Shown here piece after piece: positions 1 through 64,000 of a DNA stretch of 64,000 bases. The position numbers and the translations under genes were made by a program. Location: the NCBI GenBank assembly GCA_037833965.1, contig AP031353.1:18168501-18232500 (forward strand). The letters run 5' to 3'. The first letter of the stretch is position 1, and every line of letters begins with the position of its first letter. Under the pieces are notes generated by a model. It was not told the DNA's origin. It saw only the letters and a list, made by a program, of their open reading frames with translations, and ran no database searches. Source of the DNA: Marchantia polymorpha subsp. ruderalis. Lineage: Eukaryota; Streptophyta; Marchantiopsida; Marchantiales; Marchantiaceae.

Positions 1-1694
1 ATCTTTTCATCAGGTTATTTTTTGTACATAGACATGACCCGTATGAAATCCTTCGTATCTCTTCAAAAGTGTTTGGTAAACTTAATCATGAATCAAGGTC
101 TTGATAGCTTATATCTTAGTATGTTTATTGTGCCTTTGATTGGAGCAGACTCATATAACCAAAAGTCTGAAAATTTTGAGAGTACTAATTCTGATATTAA
201 GTAGCTCCATACATGGAAATAATGTCAAAATTTTGGGATAATTTATATTGTACCTTAAGTAAAACTCAATAAAGTAAGCTTCTACAATTAACGTAGTATT
301 TCAGGACTAATGTTACACAAATACAACCATCAATGTTTCCTGGTTAGACAGCTCAGGCTATCAAATGCATATATCGAAAATTGGTATGAACCTTTCTTTA
401 ACCTAGAATAGCTAAGATAACTTTCGAATGAATCAAAATTTTCCAGATGTAAGTTTAGAACCTTTATTCATGAACATTGTACAGCAATAATCAATCAATA
501 TTAATTCTTTATAAAATTTCACTTCTCTTGGAATTTTTTTCTAATAATTACAATAATAAGCTTCTTAATAACAATTTTATACACTTGGGTGTCTATATGG
601 CCACCATTTATTATATACGCTTGCGTTATCATGTGGTAAAAGACGATCAACTGGAGTTTCATGGCACTGACCAGGATCACTTACATGTATTAAATTTCTC
701 TGTATGATATTATATTTTCTTGATTTTATGAACTTAAGTTATTATATTCAATTTAGACATTTTATTGAAAGTGGGTTTGAGATTTATTCTAAAGTCCATT
801 CAAGCAGGCCTGAACAAAAAGGGAGAATATATGAGATTCAGTTTTTTCAATCTTACGTTCTTAGAACTTTACGGCTGATAGATTGTACATATTTGAGATC
901 CAGATATTATAAGTGATTTACAAACTGAATATGAACACCCTTGGAAGTCATACAAAGTTACACAATGATGAGGTTGGGAATCAGCACCAACCTTGGAACC
1001 CACAAACCGCGGGAGCCCACTCAAAAGTGAAGATCATTCTCTTCCCATTGAAAACCTAAATGCGTAGACATGTAGAGCAAAGGAGGCCTAATCTCGTTAC
1101 TCCCCATGATAAGAAGTCTTTTTTACTGAGATTCCAAAACTTATCTTCTTTTGAGCGTAGAAGCATTTCTTTGCTTTAAATGCAAAATCTTCAGATATCT
1201 GAGGAATATAGTCAAAAGCACAGAAAAAGACAATCCTGAACTGGGGTTTGAAAAATTCAAAGCAGCCAACATTCCGAATCCAAACACACCCAAATAATAG
1301 AAAGTTTGCCTTTCTCACTTTCTGCTTTCACGATGGACCTTTCAAATGTCAGCCAATGTGAAAGTGGTATATCCCCGCCAACTCCTTATAGCATTGTAGA
1401 CGGCATGTCACTAACCTTTTGCTCGAATTCAGATCCCACCACTCGGACCCAATAGATCCCGAATATTCTGATATTTAGTTGAATTAGAAAAAAAACTGAT
1501 AACTAATCGAAACTAACTAAAATTTTAATTTAAAAACGTCCTGTCATTTTGAACCAATTATGTGCTTCAATATAACTACTTGGACAGCGGAAATGACTCA
1601 GATGAGAGAGAAAGAAATGAAGGGGAGGGAGACAGATCGCTCGATGCCCACTATATCCAGTCACTCTCCTTTCCTCCACAATGAGGAGGACTCT

Positions 1695-1717
1695 AGAGAG
1701 AGAGAGAGAGAGAGAGA
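1695..1717. repeat. (AG)n microsatellite
   Basis: About 11-12 uninterrupted AG units in otherwise unremarkable intergenic sequence. Confidence 0.9.
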
Positions 1718-4700
1718 AATGGTGATGAGTCAAGCGACTTTCAAGGGTGAGGTCCGCACAGCACAGTCAGAGACTCGGAACCCACCAAGGGTGGAAGTGG
1801 ACTGCTCACTTGTGAAATATCCTCTTGAAGCAGCTGCTTCATGGTGAAAACCTTGTAAAATGCAACAGCCGATGCACGAAAGAAATCATCATGAATCTTC
1901 GCTGGATTTGGTGCATGCTGGACAGATTTTCTGCCAGTGATATTGTGGGGCCGTGTGATGAGAGATCTTCCAGAACGAAAAGTATAAGGATTGAGGGTGT
2001 ATGACCTTTTCCAGACCTCGTACCTTTAATAATTCCCGTTTAGGGGCTGATCAGCTCACTCTTTTTCGCTGTTAATCGAGTGTCTGTTCACAGTACAGTA
2101 TTGGATCTTGGACTGATCATTCGACGGAAGAGAGAGGTGCCCTCAGAGGACGGGGGTAGATGATTATCCAATATTTGGTTGTGCTTTACGCAAAATAATG
2201 ATCTTTTTGAAATGACCAAAAGCTGCATAACATCCTTCTCGAGGATCCAGATAAATTGATTAAACTCCATCAGTAATGAGCAGGGAAACCCTAAGTCAAG
2301 AAATTCCAACTTTTTTGTACGAATCTAGTACACATCTGGTAAAGATTTTTGTTCCATATGGTAATGATTGCAAATTCTGTCTTTTTATAAGATCTGGAGC
2401 CTTGGGCATGAATCCTTGTGCATAAAATAAGGACCTGAAAATCATATCAATGATCAACCTCGTGCACACCTGTGGGATAAATTTATATGTCCATGGAGCC
2501 GAGACCAATGGATGGGTTGCATTGTGTCACCTGCCACACAAGGGAACTCGAATGCACATGCAAACTCCGAGAGAGCGAACCAACCTCAGGGCCCATGTGC
2601 CGGTTAGAGACAGAACTTAGTGTAGACCTTTGGACCGTGACTTCTCCTTGAACCTCGTACTCTCGACACCATGGTTGCAACGAGCAACCATCAGGTGGGC
2701 GTGGGGGTGGGCGTGTCACCATCAAACACGCAGTAGTACTGCACCACGTGCACATGTTATCGCATGGCATGATGGAGAATAGTATGAGCAGAGAAAAGGG
2801 CAACAGGCGATGCTCGTCATTCGACAAATCTGCATGCATCGACTGATGAGAACAAACTTTCCTACGAAATCAAAGAGAAATGGTATTCCTATAAAAACGC
2901 GCAAGCTTCCTTTTTCTCTGCATGATAAAGTTATGAGGACAGATGGGTCCCATCCCATAAGTCTCTACAAACAGTTCGTCGTCCTGCAACTTTTAGCCTA
3001 CTGCTTCTTCGAACTTCTCCAACAGGCTGCACAGAGTATATGCATGCAGGCAAGCCGTGCGTAAGTCGGAGGCTGCTACTTCTAGGGGATATAGAACAAC
3101 CGTGAGAAGATGACTTGAGTCCCTACGCGAAGAAAGAAATTAGAAGGTATAATCTGTACTTCTCTATCTCCCCAAATCCACCAAGTTCAAGACACGTGAT
3201 GGTATTCAAGTATTCGTTGCAGCAGATATTATAAGAAGCATGCTGGACCATTGTTTGTTCACCGACATGGATGAAAAGTGGTATCTGTGAATATTTTGGC
3301 ATCCCTACTGTCGAGGTTTACCTTCTGGAATAAGCCCTTCTCGTTTTTTGGAGACTACCGTGGGGTTTACAGACGAAGGACAGATTGGCAGAGAGTGCAT
3401 GCTTTCGTTGTATTCTAAGCATAGGATCTTAAAACAATGCATTTCCTGCTGATCTGTGATTGGCTTATTGTATTATTCTGAAACGATGCAAACGACGAGA
3501 ACTTTTTATTCTAATGTGTATCTCACTTACCCTAACCGTAAGTATCTACATGCTAGAAATCTAGGGTTAGAATATCAGCGCTATTGGTCCAGTATGATGC
3601 TGCATGATGCCTACCACTTGGCTTATTGAATGAAACCATATGTCATGAAAAACCTTCGAGAAAATCTGTCTTCTCTACACTTGTACATCTCATCATGATT
3701 CTTGAAGATTGTCCGGCTACCGAGGTCCACCCTAAATGTTCAACTCATTATTTTACTTTTTCTTTAGGTACGGTTGACATACTATTCCTAAGGACTAAGA
3801 TGAGAATGTGTGCCTTTTAGCATCTGCAAAGATGCAAAATTTGGACGCTTTCTTTTGGAACTTTTGTTGTAGTACTACTTATCACTCATGCTATTATTGA
3901 TGATTGACAGCCATTTGTACATCTGGATTTCAAAACATACCGATAGCAGCCAGACCATGATGAGGCTGAGAATCAATAACTCCAAGGATCAAAAGGTAAT
4001 ATTATATATCACCAACTTGTTTCCCTGAAACGAGGGACCTTCATATAAGACCAGGTACAAACAGCATAATAATACTGGCTATCTAGAATCATTACATTGT
4101 TTCGTTGGATAATTGCATGATGAATAATGATCGGGCTGTATGGATTGAACTACTGACTTGCGCAAATAGGATGGGGCTGTGGATGGTTCTGGAATCGTTG
4201 GCTCCTGAGTCCCCAACGCGTTGAATCTGGTATGGTCGAGTAGCACAAGCACAGCGGAGGCCAAAGTAGTGAATTAAAAAGCATGTAATTGAACTTGTTT
4301 ATTTTCTGAATAAGTCCTGTGAAATGGTAATATTCCACCCAAACCCTACATGTGCTAGAATTTGGCTCGTGGGAAATCGAGATAAAATTATCTCGGCAAA
4401 GGTCAGAAGTGATGTTCACATTTCGTCACGAAGTTCGTACTTCAAGGGGTAAGTAATCACACCGAGTGGTAGAACTTCTGATCACACTGCAGTCGTTTGT
4501 ACTCATCCAAAAGCTCGCACGTATCGACTCCAGTGATGCTGGGGTAAGTGCTGGCCGTTAAACTTTACGCCCCAAGTCTTGCACTTATCGTTGGACTATA
4601 TTTAGAGCTCACAAATTCCTATGGAGCAGTGTAGTTCAATCAGGTGCCTATTTTCAACATTGACACGCTTCACGAATTGGATCTACTGTACTGTACTGAC

Positions 4701-4954
4701 TATGAACTTGAGCAGTTGCAGCTACCTCAGATGATTTGCTCCATCGACGAGGGAAGGGATAAAAACGAGAACGAATCTCGAACTTGAATATCGAGTGTTC
4801 AGAAGATGTAGCTCGAGAGAAGTATTCCAAGCCCTCGCAATCTACACGAGAGTGACCTTACATATAACGGCGTAACACTTTATGTCCATGTTGTGGTGGT
4901 AGCGGTAGCATCTCCTCAAGAGACGAGGACGTATTCCTCTGGTGTAGGAGTGGC

Positions 4955-4972
4955 GTCGAGTCGAGTCGAGTC
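4955..4972. repeat. GTCGA short tandem repeat
   Basis: Three to four tandem copies of a GTCGA unit in intergenic sequence. A related unit drifts on into GTCAAGTGAAG. Confidence 0.7.
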
Positions 4973-5500
4973 AAGTGAAGCCAGGATAAGGTGAGGTAAG
5001 CCAAGCTATGAGACGTGACCATATGAATCTTGATGGCACAATGATTGCGAGGGAATGGGATGATTCGAGTCAAATGTACAATTGCAAACAGATAGGCAAT
5101 TGACCTCAAGCCTTACGGTATCCCAAAGCCAAAGAGGAGGATGATGGGGTGGGAAGCTCACGTCCTCGATGCCATAGCTTGCACATGATTCAATCTGCAG
5201 CTATAACACAATTGTATTCGTTGGGACTATATATGTGTGGGGGGCTTAGGACTAATTTAATGTAAAGTAATAGTACTGTTTGTGGTGATTCCCATCTACA
5301 GGGCAATAGGTGCTTGGTCATAACAACCTCCTATAAACAGTAAGCCCCACACCAGAGCAAAAGGGAAAAGAGCTAAAGACAACGAGCTATGCTCATACTC
5401 CAGAAGGGCACAGTGAATTGAGATATGGTCAAAAGCAGGGTCGTCTTGTTCTCTTTACATATTTGGAGATAGCGTGCTGTTGTGGATTCTTTTCCAACCA

Positions 5501-5520
5501 TATGATATGATATGATATGA
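5501..5520. repeat. (TATGA)4 microsatellite
   Basis: Four perfect TATGA units at the left edge of the GC-rich promoter-like region. Confidence 0.85.
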
Positions 5521-5537
5521 TGCTGTGAGTTACCTTG

Positions 5538-5556
5538 CTGCTTGCTTGCTTGCTTG
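5538..5556. repeat. (CTTG)n microsatellite
   Basis: About four CTTG units followed by CCTG/CCCTG-type repeats. It belongs to a cluster of pyrimidine-rich microsatellites that fills the 5.5-8.1 kb region. Confidence 0.75.
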
Positions 5557-6210
5557 TGCTTGTGCCGCTGCCCCTGCCCCTGCCCGTCTGCTACTGCAGC
5601 TGCTCTGTGTTACCAAAATATCAATCGTCAAAGCCGAACGCCCCGCGGCATACAATATCTATTAATCCATCAATCGCCCTCAGTCACTTTATGACGGACG
5701 ACCTCCATCAGTCCCGTGTATGCAGCGCCGCGTCCATCCATCGTCGTTCGTCGGCAATTCAGGAGGGGGGGCTTTCTCACCTCGTGTCGTGTGAGACTGT
5801 ACAGTCTCCTGGCATGAATCAGCGGTGCATTCGTCGACTCCCGTGCAGAAGAAAAGTTACGGCGGTGGGTCTGATTTTCTGCCTCCGGCACTCGAGCACC
5901 ATTCGCCCGCCCTTCACAGGTACTGATCCGGTCCTGCGAGAAACGCATTCCACTCGCTTGATAGGGTGGTGCTGCACAGTTGCCATGAATGTTTCGTTTT
6001 CGCCAAATTGTTTGTCACGTCGCGAGGAGCAGACTAACTGCGCAAGCGAGCGAGCGAGGAGGAGACGGAGCCTCGGACAAACGCTGTAATAGTGGCATTG
6101 CGGTTGGGGTGAAGATGCAGACGGGAGGATATTGAGGTTCCCGCTCGATGGGCCGGCCGGCTGGCTGGCCATGGCGGCGCCTGATTCGGGCAGCCAGCAG
6201 CGTCAGTAGC

Positions 6211-6234
6211 AGGCAAGCAGGCAGGCAGGCAGGC
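6211..6234. repeat. (CAGG)n microsatellite
   Basis: Near-perfect AGGC/CAGG units with one imperfect unit, upstream of the TATA cluster. Confidence 0.8.
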
Positions 6235-6552
6235 TCGGTGGAGCGGGAGCGGGAGCAGGAGCAGGCGCAGCGGGGGACGAGCTGCCGCTGCTGGCCTGCG
6301 CGCGCCTGCCTGACCGTCTGCCTGCGCGCCTGCCTGCGCATGCCGAGGTGGTTGTGGAGGAGTTCGGCTTTTCGTCTATCGGCTTCGAGGTGGCATGCCG
6401 GCCATGAACTTAGCACGTCAGGGCGGGGATCAGAAGGATTGGAGAGCACTCCCCAGCGGCAATTAATGATTTGTCCGCTTTCGTTTTCCCTGTTCGCCCG
6501 CGCCTCAACAGTGCCGCCCCTCTGCAAGAAGAGCGGCCCGTCCTCATCTTCT

Positions 6553-6607
6553 GCTCCGTCGCTCCGTCGCTCCGTCCGTCCGTACGTCCGTCCTTCCTTC
6601 CGTCCGC
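6553..6607. repeat. (CCGT)n / CCTT microsatellite
   Basis: Degenerate run of CCGT, GCTCCGT and CCTT units. It lies about 40 bp upstream of the first TATA box. Confidence 0.75.
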
Positions 6608-6644
6608 TCCCGGGGCTCAGCCATTGGGAGATTTGGCCGGCCTG

Positions 6645-6651
6645 TATAAAA
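6645..6651 (+). promoter_or_regulatory. TATA box 1
   Basis: TATAAAA in GC-rich surroundings, with an inverted CCAAT (ATTGG) about 20 bp upstream near 6623. This is a good core-promoter pattern, but no transcript or ORF can be assigned. Confidence 0.5.
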
Positions 6652-6762
6652 GCCTCTGGGGCGCCTGCGCGTCCGCTGTCAGAGCGGAAAGCGGATCTAG
6701 CCGCACTGTGCACCTCGTAATGTCTCGCGCTCCCTGGTAACCGCGCCATATTCCTCGCATCG

Positions 6763-6770
6763 TATATAAA
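6763..6770 (+). promoter_or_regulatory. TATA box 2
   Basis: TATATAAA in GC-rich context, 118 bp downstream of TATA box 1. A transcription start would be expected near 6795. Confidence 0.5.
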
Positions 6771-7362
6771 GCCGCTGCGGTGCTGGTTGCTCTTCAGGGA
6801 GCAGCGCCTCGCAGGCAGTGGCCTAGTGTTCCTCTCCGGGCCTCCTCCGCCACCGGCAGCAGCAGCCCGCCCGCCTCCTCGTGTCTTCTTGTCTCAGAGC
6901 CGTTGCCTCTCGCTCTCCTCTTCTCCTCTCCTCTCCTCTGCTCTGCTCTTCCCCGAGCGCGTCCCTGCGTGGCACGGGACGCCGACCGACCGCGCGGCTG
7001 TGCGCCATGCATCATGTTGCGGTTGACTGTTCATCGGTCGGGGCAGCGCCTTTGACCGATCGGACCGCGAGCGAGGCGGAGTGAAGTTGGAACACCTCCT
7101 CCTCCTCCTCCTCCTCATCGTCCGCTGGCATGCTTCGCTTCGGGCTCTCCGAGGCGCGGGGCCGGGGCTTTTCTTGAACGTAACGGACGAGCAGGAGGTC
7201 GTGACTTGTGGTGATCTTAAATTAGTATTGCTCCCGCGGGCGAACGGGCCTGGGCTGGGCTGGGCTGCGTGGGATCCGGTCTGTGCAGCGGGAGCAGATG
7301 CTGATGCGGCTTCTGCAGCTCAGAAGGGGCTCGAAGGGTCGATGGGTTGATTCTTCGGTAGT

Positions 7363-7363
<1 letters not shown>

Positions 7364-7394
<31 letters not shown>
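7364..7394. repeat. (GA)n microsatellite
   Basis: About 15 GA units between the second and third TATA boxes. GA/CT tracts are common near plant transcription starts. Confidence 0.9.
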
Positions 7395-7395
<1 letters not shown>

Positions 7396-7453
7396 CTCGG
7401 ATTCAGTCGCACGCGCTGCATCTATCCCCCCAACCCTCGATCTCGCGAAGCCT

Positions 7454-7460
7454 TATAAAA
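7454..7460 (+). promoter_or_regulatory. TATA box 3
   Basis: TATAAAA following a CCTCGATCTCGCGAAG context. It is spaced about 690 bp from TATA box 2. Confidence 0.4.
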
Positions 7461-7748
7461 AGCATTGACTTCCGAAGCGGGCGTTCGTTGGCAGCGGTTG
7501 CGTTTTCACTCGTGTCCACCGTCGTCGGAACAATTTACGTGACTTAACAAGTGGATCTCGATCGTTGCAGCGGCAGTCGTTTTCTTCCTTACCTTTGGGC
7601 TGGGTCGGCTGCCTGGCTCGGATCGTAACGGCTCCGGCATGCTGTCTGTCAGTCTTTTATTAGAATGCTCCAGTGACTTGGCTGGTCAAACTGCACGTCT
7701 CGGCGTAGTGGAGCCGTCATGACCAGCGTAGCTGGCCGGCGGGCCGGC

Positions 7749-7756
7749 TATATAAG
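7749..7756 (+). promoter_or_regulatory. TATA box 4
   Basis: TATATAAG right after a GGCCGGC-type GC block. A start site near 7780 would give a leader containing a CTG/CCG trinucleotide run and a 10-codon upstream-type frame near 7884. Confidence 0.5.
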
Positions 7757-7823
7757 TAGCTTAAAGTCCAGGAAGCAGCAGAAGCCAGCGTCTGAGTGTC
7801 TCACTGCGAGCTGCAGAAGATAT

Positions 7824-7855
7824 TGCTGCTGCTGCTGCCGCTGCCGCTGCCGCCG
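7824..7855. repeat. (CTG/CCG)n trinucleotide repeat
   Basis: Run of GCTGCTGCTG passing into GCCGCT and GCCGCC units, about 75 bp after TATA box 4. It is probably in an untranslated leader. Confidence 0.8.
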
Positions 7856-8045
7856 AGGCTGTCTCGCGTGAGGGTGAGGACCGATGGATCCGACGAGCAA
7901 TGACGTCGAAGGATGAGAGCCTCGATCAGGATAGACTCGAAGTTCATAATTTTGACATCACTTGATTCTCTAAACTTCTTACAACTGCTTTACCTTTTGG
8001 GATCTTTTCTAGCAGCGCGAGGAGGGTGGCGCCGGTTGTGGTGCA

Positions 8046-8072
8046 GTCCGTCCGTCCGTCCGTCCGTCCGTC
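8046..8072. repeat. (GTCC)n microsatellite
   Basis: Six to seven perfect GTCC units, then TCTGTGGG units. It marks the right end of the microsatellite-rich GC region. Confidence 0.85.
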
Positions 8073-8199
8073 TGTGGGTCTGTGGGTCTGGCTTTCTCCC
8101 CCTCGATCGGAGCGCTCGCTCGGCTTTTGGGCGAATTTTACCCCGTGATTGCCTCGTTTGCCTCGTGCTTACGTCTCCTCGTTGATCAGACTGCTCCCT

Positions 8200-11100
8200 G
8201 GACTTACGTCTCGAGTACTCTAGATCCACTATAACAGCGGCTGCACATCGACTCCTCTCAGCTGTACAACAATCCAGCAGCCTCTTCAGAATGATCCGCT
8301 TTGAGATCCAGAGAACTCTCGCTCTCTCTGTCTTGTCGAGAGGGTATGATGGGAAGTCTATGTGACCGGTGAGCATACTCTGAATGAGCACCAGCATTGC
8401 GGAAGATTGTCCCAGAGATGGCGCGACTGATGTCACGCAGCGGTAGATCTCGGGCCCTTCTGACTTTCTGGATACCATTGGGAGTATGCACATCGGTCAT
8501 CTGGCCCTCCCAACCTTAGTCTGCAAATGCGATCGGAAGCGGACGTTCATGAGCAGGTCAGTCGTCGGCGACCATGATTGATATTCAAGTGCATTTTCCA
8601 CGTCGTGTCTTGTCCCGTCTCGTCTCGTGAAACCTCGTCTCTTGCCATTGCACTTGCTTGAATTCCGTTGCTTGCAGAGCTCAGCGATCGAGTCCGATAT
8701 GGCTCGACATGGACGAGAGTGACGTGGATTTGGGGTCTTACTACGCTCGGGCGTTGACTCACTTCGGCCCTCGAGGTCTTTCCAATGCCGGGGAAGATTG
8801 ATTTCTCTCTCAGCAGCACTGAATCTCGTCTCTCCGTGCACTTGGTTTCTGAGGACTTCGAATGCTGACGGAAATCGGGTCGGTCCTTGACGTCACTGCA
8901 TGAGAGACGATTGGTGCTAGCTAGAGCTAGAGTGGCTTCTGCAAACGACAAGTCCGTCTTGTCCACGTGAAAGAGAAGCCTGCAAGATTCCACCGAGTTC
9001 CCATTCCGCGGGAGCAATGGATCTTCACTGCCGTGTGATCACGAGCGGTCGGGTGGAAGCGACCATCTTGCTGCATTGCCCATTGCTAGGTGGCCACAGA
9101 GCCCGAGAAAGCTGGAACAAATCTTATACCTATGATAGAATATCCATCTGTCATTTCAGCCGACTGGCTGGCTGAAGAAAACCTTTGCCAATAAAGTCCA
9201 AGCTGTGCATATTTTCTCGTTTTCGTCAGATAATTGCCATTGACAATCTTGTGTTGTTGACGATGGCTTTCAGCAGCTTGAGAAATGAATGTCCGTCCTC
9301 AGTGGAACTTGGTATAACGTTTTTCAGGTTGTCGTTTTTCGTATGGTCGAAAGACTTCGTACTTTGGCCTGTTGAGGTCCTATCGCACCACCCTCAGACT
9401 GTTACTACTACCTGGGAATGGAGATCGTCTGCAGCAAGCGGGTTGTTGAGACGATCCAACAATGCACAAATGTCTGCATTTCCCCATAGAATATTGACAT
9501 ATTGTACGTCAGGTTTTGACACCGCATATCGAGACTACTGGCCGAAGTGAGAAAAGCCGATGATCATTAGCATCGGCAGGCAGTCTGTACACCTGTGAAT
9601 GTAATCATCGCACATTGTGTCAGAAGATTTCACCGCCGTTTACTGCATCTGAGGCTTTCCATCTCCAGGTGCAGGCGGCATTGAAGAATTAAAGCTCTGA
9701 TCTCTCTTTACGCTTCGATCTCAGCACCTCCTGACTCGGTGCTTCCTGCTCCTTTTGAACATTAAGCGGGTCTGATATTACACGCTTTCAGAATCCAGGA
9801 AGAACGGGATCAGACGAGGCTGGAGAATTCTCGATTGCCTCAAGACCAGACCAGATCACACTTTCATCATTGCCATCCTCGATTTACCCACCCCATCCCG
9901 CCTGACTTAGCTTGACCACGCGCTCGATAAACAAAGGTCCGCACATACTTCAGAGTCAATGATTTGAAGACTTCTATCATGCGAACAATGTACGCAAATC
10001 CCCAACAGGTTCAGCCACTCGACAAGCTGAACTTCAATGCGCGAACATCGCAGGCAAATGTCGAACCGTGCCCCTCTCCTGACGGTGCAGATGTGCACCC
10101 GCCGTTCCTGCTCCCCCTCAAATAATATCAGTACACACATTGATCTGCTCCACAGGAACATTCACGTTAATGACGGGAAGGTGAATCGAGAGCGCACGGA
10201 GAATCTGAAACCAGCGACCGCGCTTTTGGTAACGGTGTGCATGGCACTGTTGCGACCACGAGAGCCGTGTGCACAATGTCGATGGGTGGCATGGTTTCAT
10301 TTGCACATGGACGAGCAACGCTTTCCGTGGGCACTAATAAATTCCACCAGCAATTCCGAGCATTAAAAGAATGGCAAGAATATTAAGTACCGGTGCCAGT
10401 CTCAGGGGGGGCGACAATGTCAACGACGGGGCGCTGTCACAACTGCAGCAGTTACGACTGGAAGCAGGACCGGACCACTGACCGAGCTCAGGCTCAAGGA
10501 CGAGGGAGGGACACGAGCTGACACACGCGACGAGATACGGGCTATGGAGGCATTCACTCCTGGATTGATTGCTCCACGCTGCAATGCCCGTCATTACCCG
10601 TCGACAGCGAAGGGAAAGTTGTACAACAGTCCCCTGGGCTGGGACTGCCATGCCTTGCCCTGCCCCAGGGAGATTTTGCACTTCACCGGCATGATTTATG
10701 GATGTACCGATGATGCTCGTGAGGCTTGTGAGATGGTTCATGAAAGGTCAGGGCCGTCGATCGATGGCTTCAGCTGCAGCATCGGCATCGCTCTGCCCTG
10801 CAGATCGTGCTCGACGTCCATATTATGACAAGTGGTGCAGGAGCTAAAGCGAGGGAGGAGCGAGACGAGAAGTTGGGCCATCCGCGGCCAGCACTCGATC
10901 ACTGTTAACAACAACGGAATTTGTTCCGTCGCGCAGTGCGAGTGAGCGGCGAGCTGCTGTGCCATCGTCGATGCTCCGGGCGTAGCGAGCTTTTTGGGAT
11001 CGAGCAGAAATTCGTTTCTTCTTCCGCAGCTACGACGTGAATCTCGAGCTCCTTCTCCTGCTCTCCGAATTCGTCTCGTGTTCGTGACTGAGAATTGGGA

Positions 11101-12960
11101 ACAAACCTACGGCAACGAGCACGACAAGGAGCGCGAGACTCTGAGAGAGGGAGAGAGCTCTTCTGGAGATTGCGAAGGACGGCGACGAAGAAAGTGGTGC
11201 TGGCGGCGGGCACCAAGGCAGCTTGGGCACCGAAGGATGTGGGGGAACCAAGTGCGCCCTCGGAGGAGGAGGAGGCTGCATCTCGACGACGAGTCCGAGG
11301 CTCCGAGGCCGAATCTCGCACATCAATATCAATCTCGCACATCGATCAATATTCCACCTCGCTGCCGTACAGGACGTCCATGATCGTGCAGGCGAAACCG
11401 GCCACCGAAATGGTCGCAGTACATAGTACGGTCCACTCGTTCGTCTCTTTCACCACTTCTCGACACTCGACAAATAATCGTCCTCGTCGTCTTCGTTCCG
11501 TTGTTCCGTTGTGGAGATGAGCCCTTTCACTCCAAAGCTTCGCAAAAGAATTGGATTGGATTAGATTGGATTGGATCAAAAGGACCGTTTAGGCAGATGG
11601 ATCGGGCGCTCGACATCCCTGCAGTTGTACCCTACGCTACGTCGTTAGATTTGTTGAAGACAGCGGAAGCCTCACAGAGCCGTCGCTCTTTTCCAGGAAG
11701 TGAATTGATGGGACGGGACGGGACGACTGGGGGAGCGAGCTGAGAGCAGTTTTCCGATCTGTGCTGGGTAACTAGAGATTCTGTTCGGACGCAGCCACAC
11801 AAGCAGCTATCGTTCAATCGGTCGCTGCCTGGAGAAGAAGCCATCTCTGCTGCTGCTGCTGCTCCAGAGTCCATCACACTCTCAGCCGCCGTGAGCTGCT
11901 GAGCTCAAGGCAGGGCAGGGCAGAGCAGCTCAGGTCACCTCGGGGCAGGTCAGATTGATGCGATTTCTTCCAGATCCATTCCTCGGAGTCAGTCGTAGGT
12001 CGACGGGTTTTTAAAGGTCCGAAGGCGAAGGGAGAGAGAGAGAGGAATCAGATCGTCCTTACCTTGTCGAGAAGCAGTTTTTCGCAGCGCATTTGGATGA
12101 AGAGTCTGAATGCTACTTGAGGGATCGTTTCGCTCAATAGAGACCAACGTCCGTGACCGACGGATGGTTGAGCTGAGCTGATCTGATCTGAGTTGAGTAA
12201 AGTAAGTTGGCTTAACGACAGATGGGGGAGAGGGGGACTAACGGTTGGGCCTATACCCAATTCAGACACTGTTCGGAAATCTGCTCCGAGGACTCGGTAC
12301 AGAGTCCAACATCCAAAAGCAACAAAGCCCGGCGCTCGCTGATGATGCTCGAGGATCCTGTCCTGCCCGGGCCCCAAGTTCTATCAACAACATGACAAGC
12401 ATGCACAGGGGCCTGCCTGCCTTGCCTGCCTGCTTGCTCCCTTTGGTCGTCGTTTCCAGTCAAACGTGGACTACGTGGAGCTGGAACGCCTTCAACGTTG
12501 GACTTCACCGCTCTCTCCCTTTTGCCCTTGCCAATCACAGTTCACTGTGTGGGCATACATCCTTGACAGGTCGTCCTTTCGCTGCTGGTCCCATTGACCG
12601 GGTCTCGATTCTGTCTCTTTTTTCTCCAAATGGGACGGCCAAAGAGTTCATGGATTCAAGTTTTGGCCACATTCTCCTCCATTCAATTCTCCTCAATTCT
12701 CACCGCATTTTCGAAGATCAGAGCTTGAACTTTCTGACGGAGAAAGAGGGTAGAAAATTCCTTGTCTTTCCTGACTTCGACGACAGCCGGACTACTCTAT
12801 AGATGGATCACATCTTTAGAGTAGTTAATTTATTGTGTGGGACAGGTAAGGAGTTGGAACGGTGGGACAAAGACGATGGGGCTCACTACCGAACCCCGTA
12901 CAGATCTGGACGGAATGCTTCACTGGTGAGCAGTCAGGTAGTCTTCGAGAGGACATTACT
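8200..12960. other. Intergenic or noncoding stretch, no gene recognised
   Basis: Open frames of 100-185 codons occur on both strands (for example plus 12245-12802 and minus 8547-9017). None has a domain, biased composition or exon-like partner that I can identify. An ATTGG tandem lies at 11550-11576 and short GGCAG/TCAGG runs near 11910-11950. The region could be the body of a long noncoding transcript from the 6.6-7.8 kb promoters, but nothing proves this. Confidence 0.45.
11550..11576. repeat. (ATTGG)n short tandem
   Basis: About five ATTGG/ATTAG units in a noncoding context. Confidence 0.75.
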
Positions 12961-15109
12961 GTGAGTGATCAATCAGCTATTCTGTACTTCAAAGATTATG
13001 GAAACATGGTACCTTTGTCCTAGGATAACGGAAGATAGAACTACCCTTCCCCGTAAAGCAAAGAAAGCTCCAAAAAGGTTCGGATACGACTTCCTATCGA
13101 CACAATTATCGAAGGTTTGGAAGGCCTTTCTTTGGACCATCCGAAGGCTTGTTAATAATGGGAAGCGCTGGGGTCCTCTGTACGACATACCAGGCAGCAC
13201 AGCATCTGCAGCATTATCCAGTTTAATGTTTGCGAGTGATGTTGGTGAAAAGGTCGACACCTGAATGGAAGGGACGTAGTCACGCACGAAGAGCAACACT
13301 CGTACCGACTGGTTGTACCTGTAACAAGTACTCTCATAACGGGGAAGCCATAGTAAGGTCGTACCATCTGACAGAATATCTTGATAGCACACACACGAGA
13401 GGACGTAGGACCAGAAACCAAGTTGTTAATGTCTCTAACTACTCCAGAGCTGTTTAGGGGCCTCAGACACAAGTGTACACATCAACCTCTGCTAAATCGG
13501 CCCCGCCAGCTGGCCATAGGCACATCAGGTTTATTGTTACCCCGAAGTGTATATCACGACGGTGATTGTTTCCTGTGAACGTGCCCTTTACACGCAGTTT
13601 GATGCATAACAACATAGCCTGAAGTTGTTGGGACACCAGAATTCTGGTGCAACAGGAAAAAAGGCTCCCAACTATATGGCAACACAATCCTTATCTTGTC
13701 CCCACTGGATCTGGACGTCCCTCACATGTGAAGAACACGGGGAATCCGCACAGTTCGCTACTTGATACACAAACGATTCATGATCTGATTTCAACCCCGG
13801 AAGCAGTCTCGTGAACCAACCTCTATAACAAGAGGGCAGTGGAGGAAGTTTTACTCATCAGGAAATCATCGTCCGACGCCTCCCAAATTGCTTATAGTGC
13901 GTGTACTCACAAAATAGACCATTCAACAAAGTATAAACGGTTGCCTGCTTTCATGAAATTTCATACCAAGAATTTACCATCCTATCGCCTGCAAGCATTT
14001 TCGAGAGTCATCTGCCAACCAATTTCATATGCAGATCTTCCTTTCCAGTGAACTCGGCTAATAGCACTACAACAGTCAGAGAAACTTGAAATACCGCCGT
14101 TAAGGAAAGACTCTGTGGGATTTGTGCTCAAGCCACTTGTTAATGAGGAACGGACGTAGTGTAAACTCTCTTGACATACATTTATCGTAACGAAGTTCGA
14201 GTCGAGATAGACAAGCATACCCTGACAGAAATTACAGCACACTTCAAAGCATCGACGGACGGCACAGTACAGACTTGAAAACGGTTTGAATTGTACAAAA
14301 GCAACACTTCCAGCGTGGTCACCAACAGGTGTGTAGTATCCCACAATTTTACTGCAATCGCAACTCGACACAAGACAGCAGTCAGTTGGCGGGGAACCAA
14401 CTATTCCGGGACTTTCTAGTCCCGCGGCCAAACTTTTCTGCACTTCTGTTTTCACTTTGACATCAACAACATTAGAAGAAATCGCACAGCAAAAGAAACC
14501 TGCACGTCTCAATAGGTTAAAATACCCCACAGCTGAGACAAGTTTTACCACATGAAGGCAACTTGTCAAGGACTACCCTTCTAACAGACCTTTTACTGAA
14601 TCACTTCATGTGAAACATGGATAACCAACGGATACTCCTAACATTCCAAGACCTAGTCTATTGAACACAGTTCCCTATTCGAGAAGACCAATGTCTAAAA
14701 AGCAGTGTTTCTCTCTTCAATGAACCCTGTGATTCTTTGAACTTCCATAGACGGCTGCAGCCCTTACCACGGTTTGATTGTCATCGAAGTAGAATTGTGG
14801 TTGTTGCAAGCATTGAACAGCTTTAGAAAACTTTTTGGCAAACTTGTCCAAGTCACAGGTTGACTGGTAACACCAGCTTTTACCCTGTCATATAAATATA
14901 TATATCGTGGAGCTCCCATGACCGCTGTAGTTTATAAATCTGACCAGCCTTTAAGAGAATGCTGCACCGTCCACGGAGGGAACAGGCAAACGTACGCAGT
15001 ACGCAAGGCAACTCACGAATCGGCTCATCAGGAAAGCCACCGGGATATGTACAGCTCTTGCCCCATATGAGGCCAATGTCTTGACGATGGATACTACCTA
15101 CAAAACAAA
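12961..15109. other. Downstream flank and probable 3' UTR of the PH-domain gene
   Basis: This stretch lies 3' of the minus-strand PH gene. Two minus-strand open frames (12973-13392, 139 codons; 13982-14569, 195 codons) stand out by length. Neither shows a known domain, and the longer one is rich in Cys and Ser with no repeat pattern. A long 3' UTR plus intergenic DNA is the simplest reading. A small lineage-specific gene remains possible. Confidence 0.35.
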
Positions 15110-18100
15110 TCAATTTCTGCCCGTTTGTATGTCTATGGTTTCACCACTGGTTTGGGGTGTAGATACTTCGTTGGGAACAGGTGTCACAAAATTTGATTCC
15201 GATCTGGATACCAAATGTTCCTCGAGCTGCGGAACCTCTAACGGGAGCCCTGAGTTGGGTGTGGACAGTTCAGTCACTGAAATTCCTGGCGCAACAACTT
15301 CAGAGGGTGCTGTGTTTAAAACCTCTGTCGCATTCTCAACCGCCGGAGACTTCGAGATCTCCGTGTCAACAGTGGAGACCGTGTCAACAGTTGCTGGAAC
15401 AGGAGCTTCCAGTTCAGGATCCATAGTAGGTTCGGTATCCGAATAGGCAGAACCAGAACCAGCAGTTAATAATTCGGGAGTTATAGGATTATAGATTAAA
15501 TCATCCTCGTCCACCCCCGTATCGACAAACGATGGATTATTTCTATCAGGTGTTGAAACCCCGACAGGCGTTTCCGTATCAGATTTTTCTGATACCTCCA
15601 CATTGTTGCCTTCTTCTTTCTTCCCCGTTTGAGCCTGTGCTTGCGCATCCCGTTCTTGCAGTATTGCTAGATACCTGCAGTTGCGACAGTTCATACAACA
15701 CACCAAACGAAGTTACGTTCAACATGGTAGCTACAGAGAGGCTTACGTTTCATGAAAGTAACGAAAATACAACACGGTTGTCGAATGTAAAGCAGTCACG
15801 AGTTTCGGACATCTCTGATCAGATAACATATGACAGACCTGGCAGCCTGGTCACGGTAGTATTCAGCTTGTGCCTGCCACTGCTTTGCAAGGTGAAAGGC
15901 TTCCTCTTTTGCCGCCAACGCTGCCATCTCACTCGCTTTGGCAAGTCTGACCTTCTCCTCAACATCTGCTGCTGCTCTTCGGGCACTTTCTTCGGCCCGC
16001 ACGCAGGCCCCTTCCATCATGACAATTTGTTCTCTCCCTTTACCAAGTTCAACTCGCCATCTCTGAGCTTCTTGTAGGGCATTATCTCTAGCTTTCATTG
16101 CCTCGTTTAGTCTTTCTTCTCCTGCTCTGACCTTAAACAGAAAAGCATAAAAAAAATCTCAAAGATAAATCTTTGATTACTCGTTTGCATTGGCAAGGGG
16201 CAAGGCTCATACTACACAATTTACTATGCCAGTTTTAGGGGGCATGAGACTATGGGATGGGGTCTTGTGCCAATTATCACCCCTCTTTGGATCCCACGTA
16301 GTAAAGCACAGTCATGAAAACTCATTACCAAGCACGTCACTCATTGTTCTGGATCAATCATCTGGGATAGAACCATCGAAGACTTTGACAATAAGCCCTT
16401 ATTCCTACGTATTGCCGAAGCAAAGGGCCGAGAATACCTTTACCATTCGCATCGAGATTCACTAATATGCTGAAGTCTACACTGTCAAGGAAGAACGAAA
16501 ATGACCGGTGACAGGAAAGAAGGAGAAGCCAGTAGCAAATTTTGAAACCTACTAACGTGGCTTTTGTATTTAATTACAAATATGTTGAGCGCAGCGAGCC
16601 AACGTAAAAGAAATTATTTTGTCAATTTAAAGACTTTCATATATCAGCATTTGAGAATGCAAATACCTCACGAGCAGCATGGTACAACCTGTCGTCAAAC
16701 TCTTTCCTCAGACGCTCTAACTCCGCTTGGGCGCTTTTTCGCTCCTTGTCCATGGCCCTCGCCGCTGATGCAGCTGCCTCGGCAGCCTCAGCAGTTTCGG
16801 AGAGACGATCCGCCATTTCCTTTATAGTGAAATCACGAGCTCTCAAATCTCTCGCAACTTGATTCAGCTCCTCATCCTTAACTCTCAAAGTTTCCTGAAA
16901 GAAAAATCATGACCTAAAATTCAGACCACTATTATAAAGATCCAACGACGGTTTTGCTCGAGCGGTTTTAGCTTCAAGCTACTGTGCACGATTCAAATCT
17001 CCCCAATCACAAGACCAAAAACCCTTTTACTCCTAAAAACTCGCATCTGTTAATCATACCATCAACTCGTCGTAACATTCTCTAGAAGCTATTTCCTCTT
17101 TTACGCGGAAAGTCTCGCTATATCTAGATCAAACATTACAAATCGCTGAATGCCACTGATTCGCGTGCGGCCTCCATTAAAACACTCTTGAAAGGGCCTG
17201 GCACCTTCAACTGGCAGTGACAATGCAATGTCAAAGTACACTAACCAGTAAATATACTGGCATTCGACTTAAAAGAAAAAGTTTTAAGTGGTAGTGCATG
17301 TAACGTGTCGCCATGCTTATTTTGCTCTCTTAACACTACCAAAACTTGAACGATGCAAGGCCAACAAGGCATCGGTTACAAGGCCAACAAGGCATCGGTT
17401 ACAGATGTTAACTCTCGATTTACATCCACATGAGAACGAAGTCTCAGGTTGACCATCAGTGCAAAACAGGGATTTAGGGTTGGGGTTGTCACGGCTGCCC
17501 CGTGACAACCTGAATTCTAGAAATGGCTATGAACGTCGTCGGCCCCAGCTTCCATTTCCACGGAAATGGAGTGTGTGATCTATAGTCCGAAATACATTTG
17601 ACTGTCATCGCTGACAGCACTCTTATTGAATGATAACACAGACGACTGGCATCAGCTACGAAATTTTTCACTCACAATCACCAATCCCTTCAGGATGGAG
17701 TATCAGGTGAATCATCGAGTGTAGAACATCCTTTGCCATGTCTTCTCATGAAAAAGAACCTTGGTACATAGCATTCACTATTGACACCGATTACAGAAGG
17801 ACACAATCTTCCTAAATACTTAATGCCGACATGCAGGCACTTCGTATGCCAACATCTGCTACAACATTGTCTCAAGTAAGCTACTTGAGTCAACATTGTA
17901 GCAGACGCTGGCATATAAAAGTTCCGTTAGTGTTATATATCTTACGTAACGCAATGCTTGCAGCAACCTAAAAGTTGAAGAAAAAGTTCAAAAACTGGCA
18001 TTAACTATAAATGTGAGTCATCGTTCAGATGAGAATGGAATGTCAGATGAATCAGGAACTCTTAAACGAATGCTATAGCTGCAAGACTACTAAGACTGAG

Positions 18101-21100
18101 GGCCATAACGCTGCAGAGGCAAAACGGACATCTCGGCTCTTCGAACGATAGCATAAGCTACAAAAATCATCTTTCACTCACCATTCAATTATGAAAAAAA
18201 TGTGAGTTAAATCATCGAGGGTAGAACATCATTTGCTTTAATAAAAAGAACACTTTAACCGTTTTCAACATACGAAAGGGATACACTCACTTTCTACAAA
18301 AAAAAGTATCCGCCAAAAAAACGTGCACGGCTAAGTTCCCAAACAATGAAACGGACGAAAAAACAAAAAAAGCAGAGAAGTAAGCATACAATGAGTAAAC
18401 ATGAAAGAACAAACTGAGCAGTTAAAGAGCAAAGACATATTTAAGTTTCCCAAAAGAAGTTGTACATGTTACCTTCATGACGTTTGACATATCATCTGTA
18501 AGCGTATGGCTTAGCTGAGGAGGACTTGGCTTTACAGCTTCTTTCAGAGACATATGCATCTCTTTCATTCCCTCCCTAGCGGTGGCATTGGCTGCTGCAA
18601 CTACCGCAGCAACCGTTCCCAGTTTTGCATGTCCGTTCCCACTCAAAGAATCAACTGCTTCCTTGTGTGCCTTCAAAACTAGAGCTGCCGCTCTGAATTC
18701 ATAATGGTGAATAAGAAGTGCAAGCAAAATCATTCACCATGGAGAGAACTTAACGAATCAAATGCAAGATTTTATATAAGTCGGTTCCATGAGACGAAAA
18801 TACGAAAATAAACCACAAGGCTTAACGTGAAACATGACACTTTACTGAACTACATATATATATGAGATAGTTCAAAATATATCTACCTCTTGAAGAGAAA
18901 GTTCAAGGAATGATCTCCACAAAGCCACTGAGACGGCTGAAAACGTGGGTACTAAAATACATATCGCTACATACATGCTTCAGTCAGAACCTACCTCAAC
19001 GTTGAAACCCAGGCTCGGGCGATGGTTGGAGTCTCTGCACACAGATAATACTCCTTCTTTTGAGGAGAACCGATATCTAGTCGATAGAATTAAGCTGAAG
19101 CCAATGAGCTCAATCTGAGAGTCCTCGACAGTTTCCGTTTGAATGAGCTGTGGTTCTACACTGGCGATTTTGATACACAGTAACTGTATGGTTCACAAAG
19201 CATCTGCCCTAACAAGGAGAGGGAAAAACCGAACTTGACTACGGAATCGCACAAACTCTTCTAAGGATAAATTGACAAGGATACAAAAGCAGCAACCATC
19301 GTACTTTCTCAGTCCACTGCACAGATCACGACAATCAGAGTAGATCAACCACTATTTACACCACAAAACTCTTTTAAAATTCTTAGTTCGAGCATATTAG
19401 ATCTGAAAATAGTCTCTCATGTCATTAAGATCTTGTCTTAAGCAGTTATTTCTAACGATTTTTTTTTAAATTCAGCTGGAACTTACTACCTCCTAATAGC
19501 AGATTTTCCAAAGACACTTTGACGTTACAAATTTCATCTCCTTCAAATCTTTCACACTAAAATGTATTCTTACTGAAAGTTGATTGGGGACAATGTTATT
19601 GTGCTCTCCGGTTCAAAGTGTATCAACCCCCTTGGAGATGAATCGCCTTGCTGGAACCTGATAATAAATGGTGACAGAGGTTAGCATCGAGAAGTCTGAT
19701 TGTAGTGGTGACTTCCTACGAGACAAGAATCTACGCAGAGAGATTTTCAACCTTATTTTCTTTGGAGAAGCTACTTGCCTGTATTCCATCTTTCCAGTTG
19801 CTGGATCCAGAGTAAACCAACGTTGGTTCCACTTCCGCAGCTGCGATAAACGTTAAAGGTTCATAATATTTATATTGACCACAGAAGTTATTCAAGTTAG
19901 TCACAGTCCTTTGATAGCGTCTGAGACATTATGAGCTTTCTTGTACTCGGAAGTCATTTTCGCTATGAACTGGATATCTGCTTAGCATAATAGTCAATTG
20001 AAACGAAAGAGCAGTTTCATTCGGAACAATGAAAGAGCTCACAAGAAATAAAAATTTGGATTCAGGCTGCGTAAGTAGTATCGGACTCACAGTTTCAGAT
20101 CTCTTCAACAGAGAGCCTTCCATGATGCAACTGGTAGAAGCATTCGCAAGACGCTTCTTTATTTTCTCTAAGCTTGACTGCGTGTCATCATCCGTCATCT
20201 GACCACAATACAGTCCCCCAGGTAGCCATGTCAAGAAGCGCTTGAAACAGTTATTCCTATAATACTATGTTCCCGCCGTGTCTCCGATTAAGTAAATTCT
20301 CCACAAGCCTCACACTAAGCAGAAAACGTGAGTTCGTCAGGACATTCGAAACGACCAATACAGCAGGATACACAGACTGACTCAAAAGGTTTCGTTTCAA
20401 AAGGCTAACACATCAATTGCGAGGCACATGCTTTTTCAGCCCAATATTCCGGTCTTAGCATATATGACTTCAAAGACTCGAACCTCCATATGACGGGTTT
20501 GAAAAAAAAATCGCTTAAACTAGTTACAACATTCATAGATACGCAACCGTTAACTCTGACCATCCAGTCGTAAAAAAATTTGGCCACAAGAACATCTGAC
20601 ACTATAAATTTCAGGCATTCCAAAACAAAAAACCCTCACTATCAGAATTCTGTCCATCTTTTCTATAGCAAATTTAAACACGTAACTTTTTAAAAGATAA
20701 AAGCACTAATATATCCTTCCGAATGATCTGTATAGGCAAACAATGAAAAGAAAAGGAAAGAAAGGCGTTCAGGTAGCTAAGACGAAGAACCTATTTAAAA
20801 ATCAGCAGAATCATAGAGGTATCATTAAAGTTGTTATAAAAACAGCAAGTTCCACAAGAGTGAATGCAAAATGAAAGGTACAGGTGTAGATTAACGTTCA
20901 TGAAGCTGTAAGCGAGAGCGTTGAATCAAGGTCAAGTGCAAGAGAAAAAGATGACCGAAATCATGCATGAAAGAAGCTGGAAACAAAATATTTCGACAGA
21001 ACACAGGTTGATGAACAGGTAACAAAAAAACGTGCGCAAGACGAAGTGGACAATGAAGTGCGCTGATGACGCATTGTAGTCCCAAGGATGCAGAGGATCT

Positions 21101-21833
21101 GTAAAATGGAAAAAAAAGCCAGAGGGCATCGGGGAGTAAAATGCTAGCCTAGATTCTGTAGATCTTGGATAGGAATTCAGAGAATGTAATCAACGAAGAA
21201 AGTGCGGTGCATCTATCCGCTCTCGCAAAATGCAAGACCTCATCAGCCCAACTGAGGCATCCTCGACCATGAACAAGACTGTAGACCTCAAGTTTCCACT
21301 AGAATTCATTTCGTGGATTTTCGGTCCAGCTGTGACCAAATGAATATTTATTTATATGTACGTGAAAGAATATGCGTTGTCTAGGATCTCCAAATATAAA
21401 ACAGATCGACCTTTGATTCCATCCAGAAGTTATAAATTTTCCCATCCAGAAATTATACGGTGTTCTTGTTTTGCATCATGATTTAGTCGCAGCGCGAAGT
21501 GTGACTCAAATTTCTCGGAAGCACCTCAATTGAATTGTCCGTCCTGGTCTTGCATTGTTCTTACCCTCACAAAATTTGGTCTTGCCCGATCATTATTCAC
21601 AACAATTGTCCGGTTACTACCTCGCACCTCTTCCATAGACGTCCGATACAGCTCTAAACGAAACTTTACCGTGCCTTGCCAGCTATTTCAAGAAGCTCCA
21701 ATCCCTTCGCAACGAGACACTCAAGGCAATAGGGCCCTGATTCGATCGAAAGATCAGCACAAGTTATACAAAATGTACAGAAACAAAGTACCTGGGCCAT
21801 ATCGGAGAGCGGAGTTGAAGAATCAGAGCTCAT
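15110..21833 (-). CDS. PH domain and coiled-coil protein, At2g30880-like
   Basis: Ten exons in consistent phase give 571 aa: 21833-21792, 20198-20091, 19840-19779, 19657-19574, 19316-19285, 19076-18995, 18692-18473, 16894-16667, 16131-15839 and 15674-15110 (TGA). Residues about 40-136 form a pleckstrin homology domain: MEGSLLKRSET leads to a WNQRWFTLDP strand with the family's key Trp, and it ends at CAETPTIARAWVSTL. A conserved helix (ALVLKAHKEAVDSLSGNG) follows, then about 170 residues of Ala/Glu-rich coiled coil, then an acidic Ser/Thr/Pro-rich tail. Domain order and many motifs match, from memory, Arabidopsis At2g30880. PH domains usually bind phosphoinositides or protein partners, so a cytosolic or peripheral-membrane scaffold role is inferred. 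I chose the ATG at 21833 for its context (AAAATGA). The frame stays open to an ATG at 22058, so a 75-residue longer N-terminus is possible. Intron 3 appears to use a GC donor. Confidence 0.88.
17356..17401. repeat. 23-bp perfect tandem duplication in intron 7 of the PH gene
   Basis: Two identical 23-bp units (17356-17378 and 17379-17401) lie back to back in the 1.58-kb intron between exons 7 and 8. Confidence 0.9.
17484..17510. repeat. Short-loop inverted repeat, 11-bp arms
   Basis: GGTTGTCACGG and its exact reverse complement are separated by 5 nt. It lies in intron 7 of the PH gene, about 40 bp from a second tight hairpin. Confidence 0.9.
17551..17570. repeat. Short-loop inverted repeat, 9-bp arms
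   Basis: TCCATTTCC, 2-nt loop, GGAAATGGA. A smaller one (CTGTCA / TGACAG, 6-bp arms, 4-nt loop) follows at 17602-17617. All lie in intron 7. Confidence 0.85.
17845..17915. repeat. 34-bp imperfect foldback with 3-nt loop
   Basis: The arms 17845-17878 and 17882-17915 are reverse complements with about five mismatches, joined by AGC. The sequence is unrelated to the neighbouring hairpins. It lies in intron 7 of the PH gene. The loop is too small for a usual plant miRNA precursor. Confidence 0.88.
19658..19778 (-). other. Probable GC-AG intron (intron 3 of the PH gene)
   Basis: After the codons for GKMEY the exon ends AG and continues GCAAGT, which matches the consensus of the rare GC-AG intron class. 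The acceptor is TTTATTATCAG. Only this donor keeps the PH domain in phase with the next exon (FQQGDSSPRG). No GT donor in the neighbourhood does so without losing conserved residues. Confidence 0.75.
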
Positions 21834-21908
21834 TTTGGATTTCTCACGATCTCCCCATACAAGCTCACATCCGCACGTAACCAAACTCGATCGATGTCCA
21901 AGAAAATT

Positions 21909-21917
21909 AGGGTTTAA
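21909..21917 (-). promoter_or_regulatory. Telo-box in the PH gene promoter or leader
   Basis: On the gene's strand this reads AAACCCTAA, the plant telo-box. Such boxes sit near the transcription start of many housekeeping genes. It lies about 75 bp upstream of the chosen ATG (21833), which supports this area being leader or promoter rather than coding. Confidence 0.6.
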
Positions 21918-22571
21918 GGTTTCCCCCTGGTCGACAATCAGGTGAAATGCAATGCAGTGCAACTCAGTGGTCACATGTACTCCGATACGGACCCGCCACT
22001 GTTCAGACGCATCTGGGATCGAGATTCTACAAATCTGGATGTTTTCTCCCTTTAGCACATGCGCAGGTCACGCTCGTCCCCTGGACAATGTCTACTCGAC
22101 AACTTGCGCAAACGGGTGCTACCTTCGATACTGTGTACGTCAATAAGTCATCCACTTCGTAATTCGTATCGTATTTTTACATTTTCTTCTCTTTTGATCA
22201 TTTAATTTTCATTTTACTGCCTAATCACAATCTTTGTGGTGTTAAATGTTATGATGTTTTGTCGCTTCTTGAATGACGTAAACGTAAAGGCATACAGTAA
22301 CATGAAATCTTATCCATGGTGAAAGTAAAGTCCAGCACTCCACCAGCGGTACATCAGCATTGCGACGGTAATTTTTACTTCCGGCGAAATTCCACCTAAA
22401 GCTTTTGGAGGATGGTAGCTTGTCCACCTCAACTACGAAGAGTACGGACGCTCCGCCGACTCCATAACAAAGAGGCTGATTAACTAAGAGCCCCTGTCGC
22501 TTCCATCAGTATGGAGCGTTAACGCAGAGATAGATGATTGGAATGAATGGTAATAACATGCAAGTATTAGA

Positions 22572-22598
22572 AACCACATCCACGCAGTGGATGTGGTT
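22572..22598. repeat. Perfect short-loop inverted repeat, 12-bp arms
   Basis: AACCACATCCAC, loop GCA, then the exact reverse complement. It sits at the border of the AT-rich block. Confidence 0.92.
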
Positions 22599-22599
22599 A

Positions 22600-25560
22600 A
22601 TGAATGGAAAATATGCGATTATGGATTAAGATATAATCAGTTGCGAACGATCGAAACCCATTGCTGCACCTCTCTAACTACTCGTTACCACATAATTGAA
22701 CAAGTGACATTTTATAAGTGGTCTGAAGTTGTATACAGAGTATGGGTAAAGCTACATGTCACATTTTCACATGGGTAATAATGCATTATTTACTGTACAT
22801 ATCCTGAAGATAACAAACCAAAATCTATTAATATATAAGCTGAAATTGTATACAATACGTTAAATTTTACAACAAAGTTTTCTGTACGTGAAACAGTTTT
22901 CCACTTTCCAAGAGATGATTATTTATGATTGTCTACTAATGTTCATCTTCATTTATCCAATTATATTTAATAATTAATAAAATATTATAAACTCCATACA
23001 AATATATTCAAATGATGTAGGTCCAAACATTTTGTATATATTAACACTTTTAATTACTAATGTTAATGATCATATTTTTCATGTATGTTGTATTGAGTAT
23101 CAATTTTTGTGGTCTTCTAGATTGGTAACAATCAAATCATAAATTTGAATTTATATAAAACTTGATTTTAGTGTTGATACTAAGGTTGTCACATGTACAT
23201 GAAATTGCTTTAACAACGTCTAGCTGTGAAGTACTCTCTTAAACTCTTTAAATAATAGCTTATTTTGATTTTTCACTTTACCATTTGCTTTTGGCCTCCT
23301 AGATTTTGTCACCCAGTGTTTATCTTTGACATTTAACTTGTGTTACATAGTAATATGAACATTTACATGTGTAAAACTCAATCCAAATTACAAACTATTG
23401 TTTCAACCAATCTTTTAAGTTTATTTTAACACAAAATGATGTGTAGACTCCCTGTATAAGATCCAACGTAAATCTAAATCCGTCTCTACAATTAATTTTC
23501 AACTTCATATAAAAATGAAATCATATTCAAAATTTGTATTGTAGAAGTTTCAACCAAAAAAAAAATTTAATAAAAAAATTTTCTTTTTTATACTATTATA
23601 TGATCCATTCCAATTTTGCATATTTTTTTATACTCTTGAATATCACTTAATACTTAAAATTGATCCAATCTACTTCTAAATTGAACTTAGTACAATCAGC
23701 ATGTTGTAAGTGATATTTTGGTTGAAAAAAGTTTGTCAAAAGCCTTGTGATGCTTTCATAATCTTTTAATTGTAGATCTGAATCTCAATATCAAACCAAT
23801 CTTTAATTTTCCAAAAAATCATAATTTCTTCAAAATTAAACCAATCAAACTCAAATTTATCATAACACAAAAAGCTTTACATTAGGTTTTTTTGGTCAAA
23901 AAAACTTTGTAATGATTTAAAAAATATTCCCAAATGTATAATTATTTTATCAACTGCAAGTAAAAAAAAATTCCCAATAGAAAATTTACTAAAATATTAA
24001 TCAATTGATTTAGATTTTTATCTATAAAAAAAGACACTTATTGAACAAAATAATATATTTAAAATACTACATTATCTGAATGTCGATGATACATTTTTTA
24101 AAATCCGTATAGTTTAATTCATTTTAAAAAATAATGTCTTTTAAAATTAGTTCTTCAATATAATTTTATCACATAATTAAATATTTGGAAAATCCTAACA
24201 CATATATTATAACATATTTTAAATCTCACAGCACATCAAATGATGATTTAAGCACATCCATAGGAAATAACATTTTATAAGCAATGTTGTTTGGGTGAAA
24301 GTTTGAGTTAACAATGTTGATCATAAGTTTAATCTAGCTAACATATATAGCAAAGTTTTTTAAATGGAAAAGTTTTAGGAAAGAAAATGTGGTTCTTGCA
24401 AATTATGCACAAGGAGTAGATGAAATGTAAATAAATAAATAAATCATATTTTTTATTATATTCAATCAGGTTTTTTTCTACATTCAATCTTCATTCATTC
24501 TAGTTTATATAATTATATATATAAAGTTTTATAATAAATTCCTTCCAAAATAACAATATGATATATGAATATGGAATCAAAAGAAAAAAGAAAAATAAGA
24601 TTTTCACATGTTTATTCAGATTTTGATCCACTTAGATTAGTTTGACCCCCATCAACTTAATTGTTAGTCTATCATCATAAGGAAGTTGATAAAAGGTTTA
24701 AAGTACAAAAAGGTTAATTTATTTTATTCTTATGTATGTAATGTAGTGCGATGAGACACATATAGTTGACTGTAATTGTTTAGAAGAAATTTTTTATGAT
24801 GCAAAGCTTATAATTTAATGATGGCGCTGACATTTTGTTGGCAAGCTAAAAAATATCGTATTATTTAATTTATATTTAAATTTTAAAATATTATGATGAT
24901 ATGATTTGTAAATATTGTAGTTGTAATTTATTAAAATAATAGAAAATTTTAAATAATAATAATAATTTTCGTTTTATTTCTAAATATTTTTATTCTTGTT
25001 GTATATTTTAAAATTATATAGAATAAATAGTGTATTTTTATATTTATTATTGATAATATAACTTATGTTAACTTATGTTAATGTATATGAGATTTTTAAT
25101 TATGTTAAAAAATAAGCAACTGAAATAAAATTATAATTTCAACACAAAATACACACTTATACATGTTTATTTAGTTATAAACCTTTAAACATGTTAATTT
25201 AGAAAAATTTTGTGGGACAAATGATACCATGTACCCAAAGTGTTGGAACTCTACTTACATAAGTAGAATAACATTATGGTGTGAGTTATTATTTTCATGT
25301 CTTGTACATGTTAACAATTCATCTAATTCAATAGTACTTTAAAAAGATTTCGATTTGATATGATTATAATGAACAAGATAATTTTTGTATTACAATGAAT
25401 ACAATTAAATTTTTTTTATAATTAATGATTATATATTAAAAAATGGGGCAGAATTTCGTTTAGAATTTTATCATCATTTTTACATATAATAATCACAACA
25501 GAACCTATATTTATCAGGATCACATGTTTGTTACATTGGTTTTTGCCAGATACTTTTGTC
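22600..25560. other. Very AT-rich decayed repeat block
   Basis: About 3 kb of very AT-rich, low-complexity sequence with hardly any CpG and no long open frame. Only one protein-like scrap is visible (gypsy-type integrase, 23224-23330). The composition fits old, heavily methylated mobile DNA that has lost C by deamination; that cause is inferred. Confidence 0.6.
23224..23330 (-). mobile_element. Ty3/gypsy-type integrase remnant (fossil)
   Basis: A short minus-strand stretch reads with the pattern PKANGKVKNQNKLLFKEFKR. This matches the conserved P-x-A-N-G-x-V-E-x-x-N segment at the end of the gypsy integrase core. The surrounding element is decayed beyond recognition. Family assignment rests on this one motif. 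Confidence 0.5.
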
Positions 25561-26389
25561 TACTTCAAGCTTTGGATATATGCAACTAAAGTAGGCAGTA
25601 TAACTGCAATCATTATGTCAAATATGCTTAAGGCAATGCCAAATGCTGAAAGCCATTTGAGAAAAATCTGAACTATCACAACTTCACAAGAAAGATGATA
25701 GTTGACCACACATTTGTAGTTCATCGTATCTTTTAAAATAAGTAAGAACTTTCGATAATGATGAAGATTGCAAGACAACAAATTAACATGATGATGATGA
25801 TTCATTAGTGTCTATGGTGTTAGAAACATGTAATTCATATTAGCAAATAAACGAGTCACGTTTGGAAACCACTTAAATTGAATATCAAAGTTCAACAGTT
25901 GAGCTAAAAGTGTTCATGCTCCTATAATTGATGATTTACAAATTCAATACAGATTAGCTATTTTTTGGGTTCTTGTTGGCACAAATGAGGATCAAACGTG
26001 TTGCTGTTGACTCTTCCTTTTCAACATTTCGATACATAGCTAGATAGACTTTGTGAGTTGAAAGAAGAAACCAATGACCACATGTCACACTGGTTTGCCC
26101 TTCATGGTGACAATTAAACTTGCCTAGTGATGATTTCTCCACCAAATGGACAACACACACAACATGGACACGAAAGTAAAATAAACCCTTTTCTGTCAAA
26201 TTTGTAGTAATAAATAATGGCAGAACAATACATTACTCAACAATGGTAATCGTTTAACTATATCCTAAGCTCATATTCTTTGTGAACGTTTTAATATTGA
26301 TAGGAAGTAGTATATTGTAAGTGATGTAGTCTGTAACTTCATCACGATACTATTGGTGCTAGCCAAAAGCATATCTTTAATTCTTCTTA
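25561..26389. other. Intergenic DNA, no gene recognised
   Basis: Two minus-strand open frames of 81 codons occur (25560-25805 and 25954-26199). They have no recognisable motif and an AT-driven composition. Confidence 0.45.
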
Positions 26390-27564
26390 ATCGTTGTTAA
26401 TATCTAAGTATTTCTCATCACTTTCGTTTTGTTCCCTGTTCCTTGTTTTGTTCCATCCATTGGTCGCCGTCTCTTTTACTCTCTCAATCTTGTGCATTGT
26501 TGGTTCGTTGACTCACTCCATTGGTGCTTCCATGAGTCCGATCCAAGTTAGCGACGGAAGTAGAGGGCGAGGGGGCCTCCGGCGCGTGCCCAAAATGCGC
26601 GAGCAATCTTATCCGGCAGCGCCATTCGTCGAGCTCTGCCAACTTTGTCCGCCGTCCCTTGGCGCCGGTCTCGTTTCTAACGTCCCGAAGCGGATTCCAA
26701 ATCGACGTTCCGATCTGATCCGAGAGGGAGGGAAGGGGACCGGGAGGGATCGAGATGCGAGCGAGTAGGGTGGCATCCCCTCCTCTCCCTCCTACTCGTC
26801 GTGCGTGTGCATGAGGCCCGCGAACTTTTCGCTCCATGTGCTGCCGCCGTAGGTCGAAGGACCCAGCGACGGAAGACCGGGAATCTCATCTGACTGCAGT
26901 TCATCTGTTCCCTCGTTCTTTCTCGACATTCTCCTCTCCCGGGCTTTACCTACAGGTATAGCTCAGGATTTCCGGGAGGCCGGGAGAGCAATCGGCAGCC
27001 ATGGTGGCCTCTGTTGAAAATGGTCTCGTCTCGAGTACGTAGCTTCCTGCTAATGATGAAGGTTGTCCGTGGTCTGGAGATGGACAGTGAAGGTTTAATC
27101 GAGGTTTAGAGCGAGGGATCGCGCCTAAAAATCCGGAAGGGAGACCCGAGAGAAGAAGAGTGTGCGTAGGATGCGTTCACTGCGGAACTGGTGATAAGTA
27201 ATTAAGCCATGGGCTTGTGCTGGTCGACGCCAGGGTTTTAGGGAAGACCGGAATTTCGGTCGTCTATCCGTCCTCTGTTCTTAGGATACTGCCGCTCCAT
27301 TATACTTTGCGGAACTTTCTTGCTTTGAATGCCCTACAGACTTTTCCTCCAGTAACATTCCAGAGCGGAAACCGATACTCTCAGTATGTCCTCTTACAAT
27401 CTTTCATAGGAGGTCAAATGGTGGTATGACGATGAAGGTTTGGAACTTCATTGTAGCTGCCGGGCAGAAAAAGCGCTCAGTGGTAATGTTGTGCTGAGGT
27501 AGGGTTGTCAAGGTGTTCTCTTAGAGGTTTACATTGTCTGACAACCAAACGCGAATGTATCTAG
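26390..27564 (+). promoter_or_regulatory. Promoter and 5' leader region of the PPR-SMR gene
   Basis: GC content rises sharply from about 26520 to 27200, directly upstream of the PPR start. Open frames here on both strands look like products of GC-rich DNA. I could not place the transcription start, and the leader may contain an intron. An in-frame TAG directly precedes the ATG at 27565, so the coding start is fixed unless an upstream coding exon exists. Confidence 0.45.
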
Positions 27565-30500
27565 ATGGAGTTAGCACAGGTACTGTTTTCTGGCTGCGGG
27601 CGGAGATCGAACTTCTTTGACTTGAATTCCACTTTTCTTCCGTTGAAGCCGAGCTCACGACCATCATGTCTCTTTGCGATATCGCCTTTGTCTTCGAATC
27701 TCTGGAAGGGCTCCTCCTCTTCGTCGGATTCGCTCAGCATACAGCTTGGATCGTCCCTTGACGCATTCAAATTGGTCCAGGCAGATGTTGTGAAGGTACA
27801 TATGTTGTCGAAACGGAAGCGGAGGTTGAAATACTACACGAAATTGGCCGGGAGGCTTGCAGAAGATGGCCATCTTTTGGAAATGGCCGATCTTGTTGCA
27901 ATGCTTGCTGATGCAGGCCTCGATCGCTTCAATTTCATCAACTCAATAAGTTTGGACCATGTTCATTCCGCTTGTACCTCTGCCCTGAGTGAAGGCCAGT
28001 TGGATCTTTTTATGGCGTTTGTTAAGAAACTGCATGCAGCTGGATTTTGTGCTTCGAGATTTGTGGGAGATGGAGCGATGGCCCTTTTGTCGGAAGAGTG
28101 CAACAGTCTGCTGATGCGCGGTCAGTTGGACAGATGTATCAGTGTCCTAGAGACTCTATCAGGTAACTTTTCTTTTAAGGATATCGTTATACAAGCATCC
28201 AAAGACCAAGCAAATTGAAATTGAAACCGGAAGGTTCACCGTGCACTCGTTGAAGCTGATTGCTTCACTTGCCACTTAGTATATTTTTAACAGTCTTCTA
28301 GAATCAGGCCAAACTGTTGACGATGCTCCTGACAGTTAGTTGATACTCTAGTTGATTCTCTGTGTCTTCTCAAGCATTCCTCTTCAGCTTAAAGTGTGAA
28401 GTGGGATCTGGATGAGCTGCGCTTGTGGAACCGGCAGAAATTCTGAGCACAGTTAAAACAACACTTTCAATCAGCCATTAGCCTTGGCTTTGATGTGGCA
28501 CCAATTTTCATATCTTTCAGCGTGTTTATTTTGAAGCCTAAATGCACGGCTTATGAATGCAGGATCTGGGTTTTTATTGAGAAAGGTGGTTGATACAAAG
28601 CAAGTTATTTTATGTTGCGCTAGGTCCCGCAACGTTGATGCTGCTATCAAGTATGGATCCGACTCTTATAAATGACTGCTGCATTCAGTTGATGCTTCGT
28701 CTCCCAGGATTGCCAGGACGAAAATAATCTAGAACATGATGGCACCCTTAAATATAACACGGAACATTCGTCACGCAGTGATGAGTTTAGATCGTGTACA
28801 GGGAACTGAGTGTTCAAGATGCAATTGTGATATTCGTGAAGGGTTTTTTTTGATCAAAAACATTGTTTTAGTACGTGATCTAAGCGCTTCCCTTCTTGGT
28901 TTGTTGGTAAGGAGGACGCATTCTTTTGACAAAGTTTTTTTCCCTTTGGCAGATATGCCAGTATGTTGCCTCCCATCAATCTTCATTACAACCACATGAT
29001 ACAGGAATTCGGTAACCAAGGAAACTTGCAGGCCGCATTCACAATATTTAGCTCTATGGAAGAAGCGAATATAAAGCCAGACATGTACACTTACCGAACT
29101 TTGATAGATGCTTGTGCTCATCAAGGGGATGCTTCGAAAGCTACAGCTGTTTTCAAGGTTTGCATCTTGTTGTTTTGGGGGGTTTTCACTAATTTATGCT
29201 TACACTAATCTCGCAGTTACATTCGTGTCCAGATGTGCATTCTTATTTCAGCGGTCATTATTGCGTACTTTACACATTTCTGTTCTTTGTGTATTCAGGA
29301 GATCATACAGTCCGGAAATCAGCCCAATGTCTATGTTTATAACAGTTTAATGAATGTTCATGCTGGAGACGCGGAGGTCGTGTGGCAGTTGTACGAGGAT
29401 ATGCGGGTTAGTTTGGACGATCAAGCCTGCTGCGAGCATGCTTATTTTATCTCTTGTTTCAGTATCATCAAGTTACTGCACGAGGCTGTCATTTTCTGAT
29501 AGCTCTATCTGACTTGGTTGTAGAGAGTTGGAGTGGAGCCCGATTTGGCTACCTACAACATCATGCTAAAGTCCTGCAGTGTCTCGAAATGCGCCGAAAG
29601 GGCAAAGGCCCTGTACAGTGACATGGAGGCTGGGGCAGCTACAACAGGGCTGAAACTCGACGTCTTTACCTATACGACTGCTATTCATGTACATTCTATT
29701 AATCCTTTTCAGCATACCAAGGAACTAAGGACTATGTTACCTGTCCAATCTCTGCTCCTTTTGTTGTCGACGTAGCAGCTTACATGAAGTAGTTTACTTG
29801 ACGGGTTCCTTGAATTACGTATGTACACCTTAGTACTTGTCCTAGTTGAGTACGAATGGTATTCAGCTAGCACATATGTGACGTTTGATAATCAGATCTA
29901 CTATGTATTTGTGTCCTCTGTCGTTTTCCCGATATTTTTAGCGAGCATTAGCGTTGTTCAAGTATGATTGCGTTTCCAACCTTTCTTAATCTCGTGGTTG
30001 CTAATTCGCCTAAATTATGTGTCGTTTACATCATACGTTTTTTATCGTTATTCCAGAGTCTAGTGCATAAACATGCATTTCCAGTTCTAAGTCCTGAGCA
30101 TAGTCCAGTCCAGTGCGGAACTGAGCAGCTCATCAATATCTAGGGTTGTCCGTCGCCAGCTTGTAAGTTATAGAGTTCTAACTGGACGCTTCTGCGACCC
30201 TTAAGGCCCTTTGATACTACAATATCGGGAGCGAAGTCTGCCATACTAGAACCAGACCAGAGTGGAAGTAACTCGTAAATATGACCTCTCTTATTTCACG
30301 ATGTGCCCTAAGGCCGTGGTTGTCAAGAAATGTCTTCCTCTGGTCCCTTGGTGCAAGACTAGAAATCAAATTTCGGATGAGATTTATTTCTGTCAATCAC
30401 GAGATGAGAAGAACGGGAGCTTCCACAACGTTGCAGAGAGGACAAATCCATGCCCATAATCTGGTTTCATGTACCACATTTTCACAACTTCACTCTGCCA

Positions 30501-33500
30501 GTGGAAAGGAGTCCGTTTATAAGTTTTTCAACCTAGACCCTTGGATTGACACCTGGAAGCTTTGAACGAGTATTATTTATTACGGCAATTTCCACTATAA
30601 GAGAGATCACTTTTTGGCTTTCAACTAGTCATCTCTCATCCTGAACTCCTCCCTCAAATGCCTGGTCAGGTTTAAGTAGCACCGCTCAGCGCAAGCGCAC
30701 GTTTAATGGTCTTCACTCTTTCACAGGCAAATACTTATTTGTATTCTTATATACTCATTGTATACTTATTTTTATACTGTGTTCACAGATCTTTGGAGAA
30801 GCGAAAATGTGGGACTTGGCTCTGAAAGTGAAGGAGGATATGATCGACGCTGGGGTCACTCCCAATGTGATTACGTGGACAGCGTTGCTGGGCGCTTGTG
30901 CTAATGTTGGTATGGTGGAACAAGCTTTCAACATTTTTAGCGAGATGTTGGTGGCCGGTTGTCCCCCTAATTCTCAGACTTACAACATGCTGATAAATGC
31001 TTGTTGTGAGGCCAACCAACATGATAGAGCCTTCTTGCTATTCAAGGAGTGGAAAAATACGGGAAAAATTTTATCCTGCAGAGAAATCGAGGATTCAGAG
31101 TTTTCTCCCGTTCAAATTGGCGAATTTCTTCTAGAGGAGTCAATATCGGGTTCCTGCGAGGATGATGTGAAGTCTTCCACGAGGTCTTATCACTCAAAGC
31201 CGAATTTGGTTACATACAACACTCTGATGAAGGCTTGTGGTCAGGAGCCCAAGTTGGTCAAAGAAGTAATGGATAACATCATATCAGCTGGACTGACGCC
31301 GGATCGAACCAGTTGGTCAACTCTTATTGACGCGTATGGTAGTAAAGGCTACTTGGAAGAGGCCATCAACGTAGGTATTGCTGGAAAGTTCTGGCTTATA
31401 AAACCACTCTCTGTTATATATTGTGAAGATTGAAGATGGAATTATTACGATAGGAGGTAGCGTGAGAAAATTTTCCGAGTCAGATCTAGGCTTCATGCTT
31501 TTGCATTTCAGATACTAAATCATCGACTTTTTTGTTATAAGGAAAATCTGAAACATGTGCAGCACCTTCTAGATACACACATAGCATATCCTGACCTCTA
31601 TCCCTTCCCTTTCTTGAAGGTTGTGGTAATTATCTGAATTATTTGAACTCAAGCTGGCTAGTCATCGTGGGTCTCGTTGTTTGACTTTTGATAGGCGTTC
31701 AACAGTAATTTATTCAATAAGTACGCACCATCCTGTACGGTCTTTGATTCATTGAGAGGTTTTTGTTCTATCGTCTGCAGGTATTCAGGAGTATGAAAGA
31801 TGTTGGCATCACTCCCGATCTTGTTGCGTACACATCAATCATCAAAGTGAGTGCAGGAATCTTATTCTTGCTCTTGTTTGTCAGGAATAATCAGTTTATT
31901 TAGTATCTCGTTTTGTTTCGTCGGACAATCATGTCTTTGCACACCCCGCCACCTTATGGTGCACGTGATGTGTGTGGAGCTCATGTGCTTTCTCCCGGTG
32001 TTGTGGATTTGTTAGTAGCATTTCGTTCTTGTTGTTGGTTGGATTGGAGGTATTTGGATGTCCCGCTTTTAAGTTCTGCCTCATAATTTTATTGCCTCTG
32101 CTCGAGTTATTTCCACGGTTGTTTGAATGCTAACATCGTCTGTACTACAACTTTGAATCAGGCATGTGTCGAAGCCAGAGACTCTGACATGGCTTTTCAG
32201 TTTTTTCGTGAACTTAAGGGGGTCGGTTTGAGGCCAAATAAGGTAAATAGCATCTGTGCAGTGAGTGCCATTCGAGCATATTATATGTACGTTTAACTTC
32301 GATTACAGCTGCATCTACTTCTGTGGGGATGTTTACACCGTTTTGCATGTCAACAGCAATGCCTGTACGCTTATGAAGTCATCTGCAGTTAACGACGAAG
32401 CGATTACCCGATGGTTAATCTTGTTCAGCCTATTGGCTTTTGATGCTGAAACCTTCTGCCTTTCTTGCTTATCCTTCCACAGGTCACCTACAACACCCTT
32501 TTCAGGGCACAACGTACTTGCCGGAAGCTGTGCGAGGTCCAGCGTGCCCTTGCACTATATGAAGAGATGCGGGATGCTGGGTATAATACATAGCTTTGAG
32601 AAAACTTCTTTCTCGCGACAATCTATTCTATGATCATCGTGGATATGAATGACCTCGAGACAATCTAACCTCAACATTTCATTCGTTTGTGGATGATAGA
32701 TTTGCCCCCAATGATGGCATATTGAGAGTGCTGCTGGAACAGTGGGCAGAAGGCGCGATCGAAGATGGTGTTAGTGAGCAAAGAGCCAGTTCTGTAAAAT
32801 ACCAGAGAGAAGCGTCAGCTGGCTTTTCTGAATACACTCAGTTGTTGCTTCAGAAAGTGGCAGTGCATGCTCAGGCTAAAAACCCTGAACCTAAACTGAT
32901 CGATTTACACGGGCTCTCAAGGGTAAGAAGTTTGTCGTAATATTAGCCGGAGAATTTTCCTTATCTGTCACTGTCATTCACTAGGATTCTCTAACATATA
33001 TGGAGGGATCTCCTGCGATCGTGGAGGCCTAGAATGAAATCACTTGTCAGTCAGCTCACGTTTTAGATGGCATAATGCAGGGAGAGTCCCGAATAGCAGT
33101 ACTGGCTGTTTTGCGCATTATCAAGGAGCGCTATAGCCAAGGTATGCAAAGATTCTCGATGGAGATTGCAAGATTACTTGAAACTACATGCTGTTAGGAG
33201 AGAGATTTACTGGCGCTGGTTTTTCCGTATACAAGAGTTGGTATGTTTTGGCTGGCTTCCTTGCTAATGTGGTTCCAATTGAGGACATGTATGCAGGCCA
33301 CCCGATAAAAGACGGACTGGTCATCATTACTGGCATCGGAAGACATAGTGAGAGTCCAGGGAATTCTGTTATTCGGCATGCTGTCTTGCACGTGCTTCAA
33401 GACGAGTTGGGTCTTCCCGTTACCTGTGGCCCAACGGAGATCCGGATAGTTCGCAAGACAGTGCAAACCTCTTCAGCCACAGAGAGCACATCTTACGATA

Positions 33501-33790
33501 GGAACGGGCTTGCTAGCAAAGTATCATTGGAAGAGAAACATCGTGTTTTTGAAAGTCAATCCACATCAGGAGAAGATGATCAGAGTGATAGTTTAGATGA
33601 CGAGGAAATGTCAGACGGCTTTACAGGTAAAGGTGATCGTGGACCAAGCTTCATAGCCCGAAAGCCTACCAATTTTGGAAGATTGATAGTTACCAGGGAT
33701 GCCCTAGAAGCGTGGTTAACGAAGAAGCGCACCAGAGAGTTAGTGAGGAGGCCGATCGAAGCCTCGGAGGAAGGTAAAACTGTTTCATAG
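27565..33790 (+). CDS. P-class PPR protein with C-terminal SMR domain, At5g02830-like
   Basis: Twelve exons in consistent phase give 922 aa: 27565-28162, 28563-28650, 28953-29157, 29299-29406, 29524-29688, 30789-31370, 31781-31846, 32162-32242, 32483-32580, 32700-32922, 33081-33141 and 33297-33790 (TAG). The Ser/Arg-rich N-terminus looks like an organelle targeting peptide, probably plastid. Helical sequence (LAEDGHLLEMADLVAMLADA) comes first, then about eleven 35-residue PPR motifs such as TYRTLIDACAHQGD, TYNIMLKSC, WTALLGACANVGMVEQA and AYTSIIKACVEARDSD. The SMR domain has LIDLHGLS and TGIGRHS. The C-terminal segment RKPTNFGRLIVTRDALEAWL is also conserved in my memory of Arabidopsis At5g02830. 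P-class PPR proteins bind organellar RNA, and SMR domains can be endonucleases. The exact RNA target is unknown. An extra acidic linker (about 33550-33640) separates SMR from the tail. Confidence 0.9.
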
Positions 33791-35320
33791 CATGCACATT
33801 TGTACATTATATCATACAGCTACGCATCCCTGTTTGGGCGTTTGTGTAGTGAATTGTGTTGTGCAAGGCTGAATGGGTAAATATAAGAGAGCCCTGCTGG
33901 AAAAGGTTCTTTCTATTCGTGTAAGATGAAGGATGCCGAACCTACTGCTCCAGGTGCGGTCGCCTTAGAGCCTCATCGTTTTATACATAGCATCATGAAA
34001 TGGATCTCTTTTCATTGTATATCGACGAGAGATTTAATTTATTTCTGGAGAGAGAAGAATGCTAGAGCAGCGGACACCTTCTTTCTGGCTCTGAACATAA
34101 TGTTTCTGAGTAAACGCCTGAGTAAATGCATGGAAGAAAACTGTGAACACATAATCTGGAGGGACTTTGTTCCTACATTGGGCTCTGTCACGTCGTATTC
34201 TATTTGACGTTTACGTACACTATGACCATCATGTCTCGGGCTCCATTGCGCACGTCAGATGTTATTTCTGATGGATGAACCCACTTTAGATGCACCTATG
34301 TAATACTTTACATCCCACACGTGTTCGGAATTGATTAGTTTTACGAGATAGCAGGTTAATCTGGCCAATTTATCATAATACTCGCTGTGCGCTGCATACT
34401 ACCTTACAGTGGCAAGTAGGGTCAGGACTTCTGCCCCTTGATTCACATTGAAGAATTCTCTGTTTCGCCTCGTGTCATAGATGGTCATAGACCAAGGTCT
34501 ATGACCATCTATCGTATCGGACCAGAATTTCCTCTGCCATCAGGCCTTACATGTATGTTTGTATATCTCAAATTAAAACGATCAAAAGCTTTGACGATGA
34601 TACAGTTTTCATGAAGTGATTCATAGTACATTTCAAGCAACTTGTGCTTTCGAGTGGATTGTAGTGAAGCCCTGATACATTTCCAGCAGAAACAGCAAAA
34701 GGCGTTATCAGCTCTTGGTATCATTGAAGCTAGACGGTTTGTGACGTTTGAAGCAAAAACCCAGATTCGTTGACTAAATTACTCCTCGCAAAGACTTTGA
34801 AAGTTGCCATTACTTTAGTTGTCAAAAGACCAGATGTTCTTTTGAGAAATCCACAAAGTGTTTTGACAAATAATGAATATATAGAGAAAATTACTTGATG
34901 AACCCCATTGTAAGACAAGTAGCTTGATGGGACTCATCAAGTATACTTTACCCTATGTGACATGACTCATGAACCCGTAACCAATGTTCTAATATCTGCC
35001 GACGTAGTATGAGTGGAGGAAGAAACATTTCTTTCAGTGCAAAGAAAGGTTGCAAGAGTTTCTGAATTCCAAAACGTTTTGTGCATAGTTGATTGTCATT
35101 GCATTGCTCCTGGTCGCATTAGAGCTCCACTAGAGGTGATCACTCTCGTTCTTGTCAAGAACTTGCACAAATGACCACAATATGATTATCGAGATGCATG
35201 ACTTGTATTGTTCGTGGTACACAGTGAGCCCGAGTTCAATTCTACTTCATAGTGTTGTGAGTCAGTAGATCTTTATCTAGGAGACAGTTCATTCTTGTCC
35301 GTGGATTTTAGGTTCAGGTC
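33791..35320. other. 3' flank of the PPR gene and intergenic DNA
   Basis: The first few hundred bases probably hold the 3' UTR. No further gene is visible. A perfect short-loop inverted repeat lies at 34477-34512, and a looser one (10-bp arms, TACTTGATGA) at 34892-34944. Confidence 0.5.
34477..34512. repeat. Perfect short-loop inverted repeat, 17-bp arms
   Basis: ATAGATGGTCATAGACC is followed by a 2-nt AA loop and its exact reverse complement. It is unrelated in sequence to the other hairpins of the window. Confidence 0.93.
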
Positions 35321-35521
35321 AAATGTTGATATTGGTGAAGATGACTATTGAATCATTTGATGTGCATCTACTTCAGAATTGTCATCCTCTGGCTACAACA
35401 ATCCGTCAGATGTCTCCACTTGTCCGTTGATTCTAGTTTAAGTTCAAATGATGTGTTGAGTGAGCAACTACTTAAATGTTGTGTTTTATACTTCACACAA
35501 AGTTTTTCTTCTCTCACAACA

Positions 35522-35533
35522 TGGTATAAGAGC
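35522..35533 (+). promoter_or_regulatory. Initiator-Met tRNA primer-binding site (copia fossil)
   Basis: TGGTATAAGAGC is one base off the common plant copia site TGGTATCAGAGC. It starts directly after the LTR end ACAACA. Confidence 0.75.
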
Positions 35534-35724
35534 GAGTGCTCCAATGCTATGCGGTTTACAAATGTTGATAAGTTGTCTCGATTTTTACACTGACAGTAGT
35601 GTTCTTCCTCTCACGCTAGATAGCGCAATACTTTCCAGCCGCCATGGACGGTAACCACCACAACTCTGACTTTCAATTATGTTTCAAAAAAAAGCTCATG
35701 GGCCGCACAAACTACATGAATTGT

Positions 35725-35862
35725 TCTATTCGACTTAAGACCATGCTTCGCAACAAAGAAATCTACAAGAAAACAATTCTCAATCCGAATTGGTCTATTT
35801 GACTTAAGACCATGCTTCGCAACAAATAAATCTACAAGAAAACAATTCTCAATCCGATTTCT
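35725..35862. repeat. 69-bp tandem duplication
   Basis: Two nearly identical units (35725-35793 and 35794-35862) lie inside the copia gag remnant. Confidence 0.9.
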
Positions 35863-37663
35863 CTTGGTGCTAGTGATGATGTAGCTGTTGTTTCGCAACC
35901 TTCATATTAAAGAAATTGCCATGATAGAGACCCATGTCTTTCTTGACATTATTTCTTCCATCACCGAGTTTGAAGATATTTTTTTTGAATTGTGGATGTA
36001 TTTGCGCACTTTATATCAATCTAACTATGCTCAGCGTTGGATGATGCTAACTAAGAAGCTTGCTATTTTTAAGTTGCGTGATACTGTCACTGAACAATAT
36101 TTTCAGACTATTCAGTATCTCAAGATCCAACCTGCTGCCATTTAACTTCTGATTGTGATTTGATCCATTACACTCTCAAGTGTCTTCTGCTCTCGTGGAC
36201 ATTGTTTGTTTCCAACTTCAGCAGCAACTTGTCTCGAGATCCTCCACCTGACTTCACATAACTGGTATAGCCTCTTCGGACATACAATACTTGGTTCGAC
36301 AGTCATCAAGAGGATGAAACTATCAATGTAATGACATGGTTCAACTTCTACAAACATCGCTCTCAACGTTACTCTTTGTATATTAGTCATATTAGCAGCA
36401 TATAATTACTTCTTAGAAGTTCCAACTTGGTTGACTGTATTCTACTATTAATGTGACCAATTGCAACGATTACCTTGAGATCAACGCGAGGGTTAACACG
36501 ATTCACAACACTAACATCTAGATTTCATTTATTTTGATGTGATGTGAAGCGTGCTTCAAGTAGAATTTGTGTATATGCCAATGTGTTTAGTGGATCATCT
36601 ATTGACTATCATACATCTGCCACATCTTTGCATCTGCAGCATGCTTTGCATTGAGGTAGAGTATTATTAGAGACTTTTTGAACTAACCAAGACATGATCA
36701 ACTAGAAGTGGAGTTAGTTCGTTTATCAAGGGATCAAGTTTACATTTGTTCAGCAGCTCCGCTGTATATTTATGTTGATGGAAAAACAAACTGCCGTAAG
36801 GGAGTGTGTGAAAGTTAACACCGAGGTTGCGAGAGACATACCTTAGATCCTTCATCTGGTAACATTGGTGTAATTGCATCTCAATCTTTGCAATACATGT
36901 AGAACAACTTCCTAGAAATAGTAGATCATCCACATAAAAAAGTAGCATAGTGATGTTATTACCTTCTCAAAGAAAGTAGAGGTTGGGATCAAAATTGCTT
37001 CAAACCTAATCAACTAATTGTAGATGGGAGTTAATCTTCTTGTATCATTGTCTCGAAGACTGTTTAAATTCATAAATTGATCTTTTGAGAAGACAAACAA
37101 GATATGACTGGACTTGCTGCTCAAAACCGGATGATTGTCTCATGTATATCTTTTTGTGCAGCTTTTCATTGATCTTTTCAGTCATTACATTTACATGATG
37201 TAATTTCCGTCCAAGGGCTACTGATAATGAAATAAGAGCTTGAAAAGTTGGCCATCATATCACATGAGTAAACGTTTCATTGTAATCAATGTCATGCTTT
37301 TGTTTGAGTCATCTAGCTACCAAACACGCTTTTGATCCTAGAGTGATAGCATGTGGTTGAGGTTTGATCTTGAAAATTCATTTAGACAAGAAGGCTTGCT
37401 TGCTTTCTAGGAGCTTAAGGAATTCCCATGTGAAGTTTGAAATAAGAGAGTCAAACTCCTCCTACATTGTTACTCTCCATAGAGGATTCTTGAGATTTTT
37501 AGTCACTGATAGTTGATCATCGGTAGGGTGTGACTTCTCCACTATGTTGAGGAAGGGGTGATTCGTTACATGATAGTTATATGGCAAAAATTGAACAAGT
37601 CTTTTGATTTGTCGCTAGGATCACATCGTGGACCATGATCAGGAGCCCTGCAAAATAGACTTT

Positions 37664-37881
37664 TTTGTCACAACGCTGATAACGTTGATGAAGATGTTGA
37701 TGAAGATGACTGTTGAGTCACTTGGTGAATTTGTTTGTGGCGACGCAAATAATGTTCATGAAGATATTGATGTTGATGAAGATGATTGTTGAGTCGCTTG
37801 GTGGATTTGTTTGTCGTGACGCTGATAACGTCGATAAAGATGGTGATGTTGGTGAAGATGATTGTTGAATCGTTTGGTGCA
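37664..37881. repeat. About three 76-bp tandem units
   Basis: Units at roughly 37664-37729, 37730-37805 and 37806-37881 share GATGAAGATG...GTTGAGTCGCTTGGTG. The last unit runs into sequence similar to the LTR piece at 35332-35430. It lies between the integrase and RT parts of the minus-strand copia remnant. Confidence 0.8.
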
Positions 37882-38074
37882 TACACTTCAAAATTGTCAT
37901 CCTCTTATTGCAACAATCCGTCAGATGTCTCCTCTTTAATTCCAAGTCCATTGAATAGGTCCACGAACTTGTGGGTATTCTACAAATGACCTGATACATG
38001 TCAAGAAATGTTACATCATCTGTAGAGATAATGTTGTCGGATCACTAGATCATAGCAATTGTACGATTTATAAT

Positions 38075-38128
38075 CATTGGTATAGCCTGAAAACACACAC
38101 ACATGTGTGTTTTCAGGCTATACCAATG
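38075..38128. repeat. Perfect short-loop inverted repeat, 25-bp arms
   Basis: Arms 38075-38099 and 38104-38128 are exact reverse complements around a 4-nt loop. It lies at the edge of copia integrase sequence, so part of that sequence is present in both orientations. Confidence 0.95.
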
Positions 38129-39557
38129 CCTGGTGTGTGTGAGATTGAGGATGCGATTGGCACAACGATTCAACACGTAGTTAACATCTTGTATTGGATC
38201 CATCCACATATGGGAAGAAAACTTGTTTGTGTTATATATGCAACACACAACCTCAAACAACGTTTAAGTTTTGCGTTCAGAAATACCATTCTGGTGAGAA
38301 TTTGTTGATGTTGTGAAGTGCTACCAAGTGAAAATTTTTGTTCTCATAGTAGAAATTTAATTCCTTGAAAAGATTATCATCTCTTCTATCAGATCAAAGT
38401 GTAATGATTTCAGGATTTTAATAATAATCGGTGTGCCAAATAAAAGCTACCTTGTGTGGGCAAAGATTTTTTGCAAGGAAAACAAATTATCTGAAGTGAT
38501 GCAAAGTGTCACTTTTGATACGCATGAATGGGATACATGTAATACGGGTATAATCATTAGTTAACGGTAGCAAGTATTTAAATTTGTTCCTTGCTTCAAC
38601 TGGTCCGCATAGATCGTTGTGGACTAACTGTAGTGGACGAGTCGTCTTCTTAATTGCAAGTTTGGACTTTCTCGTTCGCCGATGCTTTGCCAAAACACAT
38701 GTCTCGCAACGTCTGTTTCTGCCAAATTGGAGACGAGAACGTCCCTGAACAAGATGTTTTGAAGCCATATGATGGGAGGTTTAATGACAAATATGACACA
38801 AGCTTTTGTGTCATAGATTGGTGGAATCCGAGTTGCTTGAAGTTAGTTGTTTAATGATTCCAATAAAGATATATAATCTGACAAGGTCAGTAGGCTTATG
38901 TGTTCGATCAAATTGTTGAAGCATGTGACGAAGAAAGTGAGCATCAAACTATTTCAACTTTTTAAGAATTCTATATGATTGATAACTTTATTAACATTTT
39001 GGTGATAGGATTAAATTCTTTCTTAAATCAACACTATATGTTGAATATCTAGAATGTATTGAACTTCTTGCAAAGTGTAAAGTCCATGTGAGAAAGATGA
39101 ACGAATTCTATATATTTCTTCAATTACACATGAAGAGTACGATCACATGGACATATGTAATAGTATAAATAACGTTTTGTACATCAAAATTTCTTCTTTT
39201 TAACAAATTTTGCTACAAGGATAAGGATTGTAAAGTGAAATTGGTTGGCGTCTAAATCAAGGCTGAGTTTTTTGTTTTTTGATACCAGGTTCTCATATCC
39301 ACATTAATTTCATAGGCATTCTCATGTATTTTTGAACATGTCATACACGAATCTTTTTTCACTTGATAAACTGGAATTTGATACCGTAGTAAAGCTAACA
39401 GTTTTTTCTTTGCTGCTTCCGTAAACTTATCATGTTTGCATTACACTTGAGGATTGCGTGCTGGATTTAGGTAGGTGATAGCTAGAGTTCAATGAGGTGG
39501 GAAAAACATTTGGACTGTTTTGCATGAGTAATCTATCCAAGCCACACAAATAATGAT

Positions 39558-39577
39558 TTGAATTCAATTGAATTCAA
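39558..39577. repeat. 20-bp perfect palindrome
   Basis: Two tandem TTGAATTCAA units form a self-complementary 20-mer in AT-rich DNA. Confidence 0.85.
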
Positions 39578-42010
39578 CTACGATAAGGCTGGATTACGAA
39601 GATGTAGAAATCTAGGACAAACTGGAAGTTAGTGGAACAACTTGAGAACAAAATTTTATCTTTGGCTTTTACTATATACGCAAATCATCTCGTCTTTAGA
39701 CTTACATCATTCATCCATAGGAGAGAAATTATGCACCAGAGATGCTAGAATGTCAATCAAATGGATTGTACCACTCAAAGTACGGATGTAGTGTTTGCTA
39801 TAGCACATGAGGATGGAAACTGACATGGAGTAAATATTGGTGTGTGAATGAACCAAGATTTGTCTAAAATAATCTTCATTTTGGAGAAACTAATATTCTT
39901 ACAAATGTGTTGGGTATTACTACGTCTCTAAGAATGTGATTATTATCTATACTTCAGGAGTTCCCGGTGTAACTACAGCAATCAAATCTGCAAGTTCAAG
40001 GGGAGGCAAATAGCACTTTTATTCTAGCTATGGGTATACACATATATATGCTATCAAGGATGCTTACCTTGGAAAAATATTGAGACAATGAGCAAATCCT
40101 ACTTATATAAGGTAATATAGACTGATTTCTTTAACTTGTGTGGACTATCTTAGGCTAGGTGTTTCTCATACCTGAGTTTCAATAGGTGATTTGCACCATC
40201 GGCATGCTATTGGAGCATAACTCCATGTTAGACGTTAGGCTAGGAACTGTGTGGCTTGACCAGGTCTTTTTTTTTCTTTTGCTTCATTAGTTGGTCCACT
40301 CTTCCTTTATTTCTTTACTGCAAATGAAAAACATTCGGCGAATTTTAATGTCATGTTGTAAACATCATGACACCGGAGAGCGGGAAACTTTGGACAGAGA
40401 TGGACTATTGGAGATATGGGAGATGGGGTGGAGGGCAGAAAATGCGTAGTAAGACAAATCAAGACTCCTTCCCTCCTTCCATCCAACACTTAATGATCTG
40501 AAGTAAATTTGGCAAAAGGGTGTGGAGGACGAGAGCCTTGTCCGCTCATGGAGGGGCGGATTGCCTGTAGCCACTTCTTGCTGCTACAAATGTGGCATGG
40601 CCGTTCCTTCTGATTGTAGTGCATGGAACAGGAAAGCAGTAGAACCGCGGACGAGGTCATTGCCATGTCTTGCCTACAGTGGCAGCAGCAGTGCGAAAAA
40701 TCTTGCATGGTTGCACCTAATCATCAGCGGGGTAAGAGGCAGCACCGCAGCTCTTGGACTTTCTCAGCGTCCAGTCAATGGGGACGAGTCGTAGATGTCG
40801 AGTTGAAGTTAAGGCCGCGAGTTTATCGGCGACGTGTGAACGCCTTTTGATCCCAGAAGGAAATTTGTGACACTTTTGGGGGTGTACGCTTCAATCCTCT
40901 TTTGGCGTTGATGAGCTGCTCAAACCTACTACAACTTCTAACTACTAACTACTTACTTCCTGGACACAAACGTCAACCGAGCCTTCAACAATGATCAGTT
41001 TGTTTCCCAAGTGCAACAAGGCTTGACATTTGGGGTGCTCAGGGCTTTGACCGCGAAAAGGCGAAGGTGGATGTCATCACCAGCATTTGCACTGTCTCAG
41101 TCTCGGAGCTGAATGAAATGATTTATCTTGTTCTTCGTGCCACCATCCTTGTGCGGAGCACAAAACCGTGAAGTGAGAGCTCTAGCGTCACCCACAGTAA
41201 TGGGCTTTCCAGCAGACCCACGACTTCATGTCTTTATCGGGAAGTTGAGGATCTCATATCAGCTCCATTCAACTGTGACCGCCAGTTCCTTCATTTCATC
41301 AGCACATCATCAATATTTGTGGTCGAGGTACGTCGTCATGAAGAGCACAACATGGACTAGCAGCACACAAAGTGTCAACTTACTGCTAATCTTCTATGCT
41401 TATAATGTTCATGTGCCAATGTATAGAAAATAGAGAATTTATGTTACAATGTAGTCTAAGTGCCCCGCTTCACCGTCATATGTTTTGTTTTACCTTTTTT
41501 CTCCATATCATTTTGTATTCAGCAACCTTTACGCTCTCAGATCGAGATGAGGATATTTTCATTGGCTAAACATGATCTAGACCTGAGGTAAACACCTCTA
41601 TAGTCATGAGTTTCATTCAAGAGACATTAGAATATGAAGTCAGAGAGATAACAATGTCCACGAAAGTTGAACGTTTGAAAGTTTGGATCTTTATTCCACT
41701 CCTAGGAATATTTAGTGCTTGTTGACAGTAGTATTGCAAAATATCTACACATCGCTATTTACACTTGAAACATTTATGTGATTGAATTGACGTATGCTAT
41801 ACATTGTAAAACACGTGAGTGTAATTACATAATGCAGAACACAACAACACGTAGGAATTATGCAAGATAATTATATCATTGTTTGTATTGTTGACTACAA
41901 AAAGTCCATCCACTTCGATTTGGGAAGATATGAAATTACAGTGGTAACGAGCATCTGCTGATTTTCCAATGTGCGTACGATGGATGGGGATTAGACAATA
42001 GAAACAAATC

Positions 42011-42055
42011 TTGTCAGAGCAGCTCTTAGTTGAAAACTAAGAGCTGCTCTGACAA
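42011..42055. repeat. Perfect short-loop inverted repeat, 21-bp arms
   Basis: Arms 42011-42031 and 42035-42055 are exact reverse complements around a 3-nt loop (GAA). It is unique within the window. Confidence 0.95.
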
Positions 42056-42309
42056 AATCCATAATCGCAAAATTCACTGTCATTGTACTTACGCTAAATG
42101 ATCAAAATGACGTGATCCTTTGTAAGGACAGAGATATTCTTACCTTTTGGGAAATCTAATAAACAATTCAGACGTACCTATGTTTTGGTCAATTCCTCGG
42201 GTGCGGACGTGTTAGAGAAGATGAAAATCAGAGTCGACTAATTATGAGCAGTGGATGGATTAACGTGATCCCGTTCCCAAGAAGGTGTGCTTTCGACGAG
42301 ACAAAGTTA

Positions 42310-42588
42310 CTATGTTTCCCCACGTGCCTTGAATCCTGGATCTGTACTTGTGCATAGGAGACTGGATCCTGAGACTTTGAGAGACCCATCGGCCTCAAAT
42401 TTCAACGGACTGATCAAAGTATGGCCGAGCTGAGATAATAATGAGCTTCCTATCCAGTCCAGAGTCTTAGAAAGGTCCACCTCGTCCACAACAACCAAAC
42501 GGTAGCAGATGGCCTCAACATCGAGCTTGTGATCTGAACCTACGTGCGCGTAGAATTCCTGGAAAATGCTCCGGAGATCAAACTGTCA
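42310..42588 (-). CDS. Orphan exon-like stretch of unknown family
   Basis: The minus strand reads as about 90 residues of well-mixed, protein-like sequence. It contains SDHKLDVEAICYRLVVVDEV and LDWIGSSLLSQLGHTLISPL and ends at a stop at 42310. A plausible acceptor (TTGACTTTTGACAG) lies just upstream, so it could be a terminal exon. I do not recognise the family and found no partner exons in the 42.6-47 kb to its right. It may be the last exon of a gene whose other exons I missed, a gene fragment left by a rearrangement, or chance. Confidence 0.35.
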
Positions 42589-42599
42589 AAAGTCAACTA

Positions 42600-45500
42600 C
42601 CTCTTATTTACAGCAGCAGCTGCTGCAACTGCTGTTGCTGCTTCGTTGTTGGGTAGTTGGTTGTTACATCAATTCCCATGAGTTGACTGTATCTACGGTA
42701 GAATGGTGTACTTTCGCCATAGATTCACTTTTGTTACTTTGTAGATCTGAGTAGCATACGATGGTCTCTCAATTTTACCTACACCGAATGAGCTCTCCTT
42801 CGTTCGAGCATCGGGTGAGGAACTTGGTTCTTTTGTACTGAAGCACCGGTTGGAGAAATACTTTGTGATTATGCTCAAGGACCGGTTCTGGAACACACTG
42901 TGGTCTAAGGTGATGCCAATAAGCATAAAATCATGGACCGTATGTATAATTTATAAAACATTCGCCTTCGAGGCTCATTGACGACAATCGAAGTTGGAAA
43001 AAAGGGCAACACAGTTGAGAATCACTAGAGCTGAGATCTGTCAGAATTTGGAACTCTCAGTTCGTTCGTATCAAACTATCTGCTGCACTCCCAAGATTCT
43101 TAGTTGCTCGTAGGAAAAACGTGCAGTACCTCTGGCGGCATCAGCAGCTGAAGAACATTTTCATATCTTCACCACCTGATCCAGCTTGCTTAAAAATTGT
43201 CATTGATCCTTCTTGCATGTTTCCATGCATTTGAGCTTCTTTCCACCACCTTTAATCTCAGAGTCTGACACTCCTGTAATATCCGTCAGTATTAAAGTGA
43301 ATGATTTTGTAGCCAAATATCATTTAAATGTCATTCAGTTGTAGAGATCTGTCAAACCATTTCATGTCGTATGCTTCCTTTAGAAGCACAGAATATGCAG
43401 AAAGCCTCGAGTCACAGTGGAGACTTCTACTTTAGCCTACAAAATGTCGAAACAGGAAGGGGGTGTTGTATACTACTAGCTGCCATTTTCAACTCAGTCT
43501 CCGAAAGTAGGTAGACCTTGGTGCTTTGCATATGACTGATGTCTGCTGAAAATTAGGCTCACAGTGGTTTTGCAGGAAAACACATCCTGAGTCATAGAAG
43601 AGCACTTACAACAACTGTGCCGCTGGGACCGTATTCAGCTTCTATGACCGGGTCAATTCGCTTAAGATCGCATTTCTGATAGAAGCCATTGACCGAGGCC
43701 AGTTGCCTCTCACTCACTTACTCAATCACTCCAAAACTTCCAGAAATCCGATGAAGAGTCGACTGAGGTGGGAGTAAATGACTTTTTGTAAATTACTTGT
43801 TGCAGATTATGGCAGATGAAATTTGTTGGCTTCTATTGAGACTCTTCGTTTGATCGAAACTTCATACTTGCTGTAAACAATCAATCAGGTCAAGTTAAAG
43901 AGTCGGAGTCCTTGACATCATGAGGGAAAGTCTTCTAAATCAACATACTCAAGGGTTGAAATATCTGCATCAAGATTGTGCATCAAAGTTATCCAACGCG
44001 TTTTCTTCCCTACAATAGCTTCGTAAAGTAGAGTGGAGTGAAGTAAAGTAAATCAGAGTATAGTAAATCAAAGCACTTCTACTTCCACGAGACTCCAGTT
44101 CTACTTGCATCCATGTATGTATGAGAGGGGAGGGGGTTATTGACTTGAACCCAGACTGATTCACCTGGTTCGCAAATTCCAATCTGCTCCGAATCCTGCT
44201 AATAATCCAAGCTTCATTGTCATGTCAATTTTTCAAAGTCCGAGGCACTGCAAGTGTTAACCATGGAATCTGGAATACATGTCCGACTTTTGAATTGACT
44301 GCCTCAGTTGCTCACTCAGATAAATATCATGTCATGAGAAACCAAATGTATAGGAAATTCGATGGAGATTCTGAATGTCGCCCATCGTCAAACGCAGTCG
44401 TAAACATTTGAGTATCTAAAATTGTCTGACTGGTGTGTAGATTGTGAGGTGGAAGAATTGGTTCGGAATTTGAGTCTGATTCTGTCTTGACATTGTGAAG
44501 ATGCTTGGGAGATCTTTCTGATCTCTAGGTGTCCGTGTTGAGCCCAAAAGCCTTTAAACGAACACTTGTGTGTGGTTGTTGAAGTACTATGAAGCTCAGT
44601 TCTCTGTAATTTTTTCTTGCCGGCGAGGTGAAAAGGACGGAAGGATAAACTCTTCGCTGTTGAAAAGCTTAGGATCACCGGCACGTATAACATTTCCCAG
44701 TACTGTCACAAGGCTGATGATTATTATAGTAAAGAAACAAAGTGCGAGCCCTTCCGGTGTAACTGTTCATGATCATGACTCACACATCCCCAGACCTGCA
44801 TACGTAAAGCGAAGAGCTGGAACGTTGAATCTCGGAGTTGACTTCGATTTGGCAGTGACAAACAAGTCGCTGAAATATTAAAGTTGCGTCAATTGCTGTT
44901 GAATTCAAAGTCGGCCTAGTAGTTGAACCTCACGTTACTACAGCAGGACTACACATCCCACTTTGTTACCGAGTGAGAAATTCAAAGTGCCTCTCGAGAA
45001 GTTGCTTCGTTGCTTGCTTCCATCCTGCAAAGGTGCTCGACGTCATTTCTCGTTTACCTTTTGGGGTTTCTTACTAGGACCTTTCCGCTCTACCAGCGGT
45101 CGGTCTAGAACGAGCCTCTTCTTGAACTATCGACGTGCACTTTCCCTAGACGAGCGTGGATGCATGTATAATGTCATGGCTTTCCTCATAAACCTCATTC
45201 CTGGTTGGTGGACAAAAGTGAAGAATGTTGAAAGCCCCAGAAGACAAGAAGGCCGTGCAATTCGCAGAATCTGAGTGTACAGTAAACGTAAATATCTACT
45301 GCTGTTTGCGCTTACTGTGTCTCGTTCATAGTCACTCAGTACTTCATTTTGCTTACATTCTCTTGTAAGCTGTTGTAGGTAGCTCGCTTGTGCCCCCGCT
45401 GCTTGTTAATTATTATTGTTAGAGACAGAATTTGGGCTCGTTTTGGTACAAAGCACGGAATCAACGCTCTCATACGCTGTTGAGGTAGCAGCAGATGGGC

Positions 45501-47440
45501 TGGAGGTTTTACAGTGAGCTGGAAATATCGCATGACTCCTGGTCTTGTACCCGGTATCATACATATCTGCATTATGGCAGTAGTGGGAGAAGATACAATG
45601 CCGCATGTAAAGTCATTGTAGTTTATCAGTGCAGCCAATGGCATCCAGAAAGCTGAGATCTCAAATCCTGCGCGGGGCAAGTGAGTATAGATAATTATTG
45701 TTTAACGTCGAAGATGCACATTTTGGGTCGGTCGGTAGGTCGATTGCGACGGGGGACAAGCCGGTAAGAAAGCATGAATATCTGAAGTTCATTTCCAGCA
45801 CGAATCTACCAAGAAGGCATTGTTAGCAGGCATGAGAATCCGATGATTCTAATCTCAGAACATATCAAAAGCACTTGCCGATACGCAGCAGTAACAACAG
45901 CAGCATAATCTTGTGAGCTCATTATAGGTGACGTAGATTCTTATGAAACCTGATATTTCCATCCACGCTCCCACCAATTGAGCGGCTCTATCGACGAGCT
46001 GGGAACTTACAAAAGGTGCGATCTGCCGCTGCGGCAAATCGGTTGTGTGTAGGCCTATAAAGTTCGAGCATTGGACTCTATTTCACACCCAAGGTCGCCA
46101 TGATTTTGATGCTGCTCGAGGCAGACGCAGGGCCTGGTCTACGGCAAGCCGCACTTGCATCCTCAGAGAAGAGAGCTGACACGGAATCGATACCGATTTT
46201 GACTTCCGGACGTTAGATTCGGACTCACTACCAATCATCGTCGAAGAGAACACGCCAACGACATGAAACCTCGAGCCCAGCCCAGCCGCTCTCCCCAGAA
46301 TTTGTCCCCTGTCAGCACGACCTTATTTCTTGAAGAGATTTGTGTCGTACAACCTTCCTTCCTCTTTCAGACGTGACCACCTTCGCATGGAAAGATCTGA
46401 GAGCTACCTTTTCGCCCTCACTCTCCAATTTCTTGCAAAGTGCAGAGGGCGACGAGGCTGAGAATGCAAGGCCAGGGTTCCGGCTCCTCTCCTCTCCTCC
46501 CTTCCCTCCATTGGCTCTGGTGCCGATGACACATGGGTTCAGTCTGCATGCTCGATTTCGTGCTGGCATTTATGTTGCCGATGGCCGCGGCAACGGCCAT
46601 TTCCCTCACTCGCTCCCTCTCTTCGACTTCCGACGGCCGCGGCAGATGTTGGCATTCAATCGTTCCAGTCCGTCGGAGCGAGCTCGATGTAAAGAGAATC
46701 TGGAGCATGCAGCTGTCTGTCTCCGCGAACTCTGTTCCGTGGCCCACATCCATGGCGCGGTTCTTAATGCCGTATGGCCAGCATGCGGAGTTCTTAACTA
46801 GCCTGTGAGTGTAGACTTTAATTCGACCCCATTTTGTCAACCGAGATTTGTAAACAGTAATGTTAAGTTTCAACGAAATTGCATGTTACCTCCATAAGTC
46901 TATAATAAAATAGACTTATGATACCAACAAATCTACATGGGTTGACAATAGTGCTGTTTGGATATTTAAGAATAAATGTCTCAGGTAACATTCTATCTAA
47001 TTTCAACAAAGAATTGAGAACTTATTATTTAGAGTATATCCATATTTCTTAAATTTGTCTAATTGTTGTATTAAAAAATTAGAAGGTTTTTCTCCTCCAT
47101 TCTATCTACAGTCATTATTCTTCACTATAAGATTTTCAATTCATTTACTTGACACTTTGAGTTTAATTTTATATGTGATGGAATTAAGATACATAAGATC
47201 GTGAATTAAAGAGCAACATGGGAGTTGCAAATTTCAATACAAAAGATTCAAGTTTGATAACTAGCAACAGTTATTTGATAAAATAATCAACACCCTCAAA
47301 AGTTGAAACTGAAAATTGTTATTTGTTATTTCATATTTAAAAGTCAGATCTGGAAATACCATAGAGACATAGAGTATTAGACTGATGTCTCATGAATATT
47401 TATATGAAATAATTTCATTTTATATGTCTAATTTTACAAC
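42600..47440. other. Gene-poor stretch, no gene recognised
   Basis: Mixed-composition DNA with short open frames on both strands. A CAG/CTG-type trinucleotide run lies near 42610-42650. A minus-strand frame at 45336-45680 and the overlapping plus-strand reading near 45610-45680 look slightly exon-like, but neither could be tied to a gene. A 10-bp-arm inverted repeat (CATAAGTCTA) lies at 46893-46920, just left of the large copia element. Confidence 0.4.
46893..46920. repeat. Inverted repeat, 10-bp arms
   Basis: CATAAGTCTA and TAGACTTATG are separated by 8 AT-rich bases. Confidence 0.8.
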
Positions 47441-47450
47441 AGATGTGATG

Positions 47451-47889
47451 TGTTGATTATAGGAGAATAACACACCAATGTATGTGATTCCACTCTACAT
47501 GAGGCTACATTCATAACCGAGATAAAAATTTCACTAAAGCGAGAATGTTATACCATGACTCCATAGCTCAACTCTCCATTATCTCTCTCTCCCCGTAGGT
47601 GTACATGTGAGACTAAACTGAAACGTGTTCATACTAGGGTTAAGTATTACAAACCCTAACTAAAAACCAAGTCTAACTACGGTTAAACTAACTACGATTA
47701 ACAGAACACGGATTAATCTTAAAGACTACTCTTTAATTCAACTATTCGAGGAAGTAGTTTTTATAATTTATATATAGTTTGGCGGAAATTTCTAGAAAGC
47801 AAAACTAAATCATAGCTTTTTGCCTGTGAAAAAAAGTTAATTCTAATTAACTTTTTTTTTTTTTTTTAACCAAATTGTAGTTGACAACA
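47451..47889 (-). repeat. Left (3') LTR of the copia fossil
   Basis: Starts TGTT and ends AACA. The first 110 bases align with the right LTR at 63900-64000 (shared GTAYGT...CTACAT...CCGAG...TTTCAC). The inner boundary is approximate, because I could not see a clear purine tract next to it. Confidence 0.55.
47829..47858. repeat. Perfect short-loop inverted repeat, 14-bp arms
   Basis: AAAAAAAGTTAATT, 2-nt loop, then the exact reverse complement, continuing into a long T run. It lies inside the left LTR. Confidence 0.88.
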
Positions 47890-47934
47890 TGTTAGAGAGA
47901 AACTACATACATAGAAACTATCATGTAATCTAAT

Positions 47935-50858
47935 TCAATGCTGCAAAATCTTCAAAGTTGCTAGGTGTCTTGAAAACTTATCATAAAGAATCCCTTTAGG
48001 AAAATCATTAGCCGAAATAAGCTCTCCATCAATCTTGATGAGCTTAAGTTCATTCTCAGACACAATTTGCTTGATAAAATGATATATGATGTCAATGTGC
48101 TTCACCCTACTAACCATCACTTGGATTCTCAGCAGATGAAGCGCTCTCTCACTATCACAATGAAGATTGCTGTGACAATACTATCTCAGCCATAAGCTTA
48201 TTCAACTAGATTGTTTCCTTTGTTGTCTCTGCTGCTGCAACATATTCAACCTATGTGGATAACAAAAAGATGCATTTTTTTTCTTAGTTGCCAAGTAATG
48301 CAATCACTGAGTGAAACCATACCCAGTCGTTGATTTTCTCTTGTCCAAGCTTCTCCCATTATCAACATCCATATATACCAAAGTTGACTTGGCATTCATT
48401 GCTTTGACATCAAACAATAAACCATGTTATGTAGAATCCTTAAATTACCTAAGTATCCACTTCCCTACTTCCCAATGCACCTTGCATGGATTTGACATGT
48501 ACATGCTCACCTTACCTACAAAAAATGCTATATCCGGTCGTCTGCATATCATCATATACATGAGACTATCCATTGCACTCTCATAAGAGATATAAGATGT
48601 GAAGTCTTTCTCAATCACATCGGTAGGACAGTGCGTTACTGAAAGTAAAAGATGAACAACCAATGAAGTATTCACAAGTTTAGCTTCTATCATATTGAAC
48701 TTCGCAACTTCTCTATATACTTCTGTTGAGATCATCAAAGCTTCCTTGATTTTTGATATCTAAATACTTTCATGCCAAGAATCTTCTTGATTGGACCTAG
48801 ATCCTTCATGCTGAAAGTTGAGCTCAACTCAGCCTTCAACTTATCAACATCAAACTTTCAAGGAGCTGCAATAAACATGTCATCAACAAACAAGACATAA
48901 TGCCACATCAAGAATCTTCTTCAAGTAAACGCAAGGATCGTATTCACTTCATAAGAATCCTTGTGAGTGCATGAAGTCGTTGAAGCGTTTATTCCACTGT
49001 CTTGGACTTTGCTTTGAATTGTATAACAAAGTAAGCAATTTGCATATCATGTTTTTCTTTCCTGTCATGAGATAACCTTGCAATTGTCGCATGAATATTA
49101 TCTCATCAAATAGTATGTCAAAAAAGTGTGTGACAACTATCATTTGATCAAACACTAGATCATATAGAATCACAAGGACACATAGCAAACATTTTGTAGA
49201 GTATTTTGCTATTGGTGCAAAAATCGCAAAAAACGCAAAAGTGTAATCTACACCTTTGCGTTGTCTTGGCTATCAACCTAGCCTTGAAGATTTTCTCATT
49301 TGTATTCGTGAGTCCATACTTCTTCCTTAGACTTACTTACAATCTACTACTCTTTCACCTTGGATACACTCAACAAGCTTTCAAGTGTTGTTGACATGAA
49401 GTGACTTAATCTCCTTCTGCATTGCTGCATTTCACTCTTGCTTCTCACTAGAAGCTAAAGCTTCAGAGAAAAAAGGTAGATCTTCATTTTTAGTGATCAA
49501 ATCTGAATTCTTAGCATCAACTTCAATATCATCAATGGCTGAAGAGTCAAACCAAGTGCCAAATCTAGCCGGAGCTTGACGTTTAGTTGCACTCCACAAC
49601 TCCCACATTGATGAAGATTCTACTTGATCAATTTGTGCTTGTTCTAAAAATGGTTCACCAACAATCAAATCCTCTTGTTTCACAATAGGTGGAACCTCTC
49701 CTTGTGGCCAATCATCAATGGTGTCAATATCAATCTCACTCTCAACGGTGTCAGGGGTAAGAGTCTTGTCCTCGTCAGTAAGGAGAGTATGCATTTCTTT
49801 CTCTCATTCAATGATCTGGATTCATTGATGAAACAATTCTAGTGACAATGATTTGAAAGCATTGACATTTCAAACCTATATTCTTTTACTCCTCTTTGAT
49901 AACCCATAAAGTCACATTTCTTGGCTTTAGGATTAAACTTAGTTCTATTATACTTTGAAGTATGGGCATAAACATCACATCCAAAAACTTTCAACATAGA
50001 GTAATCATCTAGCCGTTTGTATCGCAATCGATGTAGAACTTGTTAGGGCTATAAGTAAACAGGTTAACCAAGTAACTTGTGATATTCACAACTACAGCCC
50101 AAAATGTATGTGGTAAACCAGCAAGACTCAACATAGTTTGAGAGCGCTCCAATAGTGTACGGTTGAGAGTATTAGACACACTATTTTGCTCCGGATTATA
50201 CGGTGTGGTGAGATGACAAATAACGCCTTCATTTTTGCAATACAACTAAAATTCTGTTGAGTTATACTCCACGCCATAATCTATGCGCAAATATCTCACA
50301 TTTTCTCGGTTCTGAATCTCAATTTGAAGCTTCAAATTCTTGAAAATCTCAAAGACCTCAGACTTCTGTTACATGAAATTAATCAACACAAATTTCAAAT
50401 AGTCATTCACAAAGATTACATAGTATAGTTTTCCACAGTGTGAGGGTAAGGGAAAGGATATCACACATAAGAACGAAAGTAATCAAGAATACTTTTTGAG
50501 CTATGCACTTTTAACGTGAAATGCAACTTTTGTTAGTTTGCCAAATACACAATGTTCACAAAAGCTTTGTTTGAATTGCCTCATTTTGGGCAATAAAATT
50601 TGTTTGTGTAAAATTTTTTTCTCTCATGTGTTCCAGTTGGTTGTGCCGCAAATGAAAAATCAAACATGAAAATGTAGTAACATGTGCATCTTCAAAGATG
50701 ATTGTTCACTCCAAGATGTATAGATTTTTAAGCCTTGAGCTCCTTATGAGAATATTGGAATCATCATACTCAAAACTTCACTTTTGATGCTCCATTTGAA
50801 CTTTTTCAAGTCCAAAACTCCAAGTGAAATCAAATTCTTACACATACTAAAGGATTTC
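47935..50858 (-). mobile_element. Copia fossil: RNase H, RT and integrase part
   Basis: From left to right, which is 3' to 5' of the element: an RNase H-end piece (47935-48120); sequence with SLMYMMICRRPDIAF and YMSNP (48445-48738); reverse transcriptase with KQSPRQWNKRF (48949-49188); an acidic linker (49432-49794); integrase C-terminal part with LKVFGCDVYAH (49839-50027); integrase core with TPYNPEQN and NRTLLERSQTMLS (50009-50245); and pre-integrase sequence with KNLISLGVLDL near 50800. All motifs are diagnostic of plant Ty1/copia. Broken several times. Confidence 0.8.
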
Positions 50859-51309
50859 TGTGGTACCCCACTTTTGGTAATTTGGAGGAAATTAAAACAT
50901 TTTTGGAAAACTGTACCACGGCAGCAGTGTAAATAGCCTTCGGTGCATCAAAATAGAGTGAATTCGGAAGATCGCAGAGATTCTCGAGGGAACTCGTAGA
51001 ATCTAGGAGTTTGGTGCAGCGTCAAGGAAGGACACCACCCTCCCTGCGAGCTCTGAAGGTATGATCCCTTCGGCGCAAGGCGCAAAATCCGCCTTCGGCG
51101 CTGCGCCCTCGGCGGTAGGAAAATCCTTCATATTTAGGTCAACCTCCAAACGACTCGACCTGGTTAGGGTTTCGTTGGAAAGAGCTCGACGCGTTGATTC
51201 CAACGAGCCCAAGAGCGCCAACAACGGATGAGGACTCCGGGAGTTATGAAGGTTGTAAGATACTTAGCTTTCCGCCTACGCACAGGCGAAGAAAGTTTTG
51301 TCCTATGCG

Positions 51310-52140
51310 CGGACTGTAAGACCGGGTGTTGCACATATGTACTAAGTCTTAGAAGTGGTCAAGGGAATAAGGATGATTAGCCAAGGCATAGCTAAGACTA
51401 GCTAGTTATGACTAAACTAGTTAGTTATAACTAAGTTTATCTAGTCATGACTAAGTTTAGCTACAATGTCTATAGTTGGCGGAGTAATTAGCGGAGTTCT
51501 AGAAGAATGAAGTGAGCACTTCTATTTTGTCCTTTACAAGGAGTGAGCACTTCTATTTTGTCTTATACAAAAGTTCTAGATTCCAAGGGATTAGATATTT
51601 GACTAGAAACTTGGATTTGATTGGTTTGACTAAATGTATGAAAGATGATTGGCTAGACTAAGTCTAATGTTGACTTAGTGGCTAGGAAGCTTGTAGAAGT
51701 TTAAAAGCTTCCAATGGCATGTCGCCACCTCAACCTTGGATTCCGGAAGCTTCTAGAAGGTTTAGGTAGGCCAATGGCATGTTGCCACGTAGAGGAGGTT
51801 AGTCAAACTTACCTAGGTAAAAGTAAGTTAGGAGAAATTACCACATGTTACTATGGTAACTTCTCAAGTAGTATAAATAGAGAGGTAGAGTAGCACCTCT
51901 CAAGCAAGTTTGGAGAGTCATGTGTGAGGACTTGTTTCAGTAACGAAGGAGTGAAGTTTTTGAGTATCTTGGAGTATCGACGTGTGTTTGCATTTATGTG
52001 AAGAGGGTGATGTGAGGAGAGTTTGTGTGTGAGTTGGAGTGATACATGAGAGTTTGTAAGAGAAGGTGTTTGGGACATGAGTGAGAGTATGAATCTTAGT
52101 CTTCTAGAACCATGATGCGCTACCACAAAGCCATCAGAGG
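51310..52140 (+). mobile_element. LTR-like insertion inside copy 1 (possible solo LTR, fossil)
   Basis: About 0.8 kb of AT-richer sequence with no counterpart in copy 2. It starts near a TGTAAGACC and contains a TATA box (TATAAATA, 51872-51879) followed by an AGAGGT/ACCTCT stem, plus short tandem repeats. That layout fits a solo LTR. The ends and the target duplication are not certain. Confidence 0.4.
51511..51572. repeat. 31-bp tandem duplication
   Basis: Two units starting AGTGAGCACTTCTATTTTGT, with a few differences in the second half. It lies within the LTR-like insertion. Confidence 0.85.
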
Positions 52141-53184
52141 TAAACCTGAGTGAGAGTCAGCTCGGAGGTTGCAGGACGAAGGAAGTCCGCCTGCGCACAG
52201 GCGAAATAGGGTTTGATGTAGGCGTGAAGTTCGCCTACGCACAGGCGTCCACCTGTGCACAGGCGCTTCGGCGTCGGCGGGAAATCCGCCTTTGGCACTA
52301 GAAATGCGCCTTCGGAGGTAGAAATGGTACGGCGCCTTCTGCGCCAGCGCAACGGCGCGGACGAGCAAGGAGCCGCCAGAATAGTAAAATCCGTACGGAC
52401 CGTATGGACTGTACGGACGAGACGGATGGATGCTCTCGTGGTCGGACGGAGTTGTGGCGGCGAGAGCGCCGACGGAGAGACAAGGAACGGACAGTCTGGC
52501 GGGAGGCTGTTGACCGCGGTCAACGCCTTCCGCGCCAGCGCATCGACGCGGACGGACTTCGCCTACGCGCAGGCGAGCGCCTGCGAACAGGCGGGTGAAG
52601 TTCCGCGCCGGCGGAGAATCCGCCGAGGAGTCCGCCTGCGCACAGGCGGGAGTTGAACTTTTGTCCGACGTGCGGACAAGCTCCGGGGCAGAGGAGGATT
52701 GGCTGAGGAGCGGTACGAACGAGTGTACCGCGCAAGGCGGAAAAGCCGCCTTCGGCGCTGCGCACCCATGTCCACGGCGTAGTACGCTCGCGGAGTTCAA
52801 ATTCGCCAATTCGAGCGTGTGAGTTAAATCGGCGTCGGCGGAGCGTGAAGCCGCGCATGAGAGCGGAGACCATTTTAGCGTAGAGCCGGCGCGACCATCA
52901 ATTTAGTCGACCTTCACGGGCAAGAGCCGACCATGACCTTCGACCGGGAGACGGAGAGCGTCCCATTCTTGAATTCGCGATTCCATTTTCTAGTGCGAGC
53001 TGCGCGCGTCCATCTGCTAGCTGCTAAGCATTCCCGACATCGCCGCGCAGAGGATTACTTGGTGATTGAGAGAGAAGTGAGTGCGCGTGATTTGGAATTG
53101 AGTGAGATTAGAGTTTGCCGAGGAAGCAAGGAGCTCAGCAGAGCAGAGGGAGAATTAGCGAACAGGCGAATTCCAAGAACGCAA

Positions 53185-53884
53185 TGTCGAGACTGAACCG
53201 ATTGCGAATGCTGCCGCTCCGACTTCCGCAGAACGGGCTGCGCGCTTACGAGGAACGGCTGATAGCAAGAAAGCTCGATTTCTTGCTATGGGGATGGAAC
53301 TACATTTGTGTGGATATGGTGCGCGAGTGGCTAGAGCCACAGGGACCACCTACGCGCGGATTGCGGCCGCATGTCAATCGGTGGACGGTCCAAGATTGGG
53401 CGCAAGCATTGGGGAGGTGTGCCGGCATTCCAGGGCACCTCCTCTTTGATAGTGAGAGCGTCAAGGTGTCTAAGCAGGACGAGGCGCAATTTGTGGAGCT
53501 GTTCAAGCGGGAGAGTTCTACCAAGAATGGGTACAAGACCCGCGATTACAAGGATCGCTTCCGCCGAACTGTGGCTACGGCGCTACTGCAATTACTGCAG
53601 CCACACCGCGCCTGCTACATCACATTGTGGCAGGTCTCTTTTGTGGAGTGCATCATCGAGGGAGCTCCAATTCACTGGGCGAGCATCCTGCACAGAGTGA
53701 TGCGACAGCACGCTTTCGAGGAGAAGGGGGGAACTCTAAATCATCTCTCTCCTTTCCTAATCAATTTTTATCGGCAGCGAAATTGTTTGACCGCGGCGGA
53801 GCTTGCTCGTTTTCCGCCGTTGTCCGTCGACCATCCCGGGAAGTATGTGCGGGAGAACGAGGTCGACACTGACGCAGAGGAGTG
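53185..53884 (+). mobile_element. Copy 1: gag-like domain region (fossil)
   Basis: About 230 residues with motifs shared with copy 2: LDFLLWGWN, MVREWL, GYKTRDYKDRFRR, VATALLQLLQP, GAPIHWA and GTLNHLSPFLINFYR. The overall pattern (helical, Trp-rich, one domain followed by a low-complexity linker) recalls gag or the putative plant transposon-associated domains. I cannot name the family with certainty. Confidence 0.55.
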
Positions 53885-55022
53885 ACCGACTTCTACTCCG
53901 CCAAGGCGGAGGGACGAAGGAAGAAACACTCCCGCAGCAAGAGTGCCGCGGAAGCGGCGATGGAGAGAGGAGTCCGAAGAGGAGCAGCATCAATAACCCA
54001 CTGCTCCCATTCGGCAGCGGCCGTTGCACGAAGTGTGCAGCCGGCCGAAGCAGAAGGCGCGCAGGCTTGTGTTACCAGCCAGCAGCGCGGACACGGCGAC
54101 GATTGCCACGGAGAAAGGAAGTGCGTCGCTGGAGAAGAACGATGGAGCGCGGACGTCTGCAGGAGCAACGGACCACGCTGCACCTTCGACGGATGAGAGG
54201 CAGCCTACGGGCCAAGGGCCTCCGGAGTTACCACGTGCGTTGCGGACGGGTGTTCCGCCTGCGCACAGGCGTGCCTCGACGGAAAGGCGACCCCAAGCGG
54301 ACGTGGACCTACGCCTACGCGTAGGCAGATGCAGTCCGCCTATGCACATGCCACCTGCGCACAGGCAGGATTCACCCCCGTTTCAACGTAGGAAGGGGAA
54401 GGAGCTGGCGGAAGATCCACCTACGGGTCACGGGCCTTCGGGACCAGACCCTCCGGCGCCCAACGCGCCGCGATTTGCGCCTTCGGCGCCAGGGCCTTCG
54501 GGCCAACGAGATGCGAGCAGGGAGCGTGCGGAGGCCGCACCTTCGGCGGGTAATCCGACGGTAGATGCGCCTTTGGCGGTAGGGCCTTCGGGCCAAGGGA
54601 CATCGGGCAGGCGGCCTCCGGCTATGTCGCCTTCGGCGATAGACGCCTTCGGCGCTGCGCCTGCGGCGGACAAGGCGCCGGCATTTGCGCCTGCGCACAG
54701 GCCTGACACAGCCCTCGCGCATGATCGATCGAGGGAGCAGGACCTGACGGAGGAGCGGATTGACTGTTCGCGGGACGAAATTTCGGTGCGCGATGGGCAA
54801 TCAACCCCCGCGCAGACACACTCCGCTCGATCGCCTTCAGCGACGGACGTCGGCGGCAAAGAGGATACGGTCGAAGACCGTCAAGCGGGCGACGGGGATG
54901 TAGCACGGCCACATTCGCCCACCGCCTTGGACATTTTAGCGAAGAGCAGCTCAGCTGTGCCTTCGCAAGCAGCACCCGTAGACGACGTGCAGCCCCACTC
55001 GGGTTAGTCACCAACGCAATCA

Positions 55023-55980
55023 ATGGCGACTGAAATCCTTAACTCGGATGATGACGGCGGAGGCTCCACGGAAGCAATGTCGGGAGCAGGGGATATCGAG
55101 GAGGAGGAGGAGGAAATTGTTGGAGCCCCTGCGGCGGCGCTCTCTGAGCAGGTGATACCGTTGCTGAAGTACTTGGATCGCAAATTTGATAAATACGCCG
55201 ATCCACTCCAGCCGGGATCTTACATCGAATTAGTGCGCAGGCGGACTCGCACTAAAGTCCACACTAGCAAGCTACTAGCTAGGACGGACCGGGAGTTGAA
55301 GGACTTGAGGGAGAAGCATGCCTGTTTGTGGGGTCAGTACAACCTTGTGAGGAAATCGCACGCCCTCGACAGGATGAAGAAGGAGAGACTGGAAGAGCTC
55401 ACCAGGGATGTGGTGAAGACCACGACAGATTTGATGTCTGAGAGAACTCAGAATCAGATTCTGTCAGAGGAGCTCGTGCGACAGACGCGTTTGTTGGCGG
55501 AGTGTCAGCTTGCACGACAGGCGGATGAGGATTTAATCCGCAGGCTACAGTCGGAGTGTGGGGAATTGAGAGCGCAGCGTGCGGAAGCCGAATCGCAGTT
55601 GGTGGTAATTGAAGATGATCGCAGGCGAGAGGCAGATCGCACGAAGGAGGAGATGGCGAGGCGTGTCGCCCACTGTCTCAAGGGCTACGCCCACTGGGAA
55701 GTGGCGGCGCAGGAGAAACTCACACTGCGTGAGTTTGAGCTTCGCGCAACAGGGTTGTTGGCAGACGACAGCAGGAGTCGGCGGAAGGTGGCGAAGAAGT
55801 TGACGCTTTTCTGTCGAAGGCGCGGGATACCATGTCCACCCTCGAGGTGAAGGTGTCCGCGGCGTTGCAGCAGTTGGGACTGCGCAGTCGAGCGGAAGAC
55901 TGGCAGGGTAGGGAGTTAGTGCGCGGCAGCCCGTCGCGCAGGAGACGTAGCACAGGTTCCGCGGAGTGTAGTGTAGCGTG
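55023..55980 (+). mobile_element. Copy 1: C-terminal coiled-coil region (fossil)
   Basis: An acidic start (EEEEEE), then long Glu/Arg/Leu heptads, then the motif HCLKGYAHWEVAAQEK followed by LREFELRA. That motif is almost identical in copy 2, so it is the best conserved protein part of the pair. Confidence 0.6.
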
Positions 55981-56035
55981 GTTCCGTGCAGGCGTGTAGC
56001 GTAGTGCAGTGTAGTGCTAGTTAGGACTTAGAAGG

Positions 56036-56064
56036 TATAAAATAGTTCAAGGCGTTTTGCCTTG
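56036..56064 (+). promoter_or_regulatory. Copy 1: TATA box plus hairpin near the 3' end
   Basis: TATAAAATAG is followed by CAAGGC-GTTTT-GCCTTG. The same pair, in the same place about 0.9-1.0 kb from the 3' end, occurs in copy 2 (62718-62746). Confidence 0.65.
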
Positions 56065-56448
56065 GATTCTTTCCCTAATTCAGAAGTGTAGATCAGGAAC
56101 TCATCTTCTCTGCGTGTTTGTGTCCTTAGTTCTGTCACCACGCAAGAGGAGCTACAACTTGGCGTTCCGCATTTTGTAGCTGAAGGCCTTCGGTCGAATG
56201 TTCAGAGCTAGTACATTGGTTAGAGACTTGAGTAGTTCGGATCTACACCTGCGGGTGATTGCCGATGCTCAGAGCCAGTGACTAGTTAGATACTTGAATA
56301 GTTTCGCCCCTACACCTTCTGATTGTTTCTGATTGTACTCCTTCGGGATTTTTCCCCTAAATGCCAAAGTGAAGTTTTGCTACTTCGTGTAAGCCTTGGT
56401 CGTAAATTTAGGTTACGCTGCAGCATGTGCCTTCAGGGTAACCCCTGT

Positions 56449-56908
56449 AGTATTTCTGGGAATGACAAGTGCCTGAGAATTCAAACTCTTCAATAGACTG
56501 TTGTTGTGTTACTGGAATGTTTCTCAGTGAGTCCTTCAGTGCGGACCTGTGTTCTCTGCGCGTTTTGTGAGTTGAGAGTGTTGTTCACCGCGTATGAGTG
56601 ACTTTGATCCGAAGTAGGCAGTCCAAACCGGGTTTCCTACGCTAGCAGCAAGCTAGCGGAAGCGTTGTAAAAGCCGGAGTTGGAAGTCACTACCCGCAGC
56701 TTCGCTGAGTGTACTCTTGAGAGACCTTCCCCCTTGAAATTTTGAGTAGAGGTCCTAACGGATCTCTGGGTTGTGTTTCTGTAGTTTCAGGAGTGTGTGT
56801 GTGTGTGTTACGCTGCACTGTGCAACCTCCGAGTGCGCTCCGAGTGGACACTTGCAGTATTTCTGGGAGTGACAGTCGCCTGAGAATTCAAACTCCTCAA
56901 TAATCTGT
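56449..56908. repeat. Direct repeat in the 3' tail of copy 1
   Basis: A segment of about 58 bp (TATTTCTGGGARTGACA...CCTGAGAATTCAAACTC) occurs at about 56449-56506 and again at about 56850-56908. Copy 2 shows only the second (63477-63535). Confidence 0.8.
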
Positions 56909-57005
56909 TAAACGTGACACTTTGTACCCTGTGTGTTTCTCTGTCCCTGTGGGTTCGACCTTTCTACCACTATATTGCAGTTTTAGCCTTTAGTGGGTTA
57001 TTACA

Positions 57006-58040
57006 ATCTCTCGTACGATGATCAAGGTACAGATAATCCCATCAAACATTTGAATCTTCACAGATACAATCGCAACAATTTTGCAAGATTCATCATATTC
57101 TATAAAAACATTACAAGTTGATCGAGTGTAAGAATTAAAGAACTTTTTAAAGTGACAAACGCGATAAAAACAAGTTGAATCCAAAATCCATTCATCATAC
57201 CTAACATGGACGAAAGTACAAAGTGCAGAACCAAAATCTTGAGTTACAATCTTGAGTGTGTATCAGTTGCCTTACTACAACAATCTTTGCAAATGTGATC
57301 AAATTTGCCACATTTCCAACACTTAATGTTCTTACCATCTATAGTTTTAGAAATAGATCTAGAATTGATCTTGATATTTTCATCTACTTTTTTCCTAGTA
57401 GAAGTTCTAACACATGATTCTCTCAAGGTAGTAGACGATGAAGTGAATTGACCAAAAGATGGATGCACATACATCAATAGCTTGTATTGCATGTCGTCGT
57501 TGAAGCGATAACAACTTCATTCTATATGATGATTTTTTTGTTACGGTGAAGCAACACTAATGACAACGACTGATATGAAGCAGGAAAAGAACTCAGTAAC
57601 TAAGTCGCTATTTGCTTATAATTGAAATCTTCTCCAAGGTTCTTAAGATTCACACTCAAATTATTGAAGTCATTTACATGATCTTAGGTCTTAGAACCTT
57701 TTTCCATCTTGAAGTTGGTAAGCTTTAGCTGTATACAACCGGTTAGAAAGCTCTTTCTTATGATACTTCTCACGCAATGCTGCAAACCAATCTGCTACCG
57801 TTGACGCCATCTCCATTTGCTTGAAGACATTTGGCTTAATATACAATATCACAATACTCATCGTCTTGTCTTAAATGTCTATCATCATCTATGTCGTTGG
57901 ATTATGGCTTAAGCTCCTTGCCCAAACTCATAGCACCATGTACACTAGTGACTTGTCGCTCTCACAAGACATACTCATTCTGTTCATCAAATTTTTCCAC
58001 CTCAAACCGTGGAGTTTCAAGCTTACTCACCGCCATTGAT
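57006..58040 (-). mobile_element. Copia fossil: gag and protease part
   Basis: On the right of the first nested insertion lie protease/pre-integrase sequence (57006-57184), a zinc knuckle CWKCGKFDHICKDC (57244-57492) and gag sequence. The gag start lies near 58035 (MAVSKLETPRFEVEKFD). It continues the element cut apart at 50858/57006. Confidence 0.75.
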
Positions 58041-58787
58041 CATTTTTACTCCTGAAACATAAGCTGAGATTGGTTAGTAGTGTCTCTTTTTCCCCCTAAT
58101 GCACTTGAATTGCTTTCTAGATCACTCAAACCTTTCATTACTTACGGAGTTGGCAAAAATCTCTTTTGTGCACCCAACACTTAAGCACAAATATGGTCAA
58201 AAAATGAAAATTTTTGGAATAAAAACCTAAGGCCATCTTCATGTAGCCCACAAGGTATTTCAATGGAATGTGAAAACGGTTTGTCAAAATCACATCTGAG
58301 TGAAGTTTTATTAATTCGACAATGGAGGGAATAAAAATTTGAATTTGAACCCCCTTGAGGAAATCTTTAGTACCAGAAATTTATAAGTGTTTTGTTTCAA
58401 AAAAAAACTTTTTTAATGTGTGCTCAACTTGCCTAAAAATCACCTTGCAAAATGTGATCTCAAATGGAGATAGTTTTATTGTTCAAATCTTCTAAAATTG
58501 CCAAAAATCAAGCTTGTTATTTTATTCTTTTTTGGCCATGATTATTTTGTGATCTTTTTTTTCCTGGCGTGACCAATCCGGATGACTTGGTGCTCCACCC
58601 ATATCATTTTCTTGCCTCGCCAGATTTTCTCACCTCTGCGTCGTCGTTCATCTATAGTCACCATAGTCAATCTCAGCCCCAAACTTCAAACGTACATAAC
58701 TTCGCAACCACTAAACTAAACTTGACAAAATTTAGATAAAAAAATGTCTCAAAAAGCGTAGCCTATGTATACAGAAGCAGGAATGAA

Positions 58788-58792
58788 GTGAT
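58788..58792. repeat. 5-bp target duplication, left copy (GTGAT)
   Basis: GTGAT directly precedes the TGTGGTAA end of copy 2 and is repeated exactly at 63629-63633 after its TTATTACA end. Confidence 0.85.
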
Positions 58793-60169
58793 TGTGGTAA
58801 CACGCTTTTTGTTTTTTTTGCAGAATTTAAACAATTTTAGAAAACAAGTACCGAAGCAGTGTCTGTAGTTAGAAAAGGGTACGTTAAATAGAGTGGATTG
58901 AGGAGATCGTCACGAGGTCACGAAGAATCGCGAGGTCGGATGTACCAACGCCAAATGTCTTCGGCGCCTTCGGCAAAAGCTCCTTTTCTGAGGTGTCTCT
59001 ACTCACGCGCTCCCAGCGTTCAAGGAAGCTACGCTGCCGGCGCAGACACCTCCGAAGGAGATTTTGCTAAAGACGTCAGAAGAACGGCACGGACCTCTGA
59101 AGGCTTCCGACCATGAGTGCGCCTTCGGCGATGCGCCGCTAGCGCGGAAAAGGAAACCTTCATAACAATCGGAATACACGGTAGTTCCAATTGATTAAAG
59201 TCGCATTGGAAAGAGCTCGGGACGCTCGTCCTAACAAGCCCAAGAGCGTTGGAGATGGATCAGGGACGAAGAAGTTATGAGCATCGGAAAACTCGTAGCC
59301 GGACATGCGCCGTTCGCGCTAGGGTTCACAGTCGGAAAGGACTCCCGTACGCCTTCGGCGATGCGCCTGAATCGCGCGCTCATGGGAGGAAATCAACTCA
59401 GAGTCGGAAGCGCTTTTGGCGGCTGCGCAACGGAAGAAAAGCGCCGGCCGGATGTACGCCTCCGACGTGGCGCTGATAGGCGGATGCGCTGGCATGATTT
59501 GCGCCGGCGGGATATGCGCCGTCAGCAATGGACGAGGCAGAACGGACAAAACAAGCGGTACGAATACGCGCCGGCGTAATTCGCGCCGACTAGATGTGCG
59601 CCTCCAGCAAGGCGCCGACGGATAAGGAACACGCCAGCGGCGACACGCCTCCGGTGATGGTCGGGTTAGGAAAAGACAACATAGCCGACGTATACACTGC
59701 GGCGAACTCGAGTCCGGAAGACGGTGGCGGCGGGAGAATTCAACATTCACGCATGCGAATGCGTGCAGTGCGGAGACGTGAATTCGAGCATGCAAGGGCG
59801 AACCGTTAGGCCGTATAGCCGGCTGCGTAAATTGTAACCAGTAAGAACGTTGGACGATCTTGAATTCGGAGAAGAAAAGACTGCTCTCCAGTCTCATTCT
59901 CTCATTCTTGATTTTGCGATTTCCAGCTTCCAAGAATTCGCGCAAGGGCGGAGAGACCTGCAGTGAGAGGAGAGAGTGCGGAGACGAGTTGCGCAAGGAT
60001 CTTGACAGACCTTGGAGAGAATTTGCGAGTAGCGAACTTGAGCGCAAGAAGAGAGAGTGATTGTAGTCAGTGCTGGAGCGGCCGACGCGCAGCGGCGATT
60101 GTGAGAGAGCGAGCGGAGGGGAGAACGTCTGTGTGTGCAGGAAACGCAATGTCGAAGGTCCCCTAGCTG

Positions 60170-60800
60170 CGAGTGTCTCCACTAAGGGTGCCGCAGATCG
60201 GTCTACGCGCATTCCAAGATGTGCTGACAGGGCTGAAGCTCGATTTCCTCCTGTGGGGATGGAACTGGACATGTCTGGAGATGGTGCGCGAGTATCTGCA
60301 GGAGAGACACAAGCCCTCACGCGGATTCCGTCCACATCCAGAGAGGTGTTGGGCAGGTGTGCCGGCGAGGAAGGGTATCTCCTCTTTGAGGCCGATAGCG
60401 TGAAGGTGTCCAAGGACGAAGAAATCTCCTACAATGAGCTTTTCAAAGTTGCCAGGCATCCCAAGAACGGTTTCCGGACACGGGATTACAAAGATCGATT
60501 GCGGAGAAATGTCGCGACTGCATTGTTGCAGATATTGCAGCCGACCAAGACCGCTTACATGCATGGTTGGCAAGTAGGATTTGTGGAGCTAGTGTTGTCA
60601 GGAGCTCCAGTGCATTGGGCACGGCTCCTGTGGAAGGTGACGCGCCAACATGCGCAAGAAGAGAGAGGAGGAACCCTCAATCATCTTTCGCCTTACCTGA
60701 TTGTGTTTTATCGGACGATGGGATGTTTGACAAATTCAGAGCGGACACGATTTCCGCTGCTGACCCGGAGCTATCCAGGTAGATACTCGCGGGAGGCCGA
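60170..60800 (+). mobile_element. Copy 2: gag-like domain region (fossil)
   Basis: Same domain as copy 1, with LDFLLWGWN, MVREYL, FRTRDYKDRLRR, VATALLQILQP, GAPVHWA and GTLNHLSPYLIVFYR. Many residues are shared, yet the two copies clearly belong to different subfamilies. They are much less alike here than in the HCLKGYAHWEVAAQEK segment. Confidence 0.55.
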
Positions 60801-61700
60801 AGTAGACACGGATCCGGACGAGGCACCTGCCAGTCCGCCTCCGGCTCCGCCCCCAGCAAGAGCAGCAGAAGAACGTCGAAGTGAGCGCGTTCCGCGAAAG
60901 CGGAAGTGGGATGAGAGACCTGAGGACAGGCAGCCGGAAGCGCCAACTGCGCCGACTCGTAGTCGGCCAACCAACGAGCCTCACATCCGACCGAAACAGA
61001 GGGCACGCAAAATGCCAACTAGTATTGAGGAGACCGGACGTACTCCAGTCCGGCGGAGTATCCTGCCCACGCAGGAGGAGATAATCGCGCAGATTCTGGG
61101 GAAGTCGGCAAATACCTCTGCGCAGAAGGCACCAATGCCTTCAGAAGAAGACAGACAGACTGACAGTCGGCCGACTACGAATCGGGCGACTGAAGGTCGA
61201 CAAACGGAAGGAAGGCCGACGGAGTGGCGCGTTGAACCAGACAGCAGGCCGGAAGCAGAAGAGAGTTTGGCTGACGAGCCAACAACCCTCAGAGGGTCGT
61301 CTTCGGCGGAAGGCACTTCTGGAAAAACGCCGCCAGCAAGCAGGCCAAGTGGAGTGAAGACGCGCAGGGTGTATCCGACTACCAGTCGGACACCTGCTAG
61401 TCGGCCGACTGCGAGTCGGTCAACAGAGAGTCGGCCAGATTCGCCGACTGTGAGACGGACAGGGCCGGCGACGAGTGTGCGGACGCCTTCGGCGGACGCA
61501 CCTCCAGCGAAGACACCTTCCGCGCAGATCGCGCCGGAAGAGCAGGCAGCAGAAGCGGGCGGTGCAAATGTGACAAAAGTCACTGCGGCGTCGACCCCTT
61601 CGGAGACCGAAAATCGAGCCGGAACAGGGGCTCAAGCAGTGGGATCCCCCCCTGCCTTGGATATTTTAGCAGGGAGTGGAGCGGCAGTCGCGGCGGAAGC
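60800..61700 (+). repeat. Copy 2: low-complexity linker packed with CCGACT/AGTCGG palindromes
   Basis: The linker encodes Arg/Pro/Thr/Ser-rich sequence of the type TASR/ESRP. At DNA level it carries at least five hairpins with the same stem: 60951-60967, 61374-61390, 61399-61410 (a 12-bp palindrome), 61405-61419 and 61429-61450, plus degenerate ones near 61158-61185. Confidence 0.75.
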
Positions 61701-61739
61701 TGCTGCGCGCCACAGTTCCAGGGAGTCGCCAAGGGATTC

Positions 61740-62685
61740 GGTGGCGACTGAAATCCTCGAAACGGAGGATGAGACGAGCTCGGAAGAGCAGGAAGCGGAC
61801 TCTGTGCAGAAAACGCCAACAGGGGTGTTGTGCGAGCAGATAGTTCCACTCCTGCGATATCTGGATCGCAAGACATCCAAGTACTCGGGTACCGGAAAAC
61901 CGCAGTCTTACGTGGAGACTGTCAAGCGCAGGACGAGGAGCAAGGTGGCCACTTGGGCCTCTAGGTGCCAAACATTGCAGGATAGGAACGCTACCCTCCG
62001 ACAGCACCTGGCGGTCACACAGAAGCTATACCAAACCTTGCAACAGCAGAGGGAGGATGCGGCGACGAAAAACCAGGCGGATGCCGAGCTAATACGGGCA
62101 AAGATCGAGTCGGAATTGCAGGAAGAGCGGAGACAAAACCACATCTTAGCAGAAGAGCTTGCGCGCCAGAAGCGCACCTTAGAAGAAAGTCAAAGTACAC
62201 GCAAGGAGGATGAGGAGTTGTTGCGCAACTTGCAATCCGAGTGCGCGGAATTGAGGGCGCAGCGCGAGGATGCGGAGATGCAGCTAGCAGAGGTGGAAGG
62301 CAGCTGCCGGGCGCGAGAAGAGTTGGCGACGCGGGTGACTCACTGTCTAAAAGGATACGCCCATTGGGAGGTGGCAGCTCAAGAGAAGATCACACTCAGG
62401 GAGTTCGAGCTTCGGGCGGCGGCATTGACGGAGGGTGACAGTCGGAGTCGGCGGCGAGTAGCGAGGAAATTAGAATCCTTCTTGTCGGGTGCGCGCGACA
62501 CTATGGCGCACTTGGAGTCGGAAGTGACTGCAGCCCTCCGGCGTCTGGGGTTGCGCAGCCAGTCGGAAGATTGGCAAGGTAGAGATAGAGAGCGAGGCAG
62601 TCCGGCGCGCAGGAGGCGCAGCACCGGATCTGCAGAGTGCAGTAGTGTAGTTTGGTTTCGTGCAAGTGTTGCGAGTAGTAGATAG
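61740..62685 (+). mobile_element. Copy 2: C-terminal coiled-coil region (fossil)
   Basis: An acidic start (ILETEDETSSEEQEA), long Glu/Arg/Gln heptads, HCLKGYAHWEVAAQEK with LREFELRA, and a basic Arg-rich end (SPARRRRSTGS). It looks like an oligomerisation region ending in a nucleic-acid-binding tail; the role is inferred. Confidence 0.6.
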
Positions 62686-62717
62686 GATAGCGTAGTGTTA
62701 GTTAGGACCTTTGAGGG

Positions 62718-62746
62718 TATAAAGTAGATCAAGGCGTTTTGCCTTG
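62718..62746 (+). promoter_or_regulatory. Copy 2: TATA box plus hairpin near the 3' end
   Basis: TATAAAG, then CAAGGC-GTTTT-GCCTTG. The stem and loop are identical to those of copy 1. Confidence 0.65.
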
Positions 62747-63386
62747 GGTCTCTTCCAGTTTCGGAAGTGCAGATCAGGAACTCACTTTCTTGGCGTGTTT
62801 GTGCATTTTGGTCCTGGCACCACGTAGAGAAGCTGCAGCATAGCGAAGTTACCGTATGTTGTAGCTGAAGGCCTTCGGCTGAATGTTCAGAGCTAGTACC
62901 CGGTTAGAGACTTGAGTAGTGCGGATCTGCACCTGCGGGTGATTTCTGATGCTCAGAGCCGGTTGCGAGTTAGAGACTTGAACAGTTCCCCCTTACTCCT
63001 TCGAGTGACATATCCTGATTGTACTCCTACGGGAAGTTTCCCTTGAATGCCAAAGTGAAGTTTTATTACTTCGTGTAAGCCTTGGTTTGCAATTCAGGTT
63101 GTGTGTGTGTGTTACTGGATTGTGTCTCAGTTAAGTCCTCAGTCGGGCTTGTACCCCCTACGGTTGGTGTGAGTCGAGGGTGACGTCCACGGCGTATGAA
63201 GGGGTTTCGTTCCGAAGGGGGAAGTCCAGTCCGGGTTCCCTACGCTAGTTCCTGGCGGAAGGGCAGTAAAAGCCGGAGTGGGAGTCACTACCTGCAGAAC
63301 CTCTGAGTGAACTTTTGAGACACTTTCCCCCTGAAATCCGAAGCGGAGGTCCTGACCGACCTCCGAGTTGTGCTTTTGCCAGTTTC

Positions 63387-63388
<2 letters not shown>

Positions 63389-63422
<34 letters not shown>
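63389..63422. repeat. (GT)17 microsatellite
   Basis: Uninterrupted GT run in the tail of copy 2. Copy 1 has a short GT run at the corresponding place near 56798. Confidence 0.92.
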
Positions 63423-63423
<1 letters not shown>

Positions 63424-63628
63424 GAGTGACTACGCTGTACTGTGCATCCTCCGAGCATCCTCCGAGTCGAGCACTGCAGTATTTCTGGGAGTGACACTCG
63501 CCTGAGAATTCAAACTCTACAAAAGTCTGTTAAACGTGACACTTTTTACTCTGTGTGTTGCCTCTGTCCCTGTGGGTTCGATCTTTTTACCACCATACTG
63601 CAGTTTTAGCCTTTGGTGGGTTATTACA

Positions 63629-63633
63629 GTGAT
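63629..63633. repeat. 5-bp target duplication, right copy (GTGAT)
   Basis: Exact repeat of 58788-58792, directly after the TTATTACA end of copy 2. Confidence 0.85.
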
Positions 63634-63885
63634 GAAAAAAACTCAAATTTTAGGATATCAAAGCAATTTTTTTGACATCTGAGTAGAATAAACCTCTATT
63701 TTATATTCAAAAAATTTCCGCGATTCTCTTTTATCATCAAAATGTAATTGATGACTCTGGCTTCACTTTCAACAAGAATCAACCAACATTCTACTCCAAA
63801 TTGAGAGTAGAAATTTTATCAGTGTTTTTGCGCTATTTGATCTCCCAGAAATTGTGAAAATCAAAATTATGCGTGTATTGAAGTA

Positions 63886-63897
63886 ACTCTGATATCA
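63886..63897 (-). promoter_or_regulatory. Primer-binding site of the copia fossil
   Basis: The minus strand reads TGATATCAGAGT, two bases off the initiator-Met site TGGTATCAGAGC. It lies two bases inside the LTR end at 63900. Confidence 0.75.
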
Positions 63898-63899
63898 AT

Positions 63900-64000
63900 T
63901 GTACGATAATCACAAGGATCACAAACGACAATCAGACATAAATGTACGTAGTTCACCTCCACATGTGGCTACGTCCACGGCCGAGGTAAACGTTTCACCC
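63900..64000 (-). repeat. Right (5') LTR of the copia fossil, cut by the window edge
   Basis: Begins TGTACGATAATC next to the primer site and aligns with the left LTR over the visible 100 bases. Confidence 0.7.

Follow-up and report, generated by a model that had tools for sequence, protein, structure and literature searches.

What kind of mobile element begins with TGT, ends with ACA and lies between perfect 5-bp duplications, and yet shows no LTRs at its ends, is the question raised by the unit at 58793-63628 of the 64,000-nt stretch of DNA analysed here (the window). A sequence-only reading had proposed either a new group of dependent elements or a retroelement derivative that had lost its LTR design. 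We find that this unit (copy 1, plus strand, 4836 bp) and a diverged relative in the same orientation (copy 2, 50859-57005, plus strand, 6147 bp) look like single end-repeat remnants of a retrotransposon and not like a new kind of transposon. Both copies are probably solo LTRs that derive from a retrotransposon with giant LTRs; its U3 would encode a protein of about 850-940 codons under purifying selection. Of the two proposals, the retroelement derivative fits and the new dependent group is less favoured; the retroelement origin can be kept, but not the loss, as the whole unit is better read as one LTR.

Copy 2 was found by a BLAST search of copy 1 against the window, and homology between the two fixes the borders of copy 1. 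At these borders the GTGAT target-site duplication (58788-58792, adjoining the 5' end, and 63629-63633, adjoining the 3' end) and the TGT...ACA ends noticed earlier were both confirmed, the termini being TGTGGTAACACGC (5') and GGTGGGTTATTACA (3'). Because the borders were set by homology, the duplication was not chosen among many options; at ends fixed in this way a perfect 5-bp match is expected by chance in 1 of 1024 cases and a match of at least four bases in five in about 1 of 64 (arithmetic with equal base frequencies). When TGT/ACA pairs lying no more than 100 bp from both ends were scanned blindly, perfect 5-bp flanks were seen in 2 of 18 pairs for copy 1, namely the reported GTGAT pair and a pair at 58810/63541 (CTTTT), and in none of 21 pairs for copy 2. 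The flanks of copy 2 are ATTTC (50854-50858) and ATCTC (57006-57010), a match at four of five bases. It had been suggested that relatives with the same ends be sought, and copy 2 is the one that was found, in the window, with related ends, this near-duplication and no LTRs of its own.

The earlier observation that LTRs are absent from the unit ends held in both copies. In comparisons of the first with the last 300 and 1000 bp no terminal direct repeat was detected, 45/50 and 42/50 dinucleotide shuffles aligning as well in copy 1 and 28/50 and 28/50 in copy 2. With 1500-bp ends copy 2 again gave no repeat (44/50 shuffles as good), and copy 1 gave a weak match between 59992-60231 and 62200-62441, whose score was reached by 0/50 shuffles; as an LTR this match was ruled out by its position far inside from both ends. 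The only inverted likeness is short and imperfect, as had been described, with 10 of 20 bases in copy 1 (1.6% of 100,000 random window pairs were equal or better) and 13 of 20 in copy 2 (0.03%). Past the first 20 bases none was found, local alignments of the terminal 60 bases being equalled by 87/500 and 105/500 shuffles. It might be proposed that the copies are non-autonomous DNA transposons with short terminal inverted repeats, 5-bp duplications and one gene, moved by an unknown transposase, which is how the rye element Revolver was itself interpreted (PMC2851119). This explanation, which we regard as quite unlikely, agrees with the inverted ends, the perfect duplication of copy 1, the absence of LTRs and the single conserved gene, but the failure of the inverted likeness to extend beyond 20 bases speaks against it, as do features of the 3' part described below.

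The gene of copy 1 (60149-62685, plus strand) begins at a homologous ATG at 60149, is interrupted early by a stop, changes frame near 60346 and is then open as far as the TAG at 62683-62685. An ORF of 871 aa had been listed for copy 1 at 60070-62685; because of these two defects, the conserved protein does not include its first ~91 codons. In copy 2 the gene (53184-55999, plus strand) starts with an ATG at 53184, keeps to one frame, interrupted by three in-frame stops, until this changes near 55800, and ends with the TAG at 55997-55999; from start to stop the genes span ~845 codons in copy 1 and ~938 in copy 2. The two were compared codon by codon in three blocks, with stop codons excluded. 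A domain block of 154 codons had 61% identity with pS 0.64 and pN 0.28, a middle block of 306 codons 36% identity with pS 0.71 and pN 0.46, and a C-terminal block of 223 codons 52% identity with pS 0.79 and pN 0.33, dS being saturated and not computable. In the domain the changes at the three codon positions were 0.305/0.26/0.545, and a shifted-frame control (pS 0.35, pN 0.38) lost the selection signal. That pN is lower than pS, and ceases to be so in the shifted frame, argues that the protein was kept by selection while the family diverged; judged from these codon comparisons, the ORF protein was formerly under purifying selection, and both present copies are broken.

Within this protein a conserved domain (60343-60822, plus strand, in copy 1) shares 61% identity with the copy 2 protein over 160 aa and has no family match. 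It is followed by a C-terminal part (61780-62682, plus strand) predicted to form a long helix or coiled coil. The long coiled coil of the sequence-only reading is supported here by a heptad test, in which 1/100 shuffles did as well, and by a model of the copy 1 C-terminal part with a single helix at 42-217 (176 residues), 108 of its 301 residues having a pLDDT of at least 90. An AlphaFold model of the copy 2 domain had a mean pLDDT of 40 and was unusable for fold comparison.

The gag-like domain proposed earlier found no support in family searches, and the gag identity was dropped, with no match to a gag or capsid family in Pfam or PHROGs. Pfam searches of the whole copy 1 ORF gave matches below the curated cut-offs only (CENPH, E 0.083), as did searches with four ORF pieces at E up to 10, where the best match was DUF1690 (E 0.0098). 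The conserved domain is, we presume, loosely similar to PF20167; the Pfam search listed no match of the ORF to PF20167 or PF03078, in a procedure whose HMMER filters lose most weak matches. PHROGs gave no match for the copy 1 ORF or the copy 2 domain, and PDB sequences, searched with the copy 2 domain only, gave weak matches of which the best was a designed TIM barrel (E 0.012). Protein scans of viral and prokaryote contigs yielded no confirmed relative; of two DNA patterns, the one scanned against the prokaryote contigs found nothing and the one scanned against the viral contigs an isolated match of 21 bases. Rfam at gathering scores and ARAGORN reported nothing in the whole window.

An LTR is ordered U3, promoter, R and U5, with a fast-changing U3 and a conserved 3' end, and a solo LTR retains its target-site duplication and lacks direct repeats at its ends. 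In copy 1 a TATAAA box (62718-62723, plus strand) lies 32 bases past the stop codon and aligns with the box of copy 2, which lies at 56036, 36 bases past the stop. The sequence from the box to the 3' end, proposed here as promoter, R and U5, is non-coding, measures 911 bp in copy 1 (62718-63628, plus strand) and 970 bp in copy 2 (56036-57005, plus strand), and is 82% identical between them. Divergence over its 876 aligned bases is 18% (bootstrap 95% range 15.5-20.5%), made up of 95 transitions and 63 transversions, which makes it the best conserved piece of the unit; even in the ORF block with the highest conservation, synonymous sites diverge by 64%. Upstream of the box, the proposed U3 of copy 1 (58793-62717, plus strand) is fast-changing, has a GC content of 0.57 and contains the ORF. 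Identity is ~0.5-0.63 in the 5' part where it can be aligned, 0.40-0.77 in the ORF and 0.66-0.94 in the 3' non-coding part, with ~0.9 in the last ~120 bp; 60-column windows give 0.63-0.76 for the final ~300 bp of the ORF and 0.66-0.94 downstream, where one window consists of gap only. An additional block in the 3' part of copy 2 is a repeat (86% over 57 bp) of a stretch closer to the end of the copy. The high conservation of the 3' part could be due to constraint or to recombination between lineages, either being possible with only two copies compared.

A TATA word alone is weak evidence, as TATAAA occurs 32 times on the plus strand of the window. Among four polyadenylation-like words searched for, none occurs in the 3' part of copy 1 and AATAAT is found at 56899 in copy 2; folding of the copy 1 3' part gave a z of -1.85, with 1/20 shuffles as good, which is not convincing for a structured RNA. 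A flanked TGT...ACA unit without direct repeats, with a TATA box ~0.9 kb from the 3' end, a conserved 3' part and a variable 5' part, has the layout of a solo LTR. TG...CA ends with a duplication in the 4-6 bp range were found in copy 1 (GTGAT/GTGAT) and, at four of five bases, in copy 2 (ATTTC/ATCTC), and direct repeats are absent from the ends of both copies. The DNA transposon explanation would leave unexplained both the 0.9-kb non-coding 3' part, conserved above synonymous sites, and the TATA box after the stop codon, and it is further opposed by the unequal conservation of the two ends, with identity ~0.9 at the 3' end and ~0.63 over the first 92 aligned bases at the 5' end.

If the copies are solo LTRs, the LTRs of the family would be giant, 4.8 and 6.1 kb, and their 5' 4-5 kb would be a gene-bearing U3; a long ORF in an LTR of 5-6 kb would be unusual. 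Transcription of a full element would start downstream of the TATA box, making the 3' 0.9 kb the R-U5 and the leader of the genomic RNA, and reverse transcription would copy the gene-bearing U3 into both LTRs. The 5-bp duplication would be made by the integrase of the element or, should the element be non-autonomous, by that of a helper, and later recombination between the LTRs would delete the inside and leave one LTR with its duplication. In the genomic RNA of a full element the U3 gene would come last among the ORFs, a position that may be likened to that of the additional 3' ORFs in some plant retroelements. In mouse mammary tumour virus, an animal retrovirus, the sag gene lies within the U3 of the LTR and holds a similar position as last ORF; we know of no link between its protein and that of copies 1 and 2. 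Two copies of the family, both in the window, were compared, and no two-LTR element, primer-binding site, polypurine tract, RT or integrase was seen for it.

That both copies are single, with a duplication or near-duplication, would also suit a group of plant retro-integrated elements that propagate by an undescribed route as single TGT...ACA units flanked by 5-bp duplications and never have two LTRs, each containing one coiled-coil gene and a non-coding 3' part, both conserved, the latter of which could serve in packaging or priming. We think this unlikely, as ordinary solo-LTR formation covers the same facts and, to our knowledge, there is no replication route by which an RNA starting 0.9 kb before the 3' end would give rise to a complete TGT...ACA unit flanked by an integrase-type duplication.

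The setting of copy 2 bears on where such a unit ends. Copy 2 lies within a decayed Ty1/copia element on the minus strand, whose downstream half (47938-50858) contains an SH3-like domain (49842-50042) and RVT_2 (48952-49269), and whose upstream half (57006-58039) contains Pol_BBD (57008-57262) and a gag match below the cut-off (57694-57870), the copia gag presumably starting near 58039. The Pol_BBD match covers profile positions 1-59 of 81 and breaks off at the upper border of copy 2, and past the opposite end of copy 2 the minus strand resumes with KNLISLGVLD, which we take to be the usual continuation after Pol_BBD in copia proteins; Pfam gave no match for this 37-aa continuation piece. Copy 2 splits the copia pol, and so nothing of the inserted element extends beyond TGT...ACA. 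Across the joint the copia frame is one base off if one 5-bp copy is removed and open without removal, which is not decisive because the copia element has many other defects. A comparison of the flanks of copy 1 with 40000-50858 did not identify a copia LTR as its target (best E 0.18 among the matches listed). Inside copy 2 an AT-rich block (51290-52180, plus strand) has a scant counterpart in copy 1 and a TATA of its own at 51872; in the ranges scanned, no TG...CA pair with an exact 5- or 6-bp duplication marked a nested insertion.

As the copies share their orientation and lie 1787 bp apart, they might be thought the LTR pair of a single old element whose internal region measures 1.8 kb. This is very improbable, since copy 1 is flanked by a perfect duplication of its own, the outer flanks differ (ATTTC against GTGAT), the stretch between consists of copia gag/pol pieces on the opposite strand, and the 5' parts differ at ~40-50% of aligned bases; the pair was rejected on the flanks and the intervening copia pieces.

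The LARD LTRs of the Triticeae are of the Sukkula type. Together with Revolver they are the closest published case for the solo-LTR reading, compared here by description (PMC2851119). As that article describes them, the LARD LTRs are also about 5 kb, likewise occur singly and inserted into another retroelement, and combine related ends with a middle that varies strongly, but they are non-coding, whereas the middle here appears to encode a formerly selected protein. Revolver of rye is alike in its single gene, its short imperfect inverted ends starting with TGT and the lack of a known transposase, and by the same description it differs in its 3-kb length, its 139-aa protein with introns and a TATA close to its 5' end; searching the article text by terms turned up no target-site duplication for it. 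Its ends are described as partly homologous to the 5-kb LARD LTRs, which are regarded as solo LTRs (PMC2851119). By eye, the ends of our copies resemble those of Revolver (TGTgAcGCCC / TGTaAtGCCC; PMC2851119), the LTR ends TGTCACACCC...GGGCGTGACA of Retrosat2/RIRE8 (PMC3485330) and the commonest U3 att of Del, TGTAACACCC (PMC4029996). Retrosat2/RIRE8 are further described as having long LTRs (>3.2 kb in Retrosat2), 10-bp inverted LTR ends starting with TGT and an extra ORF, but this ORF0 is upstream of the gag-pol ORF and outside the LTR (PMC3485330). The 3' additional ORF of Athila type (Transposase_32) is similarly non-enzymatic and stands behind pol in plant Ty3/gypsy elements, roughly where a U3 gene would be; it is placed at the 3' end of the element, a location within the LTR not being stated in the source (PMC11728184).

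According to the 2010 Revolver review, a gene-encoding LTR had never been identified (PMC2851119), and an exact-phrase search of open-licence papers for ORFs within LTRs returned a single paper, whose subjects are mouse mammary tumour virus and a human betaretrovirus (PMC9412291). If the solo-LTR reading is true, there would be plant LTRs bearing a long protein gene that was formerly under selection. Each new insertion would carry two copies of this accessory gene, and solo LTRs would keep the gene alone in the genome. Some of the "orphan" coiled-coil genes in plant annotations could then be pieces of LTRs.

The element at 58793-63628 (copy 1), a TGT...ACA unit read as a solo LTR, has a diverged second copy at 50859-57005 (copy 2), which was absent from the sequence-only reading and sits within a copia pol gene. 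The interrupted host, a decayed Ty1/copia element, lies on the minus strand at 47938-58039, with matches to Pol_BBD, SH3-like and RVT_2, and a match to Retrotran_gag_2 that was found below the cut-off only. Copy 2 also carries an AT-rich block (51290-52180), which has its own TATA box and little counterpart in copy 1. This block may represent a nested insertion; in the ranges scanned, an exact duplication flanking it was not found.

Elsewhere, 27565-33787 is likely a plant PPR-repeat gene with several exons, PPR models matching only one (30645-31430) of four pieces tested.

In the conserved non-coding 3' part of the element, copy 1 carries a run of TG dinucleotides (63390-63422) that is shorter in copy 2. 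In the parts 5' of the TATA box, the word CTTCGG was enriched in both copy 1 (58793-62717; 8 occurrences versus a mean of 0.9 in 100 shuffles) and copy 2 (50859-56035; 13 versus 1.3, 100 shuffles), frequently occurring as a UUCG-type hairpin; a GC-rich control region (5500-13000) held 3, versus 3.1 in shuffles.
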